The notes under the pieces: generated by a model
Seen by the model: only the letters and a program-made list of their open reading frames with translations
Databases searched by the model: none
Told to the model about the DNA's origin: nothing
Position numbers and translations under genes: made by a program
Source: Litorimonas taeanensis
GTDB taxonomy: Bacteria > Pseudomonadota > Alphaproteobacteria > Caulobacterales > Maricaulaceae
Reading direction: 5' to 3'
Assembly: GCF_003634015.1 (NCBI RefSeq)
Contig: NZ_RBII01000001.1
Coordinates: forward strand, 1,364,001-1,428,000
DNA: 64,000 nt
Shown here: positions 1 through 64,000 of the stretch, piece after piece
How positions within the stretch are numbered: position 1 is the first letter of the stretch
Layout of the letters: every line of letters begins with the position of its first letter

Positions 1-19
1 ACGCCATCAAATATAGAAT

Positions 20-43
20 AAAAAAGCCCGCCAAAAGGCGGGC
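20..43 (-). terminator. Rho-independent terminator of the first TonB receptor gene
   Basis: On the minus strand a 7-bp GC stem (GCCCGCC/GGCGGGC) with a TTTT loop is followed by six T. It lies about 90 bases past the stop codon of the receptor gene that ends at 130, so it most likely ends that transcript. Confidence 0.85.
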
Positions 44-129
44 AAAGTTCGTCAGGGGAAGCTACGTCCAGTGACAGACGTAACCGTAAAAACTGAAAGA
101 GACAGAGGCCTCTTTCAGAGACTTTCAAT

Positions 130-2625
130 TTAGAATGTGTACCGCAAGCGACCTGAAATTGTCCGTCCGGTAATAGAGCGGCCAATCGTTGTATCTAGAT
201 TCCCGTCGCCATTCGTATCCCAGCCATTACGGCCATCATTGGCAGATTCTGTAATCCCGACAGCATCAAAGACGTTGTTTGCGTTAATCGACAGCTCAAG
301 TGCCTCGGTAACATTCACCGCACCATAAAGATGCAAGACTGAATAGCCGTCTTGGACGAGCAGATTGTCATCCAATGAGAAGCTGTCACTCGTTCCAACC
401 CAGCTGCCGCCAACGCGGAACCGGTCAAAGGTGTAGCTGGGTGATATGGTCCAAATCATGTCAGCTTGGCGTTGCGGCGTATTGCCTTCCAGAACCGTGT
501 TGGCAACACCGTTATCTTCGGCGCGCGTGATTTCAGCGTCTGTAAATGTGGCTGTAGCGAAGAGATCAAAGCCGCCATTATTATAGTTCGCCTCAAGCTC
601 AACACCTTTGGAATCATATTCACGGACACGACCGTTTGGCGTTCCAGACAGAATTTCGACGTTAGACTCTTCGGTATTTGTGAAGAAGGCTGTTGCGTAG
701 AAATCCAAATCACCACCGGCAATTTCTCTGTTTTGCATTTTAAAGCCAACTTCATACTGATCAGCAACATCGACATAAGCATCTTCACCACCGGATCTCA
801 AAGACCCATCCGGATTACGAACGCCAAAATCAAGCGCACGGTCGAAGTTGAAGCTTGCACCGCTGGAAGCACGACCAAATACTGAGAAGTCATCATAGAG
901 GCGGTAGTTTGCGCCCACGGACCATGCTGTATTATCAACTTCCAAGTCAGCGCGCGCGCCAACCGTCCCTGTGTTTAAGGAAACGCTCGATTCTGAGCCT
1001 GTAATGACACCGTCATTATTGACATCAAAGTCACCACCGGCGGCTTCAAGACGGACACCTGTTTGTGTCATATTGTCGAAACGCACACTGGCATCAAGCG
1101 TAAGGGCATCATTTGTCCAAGACGCAGCTGCAAAGGGTGAGCTAACTTGACCTTCAAGGTCGTAATTGCGGTTTGAACCGTCCCAGCCAAAGGCTTGGTT
1201 TACGCCGTGAATGCCATTGATAGATTGCGGCGTTGCAATAAGAGCCGCATCGTTTTCAGTCGTGGTGCGAAGCTCTGACCAGTGCCAATCTTGATTGAGG
1301 TTCTGGTTCATGAAGAAGTGACCGAGTGTCACGTCAAGCGTCGAACCGCCATCAAAATCAAAACTTTTCGATAGCTTCAGCTCATTAGCGAAGTTGCTCA
1401 TGTCATCAAGCTCAACATCGAAAACAGCCACATTAGAAACAACACCATTTGGGAGGTTTGCATTCGTGACGACTTGTCCCGCATTCGGACCATTGAAATA
1501 TGTTAGTTCATCCGTCCCAGGCACATGAACAGACCTATCAGCTGGATAATTGGCACCACCTGCGTCCGACACACCATTCGTAAAGCCGCCAAGGAAGCGG
1601 CCTTTGATATCCTGATATCGCATTTTGTTATTGAAATTGATTCCGCTGCCGAGATCGTAATCAACTTCGGCGCCAATGGCTTTAACTTTGTGATCAAGGC
1701 CATCTGCTAAGTCATATGGAATTGCATTGCCCGCACCGTCAACAGAAATACCATTACGTGTGAGGTTGCTATAGATGCTGTGATTTTGAGCTTCGAAGCC
1801 GCCAAGGCTTTCGCCAACAGTGCCGACACCGCTACCATCATCCGTGCGAGACACCAATTGCGGGAAGTAGGCCGCATCCTTCTTATCAAGCCACTTACCT
1901 GTGACGCGAACGAAGCCGTTCTCGAACTCTTTTGTCAGTGTACCGCGGATTTGACCGCCTGAAATTGGGTCGTAACCAGAGTCGCGATAATCACCGCCCT
2001 GCTGGAAGTGACCGCCAATGTGGAAATACATGTCTTCCGACAGACTTCCGCCATATTCAGCATCAAAACGCATGTCGTCATGGTCAAGTCCATAAGTGAT
2101 AGCTGCGCTACCGCCTTCTTGCTGGCCTGTTTTGCCAATGATGTTGATAATGCCGCCAACGCCATTTGTTGTCAGCGTAGAAGATGTACCACCGCGAACA
2201 GATTCGATACGGGCCAATGTAGAGTCGGCTTTCACAAAGCCATCAGCTGGTGCGAAGTTAGAATCGCCAAACAAAAGAACTGGGAGACCGTCCTCTTGCG
2301 TCGATAAATACTTCGCACCACCCGTTGAGATAGGGAGACCACGAACAGCCACATTAGAGTTACCACCACCAGACGATGATTCTGAGCGAATACCCGGAAG
2401 GTTACGGTAAATCTCAGCGAGATTTGTTGGGGCCAAATCTTGAATTGTTTCCAGATTGATCGAAGATACTGAAATTGATGTGTCTATTTTAGTCTTACCC
2501 TTAGAGCTTACCACACCGGTTGTAATCACTTCATCACTATTTGCGTCTTGCGCGAAGGCAGGCGCCGTAAGAAGCGCAGCAGTTGCTGCAGTTGCGAGTA
2601 GTTTTTGGCTGGTACGAATAAACAT
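130..2625 (-). CDS. TonB-dependent outer-membrane receptor
   Basis: This is an 831-residue outer-membrane active transporter. Residues 1-26 form a signal peptide ending AFA before QD. A plug domain follows (IRSE, VAVRG and RGGTSSTL motifs), then a long beta-barrel ending in Phe (RLRYTF), as expected for BAM insertion. Two EF-hand-like Asp/Asn-rich loops of the D-x-N-x-D-G type sit near residues 533-544 and 803-811, suggesting calcium-binding loops or surface turns. The start is supported by an AGGGGAG ribosome site. It stands alone, with its own terminator downstream and a tandem palindromic operator about 100-135 bases upstream. Unlike the other receptors here it has no convincing FNR-type box, so it is probably regulated separately. 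The substrate cannot be told from sequence; a LacI-like operator would fit a carbohydrate. Confidence 0.93.
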   Translation of the reverse strand: MFIRTSQKLLATAATAALLTAPAFAQDANSDEVITTGVVSSKGKTKIDTSISVSSINLETIQDLAPTNLAEIYRNLPGIRSESSSGGGNSNVAVRGLPISTGGAKYLSTQEDGLPVLLFGDSNFAPADGFVKADSTLARIESVRGGTSSTLTTNGVGGIINIIGKTGQQEGGSAAITYGLDHDDMRFDAEYGGSLSEDMYFHIGGHFQQGGDYRDSGYDPISGGQIRGTLTKEFENGFVRVTGKWLDKKDAAYFPQLVSRTDDGSGVGTVGESLGGFEAQNHSIYSNLTRNGISVDGAGNAIPYDLADGLDHKVKAIGAEVDYDLGSGINFNNKMRYQDIKGRFLGGFTNGVSDAGGANYPADRSVHVPGTDELTYFNGPNAGQVVTNANLPNGVVSNVAVFDVELDDMSNFANELKLSKSFDFDGGSTLDVTLGHFFMNQNLNQDWHWSELRTTTENDAALIATPQSINGIHGVNQAFGWDGSNRNYDLEGQVSSPFAAASWTNDALTLDASVRFDNMTQTGVRLEAAGGDFDVNNDGVITGSESSVSLNTGTVGARADLEVDNTAWSVGANYRLYDDFSVFGRASSGASFNFDRALDFGVRNPDGSLRSGGEDAYVDVADQYEVGFKMQNREIAGGDLDFYATAFFTNTEESNVEILSGTPNGRVREYDSKGVELEANYNNGGFDLFATATFTDAEITRAEDNGVANTVLEGNTPQRQADMIWTISPSYTFDRFRVGGSWVGTSDSFSLDDNLLVQDGYSVLHLYGAVNVTEALELSINANNVFDAVGITESANDGRNGWDTNGDGNLDTTIGRSITGRTISGRLRYTF

Positions 2626-2724
2626 CGATATCTCCCCTTATGGCCAGTTTTTATTTTTTGTTAGCCTGAAAGCGTAGTTAATAGACTCACCAACAGACAA
2701 TTTCGACCTTGACATGACTCATAT

Positions 2725-2760
2725 TACAAACGATTGCAACAATAAATACAAACGATTGTA
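2725..2760. promoter_or_regulatory. Tandem LacI-like palindromic operators
   Basis: Two copies of a 14-base near-palindrome with a central CG occur at 2725-2738 (TACAAACGATTGCA) and 2747-2760 (TACAAACGATTGTA). They are 22 bases apart, about two helical turns. The AA-A-CG-A-TT core resembles LacI/GalR-family operators. They lie upstream of the receptor start at 2625. No LacI-family gene is in the window, so the regulator would be elsewhere. Confidence 0.6.
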
Positions 2761-3061
2761 TGATTATTTTGCGTCGTGGCAAAAATATCACATTTGGGTG
2801 CGATGTGTGGTAAGACCTATAATAAGTGCCGAAAATATTCGCCGTCATATATAGAGTAATGTTGAGAAAAATGATCCCGCACGAATAAGGATGTATTTTA
2901 TCTGTCACAAAGCCATTCAGACAGCTTGAGGTCGATCCACACCCGGTAGCTTCAAGCATTCTATCTTTAAGGTGATTGAAGATTGAGAATGATAGGGAGT
3001 TTTCATGGGCGAATCATGTGGTCATTTGCAGACGATTTTTAAGCCCGAAACTTGCAAAGAA

Positions 3062-3114
3062 CATGTCGTGCCCTTTCATGTGCCCTTTTAGGCGCCTCTC
3101 CATGTGCCCTTTTT
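3062..3114. repeat. Short direct repeats (CATGTGCCCTTTT)
   Basis: CATGTGCCCTTTT occurs at 3077-3089 and 3101-3113, a 24-base period, with a degenerate copy (CATGTCGTGCCCTT) at 3062-3075. They lie in the 780-base stretch without a convincing gene between the receptor gene and the CpeT-like gene. On the minus strand they would encode a tiny Lys-Gly-His-Met-repeat peptide, which I do not call as a gene. The rest of 2770-3409 shows nothing else I can support. Confidence 0.45.
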
Positions 3115-3409
3115 GTAAAATGAAAAGCAATTAAGATACTGTTTTAATTGTGTTTACTGATTTCTATTGACTCCTGCTTGCGGAGCCATTCACTTTTCCT
3201 TCTTAGAATTAACGACCCCGCCTGCATTTCGGCGCGGCTTTACTTTCCCAATAATGCTGCGTCCTCACGGCTCTGCCTTTGAACAACATAGTGTTTGAAC
3301 GACATTTTTTGGATTTGCATGTTTTGCGGGGTTGAGATTTCACAATCTTGAACCGACCTCGCCCGCTTACAACTCTCACTGAAGCGAAGTAAGGGAATTC
3401 AATATCATC

Positions 3410-4156
3410 ATGAGCCACATAACCTCTCAAGCCTACTTTCGAGCCGTCGCCGTTTTATTCTCTATCTCATCTATCTGGCTACAGGGTTGCTCCGCTGACA
3501 CACAGATACCGCAACAGACACGACCTAAGACATTAGCGGAGGCACCATCCGAGAGATTAACTGAAAACGACCTTATCAAATTTACGTCGTGGCTCGTAGG
3601 ACGTTGGGACAATATTGCCCAAGTCCAAGCAGAAATCGATAGCGGCGTTGCTGAAAGCGATCGCCGTCACCGTTATGCGATGCAGTACACCGCGATTCAG
3701 GCCCCCTCTATTCAAGGCCGGTTATTGGCCATTGAGAATTATGACGATGGACGAGGCTTTGAGGGTAATATGCAGCGCGTCTCGTTACATCGCTTTATGC
3801 TAAGCGAAGACAGCCATTTCATTTTACACGAAATATTATTTTTGAAAGATGAAGCTTTTCGAAAGAGCCTCGCTGTAAGTTTGAAGCCACTCGAAATGAT
3901 TACAGAAGATGACATCCGAGCGCGCGAAAGTTGTCGGCTATATTGGAAATGGACGGGTAAGAGATTTGAAGGCGCTACCCAACAAGGGGCCTGTGTGACA
4001 AACTCATATATGGACAGAAATATTACCGTTGAAGGATTAGGTGTATTGGAACCGAACCGCCTAATGCGCCATGACAGAAATTTTGAAATGTCTGGTGAAG
4101 AAATCCCGCACCCAGGTCATGAAACGGCAGACAAATTTATAAGAGTCTCTGATTAA
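3410..4156 (+). CDS. CpcT/CpeT-like lipoprotein
   Basis: This 248-residue lipoprotein has a signal peptide with lipobox LQGC (Cys27). The mature part resembles the CpcT/CpeT (T-type bilin lyase, lipocalin-like barrel) family: an early LVGRWDN stretch, a central run giving molecule contacts (RVSLHRF), a Cys-x-x-x-W segment (CRLYWKW) and a late GAC. In cyanobacteria this fold attaches linear tetrapyrroles to phycobiliproteins. Outside cyanobacteria the role is unknown, and there are no phycobiliprotein genes here. Two further relatives lie at 39148 and 50952. It is a single gene convergent with the nitrilase-fold gene. Family assignment is by motif resemblance only. Confidence 0.6.
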   Translation: MSHITSQAYFRAVAVLFSISSIWLQGCSADTQIPQQTRPKTLAEAPSERLTENDLIKFTSWLVGRWDNIAQVQAEIDSGVAESDRRHRYAMQYTAIQAPSIQGRLLAIENYDDGRGFEGNMQRVSLHRFMLSEDSHFILHEILFLKDEAFRKSLAVSLKPLEMITEDDIRARESCRLYWKWTGKRFEGATQQGACVTNSYMDRNITVEGLGVLEPNRLMRHDRNFEMSGEEIPHPGHETADKFIRVSD

Positions 4157-4255
4157 AGACAGACAGTCTTACAATAATAGCCTTAAGTCCATTTTACCCG
4201 CATAGAGCGGAATGTCTCATTCTGCTTCCTTAAGGTTTACGGGGGCACGAGAGGG

Positions 4256-5296
4256 TTAGATTATACCCGCTTTGCCCAGTTTTTCGATAACTTGATCTTG
4301 GCGTTTTTTGTAAAATTCTTTGGCTGGCGGCGTGGCGCCATCGCCTAAGGATCCGCTAGGGTGCATATCAAACCCAGCATAGGCTTTTGCGTAGAGCGCC
4401 ATAGGTTGCCGCGCCAACATATTATCCATTCCGTTTCTTTCCCTACGATAGCGAAGCGCCGAAATGTCAATATCCGCGCAGGCGGTGATGGTCTCACCAC
4501 TTGGCGTTTCACATAAAATAATACCGCGGTCGTCAACGATTTGGCTACGGGCATCCGTGCTATAGGCGGCGAGGCCAGTACCCGTAATGCCCGCACTATT
4601 GGCAGAAATGACATAACATTGATTTTCTTGTGCGCGTGCAAGCTTGGCCACGTTTTTATACGTCATCTGCGTACTCGCGGCCTCTGATGTTGGATGTAAG
4701 ATAATCTCCGCTCCTCGCGCCGCCAAAATACGGCTGATTTCTGGGTAACGAATCTCTTCACTTGCTAAGGCGGCTAATCGTCCCAAAGGCGTATCAATCA
4801 CAGGAAATAAATCAGCCACAGAGTAATGCTCCATATATTTATCCCACACATCATAGGGGGAAGGTGCATACATTGAGATAAGGCGCCGATAACGAAGAAC
4901 GACCTCACCTGACGGCGCTATGATAAAGCTTGATTGAAAATAGAGTTCAGGAAAATGCGGGTCGTTTTCATAAGCATTGCCAGCCAAGTAAATATCCGCG
5001 TCAGAGGCAATTTTCCCTAGTGCCTTATATTCAGGGCCATCAATATCTATGGCGGCTTTGGCCCTCCACTCACTTGCGGATTCTCCTGCTGGGAAACTCG
5101 TAAGGAAATACTCTGGCAAACAGATGAGCTTTAAATCCTGTCCGTGAAAGGCTTTTGCAGAAAACACCTGGCCTCTGATACGGGCAATTGAACCCATCAT
5201 GATTAATCGACTTTCCTCTCGGGAAGCGCAGCGATTGACGGCCTTACATTCTGTTTGAAGAGCGAGAGCTTTATAAATACGGGGTGATTTTGACAT
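4256..5296 (-). CDS. Nitrilase-superfamily protein with Ser replacing the catalytic Cys
   Basis: This 346-residue cytoplasmic protein has the carbon-nitrogen hydrolase fold. Normal members use a Glu-Lys-Cys triad. Here Glu62 (LPEY) is present, the Lys position in the YRK-like motif appears to be Arg138 (RYRRL), and the Cys position of the C-x-E-x-R-[FY]-P-E motif is Ser179 (ASEEIRYPE, codon AGT). The rest of the fold, including RGAEIILHPTS, is well kept, so this looks like a maintained protein rather than a decaying one. The start is supported by AGGA five bases upstream. It diverges from the aldehyde dehydrogenase gene across an FNR-type box. Amide hydrolysis by the standard mechanism is doubtful; binding, a scaffold role or altered chemistry are alternatives. 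Confidence 0.85.
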   Translation of the reverse strand: MSKSPRIYKALALQTECKAVNRCASREESRLIMMGSIARIRGQVFSAKAFHGQDLKLICLPEYFLTSFPAGESASEWRAKAAIDIDGPEYKALGKIASDADIYLAGNAYENDPHFPELYFQSSFIIAPSGEVVLRYRRLISMYAPSPYDVWDKYMEHYSVADLFPVIDTPLGRLAALASEEIRYPEISRILAARGAEIILHPTSEAASTQMTYKNVAKLARAQENQCYVISANSAGITGTGLAAYSTDARSQIVDDRGIILCETPSGETITACADIDISALRYRRERNGMDNMLARQPMALYAKAYAGFDMHPSGSLGDGATPPAKEFYKKRQDQVIEKLGKAGII

Positions 5297-5328
5297 AGCT
5301 TCCTATAGGTACTTATCTATTATCTGAG

Positions 5329-5342
5329 TTGACCTAAGTCAT
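5329..5342. promoter_or_regulatory. FNR/FixK-type box
   Basis: TTGACCTAAGTCAT fits the FNR-family pattern TTGAY-N4-RTCAW. Its centre is 58.5 bases before the aldehyde dehydrogenase ATG and 39.5 bases before the divergent nitrilase-fold ATG. The first distance suits class II activation with a short leader. Confidence 0.6.
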
Positions 5343-5393
5343 ATTTATGACGTTGCTTTCTGTTTAGAGCAAGCTCATATAAAGGGCATCATT

Positions 5394-6812
5394 ATGACTA
5401 AAACACTCCAGGTTAAGAACCCCCGGACAGGTATTGCGGATTATGAAATTTCGCCCGTCGGAGAGGACCAAATAGCGTCTATCGCAAAGCGATCCAGAGC
5501 GTCACAATTGCAATGGCGTGCACAGGGTTTAGAGGTGCGGGGCGCAGCGATGTTGAAACTCGCAGATGCGATGGAAGCTGAAGCTAGCGCTATTCAACAG
5601 GCGCTATCTATTGATACGGGCCGAAAGCGTATGGCCCAAATGGAAGTTCTAGGCGTCATTGCGAACATACGGGCTTGGGTAGACCGAGCGCCAAAATTAA
5701 TGCCCAATAGCGAGTGGATACAAGGCCGCGCGAAACCAAACTTCAAACACAAAAATGATTATGTGCCTTATGCCCTCGTAGGCGTCATCAGCCCATGGAA
5801 TTTCCCCATGACGCTCTCTTTCATTGATGCCATTCCTGCTTTGCTAGCGGGGGCTTGTGTTATCGTAAAACCAAGTGAAGTAACGCCAAGATTTGCAGAT
5901 GCTGTTATGTCGGCCATTCCTAAAGCAGGTATGGAAAATATCCTAACCTTCATTCAAGGCGATGGGAGAACAGGCGCCGCATTGATAGATTATGTGGATA
6001 GCGTTTGTTTTACAGGCTCAGTCCCTACGGGTAAAAAGGTCGCGGTGAAAGCCGCTGAAAACCTAATTCCTGCCAATCTTGAACTCGGCGGCAAAGATCC
6101 GCTTATTATTACAGCTGATGCTGATTTAGAGGCCGCGACCACGCTTGCCCTACGGTCTTCAGTTCTCGCCACTGGGCAGGCCTGCCAATCAATTGAACGT
6201 GTCTATGTGCCGCGATCTATTTATTCAGACTTCACTCAAAAGCTGGCAATTAAAGCAAAAGAGACTCGCTTAAATTTCCCTGATATAGATGATGGCCATA
6301 TCGGCCCCTTTATTTTTGATAAGCAAGCCCAAATTGTCAGCGCGCAGATTGATGATGCCAAAGCCAAAGGCGCGCGTGTCTTGTCAGGCGGAGAAATTTT
6401 AAGGCACGGCGGCGGATATTGGCTGGAGCCAACAGTTATCATTGATGTCACGCATGATATGGATGTGATGCGTTCCGAAACCTTTGGCCCTGTTATTCCA
6501 GTCATGGCTTATGACAGCATAGAACAGGCTATAGAGCTTGCCAATGACACCGAATACGGATTGTCTGGCGGCGTTTTCGCGGGATCAATTGATGAAGCCA
6601 AACAAATTGGCGACTATATTGATGCGGGTGCCATCAGTATTATGGACGCCGCGCTTACTGGACAATATTTCGAAGCCGGCAAACAGAGCTTTAAACATTC
6701 TGGGCTTGGCCCCTCTCGTATGGGCGAAAACGGATTTTTGCGCTTTTTCCGTCAAAAGGCCTATATAGCGAATACTATATCTCCACTTACCATGGAAGAC
6801 TTCAAAGAATAA
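5394..6812 (+). CDS. NAD(P)-dependent aldehyde dehydrogenase
   Basis: This 472-residue ALDH-superfamily enzyme oxidises an aldehyde to its acid. The catalytic set is complete: Asn136 (SPWNFP), Lys159 in the cofactor site (VKPSE), Glu230 (LELGGKDP) and nucleophile Cys264 (GQACQSIERV). Length and motifs are typical. The last base of its TAA is the first base of the next gene's ATG, so it is translationally coupled to the crotonase gene. An FNR-type box lies upstream. The substrate is not evident; as part of this island it probably clears an aldehyde made in side-chain breakdown. Confidence 0.93.
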   Translation: MTKTLQVKNPRTGIADYEISPVGEDQIASIAKRSRASQLQWRAQGLEVRGAAMLKLADAMEAEASAIQQALSIDTGRKRMAQMEVLGVIANIRAWVDRAPKLMPNSEWIQGRAKPNFKHKNDYVPYALVGVISPWNFPMTLSFIDAIPALLAGACVIVKPSEVTPRFADAVMSAIPKAGMENILTFIQGDGRTGAALIDYVDSVCFTGSVPTGKKVAVKAAENLIPANLELGGKDPLIITADADLEAATTLALRSSVLATGQACQSIERVYVPRSIYSDFTQKLAIKAKETRLNFPDIDDGHIGPFIFDKQAQIVSAQIDDAKAKGARVLSGGEILRHGGGYWLEPTVIIDVTHDMDVMRSETFGPVIPVMAYDSIEQAIELANDTEYGLSGGVFAGSIDEAKQIGDYIDAGAISIMDAALTGQYFEAGKQSFKHSGLGPSRMGENGFLRFFRQKAYIANTISPLTMEDFKE

Positions 6813-7594
6813 TGTCAGAAAACATCCAATTTGAAATGATAGCCTCGAATATTGGCTGCATCACACTGAATAAGGAGACCAAGCGAAACGCCCTTTCGGC
6901 ACAAATGTGGCTGGATTTAGAACAAACAATCTCAATGGCCTCTGACAATCAAGCATTAAAGGTGCTCATTATAACTGGCGCAGGCCAGCACTTTGCAGCC
7001 GGTGCTGACATCAGTGAATTCGAAACACTCTATGCGACGGCCGAGACATCAGAAGAAATTTCAATGCGTATATCGAATGCGATGAACGCATTAGCCAATT
7101 TCCCCAAACCTACAATTGCCAAAATCCGCGGCGCCTGCGTTGGCGGTGGATGCGGCCTTGCGCTCGCCTGTGACATACGCATAGCTGACACCACATCGAA
7201 ATTTGCCATTACGCCTGGAAAGCTAGGTCTAGTGTACCCTTTTTCAGATATTAAGCGCCTCATCGAAGCTGTGGGACTTAGCCCTGCAAAGGACATATTA
7301 TATTCAGCAAGATTAATCCTCGCTGGCGAAGCCAAAGACATGCGCCTTATCAATCAGCTCGTCGATCCTGATGCTTTGGATAACGAAACTCTCCAATACG
7401 CCCAAGCCATCTGCGAAACTTCAAGCCAATCTAATGCCCTCACGAAGCAGATGTTCGCGGCCTATGAAAGCGGCCAGCGCGGCGAGACTACAGACACAAA
7501 AGAAATGTTTCTTAGCGGTTTCAAAAGCCGTGATTTTAAAGAAGGTTATCAAGCCTTTTTAGAAAAACGAAAACCCGTTTTTCCAACCGAATAA
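6812..7594 (+). CDS. Enoyl-CoA hydratase/isomerase (crotonase) family protein
   Basis: This 260-residue crotonase-fold protein has the oxyanion-hole segments AAGADISEF and RGACVGGGCGLALACD and the C-terminal KEGYQAFLEKRKP helix. The region that holds the two catalytic Glu residues of classic hydratases reads FAITPGKLGLVYP, so the first Glu appears to be absent. It belongs to the divergent '-LGLVYP' subgroup, and its reaction (hydration, isomerisation or C-C cleavage of an acyl-CoA) cannot be fixed. It is coupled to the aldehyde dehydrogenase by a one-base overlap. Confidence 0.88.
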   Translation: MSENIQFEMIASNIGCITLNKETKRNALSAQMWLDLEQTISMASDNQALKVLIITGAGQHFAAGADISEFETLYATAETSEEISMRISNAMNALANFPKPTIAKIRGACVGGGCGLALACDIRIADTTSKFAITPGKLGLVYPFSDIKRLIEAVGLSPAKDILYSARLILAGEAKDMRLINQLVDPDALDNETLQYAQAICETSSQSNALTKQMFAAYESGQRGETTDTKEMFLSGFKSRDFKEGYQAFLEKRKPVFPTE

Positions 7595-7600
7595 TCTGGC

Positions 7601-8701
7601 TTAAACGGGTAAAGCCTTAACGGTTGCGACTAAATCAGCCTCTCTACCCCGTGGTCCAACTAACTGCGCCCCTATAGGCAAGCCTTCGGCGCTAACGCCA
7701 ATCGGAAATTGTATCGCGGGGCGGTCGGCGAGATTAGCAAAAGCCGTAAAATCGGCTTGGTTACTGGGGACAGGGCTGCCGAACTTAAATGCCGTTTGCG
7801 GAGCGGTCGGCATTAAAATGAAATCTGGAAAATCCGCCTGACGAAGGGCTGTTACATGTTGATAGGCCGCCTCTATCTTTTCTTTGGGCAGTTGATGCCC
7901 ATACTCTAGCATGCCTCTGAAAAACTTAGAGAAACCCTCGGGGTTTTTCGCTAACATGTCTCTATGGAAATCATAACCTTCTACTTCTGAAAGCACTAAT
8001 CCAGCCTTACGCGACTGCGTATATTTATAGGGCGAGAGCTTAGTTGTTTGTAAGGGCCCTAGCTGACTTGTAAATTCTAAATACCGCGATAGCACTTCTT
8101 CATCGCAAACAACGTCCTGGCCCCAATCAAGCAATGTAACTTCACCGGCAGTGCCGGCTGAAAATGTTTTGCCGCAAATAATTTCTGTAACTGAAACAAC
8201 ATCGGACAAGCTATGTCCATGTGTTCCTACTGTATCCAAAGTAGGCGAGAGCGGCATTACGCCTTGAAGCATATTCTGACTATGTGAAGGTTTAAATCCC
8301 CACAGCCCGCAATAGCTAGAAGGAATACGAACACTACCCATTGTATCCGTACCAAGCGCGACATCGACTTCTTTAGCGGCTACCGCCGCAGCCGATCCGC
8401 CGCTGGAGCCGCCCGGCGTATAACCCTCTTTCATTGGATTATATGTTTTCCCAAACCATGGGTTATCCGTCTGCGCGCCTAATGCGCCCTCCTCCATATT
8501 CAAAATAGCAGACACGTTAAACCCAGCGCCGCGAAGCCGCGCAACAACTAAGGCATCTTCTTCGGCCATTTGTGAATCATAGGCTTTGATGCCGCCGTGA
8601 CAGGCGTGACCTTTGACAGCAATATTGGCCTTTACGCCAAGGGTTGGGCCACTCCCGCTATAAGGAATAGATTCTAATATCGCATTTATTTTGCTGTGCA
8701 T
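7601..8701 (-). CDS. Amidase-signature family amidase
   Basis: This 366-residue protein has the Ser-cisSer-Lys catalytic set of amidase-signature enzymes: Lys24 (GVKANIAVKG), the GGSSGGS motif at 97-103, and nucleophile Ser123 (GTDTMGSVRIP). It is shorter than the usual 450-500 residues, mostly in the C-terminal half, but shows no break. It would hydrolyse an amide to acid plus ammonia, for instance a half-amide made by ring opening. It is the last gene of the long minus operon and starts directly after the stop of the PaaK-like ligase. Confidence 0.9.
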   Translation of the reverse strand: MHSKINAILESIPYSGSGPTLGVKANIAVKGHACHGGIKAYDSQMAEEDALVVARLRGAGFNVSAILNMEEGALGAQTDNPWFGKTYNPMKEGYTPGGSSGGSAAAVAAKEVDVALGTDTMGSVRIPSSYCGLWGFKPSHSQNMLQGVMPLSPTLDTVGTHGHSLSDVVSVTEIICGKTFSAGTAGEVTLLDWGQDVVCDEEVLSRYLEFTSQLGPLQTTKLSPYKYTQSRKAGLVLSEVEGYDFHRDMLAKNPEGFSKFFRGMLEYGHQLPKEKIEAAYQHVTALRQADFPDFILMPTAPQTAFKFGSPVPSNQADFTAFANLADRPAIQFPIGVSAEGLPIGAQLVGPRGREADLVATVKALPV

Positions 8702-10090
8702 TTAAAAGCGGGTATCAACGAGACGAATAGGTTTTTGACGAACATCCACTTGTGTTGTTTCACTTGTAGCGCCCACAGAAACCAGTTTCACCTTCATACC
8801 CAAACCGAGTTTTTCCTTAAGAAGCGCTTCGTATTTGGGTGATAATTTATCTATCTCATTTGATTTACATTCAGCAATCACAGTCATTTCATCGCGGCCC
8901 GCATCATCTCTGTCGACCTGACAATAGAACTCACCAGCGAAGCTATCTATTTCTTCCATTAATGGGCCAATCGCCTGCGGGAATATATTAATGCCGCGTA
9001 GCTTCACCATATTATCAGAGCGGCCCAAAAAGCCTTCAATACGTGTAAAATTAAGGCCCAAAGAAGACTTCCCAGTTCTTACGGCCGAAACATCATGTGT
9101 GTTAAATCGTATGATTGGGAAAACATCATCTTTGAACAAACATGTACAAACCATGTCGCCACTTTGACCATCTTTGACGGGTTCTCCTGTATCAATATCA
9201 CAAATCTCAAGATATTGGGCGTCTTCCATGACATATAACCCGTCTTGATCTGGACCTTCTCCGGCAATCGCCCCTGTGTCCCCAACGCCGTACCAGTCAT
9301 AACAGGCCGCTCCGCCCCACATTTCGGAAACGGCGGATTTATCTTCGCGGCCCATATGTCCTGAAATTGTTCGGACAGGTATATCAACACCCGGTTCAAG
9401 TCCTGCCTCTCGCGCGACTTTTGCCAATTTTTTGATATAATCTGCAAAGCCAACAATTGCCGTTGCACCAAAATCAGCCATCATTTGAACTTGTTTTACA
9501 GAGCGCGTTTCAACACCTGTACCCGCTGAAACCATAATTGCTTGTGTCCAATGGGTGACTGATTCCCGTATGTAATGCCCACCATTAATGGGGCCATGCC
9601 CATAAACAGAATGTACAACATCCCCACGGCCAATGCCTTGAAGTGTATAAAGCCGTGCAAGAAGTAAATTTTGTACTTCGCGTGACTTAGGGCCGAAAAT
9701 CAAAACCTGAGGTTTGCCCGTCGTTCCCGAAGTCGTGTGAAATTTTACGGGTGGTTGTTCATTCGGAGGATAGCTGTCCAAGCCTGAAAAATCTCCGAAT
9801 GGAGGACAGCGATCAATTGATGCCATAATGTCTGATTTATCATAAGTAGGTAGCTTATTAATATCCTTCAGCCCATCAATATCACCGGGCTCAATACCTT
9901 TTGCGCCCCAAAGCTTTTGATAGAAGGGCGTCTTCCACGCGCGTAATAACATTTTTCGAAACAAGCGGTCTTGATGCGCGAATAGTTCATCACGGCTTGT
10001 ATGTTTTGCGAATAATAAGAAATCTTCACCAATAGGATGGTCTGCGCGAATTTTCGCTGGGTTCACAAAATCAAAATATGTTGCGTGCAT
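8702..10090 (-). CDS. PaaK-like acyl/aryl-CoA ligase
   Basis: This 462-residue adenylate-forming enzyme is related to phenylacetate-CoA ligase and would activate a carboxylic acid to its CoA thioester using ATP. Visible motifs are the P-loop TTSGTTGKP (about 119-127), the A5-like YGVGDTGA (near 258), GRSDNMVKLRGINIFP, and a C-terminal RQKPIRLVD carrying the likely adenylation Lys. The substrate is unknown. It lies between the MmgE/PrpD pair and the amidase in the long operon, with zero gap to the amidase. Confidence 0.92.
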   Translation of the reverse strand: MHATYFDFVNPAKIRADHPIGEDFLLFAKHTSRDELFAHQDRLFRKMLLRAWKTPFYQKLWGAKGIEPGDIDGLKDINKLPTYDKSDIMASIDRCPPFGDFSGLDSYPPNEQPPVKFHTTSGTTGKPQVLIFGPKSREVQNLLLARLYTLQGIGRGDVVHSVYGHGPINGGHYIRESVTHWTQAIMVSAGTGVETRSVKQVQMMADFGATAIVGFADYIKKLAKVAREAGLEPGVDIPVRTISGHMGREDKSAVSEMWGGAACYDWYGVGDTGAIAGEGPDQDGLYVMEDAQYLEICDIDTGEPVKDGQSGDMVCTCLFKDDVFPIIRFNTHDVSAVRTGKSSLGLNFTRIEGFLGRSDNMVKLRGINIFPQAIGPLMEEIDSFAGEFYCQVDRDDAGRDEMTVIAECKSNEIDKLSPKYEALLKEKLGLGMKVKLVSVGATSETTQVDVRQKPIRLVDTRF

Positions 10091-10104
10091 AATACAGTGT
10101 CCAT

Positions 10105-11463
10105 TTACAAGCCCGATGCGAGCATGAAAAGTTCAGAACAATCATCAGATTTTTCTAAACTCTCTACTTCGCTAATGAGCCTGTTTGTGGTCACTTTCGC
10201 TTTGACTTCACTCAATCCGAATGAAAGACATTTTCGGAATTTTTCTAAATGTTGTTCCTGAGAGAGTGGATCAGCGGGAGACCCAAAGAGTTTTTCAATC
10301 GAGACGGTTTTCTCTTCGCCGTTTTTAAGTTTCGCGGTCAGAGATTGAGGAACAAATTCTGCGGGGTCTTCTATGTGATTGATTTCTATTTTAACCTTAC
10401 CTGCAATTTCGCGTAAGGTCGCATCTTGTAAATCAGAATGTGAAAAGTCTTCCAACCCAACGGTTCCCCTTTGCAAAGTTACAGCGGCTAAATAAGGATA
10501 GCATAGCCGCGCATAATTTGCGCTCATATCTTTGGGGATTGGCCGATCGACTAATCTTTGAATAATTGGTGGGGCTGAGAGTATGAGCGCCTCTAAATTA
10601 TCCGCTGTAACACCTTCCGCCAATAGCTTTTGCACAAGTACAATCCCGCCTTGCGCCGCGCGCCCCGTAGGAAATGGTTTCCAACTGACTTCGGTAATTC
10701 TATGAACAGCGCCCAATCTCTCGGCGGCCAAAGACGCGCTGCCATCATCTTCGAACAACGCCATATACCCAAACGGCCCTTCCAGTGAACTCTCTGCCCC
10801 ATGCAGACCAGCTTCCGCAAGGTCACAAGCAACAACTGCAGAACGGGCTGCTCCTGCAATCTGCACAGGAAGTGTAGGCTTGCCCTCTAAGTGAGGCTGC
10901 ATGACCCCCGCGCATTGAGACAGCGCGCACCCCATTGCAGACATGGCCGTCGCTTCATCAAACCCTCTTAATCGCGCTATGCCGAGCGTTGCACCGAACA
11001 GACCTGCGGTGGCAGGACGGAAAAATTTCAATGGCGTGTTCACGGCCACGCCAAGTTCAGCCGCCACATCAACAGCCACGATGACAGCCTCTATAAGCTC
11101 TTTCCCTGTTACGCCGTTTTGCCTTTCTGCTTCGGCTGAAATAGCCGCAAAAATTGTGGCCATTGGATGCACCACGGCGGGTTCATGCACGCAATCATAT
11201 TCCATTGAATGAATTTGGAAGCCATTAAGATAAGCAGCGGTGGCCGCGGGTGCCTTTATTTTTCTACCCCACAAGCAAGCCTCTTCTCCGGTTCCCCAAC
11301 GCATTGCAGTTTTGAAAACCGCTTGGTTAAATGGCGCTTTAGCCCCAGCAATGCCAACACCAAGACTGTCCAAAATAAATATTTTGGCCGACCGATAAGC
11401 AGAATCAGGAAATTTTGCTTGGGTCAGAGCATATCGTGCAAAGGTACGAGAGGACTCACTCAT
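10105..11463 (-). CDS. MmgE/PrpD family protein (copy A)
   Basis: This 452-residue all-helical protein belongs to the MmgE/PrpD family, whose characterised members dehydrate 2-methylcitrate or isomerise cis-aconitate-type acids (the itaconate enzyme CAD is in this fold). Family features are the N-terminal LDSLGVGIAGA, AYLNGFQIHSMEYDCVHEPAVVHP and the FGATLGIARL region. Its start overlaps the stop of copy B by four bases (ATGA). Adjacent paralogues suggest two related substrates or a heteromer. In context it may (de)hydrate a branched di- or tricarboxylate. Confidence 0.88.
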   Translation of the reverse strand: MSESSRTFARYALTQAKFPDSAYRSAKIFILDSLGVGIAGAKAPFNQAVFKTAMRWGTGEEACLWGRKIKAPAATAAYLNGFQIHSMEYDCVHEPAVVHPMATIFAAISAEAERQNGVTGKELIEAVIVAVDVAAELGVAVNTPLKFFRPATAGLFGATLGIARLRGFDEATAMSAMGCALSQCAGVMQPHLEGKPTLPVQIAGAARSAVVACDLAEAGLHGAESSLEGPFGYMALFEDDGSASLAAERLGAVHRITEVSWKPFPTGRAAQGGIVLVQKLLAEGVTADNLEALILSAPPIIQRLVDRPIPKDMSANYARLCYPYLAAVTLQRGTVGLEDFSHSDLQDATLREIAGKVKIEINHIEDPAEFVPQSLTAKLKNGEEKTVSIEKLFGSPADPLSQEQHLEKFRKCLSFGLSEVKAKVTTNRLISEVESLEKSDDCSELFMLASGL

Positions 11464-12758
11464 GGCAATAAACTCAGATATTTAATTAAATCAGACTCTA
11501 ATGCAGCTTGGGCTAGTCGTTCTGCATCTTTGGCCCGCATCCCCGCATGGGTCATCAAGCCAATAGCTTTGTCTTTTACGGCATTTTCAGACATTGGAAC
11601 TTCTGGGTCCCCATATGCATCATGAGCCGTGTATGTCTTCCCATAAAGGGTTACGGAGGCGCCATAATGTTTAGGATAAGCACCAGAAAACGCATCGGTT
11701 TCTTTAACGCTCACCCGCGCCCTTAAAGCCTTAAGAGGCCCCCCTACAACATCCGGTTCAAAATCAGAAAGCACAGGCACGCCTTTCGTCAAGGCCAAAG
11801 CAACGCTGTGTTGCAACGAGAATTTCGCTTCAATTGTGCTTTGAGGATTTGGACGATCACAAAATTTTATGGCATCCGCATAGGTTTCTACCAGAACATC
11901 CGAGTCGGAAGCCCCCAATTCGTTAAAAGCCTTAAGAGCCGCATCAATAGCGGGGTGAGCATGACGGCAGGCCGGATAAGGTTTCAAGCTCGTTTCATGT
12001 AATAGCCATTCTGCTTTTGGGTTGGCTAGAATATCTTCTGGGTCAGCCCCCGGGCACATCGCCCTGAAGAAACCTTGTTCTCCCTCGAGTATAGATTTGG
12101 GGCCTTGAAACCCCTGCACAGATAAGAGGGCCGCTAGAACCCCTGCATGTGCGGCATGGCCTGCATGGAGCTGCTTTGCCATGCTATCAGGCTCGTGACG
12201 CGTCTGCCAAAGGCCTGCGGCCTGCGTCCCGGCGAGGCCAAGCGCTGACACCAAATCGCTATTCTCTAATAAATAACAAGCCGCCGCCGCTGCGCCGAAA
12301 GGGCCGCATGTCGCTGTGTTATGCCAAAAAGCATAATGTCCTGCGCCCACAGCGCGGCCAATTCGAATTGTGGCCTCGTAACCCACAACAATTGCATTTA
12401 GGAATTTATCTGGGTCAGCGCCAACATATTCAGCCACGGATAAGGCAGCGGGGATTATAGTGGGCGCCGCATGAAGCACCGCTTGCCTATCGACATCATC
12501 CATTTCAAGCACATTACCCAGAGCCCCGTTATGTAAAGCCGCCATGAGCGGTGAAGACGGTCCTGTCCCTATTCGCGAACATGGGCCAGTTTCTTCCTTA
12601 AAGGCGGCTGTCATTTTCTGCCCGCTGGGTTCGACCTGCCCGGCGACGGCGCAGCCCGTCCAATCTAGGAATAACAAAGCCGCCCGCCGTCTATCAACCT
12701 CTGAGATAGGCCGGCACAAGATTGGGGACAAACGCTCAGTGAGTGTCAGATTACGCAT
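11460..12758 (-). CDS. MmgE/PrpD family protein (copy B)
   Basis: This 432-residue paralogue of the next gene in the operon shares LDWTGCAVAG, the NVLEMDDVDRQAVLHAAPTIIP segment (the position of the HSMEYD/HPMAT stretch in copy A) and HAGVLAALL. It is divergent enough from copy A that this is an old duplication. A 49-base gap separates it from the upstream MFS gene; I see no terminator or regulator box in that gap, so it is probably co-transcribed. Substrate unknown. Confidence 0.87.
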   Translation of the reverse strand: MRNLTLTERLSPILCRPISEVDRRRAALLFLDWTGCAVAGQVEPSGQKMTAAFKEETGPCSRIGTGPSSPLMAALHNGALGNVLEMDDVDRQAVLHAAPTIIPAALSVAEYVGADPDKFLNAIVVGYEATIRIGRAVGAGHYAFWHNTATCGPFGAAAAACYLLENSDLVSALGLAGTQAAGLWQTRHEPDSMAKQLHAGHAAHAGVLAALLSVQGFQGPKSILEGEQGFFRAMCPGADPEDILANPKAEWLLHETSLKPYPACRHAHPAIDAALKAFNELGASDSDVLVETYADAIKFCDRPNPQSTIEAKFSLQHSVALALTKGVPVLSDFEPDVVGGPLKALRARVSVKETDAFSGAYPKHYGASVTLYGKTYTAHDAYGDPEVPMSENAVKDKAIGLMTHAGMRAKDAERLAQAALESDLIKYLSLLP

Positions 12759-12807
12759 ATCTTTAGCTCCTCCGGCAGTGAAAAATGTTTACTCTCGATT
12801 AGTATCC

Positions 12808-14004
12808 TCATGAGCCTTGGCGTCCCACCTGGGTTAACCACACGGCAAACATATTTCCAAAGATAGCCATCGCCGCCAAGGCAAAGAAAGGCCACAAAGT
12901 TTTATCGTAAACTGATCCGCCAATCACGGTAAACACACCGCCGAGCATCAACCCGATAGAGCTGGAGAGTCCCGCAGCCGTAGCCGCTAGCTTTGGGTCT
13001 ATGCTGATAGACCCCGCAAGAGATATTGGACAAATTAAACCCGTTCCAATCATGGCCAGCATGAGCGTCGCGGTAAAGGCGAAAGCATTGTCTCCTATGA
13101 CGCTATAGACAATAATCATTATGGCTAGGGTCATGACTAGCCATAACGCGGCATAGAATAGGGACTTATCCATCCCTAACCTACGCGTTAACTTTGTCCC
13201 CAAAAGCGATCCCGACATAAAAGCAAGCGATAAGAGTATCCAACACAGAACAAAGAATGCTGTGCCATGTCCTAACACATTTTCGAAATAGTCTGGCGCG
13301 AATGGCAGAAAAGAAAAGAAAACCCCTTGCCCAAAGCCGAACATCAATGTGTAACCGATGAACGCTGGGCTCGTTAACAGGCGCTTATAATCTCTCCCAA
13401 CCCTGCGCGGTTCTTTTTGGACTGGGCGCGTTTCTGGCAATCGCAGAACAGCCATTGTAAGAATGATGAGCCCAGAGGCTGCGCACCCCATGAAAATGCT
13501 GCGCCATCCATAGGCTTCATCTAACAGCCCGCCAAATATCGGCGCAATAATAGGGCCAAGTCCCATCGCGATAGAAATATAAGAAAGTGACACAGCCGCC
13601 TCTTCGCGCGGCTGAATATCATTTACGATGGCGCGGCTGATAACAGTCCCAGCACTTACACCCGCGGCTTGCAAAAAGCGGCAAATAATCAAGGCTGTCC
13701 ATGAGGTCGTTAGTACACTTGCAAAACTCGCTATTACAAAGATTACGAACCCCATCAACAGAACAGGACGGCGACCAATTCTATCCGCTAACATCCCGTG
13801 GATTGGTTGAGCGACCCCCAGTCCAATAAGGAAGGCTGAAATTAAAAACTGAATATCTGCGACAGGTTTTCCAAACTCAACCGCCAGTGACGGAAAAGCA
13901 GGAATAATAAATGACATGGCAAATGGCGAAAGACTGCACATAGCAGACATAAACAGAATGAAGCCCCAACGATTTTGGGTCAATGCCATAGCGCGCGCAT
14001 TCAT
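12808..14004 (-). CDS. MFS transporter, Bcr/CflA-like
   Basis: This 398-residue inner-membrane protein has about 12 hydrophobic segments. The MFS loop 2-3 signature is clear (GMLADRIGRRPVLL), and the fourth-helix region RFLQAAGVSAGTVISRAIV resembles Bcr/CflA-type drug/metabolite exporters. Its ATG overlaps the preceding CMD gene's stop. Inside a catabolic operon it could import the substrate or export a toxic intermediate; direction cannot be read from sequence. Confidence 0.9.
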   Translation of the reverse strand: MNARAMALTQNRWGFILFMSAMCSLSPFAMSFIIPAFPSLAVEFGKPVADIQFLISAFLIGLGVAQPIHGMLADRIGRRPVLLMGFVIFVIASFASVLTTSWTALIICRFLQAAGVSAGTVISRAIVNDIQPREEAAVSLSYISIAMGLGPIIAPIFGGLLDEAYGWRSIFMGCAASGLIILTMAVLRLPETRPVQKEPRRVGRDYKRLLTSPAFIGYTLMFGFGQGVFFSFLPFAPDYFENVLGHGTAFFVLCWILLSLAFMSGSLLGTKLTRRLGMDKSLFYAALWLVMTLAIMIIVYSVIGDNAFAFTATLMLAMIGTGLICPISLAGSISIDPKLAATAAGLSSSIGLMLGGVFTVIGGSVYDKTLWPFFALAAMAIFGNMFAVWLTQVGRQGS

Positions 14005-14576
14005 TACCGCGTTACCACACCCGCCTTATTAACGAAGTTAAGCGGTGTCTCCTCAAGTGTTGTGTCCATAATAGCATTCCAGCGATTTAAAAATCCAAAC
14101 ATGGAAATCACAGCTACAATTTCGACAATCTGGTCATCACTGAAATAATTCCGCATATCGGCAAATTGTTCATCCGTTACTTCGGATGGGCTCATGGCGC
14201 CGCCTTGAGCTACACGAAGGGCAGACCGCTCGGCTTCGGTAAACAAAGGGGACGTTTCATATTCCCAAGCCTTCAATATTTTCTCATCTTCTACACCTTG
14301 TTCATGTGCTCCATGAGCTGTGTGAGCTTGGCAATATTTACAGCCTGAAGCGCTGGAGGTTATGAATCCAATAAGGCGTTTTAACCCAGGAGAGACTTTG
14401 CCGTTTGGTGAATAAATCGCTCCGCACATGGCCGCGACACCGCTTAATATTTCTGGGTTTCGGGCCATGTCCTGTGCATCATTGGGTGTAAATCCCATCA
14501 TATTTTCCGCAAAATCAAAGAGCGGTTTTGCATCTTCTGAAATTTCTGTCGGCGGCACAGGGGGTAAGCGTGACAT
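14004..14576 (-). CDS. Carboxymuconolactone decarboxylase/AhpD-like protein
   Basis: This 190-residue protein of the CMD superfamily has the redox Cys-x-x-Cys-x-x-x-His motif (GCKYCQAHTAH). It belongs with AhpD-like, peroxidase-related proteins more than with true gamma-carboxymuconolactone decarboxylase. A peroxide-defence or thiol-redox role is likely; a decarboxylase role is possible. It overlaps both neighbouring genes by one base, so it is part of the operon. Confidence 0.88.
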   Translation of the reverse strand: MSRLPPVPPTEISEDAKPLFDFAENMMGFTPNDAQDMARNPEILSGVAAMCGAIYSPNGKVSPGLKRLIGFITSSASGCKYCQAHTAHGAHEQGVEDEKILKAWEYETSPLFTEAERSALRVAQGGAMSPSEVTDEQFADMRNYFSDDQIVEIVAVISMFGFLNRWNAIMDTTLEETPLNFVNKAGVVTR

Positions 14577-15679
14577 TAGAACCCGCCTTTCAATTCTTGT
14601 GTATGTTGTCCAAATTCAGGCAAATCAAAAGAGAGCTGAGCAGGTTCATCTTTAAATCGAATAGGTGACTTAATATGGGTTTTTCCTGCGGGGTCTTTTA
14701 TCGTCGGCGCTCCAGTTTCAGTTAGGGCTTTGTGCAGGGTCCTAATTGTAGACCAACAACAATCTATTTCATCGAAAATAGCTTCCCAGTCACTTTGAGT
14801 TTTAGTTTTAAATGTATTTTTGAGAAATGAAATGACAGCGCCCTGTTGCCCAACAGGTTTTCGCATATCCTCTATATGGTCAAGGCCGCCCAAAGCGGTC
14901 AGGACATTCAGAACAAACTTAGGTTCGCTGCCTCCAAGGATGATGTGGCCGCCGTCCAAGGTCTCGTAAATATTAACAAAAGCATTTCCACCGAAACTTC
15001 GCATTTCCGAACGCACGGGCTGACGATCTTCCGCAAAAATAGCGCCTGTAACATTGGGCACCCAAGACAAAAGACTGTCATACATCGATATATCTAAATA
15101 ATCCCCAACACCTGTCGATTCTCGTCGGTAAAGCGCCATCAAAATGCCAGAAAGCGCATGTAAGGATGCCGTCATATCCGCAGAGGGCATTGGCGTTAAA
15201 GCGGGCGCACCGTCCATCCCGCGCGTAAGGTCGGCTGTCCCAGCCATCGCCTGTATAACGAGGTCGTGTGCGGGTTTATTCTTATATTGACCATTCTGTC
15301 CAAAAGCTGAAATAGAACAATAAACAATTTTGGGATTAATTGCTTTGATAGATTCGTAATCGACGCCCAAACGCTGGACAACACCAGGACGGAAAGCCTC
15401 AACGAACACATCGGCTTCGGCGGCAAGTTTCAAAAACTGAGACTGCTGTTCAGGGTCTTTTAAATTAACTTTGTAACTCTTCTTGCCGCGCGCAATATTG
15501 GCAAACCACACAGATGTGCCGTCATCATATGTTTCGCCCATAACTCGCGTGGGCTCCCCAACACCGTTATCAGGTTCAACCATCACGACACTTGCGCCAT
15601 GATCGGCCATCATCATGGACATGTGCGGCCCCGGGAGAAAAGCCGAAAGATCGAGAACCTTAACGCCGTCTAGTTTCAT
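14576..15679 (-). CDS. Family III CoA-transferase (CaiB/BaiF type)
   Basis: This 367-residue protein moves CoA between carboxylic acids through an Asp-linked anhydride. Family features are LSAFLPGPHMSMMMADHGA near the N-terminus, VNLKDP, EAFRPGVVQRLG, and Asp139 (KPAHDLVIQAMAG) at the catalytic position. It overlaps the next-upstream CoA-transferase by four bases (ATGA). The two are different sub-lineages, so they may be two subunits or two substrate specificities. Confidence 0.92.
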   Translation of the reverse strand: MKLDGVKVLDLSAFLPGPHMSMMMADHGASVVMVEPDNGVGEPTRVMGETYDDGTSVWFANIARGKKSYKVNLKDPEQQSQFLKLAAEADVFVEAFRPGVVQRLGVDYESIKAINPKIVYCSISAFGQNGQYKNKPAHDLVIQAMAGTADLTRGMDGAPALTPMPSADMTASLHALSGILMALYRRESTGVGDYLDISMYDSLLSWVPNVTGAIFAEDRQPVRSEMRSFGGNAFVNIYETLDGGHIILGGSEPKFVLNVLTALGGLDHIEDMRKPVGQQGAVISFLKNTFKTKTQSDWEAIFDEIDCCWSTIRTLHKALTETGAPTIKDPAGKTHIKSPIRFKDEPAQLSFDLPEFGQHTQELKGGF

Positions 15680-16824
15680 TTAACAAGCACCTGCGTATCA
15701 GCGCCTAGTTCAGGAGATATTCCGCCCTTTAGGCGCTCTCCATTAAATTTGTAAGGCGAAGACAGTAATTTGATTTTTTGTCCCGGCATATCATCATGGC
15801 GGTCTTCATATACCATTTCGACTTCATGGACGTAATCATTTTCAAGGGCTTGTTGTATATCGTAAACTGGGGCAGCGGGTACATAACCGCCAAATTTTTC
15901 CATCCAATACGACACTGTATTTGTTTTTAAAACCCGTTCGACTTCCTCTTGCACAATGTCTCTATTCGCGCGGCGATCTTCGACTTTCACAAATCGCGGA
16001 TCTGAAACCCACTCGGTTTTACCAAGACATTCACATAAGCGTTCCCAGAATTTTTGGGTTTGGCAACAAAACATAATCCAACCATCACCCGCTTCCATAA
16101 GCTGGCTCGGAACAATCGCCGGATGAGCGCCGCGAGGCTGGCGCGTTGTAATATCACCAGAGTTTAAATACCACGTGGCGGGGTAAGACAACTGATGCAA
16201 AGCTGTATCAAAAAGCGAGACATCGATATCACTGCCCTCGCCGCTCCTATGCGCGCCAAACACAGCTGAAACGAGGCCCGTCGCAAACATAGACCCCGTC
16301 ATGAAATCTACCATACTTAAACCAAAACGGACGGGCGGCCCGTCAGGCTCTCCGGTCACTGAACAAAATCCTGCCTCGGCCTGCATTAAATAATCATAGC
16401 CTGGCCAGGCTTCTCGAGAGTTCCCTCGACCATAAGCCGATAGGTGAGCACAGACAATTTTAGGGTTCACAGATTTAAGTGCCGCATAGTCTATCTTGAG
16501 CTTTTCGGGTAAATCTCCGCGCAGATTATTCGATACCGCATCAGCCGTCTTCACTAAGGCTTCAAATGCTGCGCGGCCTTCTTTTGATTTCAAATCAAGG
16601 GAAATGGATTTTTTATTCCGATTAAAGGTTTGAAAAAACTGACTGTCTTTCTCACCAATTAAGTGCGGTGAAACAAAACGCGAGACGTCTCCTCCGGTGA
16701 GAGGGTTTTCAATTTTAATAACCTCCGCCCCTAAATCAGCCAGAAGCTGTGTGCCATATGGCCCGGCGCCATACTGCTCAACTGCGATAATTCGAATGCC
16801 TTTAAGGGGTAGGTTTTGTGCCAT
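15676..16824 (-). CDS. Family III CoA-transferase (CaiB/BaiF type)
   Basis: This 382-residue protein has LLADLGAEVIKIENP, NRNKKSISLDLKS and catalytic Asp144 (WPGYDYLMQAEAGF). This form of the motif is close to transferases that use succinyl-CoA or acetyl-CoA as donor for dicarboxylates such as itaconate, mesaconate or formate. Together with the MaoC and CitE-like genes just upstream it fits activation, hydration and cleavage of a C5-like branched dicarboxylate. That assignment is inference from context. Confidence 0.92.
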   Translation of the reverse strand: MAQNLPLKGIRIIAVEQYGAGPYGTQLLADLGAEVIKIENPLTGGDVSRFVSPHLIGEKDSQFFQTFNRNKKSISLDLKSKEGRAAFEALVKTADAVSNNLRGDLPEKLKIDYAALKSVNPKIVCAHLSAYGRGNSREAWPGYDYLMQAEAGFCSVTGEPDGPPVRFGLSMVDFMTGSMFATGLVSAVFGAHRSGEGSDIDVSLFDTALHQLSYPATWYLNSGDITTRQPRGAHPAIVPSQLMEAGDGWIMFCCQTQKFWERLCECLGKTEWVSDPRFVKVEDRRANRDIVQEEVERVLKTNTVSYWMEKFGGYVPAAPVYDIQQALENDYVHEVEMVYEDRHDDMPGQKIKLLSSPYKFNGERLKGGISPELGADTQVLVK

Positions 16825-16829
16825 AACAG

Positions 16830-18017
16830 TTAAATCTTGTTCCGTGCGATTTGTTGCTTTGCAATAATGATGCGCTGCATTTCATTGGTACCTTCACCAA
16901 TGCACATTAATGGAGCCTCTCGGAATAAGCGCTCAACGGGATATTCTTTTGAATAGGAATAACCGCCATGAATGCGCATCGCCTCAAGTGCATTTTCAAC
17001 TGCTGCTTCAGACGCAAAATATTTCGCCATGCCGGCTTCCATATCGCATCTCTGACCTGCATCATAAGCCGCAGCGGCATTTTCCACCATAAGCTCTGCC
17101 GCTTTGGCCCGTGTTGCCATCTCGCCAAGTTTTAATTGAATGGCTTGATGTTCACAAATTGGTTTGCCAAATGTTTTACGCTCTTGAGAATAGCGTGTGG
17201 CTTCTTCAAGCGCGCGCTTTGCGATACCCACTGACCGCGCCGCCACATTAATTCGGCCAAGCTCCAGACCACCAACGGCCATGTAAAAACCTTTACCTTC
17301 TTCGCCGCCAATCAAATGGCGTTTAGCGTCAATACGGTAGTCATCAAAAAACAGTTCCGCAGAATCAATACCTTTATAGGCAAGTTTTTGCATCTTCGTT
17401 CCGTTGGAATAGCCTTCATACTTCTCGCCTGTATCTGGGTCCATTCGAGGCGTGATGAACATCGACATCCCTTTATAACGGGGATCTGAATCAGGGTTGG
17501 TTTTAACCATCAACGCAACAGCGCCGCCCATGATACTGTTTGAAATCCATGTTTTAGAACCATTGATAACGTAATGATCACCGTCTTTTCTGGCGACTGT
17601 TTTGATGGCCTGCAAATCGGTGCCAGCATTGGGTTCGGTTAAGCCTAAAGCTCCACGAATTTCCCCAGAGGTAAACTTTGGAAGCCAATAGTCTTTTTGA
17701 AAGTCTGTTCCGTATTTTTCAACGACAGTCGCCATCATGATATGTGAATTAAAGATGCCCGTTAAGCTCATCCATTCTTCGGATATGCGCGTTACAATTT
17801 TTGCATAAAAAGACGCGGAAAGACCCAAGCCACCATATTCTTGGCTAATCGTCGCGCCGAACAAACCAAATTCCTTCATTCGCTCGACAAATTCATGCGG
17901 ATATTCGTCCGCATGCTCCATCTCCATAACCTTATCTCGCACTTCGTCGCGGCACCATCTATCGATGGTGTCAAACATCATGCTCTCGTCTTCGGCTGTC
18001 CAAGCAGTATCACTCAT
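16830..18017 (-). CDS. Acyl-CoA dehydrogenase
   Basis: This 395-residue FAD enzyme introduces an alpha,beta double bond in an acyl-CoA. Visible are the substrate/FAD motifs LGLTEPNAGTDLQ and TWISNSIMGG, the QERKTFGKPICEHQ helix, and catalytic base Glu375 in IGEGTNEMQR. Standard length. It overlaps the MaoC gene by one base. Likely substrate is a short or branched acyl-CoA released by the lyase genes. Confidence 0.94.
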   Translation of the reverse strand: MSDTAWTAEDESMMFDTIDRWCRDEVRDKVMEMEHADEYPHEFVERMKEFGLFGATISQEYGGLGLSASFYAKIVTRISEEWMSLTGIFNSHIMMATVVEKYGTDFQKDYWLPKFTSGEIRGALGLTEPNAGTDLQAIKTVARKDGDHYVINGSKTWISNSIMGGAVALMVKTNPDSDPRYKGMSMFITPRMDPDTGEKYEGYSNGTKMQKLAYKGIDSAELFFDDYRIDAKRHLIGGEEGKGFYMAVGGLELGRINVAARSVGIAKRALEEATRYSQERKTFGKPICEHQAIQLKLGEMATRAKAAELMVENAAAAYDAGQRCDMEAGMAKYFASEAAVENALEAMRIHGGYSYSKEYPVERLFREAPLMCIGEGTNEMQRIIIAKQQIARNKI

Positions 18018-18538
18018 TAGTAATTCTCAACTTTATCTTCCACCGCATTACCCGCAGATGGGATCAACATATTCCGCTTAAAGGTACAGACCATCTCGCC
18101 CCTTTGGTTAAGGCCGCGAGTGACAATTGTCACAATGCCCTGCCCGGGACGTGATTTACTTTCACGTTTTGCCAGAACCTCGCTCTCACCATAAATGGTG
18201 TCACCCGCAAATACAGGCGCGGTAAATTTGACGTCATCCATCCCCAAATTCGCAATGGCTTTTTGACTCGTGTCCGTCACGGACATCCCAATTAGCAAGG
18301 CCAGCGTGTATGGGCTGACGACAAGGTTTTTCTTAAACTCACTGGCGGCCGCAAATTCTGCATCAAAATGCATTGGGTGGGTGTTCATGGTCATCAAAGT
18401 GAACAGATGGTTGTCATACTCAGTGACGGTTTTACCCGGACGGTGCTCATAGATATGCCCGACCTCAAAGTCTTCGTAATATCGTCCAAAAGTTTCACGG
18501 AATCTGTTGGGTCCGACTTCTTTTATTGTTCCTACCAC
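18017..18538 (-). CDS. MaoC-like acyl-CoA hydratase
   Basis: This 173-residue single hot-dog protein has the hydratase-2 catalytic pattern: Asp42 (TEYDNHLF) and His57 (NTHPMHFD). Single-domain MaoC proteins of this kind include mesaconyl-CoA, beta-methylmalyl-CoA and itaconyl-CoA hydratases. Its place next to a CitE-like lyase and a family III CoA-transferase mirrors the gene set of itaconate degradation. The exact substrate is inference. Confidence 0.88.
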   Translation of the reverse strand: MVGTIKEVGPNRFRETFGRYYEDFEVGHIYEHRPGKTVTEYDNHLFTLMTMNTHPMHFDAEFAAASEFKKNLVVSPYTLALLIGMSVTDTSQKAIANLGMDDVKFTAPVFAGDTIYGESEVLAKRESKSRPGQGIVTIVTRGLNQRGEMVCTFKRNMLIPSAGNAVEDKVENY

Positions 18539-18540
18539 GT

Positions 18541-19353
18541 TTAAATCTTTCTCGCTGCAAGTATGCGCTCAGCCTTTTTCACCAGCGGCGTCTCTATTAA
18601 TTTTCCATCTAATAGCGCAACATTCCCATCGGATGTTTGATACGCCGCAATCACTTTTTCTGCTTGAGCGACTTCTTCATCCGAAGGCGCTATCGCAGCA
18701 TGAATCCTAGCAATTTGAGCCGGATGAATGGCAGACCGTGAATGAATGCCAATCAATTTGGCTTGACGTGTGGTCTGCTCGCAATCCTCTAAGTCCCGCA
18801 CATGAATGTGGGGCACATCAAATAGCTGAACATTATGAGCTGTCGCGGCCGCCACGAGTTTAGACCGTGCATACAAATGCGTTTCCCACTCTAAATCACA
18901 ATCCACATCGCCAGCATAATCAATTGCGCCATAGAGTGCGAGCTTGGCGCGTTTATGAGAGAGAATATCTCCCGCATTCATCAACCCCAAAGCGCTTTCA
19001 ATTATAACAAAGAAATCACCCGCTTCTTTTGGCAAAGCTTTATCCAAGGCTTTGAGTTGCTTTTTAGTAGAGACCTTTGGAATCATGACAAAAGGAAGCG
19101 AGACACCGCTAGACGCAATCGCTTCTATGTCCCCTTTTGCAAATGGGTTGTCCATGGCATTGATACGTAAGCCAACATTTTTATGTTTTGTCTCGGCAAG
19201 CCAGGCCAAGGTGGATTCTCTGGCTGATACTTTATCGTCTGGCGCCACAGCATCCTCAAGATCGATACACACTAAATCGGCGCCAGCCTGACAAGCCTTT
19301 TCAAATCTATCCGGGCGATTTCCAGGGACGAATAATTGGGATCTATAATAGAT
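18541..19353 (-). CDS. HpcH/HpaI (CitE-like) CoA-ester lyase, apparent ATC start
   Basis: This CitE-like TIM-barrel protein would cleave malyl-, citramalyl- or similar CoA esters to an acyl-CoA plus a 2-oxo acid. Motifs: RSQLFVPGNRPDRF at the N-terminus, LVCIDLEDAV, FFVIIESALGLMNAG and LYGAIDYAGD. The family N-terminus is encoded in frame, but the first ATG/GTG/TTG is the GTG at 19272, which would remove the first beta strand. The only good start is an ATC at 19353, preceded by GGAG at a spacing of seven and lying four bases after the stop of the upstream gene. This gives 270 residues, the family norm. Either the gene starts at ATC by translational coupling, or an ATG was mutated or misread. 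Confidence 0.8.
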   Translation of the reverse strand: MYYRSQLFVPGNRPDRFEKACQAGADLVCIDLEDAVAPDDKVSARESTLAWLAETKHKNVGLRINAMDNPFAKGDIEAIASSGVSLPFVMIPKVSTKKQLKALDKALPKEAGDFFVIIESALGLMNAGDILSHKRAKLALYGAIDYAGDVDCDLEWETHLYARSKLVAAATAHNVQLFDVPHIHVRDLEDCEQTTRQAKLIGIHSRSAIHPAQIARIHAAIAPSDEEVAQAEKVIAAYQTSDGNVALLDGKLIETPLVKKAERILAARKI

Positions 19354-19357
19354 AGCT

Positions 19358-20242
19358 CTACTCCGGCTTTACGTGTTTAGCGAAATGATTTGCGATATCT
19401 TCGCGCGTGGCAATCCAAACATCACTGCGATCTTTGACATACTCTAAAAACACCTTGAACGCCCAGATCCGTCCGGGCCTGCCAATTATACGAAGATGCA
19501 ACCCTAGACTCATCATGCGCGCGCCTTCTGATGACGCCTCTTCAAGAAGTTCATCAAAAGTTCGTTTCGCATAGCTTAACCACATCTCGGCTGTAAAACT
19601 TGGAGACAGCCAAAATTTCATATCATTACTATCAACCGCATAAGGCAAAACAATAATTGGCGGCGTTCCATCATCAAAGCTTTCCCAACGCGGGAAGTCG
19701 TCAGAGAAATCATCCATGTGATAAAGATACCCTTGCTTTGCCAAAGTTTTCCGCAAATGATCAGTATGTAGATAGCGCGACAAATACCCTACGGGTTTAC
19801 GCCCTGTGGTCGCTAAAATACTATCCGTGCCTTTTTGAACGAAAGCCGCCTCTTTGGCCTCATCCATAAAGGCCGTAAATAACCAGCGATAACCATGTGA
19901 GACAGGCTCATCACCACGAGAAGAAATCTCATTCGCGAGCCATGGAGCTTTTTCAAGCGCCTGCGCGCACACAGTCCAGCTGGCCTTTACGCCCGCATCA
20001 TTCAAAGCACGTAAAATTCGAGGTGCACCACGATTTATTCCGTATTGGTAATTGCTCTCATTACCATGCACGCGAATTGGCGCTTTTAGACCTGTAACAA
20101 GTTCATCTACAGGCTCGTTCGCCTTATCACCTTGCAACAAACCTCGCTCAGCCCCCTCTTCTACATTGACAACTATTGAGAGCGCTAGCTTCGCGCCATT
20201 GGGCCATGAAAATCCATTTGGCGCCGGATCTGTCATACTCAT
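19358..20242 (-). CDS. NodB/PuuE-like hydrolase (imidase/allantoinase-type)
   Basis: This 294-residue protein is annotated by fold as polysaccharide deacetylase, but its layout is that of the PuuE allantoinase branch: NVEEGAERG, PVSHGYRW and LHLRIIGRPGRI (GRP-R motif). It has no signal peptide, so it is cytoplasmic and not a cell-wall or chitin enzyme. As I recall, this branch also contains bacterial cyclic-imide hydrolases. It may therefore open a cyclic ureide or imide ring. It abuts the SDR gene and sits just before the CitE-like gene. Two paralogues lie at 25639 and 26573. Confidence 0.85.
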   Translation of the reverse strand: MSMTDPAPNGFSWPNGAKLALSIVVNVEEGAERGLLQGDKANEPVDELVTGLKAPIRVHGNESNYQYGINRGAPRILRALNDAGVKASWTVCAQALEKAPWLANEISSRGDEPVSHGYRWLFTAFMDEAKEAAFVQKGTDSILATTGRKPVGYLSRYLHTDHLRKTLAKQGYLYHMDDFSDDFPRWESFDDGTPPIIVLPYAVDSNDMKFWLSPSFTAEMWLSYAKRTFDELLEEASSEGARMMSLGLHLRIIGRPGRIWAFKVFLEYVKDRSDVWIATREDIANHFAKHVKPE

Positions 20243-21076
20243 TTAATGGGGCTCCTCACCACCAGAGACATTCATACTCTCGGCGGTAATGTATTTCGCA
20301 TCATCAGAACATAGGAAGGCAATGGCATTCGCAGTATCTTCTGGCAGACCCGGACGCCCCATAGGAATACGGGCGGCCATCGCTTTTAAATAATCTTCAA
20401 CGCTATCAGCCCCTGTAACTTCGGCAAAATATTCGTTTTGCCAGGCCCCCAGAGCCGTCGTGACATGGTTAGGACACACATTATTGACCGTGATATTATG
20501 CGGGCCAAGCTCCGTCGCAGCAGATCTGACCAACCCAACGAGGCCATGTTTGGAACTTGTATAAGCCTGAGCATGCGGAAAGCCTGATTTAGCAGCCTGT
20601 GACGCGACATTGATAATTCGCCCACCAGTGCCCTGCGCAACCATAACTTCTGCGGCAGACTTCACCCCAAAAAAGGAGCCCGATAAATTGACGTCTATAA
20701 CAGCGCGCCAATCATCTTCGGTTACATCAAGCAAGGGTTTCATGATGTAACCAATACCCGCATTGTTAATCCAGATATCAAGCGAACCATGCGTTTCCTT
20801 TGCATGCGCCGCAAGCTTTCTTACATCCGTCAAAGAGCGCACATCGCAGACACATGTTGAGCTCTCCACGCCCATATCACGCATTTCTTGCGCAATTGAT
20901 TCCATCTCGTCTGAGCTCCCAATATGCTCGGCGCCTGTCGCAGCGTCGCGAGGCTCTCCAATATCGGAAATGACTATATTAGCGCCGTCAGCGGCTAACC
21001 TCTTCGCAATCGCTTCACCAAGACCGCCGCGACGTCCAGACCCTGTAATGACCGCTGTTTTACCTTTGAACCGCAT
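20243..21076 (-). CDS. Short-chain dehydrogenase/reductase
   Basis: This 277-residue classical SDR has the cofactor loop TGSGRRGGLG (11-20), NNAG (104-107) and catalytic Ser159, Tyr172 and Lys176 (YTSSK). Asp38 at the end of the second strand suggests NAD(H) preference. The C-terminus is normal. It overlaps the REDY-like gene by one base. It would oxidise or reduce a hydroxyl/keto group of a pathway intermediate; substrate unknown. Confidence 0.93.
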   Translation of the reverse strand: MRFKGKTAVITGSGRRGGLGEAIAKRLAADGANIVISDIGEPRDAATGAEHIGSSDEMESIAQEMRDMGVESSTCVCDVRSLTDVRKLAAHAKETHGSLDIWINNAGIGYIMKPLLDVTEDDWRAVIDVNLSGSFFGVKSAAEVMVAQGTGGRIINVASQAAKSGFPHAQAYTSSKHGLVGLVRSAATELGPHNITVNNVCPNHVTTALGAWQNEYFAEVTGADSVEDYLKAMAARIPMGRPGLPEDTANAIAFLCSDDAKYITAESMNVSGGEEPH

Positions 21077-21387
21077 TACAGTTTTTCCGTTTGAATAAAG
21101 ACCAAATCATCAACCATAGCCTGAAACTCTGCCGCTACTTTTTGCATGGTTTCGCTGCTGGCCTCTGCGCCAAACGCATCCATGTCTAAAATATCAATAG
21201 TTTCAAAATATTGATAAGGCGGCTTATCTTCAGAAAACAAAAGCCCCGTTGTTTTAAAGACCTCAAACTTTTCAATAGACCCTAACCCGTTGACAGTCGG
21301 AATATCGACGGTCTTTGCCCACGCCTCATAGTCCTCTACGGAAGTTCCAGCTTTTAAATTAAAAAGTGCAAGTATCTTTGCGGCCAT
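21076..21387 (-). CDS. REDY/HapK-like small protein
   Basis: This protein of about 103 residues resembles the REDY-like HapK family (dimeric alpha/beta barrel), named from a prodigiosin-type pigment cluster. Visible pattern: ILALFNLKAG, DYEAWAKTVDIPTV, KFEVFKTTGLL, PPYQYFE and VFIQTE. Function is not established. I chose the ATG at 21387, nine codons inside the longest frame, because GGAGAG lies six bases before it. It is the first gene of the long operon. The family call is from pattern memory. Confidence 0.7.
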   Translation of the reverse strand: MAAKILALFNLKAGTSVEDYEAWAKTVDIPTVNGLGSIEKFEVFKTTGLLFSEDKPPYQYFETIDILDMDAFGAEASSETMQKVAAEFQAMVDDLVFIQTEKL

Positions 21388-21437
21388 TATGCTCTCCATT
21401 CTTGCACAATTCATGTCTTTTTACAGAACGCCTCGCT

Positions 21438-21451
21438 TTGACAAACGTCAA
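21438..21451. promoter_or_regulatory. FNR/FixK-type box between divergent operons
   Basis: TTGACAAACGTCAA is a perfect 5-4-5 inverted repeat of the FNR-family type. Its centre is 57.5 bases from the ATG of the 14-gene minus operon (21387) and exactly 57.5 bases from the ATG of the plus operon (21502). One bound regulator could serve both promoters. Confidence 0.65.
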
Positions 21452-21501
21452 CTCTTTTCGTTCAGAGTTCGACTAGAAAGCGTTAAACGCTAGGAAGCAC
21501 T

Positions 21502-22698
21502 ATGTCAGACACACGAAATTATGATGGCCCGCCTGATTACCGAAATGTTGGGTTGCACGGCATGTCGCCAGAAACCACACATGACGAAAAAGCGCGGTTT
21601 AATTTTTTAGCGCACTTAAATCGTCATTTAGCCTCTAATGTTCTGCCGGGTGTCAAAAAGGCCTATGAAACACGGGTCGCGCCGCACCAGCCCAAACCCA
21701 ATCACCGCAACCAAGTGCGCAAACAATTGCTACAAGACCCCTTGTTCCAACATTGGAGTGCCCTTCGTAGAGGCACGATGGAGCTACGCCAGCAAGCCGG
21801 CCGCTGGGTTACTTTACGCCAAGCAGAGTCATTGAATTCAAAAGCGGAAAACCTGACCAAGGAGGACCCTCGCCTTGTTCTGAATCCTGACCTGAAAATC
21901 CCGAATTATCTTGCCAAAATTGACCATCACTGCATGCCAGGTTCTTATCACGACGAGATTGTACCCGGTGACGTCACAGGTGCCGCCAATTACGATGTCG
22001 GTATCTTTGTCACCACAGGCGGCGGCCTTGGACGTTTTTCAGATGGCGGCGGCGAAGCGGTCGTCGCATGGATGAAAAAGAATCGACCTAATTTTGCACC
22101 GAAACGCATCCTCGATATTGGCGGCGGCCTAGGACAAAATGTCGTCCCGATAGCCAAAGCCTATCCGGATGCCGAAGTTGTCTGTGTAGATACGGGAGCA
22201 CCTGTACTACGCTACGGCCTCGCCAGAGCTAAAACTATGGGCGTCGATAATATTACTTTTGTTCAAGCCAACGCCGAAGATTTGTCCATGTACCCAGATG
22301 GACATTTTGATTGGGTGCAATCGACGATGTTCCTTCACGAAACATCGGTAAAATCTATGCCTCGTATTATGAAGGAAAGTCACCGTCTCTTGGCGGCTGG
22401 CGGCTTGGTTATGCATGTCGAGCAACCGCAATACGCCCCTGATATGCCCCTATATGAACAAGCGATCCGTGACTGGGATGCCTTTTATAATAATGAACCC
22501 TTTTGGACGAAGCTTCATGAATTAGATCTTGATCAGTGGATGGTTGATGCGGGCTTTGACCGTGACGAATTACTGCATGGCGGCGTCGCAGCCGTGGTCG
22601 ACTCTGAACTTTTCCCAGAACACGCCAATGATGATGTAGAAGATTACGGCCGAAAAGCCGCTTGGCATATTATTGGTGCTGAGAAAAAGGCCGCATAA
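21502..22698 (+). CDS. SAM-dependent class I methyltransferase
   Basis: This 398-residue protein has a Rossmann methyltransferase domain in its second half: motif I RILDIGGGLGQN (about residues 197-208), acidic strand-2 end VVCVDTG, and the post-II/III segments FDWVQSTMFLHET and LLAAGGLVMHVEQP. The first 180 residues are a family-specific domain with no motif I recognise. Its TAA overlaps the next ATG. The acceptor is unknown. Confidence 0.88.
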   Translation: MSDTRNYDGPPDYRNVGLHGMSPETTHDEKARFNFLAHLNRHLASNVLPGVKKAYETRVAPHQPKPNHRNQVRKQLLQDPLFQHWSALRRGTMELRQQAGRWVTLRQAESLNSKAENLTKEDPRLVLNPDLKIPNYLAKIDHHCMPGSYHDEIVPGDVTGAANYDVGIFVTTGGGLGRFSDGGGEAVVAWMKKNRPNFAPKRILDIGGGLGQNVVPIAKAYPDAEVVCVDTGAPVLRYGLARAKTMGVDNITFVQANAEDLSMYPDGHFDWVQSTMFLHETSVKSMPRIMKESHRLLAAGGLVMHVEQPQYAPDMPLYEQAIRDWDAFYNNEPFWTKLHELDLDQWMVDAGFDRDELLHGGVAAVVDSELFPEHANDDVEDYGRKAAWHIIGAEKKAA

Positions 22699-23066
22699 TG
22701 GATAAGAGCCGCATTGACCCCCTTAAACTTGCGGGCGCAAAACCAAAAGGTAAGCGCCCTTATTTCCTAAAAGACCCTGATGTAGAGCGTGTGTTGGCCG
22801 TCACGATGGCAATCGCACAAGAGCTAGCCGTTGTTAGGGAACGCATGGACACTGTAGAACGTATCCTCGAAGACAAAGGCAGTCTTACACAGGCCGATAT
22901 TGAAACCTATGTTCCGCCTAAGCCAATTGCCGAAGAGAGAGGGGCTTGGACCCAAGAATATCTCGCTCGAATTATGCGGATTTATCAACAGGAAATCGAA
23001 GGGCTGAACACGCCTGACGAGCCCACATCAGAAGATATAGGCCATGAGCTCGCTCAAGATGAATAA
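22698..23066 (+). CDS. Hypothetical protein, possibly a coiled-coil partner
   Basis: This 122-residue acidic soluble protein has no family I recognise. The middle (ERVLAVTMAIAQELAVVRER) looks helical and may form a coiled coil. It lacks a signal peptide and membrane segments. One-base overlap with the methyltransferase and overlap with the downstream hydrolase-fold gene show tight co-translation, so it may be an accessory subunit of one of them. Confidence 0.75.
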   Translation: MDKSRIDPLKLAGAKPKGKRPYFLKDPDVERVLAVTMAIAQELAVVRERMDTVERILEDKGSLTQADIETYVPPKPIAEERGAWTQEYLARIMRIYQQEIEGLNTPDEPTSEDIGHELAQDE

Positions 23067-23871
23067 GATAAGGCGCGCTTTTGTTGATGCGGATTATGGG
23101 CAAATGCATTATCGTATTGCAGGCAGTCCATCTGATTACGCCCCGCTGGTCTGTTTGCATCAAAGCCCAAAATCTTCGAGAGAGTTTATTGAGTTTATGA
23201 AGCAGGCAAGCAATGACCGCCTTGTTATTGCAATCGACAGTCCTGGCCATGGCGAGTCCGATGTCCCCGAAACCAAGATGTCAATTGAAGGTTTCGCCCG
23301 TTCAATTTGGTCTGCGATTGATGCCCTAGACTTAGGGAGTGTAGATTTATTGGGGCACCATACAGGCGCCAAAGTGGCCACTGAAATGGCTTTTCAACGC
23401 CCTGAACGGGTAAAGACTATTGTTATGGTGTCTGCGCTTGTCCTGTCAGTCGAAGAACGCGATCAATTTAAAAGTCAGTTCCAACCTATCCCCCTAGACG
23501 AAGACGGAAAACGCTTCTCACATATGTGGACACAAGCCGTTAAATATCGCGGCCCAAATGTATCGTTAGAGCAACTCGCCTTCTCCGTAGCCGAAAACTT
23601 ACGGGCAGGTGAAGCCTATGAATGGGGACATGAGGCTGCCTTTAAATACAACGAGTATTTCGAAGACCGCATCAGCGCACTTCCGCACCGTATCACGGTA
23701 ATGAATCCCAACGACATGCTTTTTGAGTACACGCCCCGCGTTGCCAAATATTTACAAAATGGCGCCGTCGTGGATTATCCTGATTGGGGTTTTGGCTTCA
23801 TGGATACTGATACGGAAAAAGCTGTTTCTGAAATCAAAGCCGCCCTAAGCGATAAACCCTCTAAGGTTTAA
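23044..23871 (+). CDS. Alpha/beta-hydrolase-fold protein with His at the nucleophile elbow
   Basis: This 275-residue cytoplasmic alpha/beta-hydrolase-fold protein has the expected strands and AIDSPGHGESD. The nucleophile elbow, normally G-x-S-x-G, reads G-H-H-T-G at 104-108 (codon CAT for His106). The C-terminal region where the catalytic His should be (DYPDWGFGFMD) has none. Two more proteins here, at 52351 and 56845, share the G-x-H-T-G elbow. Ordinary Ser-hydrolase chemistry is therefore unlikely. An alternative start at 23059 would overlap the upstream stop by eight bases. The gene ends the methyltransferase operon. Confidence 0.88.
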   Translation: MSSLKMNKIRRAFVDADYGQMHYRIAGSPSDYAPLVCLHQSPKSSREFIEFMKQASNDRLVIAIDSPGHGESDVPETKMSIEGFARSIWSAIDALDLGSVDLLGHHTGAKVATEMAFQRPERVKTIVMVSALVLSVEERDQFKSQFQPIPLDEDGKRFSHMWTQAVKYRGPNVSLEQLAFSVAENLRAGEAYEWGHEAAFKYNEYFEDRISALPHRITVMNPNDMLFEYTPRVAKYLQNGAVVDYPDWGFGFMDTDTEKAVSEIKAALSDKPSKV

Positions 23872-23910
23872 CGCTCTCACCAATTCCACTTAAGGCTAAA
23901 GCCGAATAGG

Positions 23911-23937
23911 TGGCTGTCGCGGTTCAAGCGTCAGCCA
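23911..23937. terminator. Hairpin between convergent genes
   Basis: A 10-bp stem (TGGCTGTCGC/GCGTCAGCCA, one mismatch) with a seven-base loop sits between the stops of the hydrolase-fold gene (23871) and the lyase gene (23944). No long T-run follows, so it may be an inefficient or factor-assisted terminator. Confidence 0.5.
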
Positions 23938-23943
23938 TTAAAT

Positions 23944-24864
23944 TTAAGAGACAGAATACGTCTTAGGTAGTCCAGCATTTGGCGTGAATCCGTATACTGG
24001 CTCTCCTGGAAGTCCTTCTTCCAGATATTTGCGGCAAGCCATCAAGTGATCCAAATCAATGCCCGTATCAACACCCATCGCCTCAAACATATAAACGAGG
24101 TCTTCAGTGACAATATTGCCACTTGCACCTGGGGATGCTGGACAGCCGCCTAACCCGCCTTGGGAACTATCAAAAACTTCAATACCTTCTTCATAGGCAG
24201 AGAATGCGTTCGCAATGCCAAGGCCATAGGTGTTGTGCAAATGCACTGATTTTACCTTTTCTTGGCCAACTGCGTCTCGCATTGATTTAATCATTGATTT
24301 GATTTGCAGCGGGTTTGCATATCCCACTGTGTCAGAAAGTCCGAGCTCGTCTACGCCGGCTTCGACAAGGCGCTCTCCTAAGGAAATAACTTTTGCTTCT
24401 GGAACATGGCCTTCAATAGAGCAGCCAAATGCAGTTGATACTCCGGCTTCAAAACGTGGTGGATTAGAAGACGCATCAAACAAAGTCCGAATCGATTTGA
24501 CATTTTCGATAACTTGATCGTGCGTTTGCCTCATATTTTTTAATGAATGCGTTTCGCTCGCCGATAATGGGAGCGTTACAGCGTCAACGCCAGCATCTAG
24601 CGCCGCTTGCGCTCCACGAAAATTAGGGATGAGCGCTAAAACGGTTAACCCTGGCAAAGTTTTTGCAAAAGCGACAATCTCTGCCGTATCAGCCAATTGC
24701 GGAAAGAGTTTTGGCGGAACAAAACTACCGACTTCAATTTCACGTACTCCGGCATCATATAATCCCTTAACCCAACGCTTTTTAACGTCGGTCGGCATAA
24801 CGCCTTTACAATTTTGCAATCCGTCCCGTGGGCCAACTTCGGATATAAGAATTTTATCTTTCAT
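23944..24864 (-). CDS. HMG-CoA-lyase-like enzyme (DRE-TIM family)
   Basis: This protein of about 306 residues is a DRE-TIM metallolyase: GPRDGLQN at the start of the barrel, EVGSFVPPK, VHLHNTYGLG with the metal His pair, and GLGGCPASPGASGN with the active-site loop Cys. HMG-CoA lyase cleaves a tertiary 3-hydroxyacyl-CoA to an oxo acid and acyl-CoA; a citramalyl-CoA-like or alkylmalyl-CoA substrate is equally possible. I chose the ATG at 24864 because AGGAAGAG precedes it; a GTG at 24879 would add five residues. It diverges from the isochorismatase-fold gene. Confidence 0.9.
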   Translation of the reverse strand: MKDKILISEVGPRDGLQNCKGVMPTDVKKRWVKGLYDAGVREIEVGSFVPPKLFPQLADTAEIVAFAKTLPGLTVLALIPNFRGAQAALDAGVDAVTLPLSASETHSLKNMRQTHDQVIENVKSIRTLFDASSNPPRFEAGVSTAFGCSIEGHVPEAKVISLGERLVEAGVDELGLSDTVGYANPLQIKSMIKSMRDAVGQEKVKSVHLHNTYGLGIANAFSAYEEGIEVFDSSQGGLGGCPASPGASGNIVTEDLVYMFEAMGVDTGIDLDHLMACRKYLEEGLPGEPVYGFTPNAGLPKTYSVS

Positions 24865-24962
24865 ATACTCTTCCTTCACTAGATGAACATTCTCACCTTT
24901 TCACCTATGGCTCTTGCGCTGCATCAACTAAACATATCAAAAATTCAGGCTTAGAGATAATT

Positions 24963-25649
24963 ATGAAAACCGAATCCACAATGACCCTCTCCGATAAGAC
25001 CGCCAGACAGATATTTGAGGAGGTACGTTCAAATCCAGCCCGAAAGCGGTTCGGTTTTGGGGAACGTATGGCCATCGTCAATGTGGACCCGCAGAAGTCT
25101 TATACCCGTCCTGACCTCTTCAAAACGGGCTATGTCACAGACCCAGAGCAAATGAGTCATATTAACGCTCTATCCAAGCTTATCCGCAGCAAAGGTTTAC
25201 CCGTCATTTGGACCCATGTTGCCTATATGGAAAACGCAGCCGATTGCGGCATTTGGGGGACACGGACAGACACGCCTGACAGCCTACAAAACATCAAATT
25301 TGGAAGTGAACGCGCAGAATTTGACGACCGCCTTGAAATCCATAGGGATGTCGATGCCGTCTATACAAAACGAATGCCGAGTGCATTTTTTGAAACCCCT
25401 CTTAATAGCTTTCTAAACTTTCATAAAATTGACACTGTTGTTGTGACTGGCGGGTCAACATCTGGCTGTGTTCGCGCCACAGCGGTGGATAGCCTGTCTT
25501 ATGGGTATCGGACTATCGTTCCGATAGAAACGACGGCCGACAAACATGAAAGCTACCACTTTGCAAACCTGACGGATCTACTGATTAAATATGCTGATGT
25601 GGTGGATGTGAAAGACGTTTATGAATGGCTTGAAAACTATGAAGGCTGA
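24963..25649 (+). CDS. Isochorismatase-fold amidohydrolase
   Basis: This 228-residue cysteine hydrolase has the full triad: Asp42 (NVDPQKSY), Lys136 (YTKRMPSAF) and Cys169 (TSGCVRATA). The C-V-R-A-T-A form and the N-terminal extension match the N-carbamoylsarcosine amidase/maleamate amidohydrolase branch rather than true isochorismatase. It is followed by two imidase-like genes and a CoA-transferase, so a half-amide (amic acid) hydrolase role is plausible: amic acid to dicarboxylate plus ammonia. Confidence 0.9.
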   Translation: MKTESTMTLSDKTARQIFEEVRSNPARKRFGFGERMAIVNVDPQKSYTRPDLFKTGYVTDPEQMSHINALSKLIRSKGLPVIWTHVAYMENAADCGIWGTRTDTPDSLQNIKFGSERAEFDDRLEIHRDVDAVYTKRMPSAFFETPLNSFLNFHKIDTVVVTGGSTSGCVRATAVDSLSYGYRTIVPIETTADKHESYHFANLTDLLIKYADVVDVKDVYEWLENYEG

Positions 25650-26580
25650 TCCCAACCTCTACGACTATTGGCCTTATGCAGGCCGGCCTAAAATAGAGTG
25701 GCCGGGCGGAAAAAAACTCGCCTTCTGGATTGCCCCGAATATTGAGTTCTATGAATTCATGCCGCCCAGCAACCCTCAGCGATCACCATGGCCGAATGCA
25801 ATTCCTAATGTGCAGCAATATAGCCAAAGAGACTTTGGGAATCGCGTTGGACACCTCCGTCTTATGGAGCTTCTTGACCGTCACAATTTGCGCGGCTCTG
25901 TTAGTTTGAATGTTGCCCTGTGCGATCATCACCCAGAAATTATCGAAGATTGTGTCAAACGAGATTGGGAATTTTTCAGCCATGGTATTTATAATACTCG
26001 GTATTCTTATGGCCTCTCCCCTGAACAAGAACAGGCCGTGTTAGATGATAGTATCAAGACTGTTGAAAAAGCGAGCGGGCAACGTATTCGGGGTTATCTT
26101 GCCCCTGCCCTTACGCACACCGAAGACACTCTTGACCTCATTGCTGAAAATGATTTCTGGTATAGCTGTGATCTCTTCCAAGACGACCAACCACAACCTC
26201 TAAAAACGAAGACAGGTAAGCTTGTCTCCATGCCTTACTCTCTTGAGGTCAATGACGTGATTACCTATTCCGTAAATGGATGGGACCCAGATCGTTACAC
26301 GGATATTTTAAAACGACATTTTGACCAATTATTACTAGAAGGCGAAAAAAGCGGGACGGTAATGTGCATTCCGCTTCACGCCTATCTTGTCAGCCAACCC
26401 AACCGTCTGAAGGTTTTTGAAGAGGCGTTAAAGCATATCTGCTCCCACCAAGATGACGTTTGGTTTGCAACCGGCAAAGAAATTGCGGAATATTTCAGAA
26501 ATAATTACTGGGACCAAAGCCTTGCAGATATCAAAGCCCGAGGCGTTGTCTCAGGCGGGACAGGGTTCAATCATGGATAA
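25639..26580 (+). CDS. NodB/PuuE-like hydrolase (paralogue 2)
   Basis: This protein of about 313 residues has the NodB-type barrel in the PuuE allantoinase layout: FWIAPNIEFYEF, FFSHGIYNTRYS and a third-motif His in PLHAYLVSQPNRL. It has no signal peptide. I chose the ATG at 25639, overlapping the upstream gene by 11 bases; an ATG at 25621 would add six residues and neither has a strong ribosome site. Its stop overlaps the next paralogue's ATG by eight bases. Cyclic imide or ureide ring opening is a context-based guess. Confidence 0.85.
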   Translation: MKADPNLYDYWPYAGRPKIEWPGGKKLAFWIAPNIEFYEFMPPSNPQRSPWPNAIPNVQQYSQRDFGNRVGHLRLMELLDRHNLRGSVSLNVALCDHHPEIIEDCVKRDWEFFSHGIYNTRYSYGLSPEQEQAVLDDSIKTVEKASGQRIRGYLAPALTHTEDTLDLIAENDFWYSCDLFQDDQPQPLKTKTGKLVSMPYSLEVNDVITYSVNGWDPDRYTDILKRHFDQLLLEGEKSGTVMCIPLHAYLVSQPNRLKVFEEALKHICSHQDDVWFATGKEIAEYFRNNYWDQSLADIKARGVVSGGTGFNHG

Positions 26581-27469
26581 ATCCTATCTTGCATATCCCA
26601 ATCGAGCTTATGGCCAAGATCATGAATTTTATGATTGGAGAATGGCTAAAGATCGCCCCTCTCTCGCATGGGAAAACGGCGCCAAAGTTGCTATTTGTTT
26701 CATTATTCCGCTTGAGTTTTTTCCGCTTAATCCCTCTGGCACGCCCTTTAAACATCCGGGGGCTATGGTTACGCCTTATCCAGATTTGCGGCATTTCACA
26801 GTTCGAGACTACGGAAATCGCATAGGTGTCTACAGAATATTAGACACTTTGAAAGCTGCGAATATTTCTGCAACATTTGCCGTTAACGGCGAAATTGCTA
26901 AACGTTATCCTCCCTTATTAAATTTTATCAGAAACGCAGGACATGAGGTTGCGGCCCATGGTCTGTCGACTGATGCTATTCACCATGAGGCATTAACGCC
27001 GACTGATGAAAACAGTCTTATAGAAAACACCTTGTATTGCTTTGACACCAAACCTGATGGATGGATGAGCCCGGCCCGAAATCAATCTTCACGGACCATT
27101 GATTTACTCACTGACCATGAAATGCATTATTGTTTGGATTGGGAGGCAGATTCTGTTCCTGTGGCAACCAAAGGTGGTTTAACACTTATCCCTAACAGTT
27201 ATGAACTATCTGATTTCACCTTGTTGCATATGCGCAAACAAGGTGAAGAGGCTTGGCTAAAGCAAATGAAGAGTTCAATAGATCTCTTAATCGAAGAGCA
27301 TTCACGTTTTGGATCGCAAATGCTGGGTCTCACCCTTACGCCTTACGTCATCGGGCAACCGTTTCGTATTTGGGCTTTGCGGGAACTTCTTTCCCACATC
27401 AATGTCACAGAGGGCGTAGAAGCCTTTACTGCTGGCGAAATCGATAAAAAATTTAGGTCCCAAAAATGA
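26573..27469 (+). CDS. NodB/PuuE-like hydrolase (paralogue 3)
   Basis: This protein of about 298 residues has the same layout as the previous gene: ICFIIPLEFFPL, EVAAHGLSTDAIHH and a third motif LTLTPYVIGQPFRI in which the expected His is replaced by Pro. With paralogue 2 it may form a two-subunit enzyme in which one copy has lost part of the active site. The start at 26573 is preferred over an in-frame ATG 120 bases upstream because the latter lies deep inside the upstream gene and adds unrelated residues. Its stop overlaps the CoA-transferase start. Confidence 0.83.
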   Translation: MDKSYLAYPNRAYGQDHEFYDWRMAKDRPSLAWENGAKVAICFIIPLEFFPLNPSGTPFKHPGAMVTPYPDLRHFTVRDYGNRIGVYRILDTLKAANISATFAVNGEIAKRYPPLLNFIRNAGHEVAAHGLSTDAIHHEALTPTDENSLIENTLYCFDTKPDGWMSPARNQSSRTIDLLTDHEMHYCLDWEADSVPVATKGGLTLIPNSYELSDFTLLHMRKQGEEAWLKQMKSSIDLLIEEHSRFGSQMLGLTLTPYVIGQPFRIWALRELLSHINVTEGVEAFTAGEIDKKFRSQK

Positions 27470-28626
27470 GTCTTCCCCTTAACGGTATAAAAGTTATTGA
27501 ATTTTCCCATATGGTGATGGGGCCTTGCGCCGGCCTTATGCTCGCCGATCTGGGGGCAGATGTCATCAAGGTCGAACCCATTGGCGGTGATAAAACACGG
27601 CGCCTACGCGGGGCTGGGGCGGGATATTTTCCAATGTATAACCGCAATAAAAGATCATTGGCAATTGACCTGAAATCTCAAGAGGGCAAAGCCGCTGTCT
27701 TAGAACTGATTAAAACGGCTGATGTCTTTATCGAAAACTTCCGTCCCGGTGCATTAGACAAACTTGGGTTTGGCTGGGATGACCTTTCTGCGCTTAATCC
27801 AGCGCTTATATATTGCTCAGAAAAAGGGTTTCTCGAAGGCCCCTACTCCCATCGCACGGCGCTTGATGAAGTCACTCAGATGATGGGCGGACTTGCCTAT
27901 ATGACGGGGCCTCCTGGACGGCCACTTCGCGCCGGCACTTCTGTCGTCGATATTACGGGTGGTATGTTTGGCGCTATGGGTATTCTGGCGGCTATGAATG
28001 AACGGCACGTGACGGGTAAAGGAAAGCGCATTACAGCAGCGCTTTACGAGACAACAGCCTTCTTGGTTGGACAGCATATGGCACAGAAAGCTGTTACAGG
28101 GACGGCTGCGGCCCCAATGCCTGCGAGAGTCTCTAGCTGGGCTATTTACCAGCTATTCGACACAAAAGATGATGAGCAAGTATTTGTCGGAGTTGTCAGT
28201 GATGGCCAATGGAAAATTCTCTGCAATGCGTTCGGGCTCGAACATTTACTAGAGGACCCAGAACTCGCCGAAAACCGAGACCGCGTTATTAATAAAGACA
28301 AGTTTCTGCCGCAAATCGAAGCCGCCTTTAAATCAATGACCAAGGCTGACCTTATGGCTAAGATTGAAAATCTTGGCTTACCATTTGCTCCAATTGGTAA
28401 ACCAGAAGAGCTCTTCGATGACCCTCACCTGAATGCTGAAGGCGGATTATTAGATATGGAAATGGAAGATGGCGGCCGTTGCAAGCTCCCTGCATTGCCT
28501 ATTTCTTTGGACGGTAAACGCCCAGCTTTGCAAATGGATCCGCCAAAAGCAGGTGAGCATACAGACGACATTCTGGCTAGCTTAGGTTTGGATGTTGCCG
28601 ACCTGAAAAGCCGCGGCGTTATTTAA
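27466..28626 (+). CDS. Family III CoA-transferase (CaiB/BaiF type)
   Basis: This 386-residue protein has FSHMVMGPCAGLMLADLGA, NRNKRSLAIDLKS, ENFRPGALDKLGF and catalytic Asp134 (RTALDEVTQMMGG). It is coupled by a four-base overlap to the imidase-like genes. With the amidase upstream and the convergent LeuCD-like genes it could load CoA onto the dicarboxylate or hydroxydicarboxylate product. Its stop overlaps the LeuD-like stop by four bases on the other strand. Confidence 0.92.
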   Translation: MSLPLNGIKVIEFSHMVMGPCAGLMLADLGADVIKVEPIGGDKTRRLRGAGAGYFPMYNRNKRSLAIDLKSQEGKAAVLELIKTADVFIENFRPGALDKLGFGWDDLSALNPALIYCSEKGFLEGPYSHRTALDEVTQMMGGLAYMTGPPGRPLRAGTSVVDITGGMFGAMGILAAMNERHVTGKGKRITAALYETTAFLVGQHMAQKAVTGTAAAPMPARVSSWAIYQLFDTKDDEQVFVGVVSDGQWKILCNAFGLEHLLEDPELAENRDRVINKDKFLPQIEAAFKSMTKADLMAKIENLGLPFAPIGKPEELFDDPHLNAEGGLLDMEMEDGGRCKLPALPISLDGKRPALQMDPPKAGEHTDDILASLGLDVADLKSRGVI

Positions 28627-29195
28627 TAGGCCCAAGGTCTATTGACTTTATCCTGCGCAATGAAGGCATCAATTTCGGCCTGTTTTTGTAGCGTCATTGC
28701 GATAGGATCGAGCCCGCCTACAAGCATGGCCTTATCGCCTTCGGGAATATCGAAAGAGACTCCATTGACCGTTTGCCCTTGCAAATCAATTGTTAATGTC
28801 TTTGGCAATTTGTAAATGTGTTCGGCGCTTAATTGTATAGGTAAAATGCCGTTTCTAACGCAGTTATTATAGAATATCTCTCCGAAGCTTTCCGCGACAA
28901 CAGCTCGAAAGCCATATTCCTTTAGCGCCCAAACTGCATGTTCCCGTGATGAGCCACAACCAAAATTTTGCCCGCTCAAAAGGATACTCGCCGCTTCATA
29001 GCCTTGTTGGTTTAGGATGAAATCTGGATTGGGTATACGGTCTTTAATATATCTTTGCCCCGCAAATAATCCATCTTTCAAACCCGTTTTATAAACTGAC
29101 TTCATCTCACGGGATGGAATGATTTGGTCTGTGTCGACATTGTCACGAATAAAAGGTGCTGCAACACCTGTGTGTATAATAAAAGGAGCGTTCAT
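28623..29195 (-). CDS. LeuD-like small subunit of an aconitase-type hydro-lyase
   Basis: This 190-residue swivel domain of the isopropylmalate isomerase/dimethylmaleate hydratase type has DNVDTDQIIPSREM, NFGCGSSREHAVWALK and FGEIFYNNCVRNGILP. The start at 29195 is chosen because it aligns with the family N-terminus and overlaps the LeuC-like stop (ATGA); the frame stays open upstream but only within LeuC. Leucine biosynthesis is possible, but the neighbours argue for hydration of an alkylmaleate. Confidence 0.9.
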   Translation of the reverse strand: MNAPFIIHTGVAAPFIRDNVDTDQIIPSREMKSVYKTGLKDGLFAGQRYIKDRIPNPDFILNQQGYEAASILLSGQNFGCGSSREHAVWALKEYGFRAVVAESFGEIFYNNCVRNGILPIQLSAEHIYKLPKTLTIDLQGQTVNGVSFDIPEGDKAMLVGGLDPIAMTLQKQAEIDAFIAQDKVNRPWAY

Positions 29196-30565
29196 GATGT
29201 TAAAGAAATCCGTCCAGCAAGAGCCGAGGCCGCCACTATAGCGGGACTCGCTAAATGGGTGCGGACACCCGGCCCCTGTCGACCTTCGAAGTTTCGATTG
29301 GTTGAAGAAATAACACGCGAACCGGGAGAAAAGGTTTCTCCGCCTGCATAGAAACAAAACGCACACCCCGCAGCGCCCCATTCAAAACCTGCGGCTTTGA
29401 AAATTTTATCAAGCCCTTCAGCTTCCGCAGCACGCCGTACAGCCATAGAGCCCGGAACACATATTGCGGTGACGCCTGAGGCCACTTTCTGGCCTTCAAG
29501 AATTTTAGCGGCAATGCGTAGGTCTGAAAGACGCGCATTCGTACAGGAGCCGATAAAAGCTCCGTCTATTTTTAAATCCGTTATGGCAGTCCCAGGCCGC
29601 AAATTCATATACTCTAATGCGCGCTCTGAACTTGCATCAAGTGACGGCACTTCTCCTGTTATTGCGACAGCTTGTGAAGGGTTAGTACCCCAAGTAACAG
29701 TAGGTACCACGTCTGCGGCTTTAATAGTATAATCAAAGTCAAACTCAGCCCCATTGTCTGTCACAAGGCTTGCCCAATAGGCTTTCGCGTCATTCCACGC
29801 TTGACCTGAAGGGGCGAATTTTTTTCCCTTTACATAGTCAATTGTCGTCTCGTCAGGCGCTATGATGGCCGTAAAGGCTGCAAACTCAACGGCCATATTG
29901 CATAGGGTTAAACGCTCTTCGATTGACATGGCGGATATGGCATCTCCGCTAAACTCTACAGCGCACCTCTTAGCCCCATCAACGCCCAAAGTTTGAATGA
30001 TGTGCAAAACTAAGTCTTTTGCACTCACACCAGAGCCAAGTGCGCCGTCGACATTTATTCGCATTTGTCTGGGTTTCTTGATGCGTAAGCAGCCGGTGGC
30101 TATGGCATGTTCTGCATCAGTTGAACCAATACCCCACGCCAAGGCCCCTAATGCGCCTTGGCTACAGGTGTGACTATCAGGACACACCAAAGTTAACCCA
30201 GGTTGCGCTATCCCCAATTCGGGGGAAATCACGTGAACAATACCTTGATTGGCATCCAGTACATCAATGAGGTTAACGCCTGCTTTTTTAGCCGCACGTC
30301 TCGTGGCACTTATGAAAACATCACCGTCTGGGGTACGGGCGTCATCTTTATCACGGTCTGATTTATTTGAAACAATGTGGTCCATTGTACAGAACACATG
30401 TTCAGGTCGTACAGCTTTACGGCCACTATCTACGAGTGACATCAGCGCTACGCTTCCAGTGCGTTCGTGTAAGAACACACGATCAATGGCAATTAAATCT
30501 TCACCGCCATCCAACGACTGGACAAGGTGTTGATTCCACAATTTATCAAAGAGAGTTTCTTCCAT
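29192..30565 (-). CDS. LeuC-like large subunit of an aconitase-type hydro-lyase
   Basis: This protein of about 457 residues has the 4Fe-4S ligands in IGSCTNARL and GCAFC, and the family segments CPDSHTCSQGALGALAWGIG and STNRNFEGRQG. The usual GCSMCLxMN stretch after the cluster Cys pair is GCAFCFYAGGE here, so the substrate-binding edge differs from ordinary isopropylmalate dehydratase. The start at 30565 gives the typical MEETLFDKLW beginning; a longer frame adds nine unrelated residues. It lies downstream of a TonB receptor gene across a perfect inverted repeat. Confidence 0.9.
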   Translation of the reverse strand: MEETLFDKLWNQHLVQSLDGGEDLIAIDRVFLHERTGSVALMSLVDSGRKAVRPEHVFCTMDHIVSNKSDRDKDDARTPDGDVFISATRRAAKKAGVNLIDVLDANQGIVHVISPELGIAQPGLTLVCPDSHTCSQGALGALAWGIGSTDAEHAIATGCLRIKKPRQMRINVDGALGSGVSAKDLVLHIIQTLGVDGAKRCAVEFSGDAISAMSIEERLTLCNMAVEFAAFTAIIAPDETTIDYVKGKKFAPSGQAWNDAKAYWASLVTDNGAEFDFDYTIKAADVVPTVTWGTNPSQAVAITGEVPSLDASSERALEYMNLRPGTAITDLKIDGAFIGSCTNARLSDLRIAAKILEGQKVASGVTAICVPGSMAVRRAAEAEGLDKIFKAAGFEWGAAGCAFCFYAGGETFSPGSRVISSTNRNFEGRQGPGVRTHLASPAIVAASALAGRISLTS

Positions 30566-30573
30566 ACCATAAT

Positions 30574-30610
30574 ATATAAGGCAGCCATCCAAAAGACGAC
30601 TGCCTTATAT
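30574..30610. terminator. Perfect 11-bp inverted repeat between receptor and LeuC-like genes
   Basis: ATATAAGGCAG and CTGCCTTATAT flank a 15-base loop, just after the TonB receptor stop (30636, minus strand) and nine bases before the LeuC-like ATG. It could be a partial terminator/attenuator or a protein-binding site. There is no long T-run. Confidence 0.5.
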
Positions 30611-30635
30611 CAAATTGAGACTTTATTTTTTCAGT

Positions 30636-32807
30636 TTAGAAATCAAAACCAAAATCAATACCGTAAGTCGCGGGTTCAGACGCATATGCTGATGATCCCG
30701 ACGCGGCTGAGACACGCCACACATGTTCATCAGTAATGTTTTTTGCCCAAACGGCTACATTCCAAAAGCTGTCATTTGGTGTGAATGCCACGCGTGCATT
30801 CAGCAGCGGCGGAATGTCAGTCGTCGCAACAGAAGGTGTGTTTGCAACCAAACTAAAGGATTTCGCTTCGAAACTAATATCCCCTCCTATTGCTAACTCA
30901 CCGGCTGCCAATGGGTGCTTATACAAGGCAGCAATGCTGGCTTTATAATCAGGCGCATTTTTTAAATCTAAATCAAGCGCACAATTTGGTGTTAACACGC
31001 CATTCGCGCACCCTGCACCGTTATTAGAGAGCCCTCCATTTTGCGCATCTGTAATAGATGTGTATTTCGCATCAAGAAGGCCTAAATTTGCGTTCATTTC
31101 AAAACGATCCGTCGGCGCAAATGTCATTTCAAACTCAAGACCAGAAATCTTGGATTCATCTACATTAAATCGTGTAAACCCAAGTCCAGGAACACTCGCT
31201 GCAATTTGAAGGTTATCATATTGGTTATTAAAGTAAGTGGCATTGAAACGCAGGCGGTTATCCCAAATCTGAGATTTCAACCCTGTCTCAATTGTGGCTA
31301 CTTTTTCTTCGTCTACAGGTAAGAAACAAGCCGCGGCACCGAAGCAATCAGGAGACCAACCACCAGATTTAAAGCCTGTAGAATATGAAGCATAAACAAG
31401 AGCATTCTCTGTTAAATCATAGTCAGCTTTAACTGTGAAACTTGTATTATTGAAGTCAGCACTTTCTACTCTTGAAAGCGTGCCTTGTGATCCAGAATAG
31501 TCTTTTGTCTCATCTGTATAACGAATACCGCCCGTTAAGGTCAGACGATCTGAAACATCAAAGTTAACCTGTCCAAAACCTGCAAAGCTTTCTGTTTCTG
31601 AATGCATCTCATGTGGGAAAACAAAAACACTATCAAGCTTCATATCTTCGCTGAAATAATAACCGCCAATAACAAAGTTAAATGGGCCCCCATAATTTGA
31701 ACTTAGTGTCAGCTCTTGAGAAGTTTGTTCTTGGTCAGTTTCTTGAAGATACGCGAAACCAATATGGCTGCTTAAGAAATCATCTAGCTTTCTATGCGCC
31801 GTGATAGATTGAACGGTAAAATCGCCTAGCTCACCTGTAATTGTCGCAGAGATACCTTGGGATTCCGTCCGGCTCTCAAAATTATTGAAACAACCAATAG
31901 GGCGGAAATCAAACGCCGTAATAGGTGAAAGAGAGCTTTGAGAACAGGTGACACCAGCTTGGGGTTCAACCGTAAATAAGTCTCCATCTACATCATCAGG
32001 CGCGACACTACTTGGAATTGGATCTGATTTATCGTCGGTGTAATCCGCGGCGATGAGAACATTCCAGTTCTCTCCAAAGTCTTGGCTTAATTGCCCGCGT
32101 AGTGACAAAGTATCTAAATCACCAACTTCTTCGGTGGCTTCGCTTGCAGCGACACCATTAGGATTAATATCAAAGAAGCCATCTCGCTGACGATACATAC
32201 CCGTTAGGCGGACAGCCGTTGAATCTGACAATGCATAATTCGCCGTTCCGCGCAGGTCTAACCGGTTATTATTCCCATAAGTGACTTTGGCAGAGAGGCT
32301 TTGCTCTTGCTGAGGCTTAATACTGACGAGCTTGATCGCGCCGCCATTTGTGCTGCGCCCGTACAGTGTGCCTTGAGGCCCGCGCAAGACTTCTATGCGC
32401 TCCAAATCCACGACATCAAATAAGGCGCCAACAGAACGACTGACAAAGACGCCATCTACATACACACCAACGGCTGTATCAACGGCGCCGCGCGACTCAT
32501 CTTCTCCGACCCCTCTAAGAAAGATACGACCTGAATTCGATGTGCCGGTACCCGTTGCAATGGAAATATTGGGAATTTGGTTTTGGAGATCTAAAACATT
32601 TTGAATATTCCGATTTTCCAATTGCTCCGTAGAGATTGAAGTAATCGCAACAGGCACGTCTTGCAGGTTCTCTTCAGCTCTTTGAGCCGTCACAACGACC
32701 TCATCTATCTGCGCTAGAACTGTATTTGGGGCGGCGAATATCGCGAGTGAACCCATCGCTATCTTAATAGCTGATGACGCAGTTGTGGTTTTTAGTAGGT
32801 TTTTCAT
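30636..32807 (-). CDS. TonB-dependent outer-membrane receptor
   Basis: This 723-residue receptor has a signal peptide ending VLA before QID, a TonB box (DEVVVTAQR), and a plug with DVPVAITSIS, IFLRGVG, VDGVFVSRSV and RIEVLRGPQGTLYGRSTNGGAI. The barrel ends in Phe (DFGFDF). It belongs to the large proteobacterial catabolism-associated receptor group with unpredictable substrates. It lies upstream of the LeuCD-like genes in the same direction, so it may import the substrate of that module. Confidence 0.94.
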   Translation of the reverse strand: MKNLLKTTTASSAIKIAMGSLAIFAAPNTVLAQIDEVVVTAQRAEENLQDVPVAITSISTEQLENRNIQNVLDLQNQIPNISIATGTGTSNSGRIFLRGVGEDESRGAVDTAVGVYVDGVFVSRSVGALFDVVDLERIEVLRGPQGTLYGRSTNGGAIKLVSIKPQQEQSLSAKVTYGNNNRLDLRGTANYALSDSTAVRLTGMYRQRDGFFDINPNGVAASEATEEVGDLDTLSLRGQLSQDFGENWNVLIAADYTDDKSDPIPSSVAPDDVDGDLFTVEPQAGVTCSQSSLSPITAFDFRPIGCFNNFESRTESQGISATITGELGDFTVQSITAHRKLDDFLSSHIGFAYLQETDQEQTSQELTLSSNYGGPFNFVIGGYYFSEDMKLDSVFVFPHEMHSETESFAGFGQVNFDVSDRLTLTGGIRYTDETKDYSGSQGTLSRVESADFNNTSFTVKADYDLTENALVYASYSTGFKSGGWSPDCFGAAACFLPVDEEKVATIETGLKSQIWDNRLRFNATYFNNQYDNLQIAASVPGLGFTRFNVDESKISGLEFEMTFAPTDRFEMNANLGLLDAKYTSITDAQNGGLSNNGAGCANGVLTPNCALDLDLKNAPDYKASIAALYKHPLAAGELAIGGDISFEAKSFSLVANTPSVATTDIPPLLNARVAFTPNDSFWNVAVWAKNITDEHVWRVSAASGSSAYASEPATYGIDFGFDF

Positions 32808-32914
32808 ATTCGCTCCCTTTTGATTTTCTTGTCATTGGTTGACATAGAACAATTGATATAATGATATATCTTTTATGTATGCCTTAAATTAAATACGAAT
32901 AGATTTCTCCATCT

Positions 32915-32928
32915 TTGATCTGTGACAA
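32915..32928. promoter_or_regulatory. Degenerate FNR-type box
   Basis: TTGATCTGTGACAA has one good half-site (TTGAT) and one with one mismatch. Centre is 74.5 bases before the ATG at 32996. It is the weakest of the boxes I list; the rest of 32808-32995 is AT-rich with no other clear site. Confidence 0.25.
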
Positions 32929-32995
32929 ACTCCTAAGTTTACTCAATTAAAGTTTCGAGAGTGTGTCAAAAAAACAACAAGTGGGAAAATAGTTA

Positions 32996-33451
32996 ATGAA
33001 TAATATAGAGACGTTCCGGCGCGAGATGCCTGCAATGCTATTGCATGAGGGTGTGTGGGAAGGCGTCTATACACATATTGATAGAGACGCGGCCGTCATA
33101 GACAAACATAAAGTTAGAATTCGTTGCGAATTCCCGACTTCTGGAGAATTCGCCTATATTCAACACAATCATTTCATCTGGGAAGATGGACGTGAATATA
33201 AAGCCTGTTTACCGGGTGTGTATCAAAACGGGCGTTTATGGTGGGACTTAGAGGCCTTTAAGGGCTCGGCTTGGGAAACCAAAGATAATCTCATTTTGCT
33301 AAACTTAGACCGTAAAGATGACCCAGGTTCTAATTTTTTCGAAATCATCGCGATGGGTAGTGATGGCAAACATCGCTCTCGGACTTGGCATTGGTTCAAA
33401 GACGGCGAGCTTTTCAAACGAACGCTTTGCGACGAATGGAAGGTGGAGTAA
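32996..33451 (+). CDS. Conserved protein of unknown family (paralogue of 49467)
   Basis: This 151-residue cytoplasmic protein has no signal peptide. It shares a clear pattern with the protein at 49467: HEGVWEGVY, CEFPTSG, W-x-DGR, GRLWWD and SRTWHWFKDGELFKRTL. The many aromatic and beta-prone segments suggest a small beta-barrel (lipocalin- or nitrobindin-like), but I do not recognise the family. It begins the GntR/FAD-oxidase operon with a three-base gap to the regulator gene. Conservation of RTWHWFK in both copies suggests a functional pocket. Confidence 0.8.
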   Translation: MNNIETFRREMPAMLLHEGVWEGVYTHIDRDAAVIDKHKVRIRCEFPTSGEFAYIQHNHFIWEDGREYKACLPGVYQNGRLWWDLEAFKGSAWETKDNLILLNLDRKDDPGSNFFEIIAMGSDGKHRSRTWHWFKDGELFKRTLCDEWKVE

Positions 33452-33454
33452 CCC

Positions 33455-34219
33455 ATGCAGAACAACGCAAATGATATTTTGAACCCTTTTCATTCGTTCA
33501 AACTGGACCCTCAATCCCCTCTTCCGTTATATTTCCAGCTCTATGAAAGCTTAAGCAAGCGCATTCATGCAGGCGAAATTCCCAATGGGTTTAAACTCCC
33601 AAGTGAGAGCCGACTCGCTGAACGCTTAGGGGTTTCCCGCATTACAATTAAACGAGCCTTTAATGAGCTCGCTGATTCTGGCCTCGTATCGCGCAAACGC
33701 GGTAAGGGGACTCTTGTAACGCTGAACACGGCCCTCGTCGTCAAAGGCGGTGTCTTGGAAATGACATCAAATATCGCCGCTATTCGTCACCGTACGAAAG
33801 CAAAGCTCTATAACCGTAGCCGAGACGACATTCCTGAAAGCGCTTTCAACGCGCTTAAACTGCCTATGAGCGCCTCAATCGAAACGACAACACACGCGCT
33901 TTTATTAAATGAAAACGCCGTCACCATGTCCGTTACATATGCCCCTTCTGAGCTTATCAAGAATTTCTCTGATGAGGACATTGAAAGAGAATCTCTCATT
34001 ACGCTGATGCAAGAGAAAGGCATACGCGTCTCAAAAGCAGACCAAGTTTTGACCGCTATTGCAGCCACGGATTATCACGCCGAAGTTTTTTCAATACCGA
34101 CAGGCTCTCCCTTAATGGAAATACAGTGCCTGATGTTCGACCAAACAGGCACCCCCTGTCAGTTCGTGAAATCTTACTTTTTGCCTGAATTTTATCGCTA
34201 TGAAATGACATTGACCTGA
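33455..34219 (+). CDS. GntR-family transcriptional regulator, HutC/UTRA type
   Basis: This 254-residue regulator has an N-terminal winged helix-turn-helix (PLYFQLYESLSKRIHAGEI, LPSESRLAERLGVSRITIKRA, GLVSRKRGKGT; about residues 23-90) followed by a UTRA ligand-binding domain. Such proteins usually repress nearby catabolic genes until a small molecule binds. A 12-base palindrome lies in the gap between this gene and the FAD-oxidase gene and is a candidate operator. Confidence 0.92.
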   Translation: MQNNANDILNPFHSFKLDPQSPLPLYFQLYESLSKRIHAGEIPNGFKLPSESRLAERLGVSRITIKRAFNELADSGLVSRKRGKGTLVTLNTALVVKGGVLEMTSNIAAIRHRTKAKLYNRSRDDIPESAFNALKLPMSASIETTTHALLLNENAVTMSVTYAPSELIKNFSDEDIERESLITLMQEKGIRVSKADQVLTAIAATDYHAEVFSIPTGSPLMEIQCLMFDQTGTPCQFVKSYFLPEFYRYEMTLT

Positions 34220-34220
34220 A

Positions 34221-34248
34221 TTGACAAGTCTCAAAGTGCGTTAACGCA
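34221..34248. promoter_or_regulatory. Palindromes upstream of the FAD-oxidase gene
   Basis: TGCGTTAACGCA at 34237-34248 is a perfect 12-base palindrome 33 bases before the ATG at 34281; it contains the GT-TA-AC core expected for a GntR regulator. Just upstream, TTGACAAGTCTCAA at 34221-34234 is a degenerate FNR-type box. Confidence 0.45.
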
Positions 34249-34280
34249 ATGCCTCCCATTACATTCCCAAAGGATCAATC

Positions 34281-35861
34281 ATGAACCCAGATGCTAAGCA
34301 AATAGACCTAAAAAACTTCAAGCAAGTTTTAGGCGCGGAGAATGTTTCAGAAGACGAAACATCACGCCAGCTTTACAGTCAGGATATTTGGGCCATTGGC
34401 GAAACTGCGGATTTCATCATCAGCCCGCAGAATACAGAGCAGCTTTCAGAGGCTATCAAGATTGCAGCGAGGGATAAAGTAAAGCTCAACCCACGCGGTG
34501 GCGGCATGTCCTATACAAAGGGTTACATCCCGTCGAAAGAGAAGACTGGCCTTGTTGATTTTACAAAAATGGACAAGATATTAGAGATAAATCAAGAGGA
34601 TATGTACGTCACAGTCCAAGCGGGCTGTACTTGGAAAACGCTCTATGAAGCTTTAAAACCCCTTGGCCTGCGGACGCCTTTCTGGGGACCTTTATCAGGT
34701 TTCAGCTCTACCATCGGCGGCGGTCTTTCGCAAAATAACGCCTTTTTCGGGAGCGGAACGCATGGCCCCTCTACTGATAGCGTTACATCCCTCACTGTCG
34801 TTCTGGCGGATGGAAGCATCGTCAAAACGGGTACGGCAGCCAGCCCTCATGGGAAACCATTCTGGCGTCAATACGGCCCAGATTTAACAGGTTTGTTTTT
34901 ATCGGATGCGGGAGCTCTAGCTTATAAAGCAGAAGCCACGCTCCGCTTGATTCCAACGCCTTTGGCTGAGGATTGGATGAGCGCTGAATTTGACACCAGA
35001 GACGACTGGGCCGGGGCTATGGCTGAAATGGGACGACTAGGGTTAGCCTGTGAATTATTCGGATTTGACCCTAGCCTCACAAAGGTGCGTATGAAACGTG
35101 CCAGCCTGACTGAAGATGTCAAAGCCTTGAAAAATGTTATCAAAGGCCAAGGCGGCCTCATTAAGGGCCTGAAACAAGGTGCAAAGGTCGCACTCGCGGG
35201 CCGAGGCTATATGGATAATGTCGCCTATTCGCTTCATGCGGCTGTCGAAGGCCATTCTCAAGCCGAAGTTGAAGCCAAAACAAAAACGCTTAAAGCTATT
35301 GTTAGCCGCCATAACGGTAAGGACATTGAAAACTCTATCCCTAAAATCGTGCGCTCTAATCCTTTTGGCCCTTTAAATAATATTCTTGGCCCTGAAGGGA
35401 AACGCTGGGCCCCTCTTCACGGTATTGTACCCATGGGTGACGCTGTAAAATGCGCCGCCGATATAGATGCAATGTTTGAGACCATGAAACCCGAGTTCGA
35501 ACAACACGGAATATATACGGGGGCGCTGTTTACAACCCTTTCCAATAATGGGTTTCTTATCGAACCCGTATTTTACTGGCCTGAAGAGATTTTTTCTATT
35601 CATGAACAAACGGTTGAACCTGGCGTCCTTAAGAGAGTTAAGCGGTTTGACAAAAACCCTGAGGCAACAGCGATAGTTGAAAAAGGGCGGCAAAACTTGC
35701 TTGATATTTTCTCTCAGTATGGCGCCGCACACTTCCAAATTGGCCGAACATATCCTTACCTTAAAAACATGTCCCCAGAAACCCAGTCAGTTTTAAAGAT
35801 GATTAAGTCGGGCCTAGACCCTGACCATTTAATTAATTCTGGCTCCCTTGGCCTAGAATAA
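34281..35861 (+). CDS. FAD-linked oxidase of the VAO/PCMH family
   Basis: This 526-residue flavoprotein has an FAD-binding PCMH domain (LNPRGGGMSYTKGY, VTVQAGCTWKTLYEAL, GPLSGFSSTIGGGLSQN) and a C-terminal substrate domain ending DPDHLINSGSLGLE, like GlcD or vanillyl-alcohol-oxidase relatives. No signal peptide. It would oxidise a hydroxyl, amine or C-C bond with FAD. It is the first enzyme after the GntR gene and leads an operon with VOC, reductase and unknown genes. Confidence 0.9.
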   Translation: MNPDAKQIDLKNFKQVLGAENVSEDETSRQLYSQDIWAIGETADFIISPQNTEQLSEAIKIAARDKVKLNPRGGGMSYTKGYIPSKEKTGLVDFTKMDKILEINQEDMYVTVQAGCTWKTLYEALKPLGLRTPFWGPLSGFSSTIGGGLSQNNAFFGSGTHGPSTDSVTSLTVVLADGSIVKTGTAASPHGKPFWRQYGPDLTGLFLSDAGALAYKAEATLRLIPTPLAEDWMSAEFDTRDDWAGAMAEMGRLGLACELFGFDPSLTKVRMKRASLTEDVKALKNVIKGQGGLIKGLKQGAKVALAGRGYMDNVAYSLHAAVEGHSQAEVEAKTKTLKAIVSRHNGKDIENSIPKIVRSNPFGPLNNILGPEGKRWAPLHGIVPMGDAVKCAADIDAMFETMKPEFEQHGIYTGALFTTLSNNGFLIEPVFYWPEEIFSIHEQTVEPGVLKRVKRFDKNPEATAIVEKGRQNLLDIFSQYGAAHFQIGRTYPYLKNMSPETQSVLKMIKSGLDPDHLINSGSLGLE

Positions 35862-35874
35862 AGAGACGCTCAGA

Positions 35875-36768
35875 ATGCATTTAATCCGATCAGCCACTTT
35901 AACAGTTAAGGACTTACAGCGTTCACAGTCGGATTATTGCCAATGGCTCGGTTATAAACTGGTGGAACAAGGGCGTATTTCACCTTCTCTTGCAATAAGT
36001 TGGGGCGCTAAGAAGACTGAAGGCTGCCCTTATTGCATTTTGCAGCCTGCCTCTAACGCGCCAGTCTATATAAGATTGATCGAGCAACCTTTAATGCCAG
36101 ATTACAAGCCTTTGCGAACCTATGGATGGGCAGCGATTGAAATTTGCAACCAAGATACTTTGGCCGTGAATGATATTATGGACAAGTCACCCTTTGAAAT
36201 AATCGGGCCGCCAAAAACGCTTGATGGCATACCTGAAATATTCCCCATGCAAGTCAGTGGGCCAGACCAAGAGATAGTTTACCTCACTGAAATTCGTGGC
36301 AATTTAAAAGATTATGATTTGCCGAGAGCCGAAAGCTTGATTGATAAATTATTTATTCTCGTCTCGGCGTGTTCAGACATAGAAAAGACATCTGAGTGGC
36401 TAGAAAATCACATTTTGGTCTCTAAGGGTCAATCTGTCAAAATGATCTATTCAATGATAAATAAATCATTCAATTTACCAAACGATACCAAACATGCACT
36501 CATGACTTTGCAGCATGAGAGAGATGTCTTTTTACAAATAGATTCATACCCAGACGCTGCAACACCGCGAACATCCCACCCAGATATGTTACCGCCCTGC
36601 ACCGCTATTGGGAGCTTCGTCCACCCCGATTTTGATAAGCTCGCTGAAATAAACAAAGCGCATTGGATTACCCCCCCAACGCACCGCGATGGTGAAATCT
36701 ACAAAGGTAAGCGGGCAGCAACGCTCCGTGATCCAGACGGCACACTGATAGAATTGATTGAGGCATAA
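35875..36768 (+). CDS. VOC-superfamily protein (glyoxalase/dioxygenase fold), two modules
   Basis: This 297-residue protein has a first VOC module at the N-terminus (MHLIRSATLTVKDLQRSQ, WLGYKLVEQG) and a second ending in KRAATLRDPDGTLIELIEA, where the final Glu is a typical metal ligand. The first module appears to lack one His ligand. Whether it acts as dioxygenase, isomerase or a binding protein cannot be told. The stop is directly followed by the reductase ATG. Confidence 0.82.
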   Translation: MHLIRSATLTVKDLQRSQSDYCQWLGYKLVEQGRISPSLAISWGAKKTEGCPYCILQPASNAPVYIRLIEQPLMPDYKPLRTYGWAAIEICNQDTLAVNDIMDKSPFEIIGPPKTLDGIPEIFPMQVSGPDQEIVYLTEIRGNLKDYDLPRAESLIDKLFILVSACSDIEKTSEWLENHILVSKGQSVKMIYSMINKSFNLPNDTKHALMTLQHERDVFLQIDSYPDAATPRTSHPDMLPPCTAIGSFVHPDFDKLAEINKAHWITPPTHRDGEIYKGKRAATLRDPDGTLIELIEA

Positions 36769-37764
36769 ATGAAACAGATCGTACTAAAACATAAAATTAA
36801 CGCCGCCCCAATGGCAACAGACTTCAAAGAAATTGATGTAGAACGTCCGAACTGCCCCGAAGCAGGTATATTGGTGAAAGTTAAATATATCTCTGTTGAC
36901 CCTTATGTAGGGCACCAGTTGCACGTCGGCCACATGGGCATGCCGCCACCTGAACCCAATATTGAAGCTATCCCCGGCGGCGTCGTTGGCGAGGTTATCG
37001 AGAGCCAGTCTAATAAGGCCAAAGTTGGCGATCACATTCATGCTCCATCCGCGGGCGGGTGGGCCGAATACTGTAAATTCGATGACAAGCAATACACCGT
37101 TATTGACCCTGATGCCGCCCCTCTATCAGCTTATGCAGGTATATTAGGCATGCCCGGCCTGACGGCGTGGGCCAGCGTTACACAACTTGCCAAAGTCGGC
37201 GAAGGGGACGTTGTGGCGGTTAACGCTGCCGCAGGTCCCGTCGGCGGAGCGGTCGGTCAATTCTCCCGCATGAGAGGCGCAAAAACAGTTATCGGGATTG
37301 CCGGAGGCAAAGAAAAATGCGCGATGGTAGAAGACCTTTATGGATTTAGTAAATGCGTGGATTACAAAACGAATTCTTGGCAGGACGAATATAAATCAGC
37401 GGCTCCAGAGGGCGTTTCCGTTCATCACGAAAATGTCGGATCTGAGCAACTTGCCTTCGCCATGCAAAACCTCAAACTTTATGGCCGCGTTGTTCTTTGT
37501 GGGCTCGCCGCCCATTATCATGAAACTGAGCCAGCCAAAACATTGATCGGCCCAATGGTGGGCAAACGCGCCGCTGTCATGGGCTTGGTTGTCTATGACT
37601 ACTATGACCGATGGGATGAATTTCGCGCAGAGGTTTCCCCTTGGGTTAAATCTGGTGATGTAAAAATAGCAGAAGATATAGCCAAAGGTTTATCAGCGGG
37701 CCCAGAATTAATGGAAAAATTAATGAAGGGCAAAAATGTCGGTAAATGCGTAATTGCCTTATGA
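36769..37764 (+). CDS. Zinc-free MDR NADPH-dependent reductase (PTGR/CurA-like)
   Basis: This 331-residue medium-chain reductase has SVDPYVGHQL, GGVVGEV, LGMPGLTAWASV and the NADPH-loop AAAGPVGGAVGQ. No zinc ligands are apparent, as in prostaglandin reductase/LTB4 dehydrogenase-like enzymes, which reduce activated C=C bonds. A paralogous gene lies at 54672, also beside VOC genes. It may reduce the double bond of a conjugated intermediate. Confidence 0.92.
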   Translation: MKQIVLKHKINAAPMATDFKEIDVERPNCPEAGILVKVKYISVDPYVGHQLHVGHMGMPPPEPNIEAIPGGVVGEVIESQSNKAKVGDHIHAPSAGGWAEYCKFDDKQYTVIDPDAAPLSAYAGILGMPGLTAWASVTQLAKVGEGDVVAVNAAAGPVGGAVGQFSRMRGAKTVIGIAGGKEKCAMVEDLYGFSKCVDYKTNSWQDEYKSAAPEGVSVHHENVGSEQLAFAMQNLKLYGRVVLCGLAAHYHETEPAKTLIGPMVGKRAAVMGLVVYDYYDRWDEFRAEVSPWVKSGDVKIAEDIAKGLSAGPELMEKLMKGKNVGKCVIAL

Positions 37765-38480
37765 CGTTACACCAAACCATACGCGGCACATTGAAATATA
37801 CGTCCAAAAAACCCGAGAGGATGGATAAGGAACGAGGCCGCGAATACTTCACTCTGACAAAACAAAGTGACGGCTTATCAGTGCTTCATGCGCATTGCGA
37901 AATCGATGACGAGCCTGACGTTATACGCGATATTACGGCAAGCTTTGATACGCGAACTATGCGCCCGCATGATGGCAGTGTGCGCCTCACGATAGGCGGA
38001 CATTTCGAAGGATCTGCTTGGTTCAATTTTGACGATACAGGCTGTGACCTAGAAGTCTTCAATAAAAGTTTAGGTCGGAAATCAGAGCGCCTTGATTATG
38101 ACCGCCCTGCCCCTTGGTTTGGTAACCACGCCATCATAAATGACGGGTTTTTGTCACGATATTTCCCGCTGGACGCTAAGCCCGGGAAAGTTACGCTGCA
38201 TAATGTTATCATGAGCTCCCCTGATCACCGAGGCGCCACAGGGCCAGAGATTTTCCCACTAAGCTTTGGATTAGTTTACGTTGGAAATGAACAAGTCTCT
38301 GTCGAAGCCGGTATCTTTGATGCACGAAAGTTTCAAGTCGTAGATACGGCCGAAGGCCTTCCCGAAGAACACCCCCCTTATGAAATGTGGTGCACAAATG
38401 ACGAAGACGGCCTTTTCCTTAAGGGCGGCGTTGGGGGCTATATGCAAACTCATTATGAACTGACGGAGCTGTTTAGATGA
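37761..38480 (+). CDS. Hypothetical beta-rich protein
   Basis: This protein of about 239 residues has no signal peptide and no family I recognise. Alternating beta-prone segments (VRLTIGGHFEGSAWFNF, KVTLHNVIMSSPDH, GLVYVGNEQVSVEAG) suggest a two-barrel or lipocalin-like fold. The chosen ATG (37761) overlaps the reductase stop by four bases; an upstream in-frame ATG at 37746 would add five residues. Its end overlaps the membrane-protein gene by four bases. Confidence 0.75.
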   Translation: MTLHQTIRGTLKYTSKKPERMDKERGREYFTLTKQSDGLSVLHAHCEIDDEPDVIRDITASFDTRTMRPHDGSVRLTIGGHFEGSAWFNFDDTGCDLEVFNKSLGRKSERLDYDRPAPWFGNHAIINDGFLSRYFPLDAKPGKVTLHNVIMSSPDHRGATGPEIFPLSFGLVYVGNEQVSVEAGIFDARKFQVVDTAEGLPEEHPPYEMWCTNDEDGLFLKGGVGGYMQTHYELTELFR

Positions 38481-39151
38481 CACCGAGCTTAATTTCTATT
38501 TTAGCTTTCTTTCACATCATTTTATTTGTGTTCTGGCTTGGCGGAGACCTTGGCGTAGCCGTTTTAGGGGATCATTTTCGGAAACGAAATGACTACTCCA
38601 TCCAAGAACGCCTTACGATTTTAAAGTTATTAGTTATCATAGATATGGGTCCACGCATTGCTTGGTGCCTCATGATCGCCAGCACTATATCTTTGGTTAA
38701 GGTTGGCGGGTATTGGGACGTCCCGAGCTGGGGCGTTGTCTTGGCTTGGGCCATTAGTTTATTCTGGCTATGGTTGACAATATCAGCTCATAAAGCGGGC
38801 CAAACCCCCAAAGCCGCCGTGTTAAAGAAATATGAAATGGTTTTAAAGTGGTGCCTTGCCGCCTTCTATTTAGGCCTTGGCGGGGTTTCACTGGCAACCG
38901 ATACCCCGCTTGAACCTAACTGGTTGGCTTCGAAAGCGTTCTTATTTGGATTGATTTTCATCGCCGCTATTTTGATAGACGTCATGTTCAAACCTGTCGG
39001 GCCATTATTGATGGATGTGATAGAAAAAGGGTCATCTGATGAAACAGAAATCCCTTTACGAAAAACGATGGATAAATCCAGGTTTTGGGTGCGGATGACT
39101 TACCTACTTCTCGTGATTGTAGGCTTTATCGGGGTTACAAAGTTTTTCTAA
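38477..39151 (+). CDS. Integral membrane protein of unknown function
   Basis: This 224-residue inner-membrane protein has about six hydrophobic segments (near residues 5-27, 50-70, 82-102, 125-143, 152-170 and 205-222). The first helix contains H12 and W20 (FHIILFVFWLGGDLGV), a spacing seen in CopD-like or heme-binding membrane proteins. Family not recognised with confidence. It ends the plus operon and converges with a CpcT/CpeT-like gene, overlapping it by four bases. Confidence 0.75.
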   Translation: MTPSLISILAFFHIILFVFWLGGDLGVAVLGDHFRKRNDYSIQERLTILKLLVIIDMGPRIAWCLMIASTISLVKVGGYWDVPSWGVVLAWAISLFWLWLTISAHKAGQTPKAAVLKKYEMVLKWCLAAFYLGLGGVSLATDTPLEPNWLASKAFLFGLIFIAAILIDVMFKPVGPLLMDVIEKGSSDETEIPLRKTMDKSRFWVRMTYLLLVIVGFIGVTKFF

Positions 39152-39771
39152 CGCACCGGATAGAGGGTAATCATTTCCCCCGGTTTGGAACCCCATAAAA
39201 AATTCATATCCATATCATATCCCCGTTCAGTTGTCTGATACAAGCTCGTAGATAAGACACCCTCTGACTCTATGCGTATCTCTACGCCGCCGCGTTTGGA
39301 TGCAATGATGCATGTCTTGGGGTCGACATAGCCTTGCCATAAATCACTCGACTTTTTGGTCCAGACTTGCTCACAACCTTTTTGAAAATATGGTTCTATG
39401 TCATCAGCCGTCATAGTATTTAAGAGCTGAGGCGATTCCCAAGCATCTATAAATTTCTCTGAATTTTTCAAACCATATGCCGTCTGAATAATGGCGCCGG
39501 CTTGATTATCCCAAGTAATCTTAGAGAGGCGTTGTCGATATAAATTACCCTCTTCGCCAGTATTTAGCTGGGTGTAAAACCATACACCTTCTAGCTCTTT
39601 GGAATTCACTCTTACGCGTCTATCGCGGATAATGGTGTCTTTATTGTCTGGCGACGTCGCGAATTCGCCTTCAATGAGATTGGCAAAGCTAGAAAGTTCA
39701 GTAGGAATTTCACTAGGCTGACACGCCGTTAAAGCCACGCCTGCAGCGAAAAATGTTATTATTGCCCGCAT
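39148..39771 (-). CDS. CpcT/CpeT-like lipoprotein
   Basis: This 207-residue lipoprotein has lipobox LTAC (Cys17). It has CpcT/CpeT-like marks: IEGEFAT early, LYRQRLSKI, the CEQVW segment and a GYVDPKTC segment. It is the second of three such proteins in the window. The bilin-lyase fold suggests binding of a hydrophobic or tetrapyrrole-like ligand at the membrane, but no activity is shown. It converges with the membrane-protein gene and precedes the tandem receptors only by position, not as one operon, since a terminator lies between. Confidence 0.65.
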   Translation of the reverse strand: MRAIITFFAAGVALTACQPSEIPTELSSFANLIEGEFATSPDNKDTIIRDRRVRVNSKELEGVWFYTQLNTGEEGNLYRQRLSKITWDNQAGAIIQTAYGLKNSEKFIDAWESPQLLNTMTADDIEPYFQKGCEQVWTKKSSDLWQGYVDPKTCIIASKRGGVEIRIESEGVLSTSLYQTTERGYDMDMNFLWGSKPGEMITLYPVR

Positions 39772-39820
39772 GATATTGATCCAATTCTGTTAAGTCGTTG
39801 CAGCAAGCTGCATTCAGCAC

Positions 39821-39853
39821 AAAAAAACCCAGCACGCGGAACGCACTGGGTTT
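39821..39853 (-). terminator. Rho-independent terminator of a TonB receptor gene
   Basis: On the minus strand an AAACCCAG/CTGGGTTT stem is followed by seven T, just after the receptor stop at 39876. The T-run side (GCACAAAAAAACCCAGC on the plus strand) is identical to that of the terminator at 42435. Confidence 0.8.
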
Positions 39854-39875
39854 GCATTATTAACTTTTTCAGAGC

Positions 39876-42224
39876 CTAGAAATTGGCGCTGACTGTCGCG
39901 CCAAATTGACGACGAGATGACGGCGTAACCGCGAAAGCTCTTTGCGTTGCACCATTTAATTCTGGGGCCGCAAAATCAACATAACGTAAGATGCCTTGGA
40001 CTGAATCATCATCCAATACATTCTTTGCCCAAAGCTGAACCTTAAAGGTATCGTTTTCAATACCTAGGTTAAGGTTGATTTTGTTCGAGTCTCCAGATTC
40101 AGCCAAGTTATGAACTTGGGCAAAGAATGAAGAGCGATAGAGATAATCTGCGCGGGCAAACCATTCCATGCCATTTGAACCAAACGCATTTCTATAGTCA
40201 GCACTGATAGTCAATTGATGTTCCGATACCAACGGAGAACGCTGACCCGTAATATCACCGGCTACTGCACACTCGCCCGCAGTTGGGGAATTCAAGTCTA
40301 CATCCTGACACGCTACGCCGCCAATTAAATAGGCTTGGTCGCTATTAAGGCCATTTGTAAACTTGGCATCTGTCCAACCATAAGTGGCCAAAAGAGAGAA
40401 CTGATCTGAAAAATCAATTTGAGTATCTAATTCAACACCCCAGATTTCCGTGTCACCAACATTATCGCTAAATGAGTTTACAGCGCCCGGTGTGCTTGAA
40501 CCAGGGCCGCTTGTAAATGTGCTCGTCAACACCTGATCACTATAATCAATGTAGTAGCCCGTAAGGTTGAAACGCAAATTATTGATTTGGGTTTTCACAC
40601 CGGCTTCATAATTCCAAAGCGTTTCTTCTTCAAAGCTGGTTTTCGGAGCATCGATTGAGTTAAATCCGCCCGGCGAGTTACCCTTAGACACGACCCCATA
40701 AAGCAATGTGTCATCATTGAGTTTGTAATCAAGCGTGATACGCGGGAGCAATGAATCAAATGTCTCTGACTGCTCTACGCCGCTACCTGTAATAATACGA
40801 TCTGGGTCGGCAGCGTCTGCGAAGTAATCGCCAAGACGATAAGAAGCGCCTTCAGATGTCGAAATTTTATCACTTGCATATCGTAATTCAACGCCAGCCG
40901 TGAACGCATCTGAAAGGTCATATTCCATACCACCAAATGCAGCATAATTGCGCGTGTTGCTCACACCGCCAATGGAGTCATATCCGAACTCTGTCTGAGC
41001 TAGACCGTAATCTGTCCCCTTCGTTTCATTATCGAAAATGAAACCACCGACTTGCCAACGGAAGCTATTCTCTTGTGGTGAGCTGAGTCTCAATTCACCT
41101 GAAAAGGCCTGACGGTCAATCCCAGCTGAATCCTCAAAAGCAGAAGCGCCGAAAAGACAATCTGGAATAAAAGCACTACAGACAAATGCCGAGGTAATAA
41201 ACAAAGGCGATGAACCATTAAAAGATTGGTCAGCACCAGAACGTTCATTAATGTCTGTGAAACCAAATAGGCCTGTAACATCATACCCATTATCTAATTC
41301 ATAATCGACATTTGCAATGACGCGGTGCGATTTACGTTGAAGACCTGGGTTTAGAATGTTTGGCGTTGAAAGCGTAAAGGAATCTGGCGCTTGAACCGTA
41401 CCGCAGAAATAACCGCGAGATTCTTCTTGAAAACAATTATTCGCACTGGAATCCTGTAAAGCGATTGCATAGTGATCGTCGTCATCTTCAGCATAAATAT
41501 ACCGAATGCCCATAGAAAGATTTTCAGAGGCGTCATATTCTAGAGCTGTATTGAAAGAAATGGTTTCTTGGCCCAGATCTTCACCTGTCAGTTCATTCTG
41601 ATAGTCGCCGCCAAATTTATAATATTTCCCAGCGATTGATCCACGCAAGCCTTCCGCAATCTCGCCGCCGATACGGCCATATGCTTCATATTGACCATGT
41701 TCAGCAACCGTTGCACTAACGCGTCCACCAAACTCTTCAGGAATATCTCGTGTGACATAGTTAATCGCCCCAGAGAGTGTACCTCGGCCATAAACCGCAC
41801 TTTGCGGACCGCGGATAACTTCGATATTCCGAAACCCGCTAAAGTCCAATGATGATGAGTCTCCAATAAATGGAACGCCATCAACAAAGATTCCAACTTT
41901 ACCCTCAGAGATTAGGATATTTGAAGTACCCCGAATTACAGGGCGGTCACCGTCACGGCCAAAGGCTTGTTGTTGTTGAAAGCCCGGTGTAAAATCAGAA
42001 AGCTCAGAAACATCAAAAATATTGGCGTCTTCTAAAAGGGCTTCTGAAAATGAAGACACTGAAAGTGGTACATCTTGCAAGGATTCATTCTTCTTCCTTG
42101 CTGTTACAACAATTTCATCTTGTATAGAGCTTTGAGCGAAAGCCATATCTGTTGCGACTAAGCTGCTGAGTGCGGCCACTGAAATTAATAGTTTTGATTT
42201 ATTCGTTAAATGAGTTGATAGCAT
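39876..42224 (-). CDS. TonB-dependent outer-membrane receptor (tandem copy 2)
   Basis: This receptor of about 782 residues has a signal peptide ending AFA before QSS, TonB box QDEIVVTARKK, a plug (DVPLSVSSFS, PVIRGTSN, GIFVDGVPF, RNIEVIRGPQSAVYGRGTLSGAI) and a barrel ending in Phe (SANF). The ATG at 42224 is chosen because AGGGA precedes it and the signal peptide starts there; a start at 42272 would add 16 residues before it. It is paralogous to the next receptor. An FNR-type box lies 69.5 bases upstream. Confidence 0.93.
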   Translation of the reverse strand: MLSTHLTNKSKLLISVAALSSLVATDMAFAQSSIQDEIVVTARKKNESLQDVPLSVSSFSEALLEDANIFDVSELSDFTPGFQQQQAFGRDGDRPVIRGTSNILISEGKVGIFVDGVPFIGDSSSLDFSGFRNIEVIRGPQSAVYGRGTLSGAINYVTRDIPEEFGGRVSATVAEHGQYEAYGRIGGEIAEGLRGSIAGKYYKFGGDYQNELTGEDLGQETISFNTALEYDASENLSMGIRYIYAEDDDDHYAIALQDSSANNCFQEESRGYFCGTVQAPDSFTLSTPNILNPGLQRKSHRVIANVDYELDNGYDVTGLFGFTDINERSGADQSFNGSSPLFITSAFVCSAFIPDCLFGASAFEDSAGIDRQAFSGELRLSSPQENSFRWQVGGFIFDNETKGTDYGLAQTEFGYDSIGGVSNTRNYAAFGGMEYDLSDAFTAGVELRYASDKISTSEGASYRLGDYFADAADPDRIITGSGVEQSETFDSLLPRITLDYKLNDDTLLYGVVSKGNSPGGFNSIDAPKTSFEEETLWNYEAGVKTQINNLRFNLTGYYIDYSDQVLTSTFTSGPGSSTPGAVNSFSDNVGDTEIWGVELDTQIDFSDQFSLLATYGWTDAKFTNGLNSDQAYLIGGVACQDVDLNSPTAGECAVAGDITGQRSPLVSEHQLTISADYRNAFGSNGMEWFARADYLYRSSFFAQVHNLAESGDSNKINLNLGIENDTFKVQLWAKNVLDDDSVQGILRYVDFAAPELNGATQRAFAVTPSSRRQFGATVSANF

Positions 42225-42286
42225 GGGATCCCTTTTTATCTGTATGCCTGTGTGCAGATATAATTGGGTCACATGGTCATTATAAT

Positions 42287-42300
42287 TTGATTTAAATCAT
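42287..42300. promoter_or_regulatory. FNR/FixK-type box
   Basis: TTGATTTAAATCAT is nearly the FNR/FixK consensus (TTGAT-N4-ATCAA). Centre is 69.5 bases before the receptor ATG at 42224. Confidence 0.65.
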
Positions 42301-42434
42301 AAGCGGCTTTTATTGCTTAAATTGGGTCGTAAAAGTGGCAAAAATAGCACACATTTTGCCCCTACATGCTGGTTATGCTTGCGATTATTTTCAGTCAATC
42401 AGGAATACTTGTATGAAGTATGCTTTGATTGGCA

Positions 42435-42458
42435 CAAAAAAACCCAGCCAAAGCTGGG
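42435..42458 (-). terminator. Rho-independent terminator of a TonB receptor gene
   Basis: On the minus strand GCCCAGC-TTTG-GCTGGG is followed by seven T. It lies about 40 bases after the stop of the receptor gene ending at 42496 and shares a 17-base stretch with the terminator at 39821. Confidence 0.85.
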
Positions 42459-42495
42459 CTTTCAACCATATATTTAATTCATATTATTAGAAACA

Positions 42496-44796
42496 TTAGA
42501 AGTCGTAAATAAAACGAGCCCCGACCTGCGCGCCCCGTCTTAGAAAGGCGACATTATTCCCTCTACGGAAGAAATTTTGATTGGCCGAGGTGGCTCCATT
42601 TGCGAAGTCTCTTAACCCAACATATCGGAAGGCATTTGTTGGCGCATCCTCATCTGTGATATTTTTCCCATATAGGCTGAAGTCCCAATTATCTGACTTG
42701 ATACCTGCACGAACATTCAAAGTTGTCGCGCTAGGAGTCTTTACAATATTTTGAACAGACATGTAACGACCATCGCTGTAAATGCCATCAGCCCGAACGT
42801 ACCAAGTCTTCTCTGAATTCCCAAACGCATCACTATATTCCATCGTCAAAGTCGCTGTGTTTTCTGCGACGCGAGGGACTTTGAAACCAACAAGCGAACC
42901 GTCACCGCCAAAGAAACCTGCTTGAGTATCATCCTCACCTTCTGTGATTTTAGTATCGGCAAGAGCGTATGTCCCTCTGACATAGAAATTATCTGAGAAG
43001 TCATAACGCGCATCGACTTCAACACCCCAAATTTCTGTGGCGCCGATATTGTCAACAATCGTCACCTGAATTTGATCTGGTGTGCCTTCATCAAAAATAG
43101 CCAGGCGAGAAAGCTGTTGATCGGTTAAATCATTAAAGTAGCCCGCGACTTCTAAGCGAAGGTTTTCAACGAGACGTGTTTTAAAACCAACCTCGTAAGA
43201 TTTAACAATTTCTTCTCTAAATGTATCAAAGGGCTCTGGTGCGCGAAGATCATTAAATCCGCCGCGCTTGTTCCCTCGTGCTGCAAGCGCATAGATGAGC
43301 GTGTCCGGCGTGACTTGATAATCAATCGTCACGCGAGGACTAAATCCATCAAATGTTGCTTTACGATCCGTACCACCGAAAAACGAAGAAATCTGCTCGA
43401 CTTCTTCCTCATAATATCGACCTTCGAAACCAAGGGAAAGCTGCTCTGATAAGTTCACGCCTAGTCTGGCAAAGACAGCTTTTTCAGCTTCTTTTTCAGT
43501 AGAATCTGGCGTGAATTCAGCTTGGTTAATATCCCGGTCTTCATTGTATTGTTCATTTTCGTAGTAAATACCACCGACGAGCCATTCAAACATGCCATCC
43601 GTTGGTGAAGATACGCGTACTTCTTGATAGAAGTCTTCACGGCCGCCTTTATCAAAGCTCGCCCACCCTAGAACACCGCCAAAAGGCGCAGATAATAGAA
43701 CGTCTGAATAGCCTTCATTCACTCTGAAATCGAGCTTTTCATCTGTGTACCCCGTCAGAGATTCTATCGTGTAACCACTATCAGTTTCATATTTAAGATT
43801 GGCCCCTAAGCGGAAAATATCACGGTCCAAACCTGTATCATATTCTCCGAAAGTTTGTTGTGGCCCAGCATCCGTGGGGATTAATGTTCCCTCTGGATAA
43901 CCCGTTGTAATATTTATCTCATCAGGCGCTTGAATAGTTCCGCAAAAAGCAATGCGTGTTACGTTTGGACACGGCGAATCTGCATCAAGGCTGTTATAAG
44001 GTCCTTCAATTAATTGCCCCGCAAAAATTCCATCCCGATCTTCAGAATAATTCATTGAAAGCTGAGCAGAAAAATTATCTGTGGGTTCAAAATACAGCTT
44101 ACCATAAACAGCGGTGGTTTGTTCAGAACCAACGTCACGGCCGTCTTGCAACAAAGCAGTGTTGTCAAACCCTCCACCATATTCAGAATATTTACCACCG
44201 AGCGTGCCGCGAATGGTTCCCGATTCATTTAATGGCCCATCCACAAATCCACTGATACGATATTCATCATGCGTGGCCGCTTCGAGTACTAATTTACCGC
44301 CGATTTCCTCGCCGGGCGTCCGTGTAATATAGTTCACAACGCCGCCATATGTCGAACGTCCGTAAAGTGCAGATTGTGGCCCCTTAAGAACCTCAATTCT
44401 TTCAACATTGTCGATAAGCGTCGAGGTAATCCCGCGACGAATATAAATCCCATCAACGAATACGGAAACAGGCTGAGGTGTTTCAGCACGAGCATTTGCA
44501 ACACCGCGAATAACGGGGCGTTCTGAATTTCGGCCCAAGTCAGATGAGAGCTGCAGGCCTGGCGTAAAGTCGGCCACTTGGCGAAGGTCTTGAATGCCTG
44601 CAGATTCCAAATTTTCAGCAGAGAAAGCCGTAATGGCGATTGGCGCTTGCATGACTGTTTCGGCTTTTTTACGGCCTGTTACGATGATTTCATCAGGGGC
44701 TTGCTGCGCAAAAGCTGCATCAGATAAAGTCAGCCCACCGATAATGGCGCCCGTTATAAGTAGTTTCGATTTTAGCGATATAGAAATTTGTGACAT
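42496..44796 (-). CDS. TonB-dependent outer-membrane receptor (tandem copy 1)
   Basis: This 766-residue receptor has a signal peptide ending AFA before QQAP, TonB box DEIIVTGRKK, plug motifs (APIAITAFS, PVIRGVAN, SVFVDGIYI, RIEVLKGPQSALYGRSTYGGVV) and a barrel ending in Phe (RFIYDF). It is paralogous to the downstream receptor, with the same order of plug motifs and the same type of regulatory box and terminator, so the pair arose by tandem duplication and divergence. Substrate unknown. Confidence 0.94.
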   Translation of the reverse strand: MSQISISLKSKLLITGAIIGGLTLSDAAFAQQAPDEIIVTGRKKAETVMQAPIAITAFSAENLESAGIQDLRQVADFTPGLQLSSDLGRNSERPVIRGVANARAETPQPVSVFVDGIYIRRGITSTLIDNVERIEVLKGPQSALYGRSTYGGVVNYITRTPGEEIGGKLVLEAATHDEYRISGFVDGPLNESGTIRGTLGGKYSEYGGGFDNTALLQDGRDVGSEQTTAVYGKLYFEPTDNFSAQLSMNYSEDRDGIFAGQLIEGPYNSLDADSPCPNVTRIAFCGTIQAPDEINITTGYPEGTLIPTDAGPQQTFGEYDTGLDRDIFRLGANLKYETDSGYTIESLTGYTDEKLDFRVNEGYSDVLLSAPFGGVLGWASFDKGGREDFYQEVRVSSPTDGMFEWLVGGIYYENEQYNEDRDINQAEFTPDSTEKEAEKAVFARLGVNLSEQLSLGFEGRYYEEEVEQISSFFGGTDRKATFDGFSPRVTIDYQVTPDTLIYALAARGNKRGGFNDLRAPEPFDTFREEIVKSYEVGFKTRLVENLRLEVAGYFNDLTDQQLSRLAIFDEGTPDQIQVTIVDNIGATEIWGVEVDARYDFSDNFYVRGTYALADTKITEGEDDTQAGFFGGDGSLVGFKVPRVAENTATLTMEYSDAFGNSEKTWYVRADGIYSDGRYMSVQNIVKTPSATTLNVRAGIKSDNWDFSLYGKNITDEDAPTNAFRYVGLRDFANGATSANQNFFRRGNNVAFLRRGAQVGARFIYDF

Positions 44797-44864
44797 GATT
44801 TCCCCTTGTCCAATTATTTTGATTATTATTGGAAATCATCATCGCGCTGGATGAAAAAGAAGAA

Positions 44865-44878
44865 TTGATTTAAGTCAT
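44865..44878. promoter_or_regulatory. FNR/FixK-type box
   Basis: TTGATTTAAGTCAT; centre is 75.5 bases before the receptor ATG at 44796. It differs by one base from the box of the tandem paralogue. Confidence 0.65.
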
Positions 44879-44937
44879 GAAACGAATTTAATTCAAAAAA
44901 TAATTAATCTGTTTTTCTTTTAAAGTAGTTCACTCCA

Positions 44938-45726
44938 CTACCTCTGGCGGCAATCAGTCTCTTCAGGCAACTTAAACAAGCATGTGTCTAAAACATCATT
45001 CACAGAATATTTCGTCCATATAACTTCATTAGATTTTATGCCGTTATAATATAGCCTAACCCGCCCGGGCTGCACCCATTCATCGTCTGAATTTGAAAAA
45101 AAGTTAGAGTAAATGCGTTCGTGCCAACCTTTATTCGTGTCAAAGCCGACCTTTAAAATTGAATAATTATCTTGGGAAATTCCGAAGAGAGTTTTTCCAT
45201 TTGACGGATCAGTTATTTCAACAATATAGGCCTTTCGCCCATCTATTAAATCATCTGCGAGGCGCTTCATAGTATACCCGTCATCCAGCGCATGGCGAAT
45301 GACGCCAAAGCCGAAACTAGAAGACCATTGTTTATTTGACGTAGATTGTGGCAATGGCCCCGCATCCGTATAGGTGGTTTCACCGTCAAAGCTTATATTG
45401 ATGACGGGTTTTCCGTCTCGTATACTTTCAATGCGGACCATGCCGTCAACTTGGTGGGCATTCATTTTTGCAGCATCATAAACCCGCCACATACTGTGCC
45501 GTTCATTCAAAGTCGCCACGCCATCCTTATAGAATACCGCATAACCTTCCATACTCAAAGATAAGGGCCGCACCCAAAACGCCCCGCCAGCTTTGTCATA
45601 GGCGCTTTCAATAACAGATTGTGCCGTAATTGAGGTGTCATCTATGTATAAAGTCGGCAAAGTCTCTGGTTCTGTTTGCAAACACGCCGTCGTCATTAAA
45701 GTAGAGAGTAAAAGGACAGCTCTCAT
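44938..45726 (-). CDS. Predicted lipoprotein of unknown function
   Basis: This 262-residue lipoprotein has a short signal peptide with lipobox TTAC (Cys15). The mature part is beta-rich (PLSLSMEGYAVFYKDG, MVRIESIRDGKPVINISFDG, RVRLYYNGIKSNEVIWTKYSVND) and may adopt a LolA/outer-membrane-lipoprotein-sorting-like half-barrel; this is a guess from strand pattern. It overlaps the MFS gene by one base, so transporter and lipoprotein are probably made together. Confidence 0.78.
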   Translation of the reverse strand: MRAVLLLSTLMTTACLQTEPETLPTLYIDDTSITAQSVIESAYDKAGGAFWVRPLSLSMEGYAVFYKDGVATLNERHSMWRVYDAAKMNAHQVDGMVRIESIRDGKPVINISFDGETTYTDAGPLPQSTSNKQWSSSFGFGVIRHALDDGYTMKRLADDLIDGRKAYIVEITDPSNGKTLFGISQDNYSILKVGFDTNKGWHERIYSNFFSNSDDEWVQPGRVRLYYNGIKSNEVIWTKYSVNDVLDTCLFKLPEETDCRQR

Positions 45727-47150
45727 TATGCGATATCACTTTCGAAATTCCGATATTTCCCTAATGTAAGAAGCATCGCTCCGCCAAGAACAAACCCAAC
45801 TGCAGCAAAGACAAGCACTCGGGCATAATCCGTATCATCCCCTCTGATTATATTAAAAATAACAGGCGACGTCCCAGACCCAAGGCCAAAGGCCGCATAG
45901 ACTAGTCCATAAACACGACCATATGATTTCATTCCGAAATAGCGAGATGTGAAATAGGCCATCATATCAAACTCTACACCCGCGGCTAAACCGACGAGGA
46001 TAAGCGCGATCGCATTTACGCCAACGCTATAATCTTGCATTAAGATGAAACACCCAATCGCTGGAACACTCATGAAAACAAAGGCAACCATTGGGGCCCA
46101 GAAATGATCCACTAACCAGCCTCCAATGAGGCGTCCGACCAATGTTGACAAACCAATCAAGCCTGCCCCTGTGAAAAACCCTGTAGCCGTAATGTCCGTA
46201 TAGCCTTTATCGAGAAGGATATATTTTGAGTTCGCTATGATGCCTGAAACGACGGCTCCTAGGACAAGGAATGAAAAGAATATTACCCAAAAACGGTAAT
46301 TATGAAAAGTTTCGCGCAGAGTTAAGCCTGGTAACTCTGAGACTGAGTGTGTTTCATTATTCGAACGAAAATAAACAAACCCAACATAGGCTGCGAGAAA
46401 CGCCAACATCAAAACAATAACCCAAACTGGCCCTTGAGTCATAATGATGCCAGACATCACAGCAAATAACGCTGCAGCGACAAGAAAACCTTTGCCATAG
46501 GTCTTCAAAAAACCCGTTTGGTTACCCGCCGCTTTTAATGCGACTTCTTCTTTTTCATCTCGAAACAAAAAGAGCGCGAGAGGTAATGAGAAAATAATTG
46601 GTAGGACGCCAACGGCGATATAGGCGCCGCGCCACCCCACGCTGTCGATAAAAGTTTGAATATAAGTAGGCGCCAAAAATCCATAAAGCCCAGTACCTGT
46701 AAGGGCAATTCCAAGAGCTAAGCCACGATGTTGATCGAAATTATTTACAATCGCTTTAGACCATGTAATCGGCAATGTTGCCGCGCCAAAAAATGCCGTT
46801 AGGAAAAAGATACCGTAAAACACAATAGGGTTAGCGGTCATCAGAGAAAATGAGCAAACCCCGACACTCAAAGCGACTATTGACGGTAAAAGTACCTTTC
46901 GCGCGCCAAATTTATCCACTAATTGCCCTGCGATTGGGGCCCCTACAAGAACGCCTGCTGTCATGTATAAAAAACCTGCCGTGATAATTTCTCGGCTCCA
47001 TCCGAATTCTTTACCCAATTCAGAGCCAATGATTATCAACGCCCAATAAGGGAGAGGACTTAAACACAATGCAATACCTATGAGTGATGAGAGTACAATC
47101 GGCCAGCCCGTCGCCCATTCATTCTTAGACGTTTGAGGTAAGTCATTCAT
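45726..47150 (-). CDS. MFS transporter, OFA/monocarboxylate-type
   Basis: This 474-residue inner-membrane protein has about 12 hydrophobic segments. AGVLVGAPIAGQLVDKFGAR is the loop 2-3 MFS signature, and the order of segments (GWSREIITAGFLYM, GATLPITWSKAIVNNF, RGLALGIALTGTGLYG) resembles OFA/MCT-type carboxylate carriers. It could carry an organic acid produced or used by this island. It is divergent from the amine oxidase gene. Confidence 0.9.
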   Translation of the reverse strand: MNDLPQTSKNEWATGWPIVLSSLIGIALCLSPLPYWALIIIGSELGKEFGWSREIITAGFLYMTAGVLVGAPIAGQLVDKFGARKVLLPSIVALSVGVCSFSLMTANPIVFYGIFFLTAFFGAATLPITWSKAIVNNFDQHRGLALGIALTGTGLYGFLAPTYIQTFIDSVGWRGAYIAVGVLPIIFSLPLALFLFRDEKEEVALKAAGNQTGFLKTYGKGFLVAAALFAVMSGIIMTQGPVWVIVLMLAFLAAYVGFVYFRSNNETHSVSELPGLTLRETFHNYRFWVIFFSFLVLGAVVSGIIANSKYILLDKGYTDITATGFFTGAGLIGLSTLVGRLIGGWLVDHFWAPMVAFVFMSVPAIGCFILMQDYSVGVNAIALILVGLAAGVEFDMMAYFTSRYFGMKSYGRVYGLVYAAFGLGSGTSPVIFNIIRGDDTDYARVLVFAAVGFVLGGAMLLTLGKYRNFESDIA

Positions 47151-47226
47151 ACGGCCTCCCAGCGCTTATACTCTTCTATCTAACTTTAAGCTTATGCTTT
47201 GAAAATAGCACGGGGGGAATTGACTT

Positions 47227-48633
47227 ATGACAATAGTATTGGACAGACGAAAAATAATTGGGGGCTTATCTGCGCTCGCCCTTCCCGCATGTCGTGCCTC
47301 ATCAAAAGGTTTTGATGCTGAAATTATAATTCTAGGTGCTGGCTTATCAGGACTACACGCCGCACGTTTACTGGCGTCAGAAGGCAAAGATGTCTTGGTT
47401 CTGGAGGGATCTCAGCGCATTGGTGGTCGATTAAAGACAGAAACCCTTGAAAATGGTGATTTCACGGAAAGCGGCGGAGAACAAATCGGGGCAAGTTACG
47501 CCCGCATATTGGATACAGCCGCGCAGTTAAATGTCACACTTATTCCCGAAAGCACCGTTCGGCGCCAAACAAGTTATTTCTATAAAAACAAACTTCTCAG
47601 TTCTGATGACTGGAATTTTGGCGAAACGCCCATTTTTCCATCGCCCTTTGAAACAAGCACACCCTCTCGGCCCTTGTTTACTCTCGCCGCGAAATCAAAC
47701 CCTTTAGAATCAGCCAGTGATTGGACTGACCCAAAATTCAAAAGTTTTGACATCAGTGCAGATCAATTTTTACGTGAGCATGGCTTTGGCGATGAAGCCC
47801 GCAGAGTTATCAATATCAGTCTAAACGGAAATCAATTAAGCGATTACTCTATGTTGAACCTGTATCGTTCCTTGCAGCTCTACACACAATCTCAAGGAAT
47901 GGGGCCGAGCCTATCTGTAGAAGGCGGCGCACAACGCTTGCCTGAAGCCATGGCAAGTTCATTACCGCGCTCAGTAAAACTAAATCAATTTGCCACGGAA
48001 ATCACAGCAACAAATGACGGTGTAGAGGTTAAAACTAAATCAGGGCAAAGGTTTCGCGCAGCCCATTGTATATCCACCCTTCCATTTCCCGTAATGCGAA
48101 CGATGCGTGTAAATGCTGATTTACCACATGCACAACGTAATGCAGTGGAAAGCCTGCCATACACCCCTATATATCAAATTCATTTTCAAGCTGAAGACGC
48201 CTTTTGGGATGTTGATAATCTTCCTGCTGACATGTGGACTGACAGCCCCATTGAGCGCATATTTGCCAATCGCTCCCCTTCGGGTGAGCCGACCGGGGTT
48301 TTCAGAGCTTGGATTAACGGCACCTCTGCGAGTCATTGGTCTGGTAAGGACATCACACTCGAGCAGTTTTCTTCTATATTAAAAACCGTTCGCCCAGCTT
48401 CAAAAGGCAAAGTCAAAATACTTTCCATCCAGAATTGGACGAAATCGAACCCATTGGCTGGCGGAGCCTATATGCATTGGGCGCCAAATCAAATTTCAAC
48501 TCTTGCAACCCCCATGCGTGAACCCGCTGGGCGCCTTCATTTTGCTGGGGAACACCTCAGTCACCTTCATACGGGCATGGAAGGCGCTATGGAATCTGGA
48601 GAAAATGCGGCTTATGCACTTTTAGACATTTGA
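47227..48633 (+). CDS. Flavin amine oxidase, predicted Tat-exported lipoprotein
   Basis: This 468-residue FAD oxidoreductase has the dinucleotide fold ILGAGLSGLHAARLL (Gly37, Gly39, Gly42), GGRLKTE, and the C-terminal FAD motif HFAGEHLSHLHTGMEGA. The N-terminus carries twin Arg (7-8) in DRRKIIGG, a hydrophobic stretch and lipobox LPAC (Cys22), so a folded, flavin-loaded lipoprotein exported by Tat is likely. It would oxidise an amine or other C-H next to N, or desaturate a ring, in the periplasm. The ATG overlaps a degenerate FNR-like sequence. Confidence 0.88.
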   Translation: MTIVLDRRKIIGGLSALALPACRASSKGFDAEIIILGAGLSGLHAARLLASEGKDVLVLEGSQRIGGRLKTETLENGDFTESGGEQIGASYARILDTAAQLNVTLIPESTVRRQTSYFYKNKLLSSDDWNFGETPIFPSPFETSTPSRPLFTLAAKSNPLESASDWTDPKFKSFDISADQFLREHGFGDEARRVINISLNGNQLSDYSMLNLYRSLQLYTQSQGMGPSLSVEGGAQRLPEAMASSLPRSVKLNQFATEITATNDGVEVKTKSGQRFRAAHCISTLPFPVMRTMRVNADLPHAQRNAVESLPYTPIYQIHFQAEDAFWDVDNLPADMWTDSPIERIFANRSPSGEPTGVFRAWINGTSASHWSGKDITLEQFSSILKTVRPASKGKVKILSIQNWTKSNPLAGGAYMHWAPNQISTLATPMREPAGRLHFAGEHLSHLHTGMEGAMESGENAAYALLDI

Positions 48634-48674
48634 TTGTTCTTGAAGGCAAAATATTTTGCGATTAAGACAATCAT

Positions 48675-49400
48675 ATGACAACGAAATTGGGACACCTCGC
48701 CGAAATGGCCGATGGACACCGTAGCCCTGAAGTAGAGTTTTTGCTCACTCAGGGCCACGAAAGACATTTTAAAATCGGCGAACATTTGATTACCGAAGGT
48801 GAAACAACGGACTATTTTTACGATATTTTGGATGGGACTGTCGCATTGGCTCGAAATGGACGCGATGGACGCAGGCAAATACTCTCTTTTATGAGCGCTC
48901 GTCAGTTTCTTGGTGCGGCCTCAACTCCAAATTACCCAAATCTGGCTACAGCCCTCACCCAAGTGACGGCCATCTCATATCCGCGTTCAGCTTTAGAGAA
49001 AGCCCTCGCAACGACACCCGGTTTTGCTTCAGAATTCAGAGTCGTACTTACGCGTATTTTGGAAAGCGCTCATGACCATGTTTATACGATTGGGCAACGC
49101 TCTGCCGTAGAACGGGTCGCTTCATTTTTATTATATTTAAGAGCTAACCAAGCGCGATTTTCTCCTGATGGACCTCGAGAGAAAAGCAATCATGTTGAAC
49201 TGCCGATGACACGCCTAGATATAGCAGATTTTCTAGGGCTAACCATTGAAACCGTAAGCCGAGCTTTCTCCTCTCTGAAAAAATCTGAGGTTATCAGTTT
49301 CAAAGACTCCCATTCATGCGACATTCTTAACATTGACCGCGTACGAAACCTTGGTGGGCGCGATGATTTTACGGATAATCGAGGAAGTTCCTACGATTAA
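48675..49400 (+). CDS. Crp/Fnr-family regulator, FixK-like
   Basis: This 241-residue regulator has an N-terminal cyclic-nucleotide-type beta-barrel (residues about 25-110) and a C-terminal winged HTH. The recognition helix reads GLTIETVSRAF, with Glu192, Ser195 and Arg196 at the positions FNR uses to read TTGAT. The only Cys is Cys215, so there is no FNR-type 4Fe-4S cluster; sensing must be by another ligand, by expression level, or by Cys oxidation as reported for some FixK proteins. TTGAY-N4-RTCAW boxes recur upstream of genes here, making it a candidate regulator of the island. Confidence 0.92.
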   Translation: MTTKLGHLAEMADGHRSPEVEFLLTQGHERHFKIGEHLITEGETTDYFYDILDGTVALARNGRDGRRQILSFMSARQFLGAASTPNYPNLATALTQVTAISYPRSALEKALATTPGFASEFRVVLTRILESAHDHVYTIGQRSAVERVASFLLYLRANQARFSPDGPREKSNHVELPMTRLDIADFLGLTIETVSRAFSSLKKSEVISFKDSHSCDILNIDRVRNLGGRDDFTDNRGSSYD

Positions 49401-49402
49401 TT

Positions 49403-49416
49403 TTGAGAATTCTCAA
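49403..49416. promoter_or_regulatory. Perfect 14-base palindrome, FNR-box variant
   Basis: TTGAGAATTCTCAA is a perfect inverted repeat with FNR-box spacing but G/C at the fifth half-site position. Centre is 57.5 bases before the ATG at 49467, the same distance as in the 21438 box. Confidence 0.5.
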
Positions 49417-49466
49417 CACAGCTCTCGATAAAGGACACTAGATAATCCTTAATCTAGGAGACTGTC

Positions 49467-49970
49467 ATGAACGAACCAAAAACTGTTAATGAATTAAAAG
49501 CACTTCATCCCGTCTTAGCACGCCACGAAGGTGTGTGGGATGGCATGTATCGCTATTATGATGCTGAAGGCAATAAAGTGGACGAGCATAAGTCTCGATT
49601 ACTTTGCCGATTCCCAGAAAGCGGAGATTATCTCTACCATCAAACAAATTACTACACTTGGGATGACGGCCGCACAGAAGTCCGCGACTTCCCTGCTGAT
49701 GTCAAAGATGGCCGCCTTTCTTGGGATAATGATTTCATTCAGGGCTGGGCCGCCGATATGAAATTGGACACACATAACCGTACAACTGTCCTGAATTGGA
49801 CACGGACGGGCGAACCCGATCTCTATTTATATGAAATGATCCAAATCTCTGATTGCGGCACAAAGCGAGCGCGGACATGGCATTGGTTTAAAAATGACGC
49901 TTTAATCTCTCGCACCCTCGTGGATGAACGAAAGATCAGTGATGACTGGGCCAGTTACGAAACGAAATAA
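49467..49970 (+). CDS. Conserved protein of unknown family (paralogue of 32996)
   Basis: This 167-residue cytoplasmic protein shares RHEGVWDGMY, CRFPESGDY, W-x-DGR, GRLSWD, ARTWHWFKNDALISRTL with the protein at 32996, so the two are clear paralogues. Beta-rich and aromatic; a small ligand-binding barrel is plausible. It has AGGAGA before the ATG and is followed by a bidirectional terminator, so it is a one-gene unit. Confidence 0.82.
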   Translation: MNEPKTVNELKALHPVLARHEGVWDGMYRYYDAEGNKVDEHKSRLLCRFPESGDYLYHQTNYYTWDDGRTEVRDFPADVKDGRLSWDNDFIQGWAADMKLDTHNRTTVLNWTRTGEPDLYLYEMIQISDCGTKRARTWHWFKNDALISRTLVDERKISDDWASYETK

Positions 49971-49971
49971 G

Positions 49972-50002
49972 AAAAAAGCCCCTTCAAAAGGGGCTTTTTT
50001 TT
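49972..50002. terminator. Bidirectional rho-independent terminator
   Basis: AAAAAAGCCCCTT and AAGGGGCTTTTTT flank a three-base loop between the convergent genes ending at 49970 and 50001. T-runs on both strands make it work in both directions. Confidence 0.92.
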
Positions 50003-50936
50003 AGCGCTTTGGTAATTTTATTTCACCGTCACGAACTTGTTTATAATATTCCCAACTTGTCATATTTTTACGCGGATCATCCAAAGGCGGCGGCGCCACA
50101 TATTCGGGATAATGGGTTCTAATCTCTGACTTCATCGTTTCAGACATGTCGTCCCAGCTTTCCAATTTCCGGCCTGCCGTGTGCATATAAATCGTGCCTT
50201 CACGTCCCTGCATATTCATCCAAGGTAGCCAATCAGACATTCGCGCCCATCCAACAGATACGTTGGCGGTATTTTTGCTCATATCTGTCAAATCATCCGT
50301 GAAACCAAAGAAGTTAAACATTTCTGTTGCGTGATAGGTGCCGCCAATTTCTTTTTCATACTCGCTCGCCAGAGGGCTCGGGTAAAAGAGCGGAACAGTA
50401 AAGCTCATTTGAAAACGATCATCCATCACATCACCGCCAAATGTTGCCGGCTTCCCATCACGGCCAGTGACATAGCCAGACGAGTTTACGGGATCATTGG
50501 CGACATGCATCACTTCGACTTCTTCGCCTGTCCAAGGGTTTTCCCAAGTCTTTAGAACTTCACCAGTCTTTGCATCTTTATAAAGCAAAATTTCGCGAGT
50601 CACGAGTTTGTAGCCAAGCCCTCTTTCTGGGTCATTAACAGTAGAACAGGCCCGAACATTCATGCCCTCAACATTGAAAATGTTTTTATCTCTCTCCCCC
50701 ATGCGGCGAGAATAAGCACGGCCAAACCAGTAATAAGTCACGGCTTCACCATCGACCAAAGAACATTGAACCTTACGCATAGCTAACATCGCGCCTTCAG
50801 GCGTATTCAAGTCCAAGCGTTCGACATTTGCCGAGGATGATTTAACAGCCTCGTCACTTTGTGACGCTGAACTCTCAGACGCGGCGCAACTGGCAGCTAA
50901 TAAACCAGCGGCCACTCCCAATAATAATTTTTTCAT
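50001..50936 (-). CDS. DUF1838-like lipoprotein
   Basis: This lipoprotein of about 311 residues has lipobox AASC. It resembles the DUF1838 family: YYWFGRAYSRRMGE, IFNVEGMNVRAC, TGEVLKTWENPWTGEEVEVMHVANDPVN. No function is established for the family. The ATG at 50936 is preferred because GGAG lies six bases upstream; a start at 50948 adds four residues. It follows a CpcT/CpeT-like gene by 15 bases and ends the minus operon. Confidence 0.82.
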   Translation of the reverse strand: MKKLLLGVAAGLLAASCAASESSASQSDEAVKSSSANVERLDLNTPEGAMLAMRKVQCSLVDGEAVTYYWFGRAYSRRMGERDKNIFNVEGMNVRACSTVNDPERGLGYKLVTREILLYKDAKTGEVLKTWENPWTGEEVEVMHVANDPVNSSGYVTGRDGKPATFGGDVMDDRFQMSFTVPLFYPSPLASEYEKEIGGTYHATEMFNFFGFTDDLTDMSKNTANVSVGWARMSDWLPWMNMQGREGTIYMHTAGRKLESWDDMSETMKSEIRTHYPEYVAPPPLDDPRKNMTSWEYYKQVRDGEIKLPKR

Positions 50937-50951
50937 GACTTCTCCCATTAA

Positions 50952-51986
50952 TTATTTCCCACTTCCAGTTTTCAAGTTGATACCGGGGAAAATCTCTTCT
51001 TCGCCCAAGGTACAGCTCGCTTGTAGCCATCTTAAATTCATGGCGAGACGATCTCCGTCAGGTGATGTCCATGTATATGAGACAGCTTTATCTTCATCAT
51101 CTCCGCGATAAGCATATAAAACTAATGACGGACGATTATTACCCATAGGCCATTCAACATTCCGCATCTTTAGTCCAACACGCTCATGGCCTTCGCCTTC
51201 CAGCCAGACGCGGCCGCCTTGGTCATGTAAGCGAATATTGTTGTAAAAGCCGTATTCTCCATCGTCTTTTTTAGGACTCACCCAACAATTAAACATGCGG
51301 GCACGGTTATTCTTGTGATGTATGCCGGCTTTGTTCCCATAGATATAATTGCCCTGTAAATCCTCGGCTTCATCACGAATCCATATGCCTTTTTTAGAGA
51401 GCTGCAAATCATCTGTGACGACCAAAGTCTTTCCTGACCGTTTACTTTTTACCTTACAGGCGCCTTCTTTCATAAAGCCGTGATAAAACTCATTTTGGTA
51501 GGTCCAATATACTTCACACCCCGGATACGTTGTGAAATCAGATGGAGTAAGGCCCTTGAGCTTGGAAGGATCTTCATGTGCGTTGAGAATAGCTTTGGAG
51601 TTTTTAGGAATATAAATTGTTAAGCGTGTCGCATTTTCTTCGTAATCTGGTTCAAAACTATAAACCCGTTGACGATACACATCCGTTGGGTCGTCATTTT
51701 GATATTGTTGAACGTAAAAGGTCGTTCCGGGAAAGCCAGGAAGATCAATAGGCACAAATAAATGATGAATACGACCATGTCGCAAACTATCATCTACTTC
51801 CAGATTATCTTCGAAATAGACTTGCTCTTGATTGTCATAACGGCCCGGAAACCAGTCCATCATTCTAGCAAAGTCGCGTTTCAGTATTTTAGCGTCTGCG
51901 GTACTGCTATCTTGGGCGATAGCAAAGGGCGCAGCCGACGCAAATAAGGAAAGCCCCATAAAAGTGGCCAGAATGCTCTTTTTCAT
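50952..51986 (-). CDS. CpcT/CpeT-like exported protein
   Basis: This 344-residue protein has a Sec signal peptide ending AIA before QDS. Family-like features: MMDWFPGRYDNQEQVY, TTFYVQQYQN, DVYRQRVYSF, GCEVYWTYQNEFYHGFMKEGACKVKS and a C-terminal half with its own beta strands, longer than the usual 180-200 residues. It is the most recognisable of the three such proteins here. A periplasmic carrier or chaperone for a tetrapyrrole-like ligand is one reading; it is not demonstrated. Confidence 0.75.
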   Translation of the reverse strand: MKKSILATFMGLSLFASAAPFAIAQDSSTADAKILKRDFARMMDWFPGRYDNQEQVYFEDNLEVDDSLRHGRIHHLFVPIDLPGFPGTTFYVQQYQNDDPTDVYRQRVYSFEPDYEENATRLTIYIPKNSKAILNAHEDPSKLKGLTPSDFTTYPGCEVYWTYQNEFYHGFMKEGACKVKSKRSGKTLVVTDDLQLSKKGIWIRDEAEDLQGNYIYGNKAGIHHKNNRARMFNCWVSPKKDDGEYGFYNNIRLHDQGGRVWLEGEGHERVGLKMRNVEWPMGNNRPSLVLYAYRGDDEDKAVSYTWTSPDGDRLAMNLRWLQASCTLGEEEIFPGINLKTGSGK

Positions 51987-51989
51987 AAT

Positions 51990-52307
51990 TTAATCCTGAG
52001 TGAATTTGGGTGCATCGATAATTAAGACCTGACATTTAGAAATTGTTTCCCGCAATAATTTCGCCGCTTGGTATTCAGGGGAATTCCAAAATGTTTCGAC
52101 GGCCTCGCGATTTGGCCACTCCGAAATCACCATCGAGGCCCCATCGCCAAAATCACCTTCGAGCAGTTTTGCGCCTGGGCCGCGCAACACATAACGCCCG
52201 CCATGTTGTTCGACGAGAGCCCCAGCCGCTTTTCCATATCCCTGTATGAAGGCGTCCCGGTCCTCGATTTTAGCAATTACAATCATATAGGTTTTTGTCT
52301 GGGTCAT
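51990..52307 (-). CDS. DUF1330-like dimeric alpha/beta-barrel protein
   Basis: This 105-residue protein has the DUF1330 pattern: YMIVIAKIEDRDAFIQGYGKAAGALVEQHGGRYVLRG, GASMVISEWPNREAVETFWNSPEYQ. The fold is a ferredoxin-like dimer as in many small monooxygenase, isomerase and heme-related proteins. It starts 40.5 bases from the centre of an FNR-type box and leads into the CpeT-like and DUF1838 genes. Confidence 0.88.
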   Translation of the reverse strand: MTQTKTYMIVIAKIEDRDAFIQGYGKAAGALVEQHGGRYVLRGPGAKLLEGDFGDGASMVISEWPNREAVETFWNSPEYQAAKLLRETISKCQVLIIDAPKFTQD

Positions 52308-52340
52308 AGAATATTCCTAGGTGTCTAATTTACAAACCAT

Positions 52341-52354
52341 TTGATTTGAGTCAT
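52341..52354. promoter_or_regulatory. FNR/FixK-type box
   Basis: TTGATTTGAGTCAT overlaps the 3' end of the hydrolase-fold gene and lies 40.5 bases (centre) before the ATG at 52307. It may give an internal promoter for the three downstream genes. Confidence 0.5.
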
Positions 52355-52899
52355 GTCGCCAAAACGCGAATAAGATCCGCCATTGCTGCATTTTCAAAAG
52401 CGGGCTTTCCAATATCTCTGCGTTTAATTAGGCGACAATCAGGTATTAATGTAGACGCCTTGACTGTGGGTTCATAAAGAGACGAATCTGTCGCTATACA
52501 AATGACTTCATGCTGCGTTGTTTTCAGAACCGTATCCAAATCATAACTAAAGGCCGCACGAAACGCATCATGAGCAGAGTTCTCTGGGTCTAAACCAGAG
52601 GCATATTCTCGTTTCGTTTGTTCATCAAAATATGGTACATCGACCAAGATAAGACGCCCGAGTTGCGAAGACTGTTTCGCCATTTCCAGCGCAACCAAAC
52701 ACCCTGTATGGAAGCCCACAAGAATAGCGTCTTTATTCTGAAGAGAATGCGCTGCATAGGCAGATATGCTTGCCGCTGTCTTCGGCTCATCTCCGTAACC
52801 AGGATAGGTAACCGCTTTCGTGTCTACACCCTGCAAAGACTGCCTTACGGTGTCAAAAAATGCCCCTGTATGCGGTGCAGGCGGGAGGAAAAGGATCAT
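52351..52899 (-). CDS. Small alpha/beta-hydrolase-fold protein with His at the elbow
   Basis: This 182-residue protein is a minimal alpha/beta-hydrolase fold without a cap domain. The elbow reads G-F-H-T-G at 62-66 (His64, codon CAT) instead of G-x-S-x-G. The C-terminal segment where the catalytic His is expected (RRDIGKPAFENAA) has none. It shares the H-T-G elbow with the proteins at 23044 and 56845. Its start overlaps the MFS stop by four bases. Confidence 0.82.
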   Translation of the reverse strand: MILFLPPAPHTGAFFDTVRQSLQGVDTKAVTYPGYGDEPKTAASISAYAAHSLQNKDAILVGFHTGCLVALEMAKQSSQLGRLILVDVPYFDEQTKREYASGLDPENSAHDAFRAAFSYDLDTVLKTTQHEVICIATDSSLYEPTVKASTLIPDCRLIKRRDIGKPAFENAAMADLIRVLAT

Positions 52900-54230
52900 A
52901 GTTTATTCTCCAATCCTTCACGCGCAGCCAATTCCTTGCGGTAAAGCCGATATGTGACGGGGAGCAGTAAAATCGTGGGAATGCCATAAATTGCAGGCTG
53001 TGCCGACATGGCGAGGTTTAACTTATCTTCACCAAAAACATGCGTTGATAGCCAACCGACAAGCATGGGAGAGACCATGCCGCCCAGCAAAGTAATTGCG
53101 AGATAGTAATAGGCCACAATCGACCCACGGACATGCCCAGGTACAATTTGCAATAGAGCTGTAACTCCTACGCATGAAACCATACCCACGCCGACCGTAG
53201 CAATACATAACATGCCAAAAGCGGTCCAACCCGTAGGCATAAGCGGCGCGATAATCGTAGCCGGAACCATTATGAACAGACCAACCATGGCCAATATAAA
53301 TGGTGCATCTGTTCGGCCTTTTTTAGACCATGCATCCGAGACAAACCCAGCAATAAAATAAGTTGGCAGTGCAAATAGGAAAGTAGCGGCCCCATTTCGG
53401 GCGGCATAAGCACTACGCCCCCATTCTTCTTCGCCATAGGTACGGCTAAACATTTCAGGCAACCAATTAAATTGAGCATAAGCAATAGCCACCATAGTTG
53501 TGAAAATCGTCACAAAGCAAAGCAGCGTCGCTGAACGCTTTGCTGCAAAACGTGCCCCATCTGATAATTTCGCAGTGTCGGATTGGGAACTCTCTGTTCG
53601 AGGGGGCTCTTTGAGAAAGAAAAACAGTAAGGCTACCAATAATCCCGGCGCGCCAACAGCCAACAGAACAACTTGCCATGAAGAAAGCTCGCCAAACACA
53701 GGCAGCATAACCTTTTCGGCGCCATCAGTAACTTTGAAAATAATAGAAATCATGAAGGAGGTAATCGTTGAAGCAATAAATAATGCGGCTGAATAGGTCG
53801 CAATGGGCTTCGCTCTACGCTCTTTCGGGAAGCTATCTCCGATTATAGAAAAAGCAGCAGGGCTCATTACCGCCTCACCGACACCCACCATCATTCGCGC
53901 CAAAAAAAACAAAACAAAGGTGGTCATCAAGCCTGTGGCCATCGTCGAAACGGACCAAACCGCGATACCAAAAGCAATGATCCAAACGCGTTTTTTGCGG
54001 TCGACCATCATCCCAAAGGGAATGGCGCATAGAGCATAAAGGAGCGTAAATGCAGGCCCAGTAAGTAGGCCAACCTGACTGTCAGTAAATAAAAGATCCG
54101 CTTTGATATCCTTGATGAGGTAACCAAGGATATATCGATCCATCATCGAGAAAATATAAGCAAGAGTTAGAAATCCAACTAAGCTCCATGCATATGTTGG
54201 CTTCGGATAGTCTATCTTTGCCTCATTCAT
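52896..54230 (-). CDS. MFS transporter, spinster-like
   Basis: This 444-residue inner-membrane protein has about 12 hydrophobic segments and the pattern MMDRYILGYLIKDIKADL, LCAIPFGMMVDRKKR and ARMMVGVGEAVMSPAAFSIIGDSFP seen in spinster-like carriers found in many aromatic and terpenoid degradation clusters. It lies between a VOC gene and the small hydrolase-fold gene with four-base overlaps on both sides. Substrate unknown. Confidence 0.92.
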   Translation of the reverse strand: MNEAKIDYPKPTYAWSLVGFLTLAYIFSMMDRYILGYLIKDIKADLLFTDSQVGLLTGPAFTLLYALCAIPFGMMVDRKKRVWIIAFGIAVWSVSTMATGLMTTFVLFFLARMMVGVGEAVMSPAAFSIIGDSFPKERRAKPIATYSAALFIASTITSFMISIIFKVTDGAEKVMLPVFGELSSWQVVLLAVGAPGLLVALLFFFLKEPPRTESSQSDTAKLSDGARFAAKRSATLLCFVTIFTTMVAIAYAQFNWLPEMFSRTYGEEEWGRSAYAARNGAATFLFALPTYFIAGFVSDAWSKKGRTDAPFILAMVGLFIMVPATIIAPLMPTGWTAFGMLCIATVGVGMVSCVGVTALLQIVPGHVRGSIVAYYYLAITLLGGMVSPMLVGWLSTHVFGEDKLNLAMSAQPAIYGIPTILLLPVTYRLYRKELAAREGLENKL

Positions 54231-54679
54231 GCTGCAGCCTTTGTAATAAGATAGATAACAACCAAATTTCCATCGAAATCAACAATGCCGATTTCTCTAC
54301 CTTCTCGTCCATCTTTCGTAATCAACTTATCTTCTGGATAAACTTTCAACCCCAAAACCTTTGACTCAGCGACAACTCGGTCAATCTCAGGAATCTCTAA
54401 AATAATTGCGCTTCGGCGCGGCGTAGCCGCAATCGGTTTGGCCTCTGGTACTTCAGTCAGAGCCATGACATTTCTTTGCTCGGTTGTTCCTAAGACAGCA
54501 AACCGCATTTTATTCGACTTATCTATCTCAAAAACGTCGTAGCTATAGCTGTCCTCAGCGCTCTCTTTTACGAAAACGACATCAAACCCCAGAACCCCTT
54601 CATAAAAAGTCAAAGCCCTTTCAATATTGGCAACAACAAAGTTTGATCTTTGGAATCTTAGTTTAGGTTTCTCACTCAT
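54227..54679 (-). CDS. VOC-superfamily (glyoxalase-like) protein
   Basis: This 150-residue single VOC module has FVVANIERALTFYEGVLGFDVVFV, AIILEIPEIDRVVAESKVLGLKV and IGIVDFDGNLVVIYLI. The usual metal ligands are not obvious, so a binding or non-metal role is possible. It overlaps the reductase gene by eight bases and the MFS gene by four. Confidence 0.85.
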   Translation of the reverse strand: MSEKPKLRFQRSNFVVANIERALTFYEGVLGFDVVFVKESAEDSYSYDVFEIDKSNKMRFAVLGTTEQRNVMALTEVPEAKPIAATPRRSAIILEIPEIDRVVAESKVLGLKVYPEDKLITKDGREGREIGIVDFDGNLVVIYLITKAAA

Positions 54680-55691
54680 CTAACTTCACCTTTACGCAGC
54701 GCGTCCCTATATTATTGCCTGAGTAAACGCCGATGAGCGCTTCTGGCATTTTGTCAAATCCGATTAATTCGTCAATTAAGGGCTTCATCTGCCCCGTGGC
54801 AATCCACTCCGCCAATTGCGCATTACACGCGTCAAACTGGTCTAAATAATTATAAACAAAGTAGCCGTGCATTGTTGCATTCGCTCGGCGTAACATTGCA
54901 TAGTTTTGGAGGCCAAATTTTTCCTCACGAGTATATTCGCTAATGGACCCACAAAGCACGATACGCGCATTATAAGCTAGGTTATCCAAGCAGGTTGATA
55001 AAATTTCGCCGCCAACATTATCGTAATAGATATCAATCTTGTCAGGACAAAGCTCAGCTATTTTAGCGGCGACATCATCGTTTTTATAATCGATCATAGC
55101 GTCAGCCCCTAAACGCTTCACAACAGCGCATTTTTCTGCGCCGCCAGCGATACCAATCACATGGCACCCTGCGATTTTTGCCATTTGCACAACCATATGC
55201 CCAACACCGCCTGCGGCGCCTGACACCACAACGGTTTCACCAGCTCTTGGAGAACCTTGATCAAAAAATGATGTATAGGCTGTCAGCCCTGTCATGGATA
55301 ATATTCTAACCGAATGTGCATAAGACAGCTCATGGTGCTTGACTTTTAAGAACCGTTCTCGCTCGGTCATCTTTGAGACCTTATGGGTCTGCCAACCCAG
55401 TTGACCCTGAACAATGTCTCCTACGCTATAGTCTGGATGGCGGCTTTCCATGACTCGCGCCACGCCCCGCCCATGAATAACGTCACCCAAGTCCAGTGGC
55501 GGCTCACCACCAGCGGGCAGGTTCATCATATACATACGCATCACAGGCGCTATGCCCAGATAAAGCGTCTCAAGCAGAACCTCACCCTCGCCAGCAACGG
55601 GCATCGGAGATTCTTTATATAGAAAGTCACTGGGTTTGGGCTTGCCTTCAGGCCTTGCCCCGACGCACCATTGCTTATTCAGGAGCGTCAA
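54672..55691 (-). CDS. Zinc-free MDR NADPH-dependent reductase (PTGR/CurA-like)
   Basis: This 339-residue paralogue of the reductase at 36769 has YLGIAPVMRMYM, GDVIHGRGVARV, LSMTGLTAYTSFF and NADPH loop GAAGGVGHMVVQ. No zinc ligands. It probably reduces a conjugated C=C bond. Its two flanking genes are both VOC proteins and both overlap it, so the three products likely act on related compounds. Confidence 0.92.
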   Translation of the reverse strand: MTLLNKQWCVGARPEGKPKPSDFLYKESPMPVAGEGEVLLETLYLGIAPVMRMYMMNLPAGGEPPLDLGDVIHGRGVARVMESRHPDYSVGDIVQGQLGWQTHKVSKMTERERFLKVKHHELSYAHSVRILSMTGLTAYTSFFDQGSPRAGETVVVSGAAGGVGHMVVQMAKIAGCHVIGIAGGAEKCAVVKRLGADAMIDYKNDDVAAKIAELCPDKIDIYYDNVGGEILSTCLDNLAYNARIVLCGSISEYTREEKFGLQNYAMLRRANATMHGYFVYNYLDQFDACNAQLAEWIATGQMKPLIDELIGFDKMPEALIGVYSGNNIGTRCVKVKLDE

Positions 55692-56151
55692 TTTTTGTCA
55701 CCTGATTGCATTCAAAGAAGTGCCCATCATTATCCCAAAGAAATGTCGATAAGAAATGTTTGGTTTCACCCTTTGCGCCTGTTGTTGACCATTCTTTCGG
55801 CTCGCCCCGCGTTTTAAATCCCGCTGCGCTCGCTTTATCATAGATTGCTTGGGCGTCTTCCGCGACGACGACAAAAACGGGATTACCATAGCCCAAATCA
55901 TAGCTGACTTCTGGCGCAGGCATGACTGGGTCAAGAAACTCCATAAGACCAATCATTCCAATCTCATCATGGTCAAACTGGATGATACATAATCTCAGCT
56001 TGTCACCTTTTTTCCCAATTGGCAGGCCACCGCCATCTAATGTGAATGGACGATCAAACCATATTTTGGCGCCTAATATATCACGGAAAAAGACAAGCGA
56101 ACGCTCCATGTCTCGAACCATTAGCGTGGTACGCTTAATTACATTTCCCAT
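55675..56151 (-). CDS. VOC-superfamily (glyoxalase-like) protein
   Basis: This 158-residue VOC module has RTTLMVRDMERSLVFFRDILGAKIWF, MIGLMEFLDPV and a C-terminal FLWDNDGHFFECNQV where the Glu matches the usual last metal ligand. It is the first gene of the minus operon running to 50001 and overlaps the reductase gene by 17 bases. Ring cleavage, isomerisation or simple binding are all possible. Confidence 0.87.
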   Translation of the reverse strand: MGNVIKRTTLMVRDMERSLVFFRDILGAKIWFDRPFTLDGGGLPIGKKGDKLRLCIIQFDHDEIGMIGLMEFLDPVMPAPEVSYDLGYGNPVFVVVAEDAQAIYDKASAAGFKTRGEPKEWSTTGAKGETKHFLSTFLWDNDGHFFECNQVTKIDAPE

Positions 56152-56470
56152 TAAATATACCTTCCCCTTACCAAGGATAATTCCCCAAAATGCCGCGGGG
56201 CAGTCTTGTTGACCGCCTCTCTGATTGGCTTGTTACTTGTATAATTAGCCCTAAAAAAAGGTAGGCTTATGATTGAGGTCAAAACACAATCGATTTTTAA
56301 CGTATTTCAGCGTTTAGACGGGGTATGAATTCCGGGGTCAGAAAACTATTTTACTGAGGCGCTTTAGAGCAGCAAAGACCTTAGACAGAAATCGACTCAT
56401 GGTTTTGATTGACTTAAGTCAGCCTTATCCCACTCTGATTATCTATAAATTCAAATAAAAAGGATATCTT
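56152..56470. promoter_or_regulatory. Divergent intergenic region with an FNR/FixK-type box
   Basis: This 319-base region separates the VOC-led minus operon from the YciI-led plus operon. TTGACTTAAGTCAG at 56409-56422 is an FNR-type box with its centre 55.5 bases before the ATG at 56471. A TATAAT at 56239-56244 has no matching -35 at normal spacing. I see nothing else in it. Confidence 0.6.
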
Positions 56471-56848
56471 ATGCCCAAAGCTAAACGCGTTGCAAAACTT
56501 CAAGAACAAACATTTATGTTCATTTGTACGGATGGGCCAGAAACCAAGGGCCCTCGCGAAGAATTTCTTTTTGGTCATCTCGATCACATCGAAGCCAATA
56601 ACGAAAAATACAGAGTGGCAGGCCCAATGAGGGATACCCCTGATGGAGAGATCATAGGGAGCTTCTTTTTAATTGCTGCGGACAGCAAAGAGGCCGCATG
56701 GGATGTCATGCGTGATGACCCCTATATTGGCAATGAGATGTATGCCTCCATTGTCGTTCATCACATTACACCCGCATGCGGCGATTGGATGGGCGGCGTT
56801 ATCTGGGATCAAGATGAGATTCGCGCAAATATGAAAAAATACACATGA
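56471..56848 (+). CDS. YciI-like protein
   Basis: This 125-residue ferredoxin-like alpha/beta protein of the YciI family has HLDHIEANNEKYRVAGPMRD, GEIIGSFFLIAADSKEAAWDVMRDDPY. YciI-related domains include small dehalogenase- and EthD-like enzymes with a His-Asp pair; His26/His29-type residues are seen here, but activity is not known. AAAAAGGATATCTT gives the ribosome site. It overlaps the hydrolase-fold lipoprotein gene by four bases. Confidence 0.88.
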   Translation: MPKAKRVAKLQEQTFMFICTDGPETKGPREEFLFGHLDHIEANNEKYRVAGPMRDTPDGEIIGSFFLIAADSKEAAWDVMRDDPYIGNEMYASIVVHHITPACGDWMGGVIWDQDEIRANMKKYT

Positions 56849-57771
56849 GCAAACTCTTTAAAGCGGCATTTTATACAGGCCTCATAAGTCTAGCGGCCTG
56901 CACGACCGTTCTTGACCAAAGCTTCATTGAGGCTCAAGCACCAGGCACTATAAAGCGCAGTTTTGTAGAAGGAAATTATGGCCAAGCGCATGTTCGAGTC
57001 GCGAAGCCTCAAAATAACACATCAAAGAAAACGCCCCTCGTTTTATTACACCCAACCCCCTACTCCTCTCAAACTTACATCCCTTTTATAGAGGCCATGC
57101 GCTCTGATCGCCTCATCATAGCAATCGACACGCCCGGATATGGAGATTCTACGGGGCCGGAAACGGCGCCTTCCATGCAAGATTATGCTGACAACGCCCT
57201 AAAGGTACTTGAGGAGCTTGGAATTCATGAACCTGTAGACGTAATTGGATATCACACCGGCACCCTTATAGGGGTAGAGATGGCCATTATAGCCCCTGAC
57301 CGTGTGAATAAAATGGTGCTCGCGGGTGTACCCGTTTACGCGCCCCATAAACTGCCCGAATTACATAAAAAATATGCAAAACCTGATATCATAGAATTAG
57401 ATGGTTCTCATCTTATCTCGAAATGGGAGTTCGCCAAGCAAACGATGAAAGGCGGGCTTAGTCTTGAAGCGGCACAAGACCATTTCAATGACTACATGCA
57501 ATCTATGCCAAATAGCACTCAAGCCTATTACACCGTTTTTTCTTATCCTGGTTATGAACGGCTCCCGTTAATTTCAGTCCCAGTTCTGTATGTCGCCATT
57601 AAAGGAAGCCTTGAGTCGGAAACATTGGAAGCGCATAATTTGACCCCCAATTCTGAATATGAATATCTAGAGCATATCACGACGGGTCTCTTTGATGTGG
57701 CCTATTCAGATATGGCTATGACTTCACAGAAATTCCTCGACGGCACGTCTGACAAACAATCTGCGAAGTAA
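56845..57771 (+). CDS. Alpha/beta-hydrolase-fold lipoprotein with His at the elbow
   Basis: This 308-residue lipoprotein has lipobox LAAC (Cys19) followed by an alpha/beta-hydrolase domain (LVLLHPTPYSS, AIDTPGYGDS). The elbow is G-Y-H-T-G at 135-139 (His137, codon CAC) instead of G-x-S-x-G, and the C-terminal catalytic His position (ITTGLFDVAYSD) appears to be Leu. It is the membrane-anchored member of the three H-T-G proteins. Coupled to the YciI-like gene. Classic esterase activity is unlikely. Confidence 0.88.
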   Translation: MSKLFKAAFYTGLISLAACTTVLDQSFIEAQAPGTIKRSFVEGNYGQAHVRVAKPQNNTSKKTPLVLLHPTPYSSQTYIPFIEAMRSDRLIIAIDTPGYGDSTGPETAPSMQDYADNALKVLEELGIHEPVDVIGYHTGTLIGVEMAIIAPDRVNKMVLAGVPVYAPHKLPELHKKYAKPDIIELDGSHLISKWEFAKQTMKGGLSLEAAQDHFNDYMQSMPNSTQAYYTVFSYPGYERLPLISVPVLYVAIKGSLESETLEAHNLTPNSEYEYLEHITTGLFDVAYSDMAMTSQKFLDGTSDKQSAK

Positions 57772-57780
57772 GGTCACGAT

Positions 57781-57805
57781 AAACCCATTCATTGCGAATG
57801 GGTTT
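57781..57805. terminator. Hairpin between convergent genes
   Basis: AAACCCATTC and GAATGGGTTT form a perfect 10-bp stem with a five-base loop ten bases after the hydrolase-fold lipoprotein stop. The following T-run is short, but it is well placed to end transcription from both sides. Confidence 0.65.
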
Positions 57806-57842
57806 AGCATAAACGAAGTTTAGCTTGTGGCCACAAGCGCGT

Positions 57843-58976
57843 TTATTCCGAAGCCTTATTGAAACGACTGACACTCTCCATCAAAGCTTTCATGTCTTGC
57901 CCTGTTTCAGGAAGCGTATCATTTGGAATATCAAGGTGGTTAAGAGGAAACTCTTGCACATACTGATCTAAAACAGGCCGAACCATTTCATACGCGAAGT
58001 TGGGAATTTTTCTATTCTTTCGAAACTCTGCGATAGGAATCTCAGCCTCAATGATATCATCTTCGGTTTTTGATAGCGATTTCGCCAAAATTTCACCATT
58101 CGGCCCTACGATTATACTCTCGCCAGCATTATAACCCGGTACATTAAATGCAATATTGGTCATAGGTGAGTAAAATTTATTAATACGTGCCATAGCCATA
58201 ACGTCATCCTCTGCGAATAAAGTGGCTGTGCGGATCATAATTTCTGTTCCTCGCATGGCAAAGGCCGCAAAAATAAATGGATCCATTTGAACAGTTGATA
58301 CAGCAATATTACCATATTCGGTTTGAAGAACAGGGAACTCCTCTTCTGGCCCATATTTTGCTCGATATTTGTCGCGAACGGCCTCGATTGTCGTCGTCAT
58401 AATCTCTCGGTCATCATAAATGCGCTTAATATTACGAGACTTCCAGAACGCCTTTTTTAATTCTCCATCACGGCCAATAACGGCATTGATTGAGAGAATA
58501 TGATTAGGCCAATCAGCATCTGTCGCATAAGTTCCAAACACCAAATAAGTATCACAGGCTTTGGCAATTTTTCCTAAGCGCTCTGTTTCTGGTCCAGGCA
58601 CTTGGACTGTAAACTTCAATTTATCTGTACGCGACCCAGAAGAATAACCCGTCAATGGAAACTCGTGATATAATAAGAAATCTGGTTTTTTACCCGTCGT
58701 ACAGGCTTTTTCGGCCATAGCTTCCATATGCTGAAGATTATGTTCTAAACCAGCCTCAACAGTCTCAAAACTCGACAGTGAATCCACCGTTGTTTGCAAG
58801 ACCTTTAAGACAACACTGTCTTTCTCTAAAGGGACAACGGGGTATGAACCATCTGCCTGCACCAAAACGGGAAGGTCAGCTTTGTTAGTAGGCACCACCT
58901 CAGACTGTTCTGCGCAACTCGATATAAGGGCAGCCAATCCAAGCCCTATAAAAGCTGTAAATGTTTTGAGTTTCAT
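57843..58976 (-). CDS. Nitrilase-superfamily lipoprotein with Ser replacing the catalytic Cys
   Basis: This 377-residue lipoprotein has lipobox ISSC (Cys21) and a carbon-nitrogen hydrolase domain. Glu105 (YHEFPLTG) and Lys179 (AFWKSRN) match the triad, but by alignment to the RGxEI helix the Cys position is Ser227 (IAVSTVQMDP, codon TCA). It is the second nitrilase-fold protein here without the Cys; the other is at 4256. Being outside the cytoplasm it cannot use CoA or ATP. An FNR-type box lies 71.5 bases upstream. Function may be binding or altered catalysis. Confidence 0.83.
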   Translation of the reverse strand: MKLKTFTAFIGLGLAALISSCAEQSEVVPTNKADLPVLVQADGSYPVVPLEKDSVVLKVLQTTVDSLSSFETVEAGLEHNLQHMEAMAEKACTTGKKPDFLLYHEFPLTGYSSGSRTDKLKFTVQVPGPETERLGKIAKACDTYLVFGTYATDADWPNHILSINAVIGRDGELKKAFWKSRNIKRIYDDREIMTTTIEAVRDKYRAKYGPEEEFPVLQTEYGNIAVSTVQMDPFIFAAFAMRGTEIMIRTATLFAEDDVMAMARINKFYSPMTNIAFNVPGYNAGESIIVGPNGEILAKSLSKTEDDIIEAEIPIAEFRKNRKIPNFAYEMVRPVLDQYVQEFPLNHLDIPNDTLPETGQDMKALMESVSRFNKASE

Positions 58977-59040
58977 ATTCGGCCCCAGTCAATTTTATTA
59001 GTTTTGAAACTACATAATGGGGGTAGGTAAATCATGGGCT

Positions 59041-59054
59041 ATGATTTTAATCAA
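59041..59054. promoter_or_regulatory. FNR/FixK-type box
   Basis: ATGATTTTAATCAA (reverse strand TTGATTAAAATCAT) fits the FNR/FixK consensus with one mismatch. Centre is 71.5 bases before the nitrilase-fold lipoprotein ATG at 58976. Confidence 0.6.
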
Positions 59055-59228
59055 AGCTGCACGGCCAGACATTAGCCGCTTTTTTAAATTCAAATCCCTA
59101 GAGCGAAGCCTAAGTTATATTAAAGTGTACCACTAATTTTAAGATAGCTTGGTATAAATGAAACCATGCGTCTCAAATTGAAGTCACTGAAAACTGAAAA
59201 GCGCAAAGTGATTTAATTCAATTTACGT

Positions 59229-60563
59229 CTACTGCGGAAATTGCACGACGCTAAACCCTACACCAACAGCCATATTGACGAAGCGTTGAGACGCTCTACC
59301 CAAAACATGAATTTCATTTTGGACTGAAGTTTGTTTCACAATCGCATGCGGCCCCGCAATGTGACTATTGGAATTCAATAGGTCTGCGTAAATCGGCGTA
59401 ATTCGTTTTCCGTCATGCGTTATAACAGTTAAGGCTCTTGCTGACTTATCACCAAGGGTCACAAGTCCTTGTTTTGCAAACTCCGCAATATGTTCGGCAC
59501 GCGCTAAATGCCCACGCGCCTCGGCTCTGTCCGGTGCCCAATAGGCCTCATCAAATATGCGCCGTTTCAACTGTTGATCATGAATAGTTTCCAGAGCGAT
59601 AAAGAAACGACGCCGCTGCAATTTCGTAAAGGCTTCACTTTTGTAAAAGTCCTCCACTTGAGGGCGCGATATGCCCCAGCTGACTATTCTACCTTTTTCA
59701 AAATTTCTGCGACGATGTGCATCTTCGTAGCCCGTAAGAAATTCACCATTATTATAATAGCCTACGCTAGTCATCCATGGGCTGACGACATCAACACCCG
59801 CATTACCCACGCCCAATTTAACAGCAGTTCCAATGTAACTTTCAGCATAAGAAATTCTATCAATTTGGCGGCGATAGGCTCTATTTTCTGTTTGCGGGTC
59901 TGTTCCAAATTCGCTGTGTAGTTTCCGCGCGGCATTGTGTTTTCCCATCAAGGAATTCACACCAGACCAGATATCTTCTCCAGCCTTTCCAACACAATTT
60001 AACCCTTCACATTTCGTAGACCCCACACTGGACGTTAATCTTTGCCCTGTGACGAACAGCTCACCCACGCCATGTAATAGGCCGCCAGCAACATCCAGCG
60101 TTAGATCTGGAATAAAGAGAGCGGCATCCCCTACAGAGTCGACCTTTTCCGTGCGCTTACCAACGGCCTTTACGGCGCGAACTGGAGTCTTCACCAAATT
60201 CGCCATACGAGCCCCTGTGGATTGCAAGACAACACCAGATGTAGAACGGCTCTTCAATATATCCGTGATGTATAGCTCTTGAATATAGATGCGGGTGTCC
60301 TGAGTGCCTTTAACAACGACGTCCCCTGAATCTGTCAATATTTTAAAGCGGAGTTGGTCATGATCAATAATCGCATAAGGGTACACCTTATGCAGTTCGC
60401 CGCTCATCCATGCCTCGCCTAGAATCTCTTGCGCAAATACATGATGCTCTCTTACGGTTTGTTCTTGCTGTGCATTTGACGACGCAAGGACAGGCCCCTG
60501 CCCCATTCCAAAAAATACGATAAGAAGGGCCGTATTGAGCATTATATTTTTAAAAGGCTTCAT
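59229..60563 (-). CDS. Exported protein of unknown function
   Basis: This protein of about 444 residues has a signal peptide (hydrophobic stretch about 9-27, cleavage near VLASS). I do not recognise the family. There is a Cys pair about 190 residues in (KCEGLNCVG) that may form a disulphide, and a Gly/Ala-rich helical stretch before it (VGDAALFIPDLTLDVAGGLLHGVGELF) that may contact a membrane. The ATG at 60563 is preferred to a GTG at 60566. It stands alone between the nitrilase-fold lipoprotein and the RND efflux genes and need not belong to either. Confidence 0.78.
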   Translation of the reverse strand: MKPFKNIMLNTALLIVFFGMGQGPVLASSNAQQEQTVREHHVFAQEILGEAWMSGELHKVYPYAIIDHDQLRFKILTDSGDVVVKGTQDTRIYIQELYITDILKSRSTSGVVLQSTGARMANLVKTPVRAVKAVGKRTEKVDSVGDAALFIPDLTLDVAGGLLHGVGELFVTGQRLTSSVGSTKCEGLNCVGKAGEDIWSGVNSLMGKHNAARKLHSEFGTDPQTENRAYRRQIDRISYAESYIGTAVKLGVGNAGVDVVSPWMTSVGYYNNGEFLTGYEDAHRRRNFEKGRIVSWGISRPQVEDFYKSEAFTKLQRRRFFIALETIHDQQLKRRIFDEAYWAPDRAEARGHLARAEHIAEFAKQGLVTLGDKSARALTVITHDGKRITPIYADLLNSNSHIAGPHAIVKQTSVQNEIHVLGRASQRFVNMAVGVGFSVVQFPQ

Positions 60564-60710
60564 CACTCCGAAATCAGCTTTCTTTATGGTGTTCGCGCAA
60601 CAGCAAGAACTTTTAAGGTATCATCAAATTCATGAATCAAGAGATGATGCCCCACCATGCAATATTCAAGCACAGTGAGGCAAAGAAAAAACGAATGGTT
60701 AATATTTTTC

Positions 60711-63700
60711 CTAGGCTGTGAATTTCTCTCTTGGCTTACCGTTAATCAGATAAACAAAGAACCGGCGAATATCAGCGCCTATTCCGTATAGGGCGGGCAC
60801 GAAAAACAACGTCACGAATAAGGCAAATAGAACTCCAAAAGCTAAGCTAATGGCAATTGGTATCAACCACTGCGCTTGAAGCGAGCGCTCCATAAGCAAG
60901 GGGAACAACCCGACAAATGTTGTCAACGAAGTGAGCAAAATTGGGCGGAATCGTCTTGTGCCTGCTTCGATAAGGGCATCAGCACCGGCCATACCCTTAT
61001 CGCGCAGACGATGAACATAATCGAGCAAGACAAGATTATCATTCACGGCAACACCTGCCGCTGCAAACATCCCCAATATGGACAAGACAGACATAGGCGT
61101 TCCGAATAACAAATGGCCAATTATCATGCCGCAATAACAAAAGGGAATCGCCGCAAATAAAATCAAAATGGGTTCAGCATAAGATTTGAACGATATCGCC
61201 ACTAAGACATAGGCCGCCAAGATTGCAATAATCATAAGCGTCATGAGTTCGGCTTGGAACTCAGCTTCATCTTGTGACCGTCCAATATTACCCGGCGTTA
61301 CGTTAGGGTGAACCGTGTTAAAGTCATTGAAGAATTCTTCGTCCAAGGTTTTACGAATTTCTTCTGCTCTTTCCGACGCCACTTCAGCGCTAACAATAAT
61401 AGCGCGTTGTCGTTCACGGCGCAGAATTCGATTTGTACCTTTCTCATAACGTAACTCAGCAACGGCTTCTAAAGGCAACTCCCTTCCGTCGCTCGTACGG
61501 ATTCGAATAGACTTAAGAAAATCAAGAGACTCACGATCTATGCGGGGATAACGAACATATACACGCACATCTTCTCCATCACGAGGTAAGCGCTGTACTT
61601 CTTCGCCAAAGAACCCCTGACGAACCTGCCTTGCAACATCAGCAGATGTTATACCAAGGCTCTCTGCACCGGGCTTAAGATCAAACTGTATCTCATCAGA
61701 AGCGCTATCCATATCATTCACGACATTAAACACGCCCTCATAGCTCCGCAGGTGATTCATTAAATCTTCTGCGGCGGGTTTAAGATCTTCAAACTCTTTC
61801 GCGTTCAAAACATATTGTATAGCAGGCCCATTATTACCACCTTGGTAATTAATATTGATGTTTTCTGCGTCTGGTACATCGCCAATAAGTTCGCGTAGAC
61901 GTTCTGTCGCGTCTTTGACCTTCATGGCACGTGTTTCCGGCGGCACGAGCTTTACGAGGGCAAGGACATTATTATCGCGGGACCGCGTGTACCAATTTTC
62001 AATTAAATCTCCATCTTTGGCTTTAATCTCTTGCTGGAGCTCATGTTCAGCCTTTTGAATCTGAGCCAAGACTTCAAGCGTGCGCGCATAGGGCGTACCT
62101 TCAGGTAGCGTCACATCAATCTCAATTTGGTCCGACTCCCCTTCAGGGAAAAAGGTAGATGTCACCAATCCATTGGTCACAAGGCCCACAGTCAATATCA
62201 TAAAACCGATAAATATAGAGGCCGTGACATAACGGTAGTATAGAGCCTTAATAATAAGCGGACGATAAACAGATCGGGCGAACCACATGAGGCTTTCCGA
62301 TATTTTATTCTGAAATCTCATTATACGGCTTTTTGGATTTACAGGTTTTAAGTGCGCCAAATGTGCCGGCAAAATCAGTAAAGACTCAAGCAATGAGAAG
62401 GCGAGTGCTAAAATCACAACCAGTGAAATTGCCCGAGTAAATTCGCTAGTGCCGCCAGATAAATACATCCAAGGGGCAAAGAAAATCATCGTTGTCAAAA
62501 CAGCAAATATCACAGGTTTAACCACCATACTCGTTCCGCCCACGGCTGCGTCAAGCTCAACTTCGCCTTCTTCTGTTTTATAGTGGATGGCTTCGCCAAC
62601 AATGATAGCGTCATCGACGATAACCCCAATCACTAACAGAAAGGCAAAGGTCGAAATCATATTAAATGAGACATCAAAGAGAGGCAGCAGAGCGAGTCCA
62701 CCTGCAAAGGCCGTTGCAATCCCAACCGAAACCCAGAGGGCAATTTTCGGACGCAAAAACAACATTAATGTTAGACAAACTAAGAGTAGTCCCATGAAGA
62801 AATTCTTGGCAATTGTTGAAATTCGCCCTGAATAATCGTCTTCTGCATTATCCCATTCCGTAATTGTAATACCTTCTGGAATATTTTGATTTAGCCCTTC
62901 CACATAACCACGAACATTTTCAGACATCTTCAAAATGTCCATATTCGGGCCACTCATTATTTGAACCAAAATGGTGCGCTTCCCATTCACAGTCGCCATC
63001 AAATCGACTTGTTCAAAGCCATCAATTACCTCAGCAATATCCTTGACACGAATGACAGCGCCGCTTGCATCTTGGCGCACGATAATATTTTCAAAATCCG
63101 ATTGCGTATCAGCCTGTCGACGCGTGCGTAGCTGCATATTGCCTACATCTGTCCGCACATTACCTGAAGAGGCATTCACGGATGTCCCGCGAATAGCTGT
63201 CGCAACCTCGGCCAATGTTAGGCCGTATTGCCGTAATGTCGCCTCTGATACTTCGATTGAGACTTCTTCGCCGCGAACGCCAAATAACTCCACGGCAGGC
63301 ACATATCCCAGCAATGCAATCTCTCGGCGCGTCTTTTCAGCAAAACGCTTTAACTCTCTTTCGCTAACAGTTTCATCTCCAGAAACAGCCAAACGAATAA
63401 CTTCGTCTCGGTTTCTGAAGATATTTATTTGTGGTTCTTCAGCCGCTGGTGGAAACGCATTAATTGAATCAATCTTCCGCTTCACATCCGCCAGCAGTTT
63501 AGCTTCATCGACACCGTTCTTTCCTACAACAGTGACAGAGCCCCCACCTTCACCCGCAAAAGCCCACATACGATTTATATCGTCAACTTCTGAAAGAGCT
63601 TCTTCCATTCGAACAATGATTTGCTCTTCTACATCTTGAGGCGATGCACCCGGCCATGCAACATAAGTGTTAGCCCCTGGAAACTCTACATAAGGATCGA

Positions 63701-63809
63701 GTTCTCTTTCAATTTGGATATAGCTGACAAGGCCGCCCAAGAGACATATAATCATCAATAAGTTTGCGGCGACGGGATTACTTGCCCACCATTTAACTAT
63801 TCTATTCAT
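60711..63809 (-). CDS. RND-family efflux permease
   Basis: This 1032-residue inner-membrane pump has the AcrB/HAE1 layout: first helix at 12-30, a large periplasmic porter domain, a helix bundle with proton-relay Asp399-Asp400 (GVIVDDAIIVGEAI), a second porter domain and a second helix bundle (GMFAAAGVAVNDNLVLLDYV). It exports toxic compounds with proton influx. Its ATG overlaps the stop of the upstream adaptor gene. It may remove a toxic substrate or intermediate of the island or serve general resistance. Confidence 0.95.
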   Translation of the reverse strand: MNRIVKWWASNPVAANLLMIICLLGGLVSYIQIERELDPYVEFPGANTYVAWPGASPQDVEEQIIVRMEEALSEVDDINRMWAFAGEGGGSVTVVGKNGVDEAKLLADVKRKIDSINAFPPAAEEPQINIFRNRDEVIRLAVSGDETVSERELKRFAEKTRREIALLGYVPAVELFGVRGEEVSIEVSEATLRQYGLTLAEVATAIRGTSVNASSGNVRTDVGNMQLRTRRQADTQSDFENIIVRQDASGAVIRVKDIAEVIDGFEQVDLMATVNGKRTILVQIMSGPNMDILKMSENVRGYVEGLNQNIPEGITITEWDNAEDDYSGRISTIAKNFFMGLLLVCLTLMLFLRPKIALWVSVGIATAFAGGLALLPLFDVSFNMISTFAFLLVIGVIVDDAIIVGEAIHYKTEEGEVELDAAVGGTSMVVKPVIFAVLTTMIFFAPWMYLSGGTSEFTRAISLVVILALAFSLLESLLILPAHLAHLKPVNPKSRIMRFQNKISESLMWFARSVYRPLIIKALYYRYVTASIFIGFMILTVGLVTNGLVTSTFFPEGESDQIEIDVTLPEGTPYARTLEVLAQIQKAEHELQQEIKAKDGDLIENWYTRSRDNNVLALVKLVPPETRAMKVKDATERLRELIGDVPDAENININYQGGNNGPAIQYVLNAKEFEDLKPAAEDLMNHLRSYEGVFNVVNDMDSASDEIQFDLKPGAESLGITSADVARQVRQGFFGEEVQRLPRDGEDVRVYVRYPRIDRESLDFLKSIRIRTSDGRELPLEAVAELRYEKGTNRILRRERQRAIIVSAEVASERAEEIRKTLDEEFFNDFNTVHPNVTPGNIGRSQDEAEFQAELMTLMIIAILAAYVLVAISFKSYAEPILILFAAIPFCYCGMIIGHLLFGTPMSVLSILGMFAAAGVAVNDNLVLLDYVHRLRDKGMAGADALIEAGTRRFRPILLTSLTTFVGLFPLLMERSLQAQWLIPIAISLAFGVLFALFVTLFFVPALYGIGADIRRFFVYLINGKPREKFTA

Positions 63810-64000
63810 GGTCTAGCTCCCGAAGCTATGCGCGTTTCGGCAGCGCCTCCTGTTTTCACCAACTCAATTTTCATTCCATCTGCAACGCCGCGGATAGGAG
63901 AGGTAATGACGGCTTCACCACGCGTGAGACCGTTCGACAGCACAGCGCGATCACGATTAGACGACACAACGGTGACTGTCTTAACTGAAAGCGTACCATC
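63806..64000 (-). CDS. RND periplasmic adaptor (membrane-fusion protein), C-terminal part
   Basis: The last 64 residues of an HlyD/AcrA-like adaptor are visible, reading DGTLSVKTVTVVSSNRD, LSNGLTRGEAVITSPIRG and ending ETRIASGARP, with the stop overlapping the RND permease start (ATGA). The N-terminal part lies outside the window. It would link the permease to an outer-membrane channel, which is not in view. Confidence 0.85.
   Translation of the reverse strand, partial: DGTLSVKTVTVVSSNRDRAVLSNGLTRGEAVITSPIRGVADGMKIELVKTGGAAETRIASGARP

Follow-up and report, generated by a model that had tools for sequence, protein, structure and literature searches.

The nicotinate fermentation of Eubacterium barkeri ends with a dimethylmaleate hydratase and a dimethylmalate lyase, and simple imides, succinimide and maleimide among them, are metabolised by the bacterium Blastobacter. 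Aspergillus has a cyclic imidase plus half-amidase metabolism with HxnM and HxnN. The imidase HxnM and its homologue, the YZ-26 imidase, belong to the PuuE/NodB superfamily, and the imidase activity documented there by PMC9304392 agrees with the statement in a first-pass annotation of the present locus that PuuE-branch enzymes open imides. A methylsuccinate/itaconate cluster (Ict, Ich, Ccl, Mcd and Msi) is described in Cupriavidus and Pseudomonas by PMC12290011, which also states that until recently it was unclear where methylsuccinate comes from, and suggests that the isomerase site could accommodate larger C3-modified substrates. Chlorophyll is made and degraded at a scale of 10^12 kg yearly, and PMC7318184 cites reports of maleimides and hematinic acid in lake sediments and in leaves undergoing senescence; its own leaf and herbivore study found hematinic acid but could detect no maleimides. 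No described bacterial pathway for such alkylated imides was found in the portion of the open-licence PubMed Central literature covered. Microbial recycling of photosynthetic-pigment debris is poorly understood, and the imide pathway predicted here would bear on it.

We analysed a window of 64,000 nt from Litorimonas taeanensis (contig NZ_RBII01000001.1, positions 1,364,001-1,428,000, forward strand), in which every gene named by the first-pass annotation was confirmed in place as an open reading frame with Pfam domains above the cut-offs (Table 1). With moderate confidence, we propose that this island encodes a two-branch catabolism of alkyl-substituted five-membered cyclic imides. The likeliest parent would be a linear tetrapyrrole or chlorophyll breakdown product, because in phycobilins, as in chlorophyll, one ring is reduced and the other three are unsaturated. 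Gene content, recurrent linkage, the two alternative lyase endings and the association of NodB1 with CpeT and DUF1838 are observations; we infer each substrate and each reaction given below, and also the tetrapyrrole source.

Table 1. Features of the window (positions counted from its first nucleotide), with domains, scores and predicted roles
Feature	Position	Strand	Domains, scores and predictions
CpeT_a	3410-4156	+	PF06206 43.2 bits (cut-off 21); lipobox-like N-terminus
Amidase	7601-8701	-	PF01425
PaaK-like CoA ligase	8702-10090	-	PF14535; PaaK models below cut-off
PrpD1	10105-11463	-	MmgE/PrpD family (PF03972, PF19305); predicted substituted-succinate epimerase
PrpD2	11460-12758	-	MmgE/PrpD family (PF03972, PF19305); predicted substituted-succinate epimerase
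CaiB1	14576-15679	-	PF02515; CoA-transferase
CaiB2	15676-16824	-	PF02515; CoA-transferase
Acyl-CoA dehydrogenase	16830-18017	-	Pfam; predicted alkylsuccinyl-CoA dehydrogenase
MaoC/RipB (Ich)-like acyl-CoA hydratase	18017-18538	-	RipB_Ich 228.4 bits (equivalog cut-off 340)
CitE/RipC-like C-C lyase	18541-19344	-	PF03328; ORF with ATG/GTG/TTG start 18541-19272, frame open to about 19344; RipC_Ccl 162.7 bits (equivalog cut-off 375) on the N-terminally short ORF
NodB3	19358-20242	-	PF01522; PuuE-type, predicted succinimide-type imidase
SDR	20243-21076	-	PF13561
HapK/REDY-like protein	21076-21414	-	PF11639
HMGL	23944-24879	-	PF00682; predicted alkylcitramalyl-CoA lyase (to pyruvate + acyl-CoA)
ISOC	24963-25649	+	PF00857; isochorismatase-fold amidase, predicted half-amidase (alkylmaleamate to alkylmaleate + NH3)
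NodB1	25621-26580	+	PF01522 (Polysacc_deac_1); PuuE-type, predicted catalytic imidase subunit
NodB2	26453-27469 (ORF; likelier start 26573)	+	PF01522; NodB1 paralogue, predicted partner subunit
CaiB3	27466-28626	+	PF02515 (CoA_transf_3); family III, predicted alkylmalate CoA-transferase
LeuD-like small subunit	28623-29381 (ORF; inferred start near 29201)	-	PF00694 (Aconitase_C); predicted alkylmaleate hydratase
LeuC-like large subunit	29192-30592	-	PF00330 (Aconitase); predicted alkylmaleate hydratase
LIPa	32996-33451	+	Small lipocalin-like; weak DUF3598_N, below cut-off
FAD_binding_4 oxidase, VOC-like protein, oxidoreductase, U244	34281-38480	+	Recurrent neighbours
CpeT_b	39148-39771	-	PF06206 81.1 bits; lipobox-like N-terminus
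TonB-receptor-like gene	39876-42272		Adjoins CpeT_b
LIPb	49467-49970	+	Small lipocalin-like
DUF1838 protein	50001-50948	-	PF08894; lipobox-like N-terminus
CpeT_c	50952-51986	-	PF06206 103.4 bits; signal-peptide-like N-terminus

The unsaturated branch would proceed in five steps: opening of an alkylmaleimide to the amic acid by NodB1 with NodB2 as partner; removal of ammonia by ISOC to give the alkylmaleate; hydration to the alkylcitramalate by the LeuCD of the window; formation of the CoA ester by CaiB3; and cleavage by HMGL to pyruvate and an acyl-CoA, predicted to be butyryl-CoA from ethylmethylmaleimide and glutaryl-CoA from hematinic acid. ISOC, NodB1, NodB2 and CaiB3 overlap (gaps of -29, -8 and -4), with HMGL divergent and LeuCD convergent to them, so that the group at 23944-30592 is not a single operon. 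When the same gene order was sought in other genomes, the trio ISOC-NodB1-NodB2 proved widely recurrent, often with LeuC and a lyase, and because it recurs in many genomes the grouping goes beyond chance. We examined 80 named NodB1 loci, of which contig ends truncate some: ISOC is present in 70, NodB2 in 63 and both in 56, and LeuC lies within the stretch read in about half (40 or 41); counted by alignment over 150 residues, LeuC is present in 40, and the 40 loci with no LeuC in the stretch read include contig ends. An orthologous HMGL accompanies 11 of the 19 loci with a window-type LeuC, none of which has a lyase of the PEP-mutase/dimethylmalate-lyase type; this latter enzyme is present in 19 of the 21 loci with another LeuC. 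The splitting of lyase type with LeuC type fits a route from imide via amic acid, alkylmaleate and alkylmalate to pyruvate plus an acyl unit. The first-pass annotation had drawn this chain with a CoA ester following the alkylmalate and acyl-CoA as product; its steps gain comparative support from the joining of the trio elsewhere to a different LeuC and a PEP-mutase-superfamily lyase, the substrate within it being a prediction. The trio, LeuCD and a lyase also occur together on three of five plasmid regions opened; Sphingomonas pJE1 carries HMGL-ISOC-NodB1-NodB2-LeuC-LeuD-PEP-mutase-type lyase in a single run, as well as a CaiB and a second LeuCD, and the Burkholderia plantarii and Acidiphilium plasmids have one lyase ending each. 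The stretches seen on a Salipiger and a Comamonas plasmid contain no LeuCD, which counts against the proposal.

The 14-gene operon (7601-21414, all on the minus strand, gaps of -4 to 85 bp) contains the third NodB, CitE, MaoC, acyl-CoA dehydrogenase and amidase that the first-pass annotation had listed as additions to the same chain; our analysis favours reading it as a second branch, parallel to the first and acting on succinimides, resembling methylsuccinate degradation as outlined in PMC12290011. In this saturated branch, NodB3 and the amidase would convert a succinimide to a substituted succinate, which PrpD1/2 would epimerise and CaiB1/2 activate, and the acyl-CoA dehydrogenase, MaoC and CitE would yield pyruvate and an acyl-CoA, as in methylsuccinate degradation. 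All five methylsuccinate/itaconate gene types (CaiB, acyl-CoA dehydrogenase, MaoC, CitE and PrpD) are present in this single operon. The nearest solved relatives of PrpD2 are IRG1 of Bacillus and IDS epimerase; in our reading of the alignment, PrpD2 appears to have Asn where the isomerase set has its first His, which speaks against the assignment. For the acyl-CoA dehydrogenase, the nearest solved chain is a FadE3, with methylsuccinyl-CoA dehydrogenase (8ciw) lower in the list, and its NCBIfam matches are all below cut-off. MaoC is 80-90% identical in relatives that carry it beside CitE and the acyl-CoA dehydrogenase. Of the 25 Hirschia-family genomes that carry NodB1, 10 also have a NodB3-like match on the same contig, at a distance of 19.5-27.6 kb.

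Pigment-related neighbours absent from the first-pass annotation are three CpeT genes, a HapK-like protein and CpeS-like lipocalin folds. The CpeT genes are all those found in the genome, and each encodes the Pfam domain above cut-off. CpeT_c aligns with the solved CpcT 4o4o (E 4.6e-5), and among 27 aligned sequences the CpcT positions are kept in 24 (Y65), 23 (R66), 25 (R68), 27 (C116) and 27 (C137). LIPa and LIPb are 39% identical; a model of LIPb (pLDDT 89.6, built from 3 sequences) has Foldseek matches to BFA1, a DUF3598 protein and CpeS-type lyases, and the U244 model resembles DUF1849. A TonB-receptor-like gene often adjoins CpeT, and import of the parent molecule would fall to TonB receptors together with exported CpeT-type lipocalins. 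No phycobilisome protein (PF00502) match was obtained in the 27 CpeT genomes searched, G000 included. Membership of the CpeT family is no proof of bilin binding.

CpeT is present in 42 of the 80 NodB1-bearing genomes and in 3 of 289 genomes of the class, where only 2 of the 13 with NodB1 at >=59% identity have it. Within the Hirschia family (105 genomes), CpeT is found in 8 genomes and DUF1838 in 15, all of them among the 25 with NodB1 (p = 4e-6 and p = 6e-12, respectively, by Fisher tests that ignore shared ancestry, at NodB1 thresholds chosen after hits were known); in the two sets sampled, DUF1838 was seen only together with NodB1. Of 20 regions opened around CpeT, two (L139, L152) have no pathway neighbour and two (L137, L153) almost none. 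We consider it rather unlikely that the imide module is real and serves plant, fungal or synthetic imides, with CpeT, DUF1838 and the lipocalins as co-inherited passengers handling another lipophilic compound: soil, plant and sludge bacteria have the core on plasmids, on which no CpeT_c match was found at E <= 1e-10, and 38 of the 80 NodB1 genomes yielded no CpeT, but CpeT lies inside the same gene runs at five loci (L135, L136, L140, L144, L150) and immediately 5' of ISOC in four genomes (L071, L077, L089, L097). Of the candidate substrates, tetrapyrrole breakdown products hold the most interest. A tentative extension, which we think less likely than not, is that heterotrophs completely mineralise linear tetrapyrroles (phycobilins, ring-opened chlorophyll or heme) aerobically, exported CpeT-type lipocalins and TonB receptors capturing them, periplasmic and cytosolic oxidases cutting them to imides, and two imidase branches leading from the unsaturated and the reduced rings to pyruvate and acyl-CoA; no enzyme cleaving a tetrapyrrole into imides was identified. 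The role of CpeT would then be pigment catabolism rather than chromophore attachment.

Taken alone, the proteins fit a ureide or hydantoin substrate, since ISOC is near the N-carbamoylsarcosine amidases and NodB1-3 are near PuuE. ISOC has the isochorismatase fold and the Asp-Lys-Cys triad of the maleamate/N-carbamoylsarcosine amidase type (D42, K136 and C169, which we take to be the catalytic residues of the fold, are invariant in 15 of 15 aligned), and N-carbamoylsarcosine amidohydrolases are among its best solved relatives. NodB1, NodB2 and NodB3, all above the PF01522 cut-off and hence members of the polysaccharide-deacetylase/PuuE superfamily, have PuuE allantoinase as nearest relative; NodB1 matches 3qbu, the solved protein used for comparison with HxnM, more weakly (E 9e-9). 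H121 of the SHG motif of NodB1 is kept in 18 of 18 aligned; for NodB2, 24% identical to NodB1, 4 of 11 aligned sequences have Tyr or Asn in place of this His, the window copy not being one of them. On Salipiger pPABY2, moreover, the trio lies with hydantoinase A/B, amidases and a DAO-type oxidase. Catabolism of cyclic ureides or hydantoins, in which the NodB pair is hydantoinase- or allantoinase-like, ISOC is an N-carbamoyl-amino-acid amidase and LeuCD and the lyase belong to a neighbouring organic-acid pathway, is nevertheless unlikely: it leaves unexplained the recurrence next to the trio of LeuC and either of two unrelated lyases, and NodB1 (112.5 bits), NodB2 (66.1) and NodB3 (211.7) score far under the cut-off of the PuuE allantoinase model TIGR03212 (424.6 bits).

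The nearest NCBIfam models of CaiB3 (succinate-glutarate, formyl and others) are all below cut-off. HMGL exceeds a subfamily cut-off (NF004283, 284.8 versus 246 bits) and its best solved relatives are HMG-CoA lyases; its gene context suggests a substrate other than HMG-CoA. The LeuD of the window is above the TIGR00171 (leuD) cut-off, and its LeuC is above that of PRK12466 and below that of TIGR00170 (leuC, 511.8 versus 560.25). LeuCD is not sited among leucine biosynthesis genes, and a second leuC-leuD pair elsewhere in the genome (contig C2), with a leuB-like gene after it, excludes its being the sole leucine-pathway enzyme, the finding that the first-pass annotation had named as fatal to its proposal. 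Ordinary leucine or branched-chain metabolism with cell-envelope deacetylases as chance neighbours, which the family names alone would allow, is largely contradicted by that second pair and by linkage repeated across genomes and plasmids, and is very improbable. If the imide pathway is correct, its genes can be named, and the trio, DUF1838 and exported CpeT would be marker families for finding the trait elsewhere; the pathway would be a possible source of substituted succinates, and the core would supply useful enzymes acting on alkylmaleimides, alkylmaleates and alkylcitramalates.

The island resembles the end of the E. barkeri pathway in its predicted LeuCD-type hydration of a dialkylmaleate, whose product is then split into pyruvate and a short acid, and the loci with another LeuC share its pairing of LeuC with a PEP-mutase-superfamily lyase, whereas the window has a CoA-transferase and HMGL instead, and its dialkylmaleate would derive from an imide. 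The 14-gene operon has counterparts of the CoA-transferase, hydratase, CitE-type lyase, acyl-CoA dehydrogenase and MmgE/PrpD protein described for the methylsuccinate cluster in PMC12290011, but differs in its additional NodB3, amidase, PaaK-like ligase, SDR and HapK, in having two CaiB and two PrpD proteins, and in the scores of MaoC and CitE below the RipB and RipC model cut-offs. The CpeT proteins of the window share with the CpcT/CpeT phycobilin lyases the CpeT domain and most of the residues Y65, R66, R68, C116 and C137; unlike those lyases, proteins of this type have signal-peptide- or lipobox-like N-termini, occur in genomes without phycobilisome proteins and are often encoded beside a TonB-receptor-like gene. 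Like HxnM/HxnN, YZ-26 and the Blastobacter metabolism, the island would use an imidase followed by an amide hydrolase; unlike these, it has two paralogous NodB proteins encoded side by side and an amidase of the isochorismatase fold, and its route continues with LeuCD and a C-C lyase, steps that alkylated rings would require.

All of the genes that a first-pass annotation had listed as a candidate imide and alkylmaleate catabolic module are open frames in the window (C1:1364001-1428000 of a 2.78-Mb host genome in three contigs) and carry the domains ascribed to them. An isochorismatase-fold amidase (ISOC), two PuuE-type hydrolases (NodB1 and NodB2) and a CoA-transferase (CaiB3) are encoded by mutually overlapping genes on the plus strand; the gene for an HMG-CoA-lyase homologue (HMGL) is divergent from them, and LeuD and LeuC are convergent on them. 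The 14-gene operon described in the same annotation is also present, every gene being on the minus strand. The CitE frame of this operon has no ATG, GTG or TTG start that covers its full length: it continues open upstream of a GTG at 19272, where it reads RSQLFVPGNRPDRFEKA, with an in-frame ATC upstream and a GGAG a few bases 5' of the ATC. Four TonB-dependent-receptor-like genes lie in the window, inside a span of 45 kb.

Coordinates of features in the window, with their content or the basis of their assignment
Feature	Position	Strand	Content or basis
14-gene operon, first half	7601-21414 (whole operon)	-	amidase, PaaK-like ligase, PrpD1, PrpD2, MFS-type transporter (assigned by sequence judgement), CMD protein, CaiB1
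14-gene operon, second half	7601-21414 (whole operon)	-	CaiB2, acyl-CoA dehydrogenase, MaoC, CitE, NodB3, SDR, HapK-like protein
CitE frame	18541-19344	-	
TonB-receptor-like gene	130-2625		sequence judgement
TonB-receptor-like gene	30636-32807		Pfam
TonB-receptor-like gene	39876-42272		sequence judgement
TonB-receptor-like gene	42496-44796		sequence judgement

The search for the same gene order in other genomes that the first-pass annotation proposed finds the ISOC-NodB1-NodB2 trio recurring, often with LeuC and a lyase. NodB1 relatives occur in 49 of the 289 alphaproteobacterial genomes sampled (E <= 1e-40), and in 20 neighbourhoods fetched from this sample NodB2 lies near NodB1 in 18, with ISOC too in 14. 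Among the best 80 of 573 NodB1 loci in named genomes, several of them truncated by a contig edge, ISOC is found in 70, NodB2 in 63, both in 56 and LeuC in 41 (counts out of 80 refer to NodB1 loci). When LeuC is required to align over 150 residues, leaving 40 loci rather than 41, the type of lyase divides along the type of LeuC: the 19 loci with a LeuC at least 50% identical to that of the window have an orthologous HMGL (57% identity or more) in 11 cases and a lyase of the PEP-mutase superfamily in none; the 21 loci with another LeuC, including one (L122) whose LeuC may be a leucine gene, have the PEP-mutase-superfamily lyase in 19 cases and the orthologous HMGL in none. An HMGL of 36-39% identity in four Kordiimonas loci and L075, which we take to be a leucine-degradation gene, was left out of the orthologue count. 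Methylisocitrate lyase is the closer match to the second lyase, and 2,3-dimethylmalate lyase the more distant one. Because the same predicted imidase trio is joined to two unrelated finishing lyases, the proposed order of steps (imide to amic acid, alkylmaleate, alkylmalate, CoA ester, and finally pyruvate plus acyl-CoA) is supported, and these two endings are the strongest evidence for it. The pathway first suggested gains support by comparison, and its single chain should be divided into two branches. In two Robiginitomaculum MAGs (L107 and L113), genes 3' of the trio encode two CaiB proteins, an Amidohydro_2 protein, a cupin and a VOC protein, as well as another isochorismatase and a recurrent neighbour, U244 (by Pfam in L107 only). 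The structure of U244 led nowhere as a functional clue, being DUF1849-like.

Within the trio, all 18 aligned NodB1 sequences keep the histidine of the SHG motif; the matching residue of NodB2 is tyrosine or asparagine in four of 11 and histidine in seven, the window copy among them. From these alignments, we predict that NodB1 is catalytic and NodB2 a partner subunit.

The main caution on the imide reading comes from plasmids. NodB1 relatives, all below 60% identity, are present on 23 plasmid records, five of which were opened. On pPABY2 of Salipiger abyssi, a more distant trio (NodB1 51% identical) adjoins hydantoinase A/B, amidases and a DAO oxidase; therefore, distant relatives of the trio may act on hydantoins. 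On pJE1 of Sphingomonas sp. JE1, HMGL, ISOC, NodB1, NodB2, LeuC, LeuD and a PEP-mutase-type lyase form one run, adjoined by CaiB and another LeuCD; an Acidiphilium multivorum plasmid carries HMGL, the trio, LeuCD, CaiB and a FAD_binding_2 protein close to insertion sequences; a Burkholderia plantarii plasmid carries the trio, LeuCD and a PEP-mutase-type lyase; and a Comamonas endophytica plasmid carries the trio, with LeuCD not found within the stretch seen. The literature matches listed for pJE1 or strain JZ-6 included no relevant title. A role of the window LeuCD in leucine metabolism is rejected on account of a second leuC-leuD pair: a family search of the host genome gives three aconitase-family matches, namely one the size of an aconitase, a leuC-leuD pair on contig C2 followed by a leuB-like gene (assigned from the N-terminal part of the protein), and the copy in the window, which by its context is not a leucine enzyme.

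The host genome has three CpeT genes by family search, all inside the window. CpeT occurs in three of the 289 alphaproteobacterial genomes, in one of them (G175) about 19 kb from a copy of the trio, and in 42 of 80 NodB1-bearing named genomes (24 of 50 plus 18 of 30, from the best 80 of 573 loci); it was not found in the other 38, and the 80 include Bacteroidota, Gammaproteobacteria and others outside the class used as the CpeT background. Copies number up to 11 in one Rhodospirillaceae genome. Eight NodB1-bearing MAGs with six to 11 CpeT matches each (L119, L121, L123-L127 and L130, in G450, G452, G454-G458 and G461) are labelled Rhodospirillaceae or Rhodospirillales, Alphaproteobacteria, Marinimicrobia or Gammaproteobacteria. 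Among 105 genomes of the family of Hirschia maritima (Hyphomonadaceae), all eight with CpeT are within the 25 that have a NodB1 orthologue (E below 1e-50, four more matches near 1e-21 being left out; p = 3.9e-6), as are all 15 with DUF1838 (p = 6e-12); in the class sample, all five genomes with DUF1838 are among 13 with NodB1 at 59% identity or more, a subset of the 49 (p = 8e-8). These tests ignore shared ancestry. Hirschia maritima DSM 19733, a culturable relative, has the trio as well as CpeT and DUF1838. The literature listing for DUF1838 offered no lead.

Physical linkage agrees with these associations. CpeT is immediately 5' of ISOC in four genomes (L071, L077, L089 and L097), loci that are in the alignment behind the model that found them and have independent support from Pfam. 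In 20 hand-picked CpeT regions (18 around 49 CpeT places in named genomes, two around class-sample CpeT), CpeT adjoins a TBDT3-like receptor in 11; in L135, L136, L140, L144 and L150 it is within runs that carry several members of the set HMGL, CaiB3, LeuCD, NodB3, MT, HapK, SDR, FAO and DUF1838. Around CpeT, no pathway neighbours of this kind were seen in L139 and L152 and almost none in L137 and L153, and the region opened in L134 has no labelled CpeT. No plasmid match to CpeT_c, one of the three window genes, was found at E <= 1e-10. A Cytophagales-labelled MAG (L173) has homologues of SDR, HapK, LeuC, LIPb (a small lipocalin-like protein), HMGL and CpeT_c, 32-54% identical, inside 10.8 kb. 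In the UKL13-1/Aquidulcibacter group (L141, L142, L148 and L149), CpeT and a TonB-receptor-like gene are near a chemoreceptor (the 698-aa neighbour of CpeT) and a TauD-type dioxygenase, or near leuC/leuD homologues; a 599-aa neighbour considered as a ring-cleaving enzyme is DUF885, not a recognised ring-cleaver.

Tetrapyrroles could be the source of the imides. Phycobilins and chlorophyll have one reduced and three unsaturated rings, a composition that two branches, one for succinimides and one for maleimides, would fit. Most of the relatives aligned retain the CpcT positions that we take to be bilin contacts. The predicted structure of LIPb, of good confidence, matches best BFA1 and a Nostoc DUF3598 protein, then CpeS-type lyases (E 3e-4). 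The 14-gene operon encodes a HapK-like protein, a name that comes from prodiginine clusters. Cyanobacterial CpeT/CpcT proteins are described as bilin lyases in PMC10254012. A service of CpeT to the cell's own phycobiliproteins is rejected, none of the 27 CpeT genomes tested having phycobilisome proteins. Heme oxygenase (PF01126), which would suggest that the cell makes bilins itself, was found in three of 26 genomes and not in that of L. taeanensis, and no enzyme that would cleave a tetrapyrrole ring was recognised. PMC7318184 names hematinic acid and alkylmaleimides as products of the oxidative breakdown of chlorophyll and heme, although maleimides could not be detected in the samples of that study itself.

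The second branch would be encoded by the 14-gene operon, in which MaoC is nearest RipB (Ich) and CitE nearest RipC (Ccl) of itaconate degradation, both under the model cut-offs. Addition of the third PuuE-type hydrolase (NodB3) and the amidase to genes of the methylsuccinate type would give a route starting from succinimides. In ten of the 25 Hirschia-family genomes with NodB1, a NodB3-like match shares the contig of NodB1 at a distance of 19.5-27.6 kb; in two others of the 25 (L134 and L136), the third match is NodB3 and the gene order is the same. PMC12290011 shows methylsuccinate degradation by a gene cluster for a CoA-transferase, Ich, Ccl, an acyl-CoA dehydrogenase and an MmgE/PrpD protein; the last acts as an isomerase, and its site might accommodate larger C3-modified substrates. 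Each of the five gene types in that cluster has a counterpart in the window operon, which has two PrpD genes; two could be needed for a 2,3-disubstituted succinate, which would have two stereocentres.
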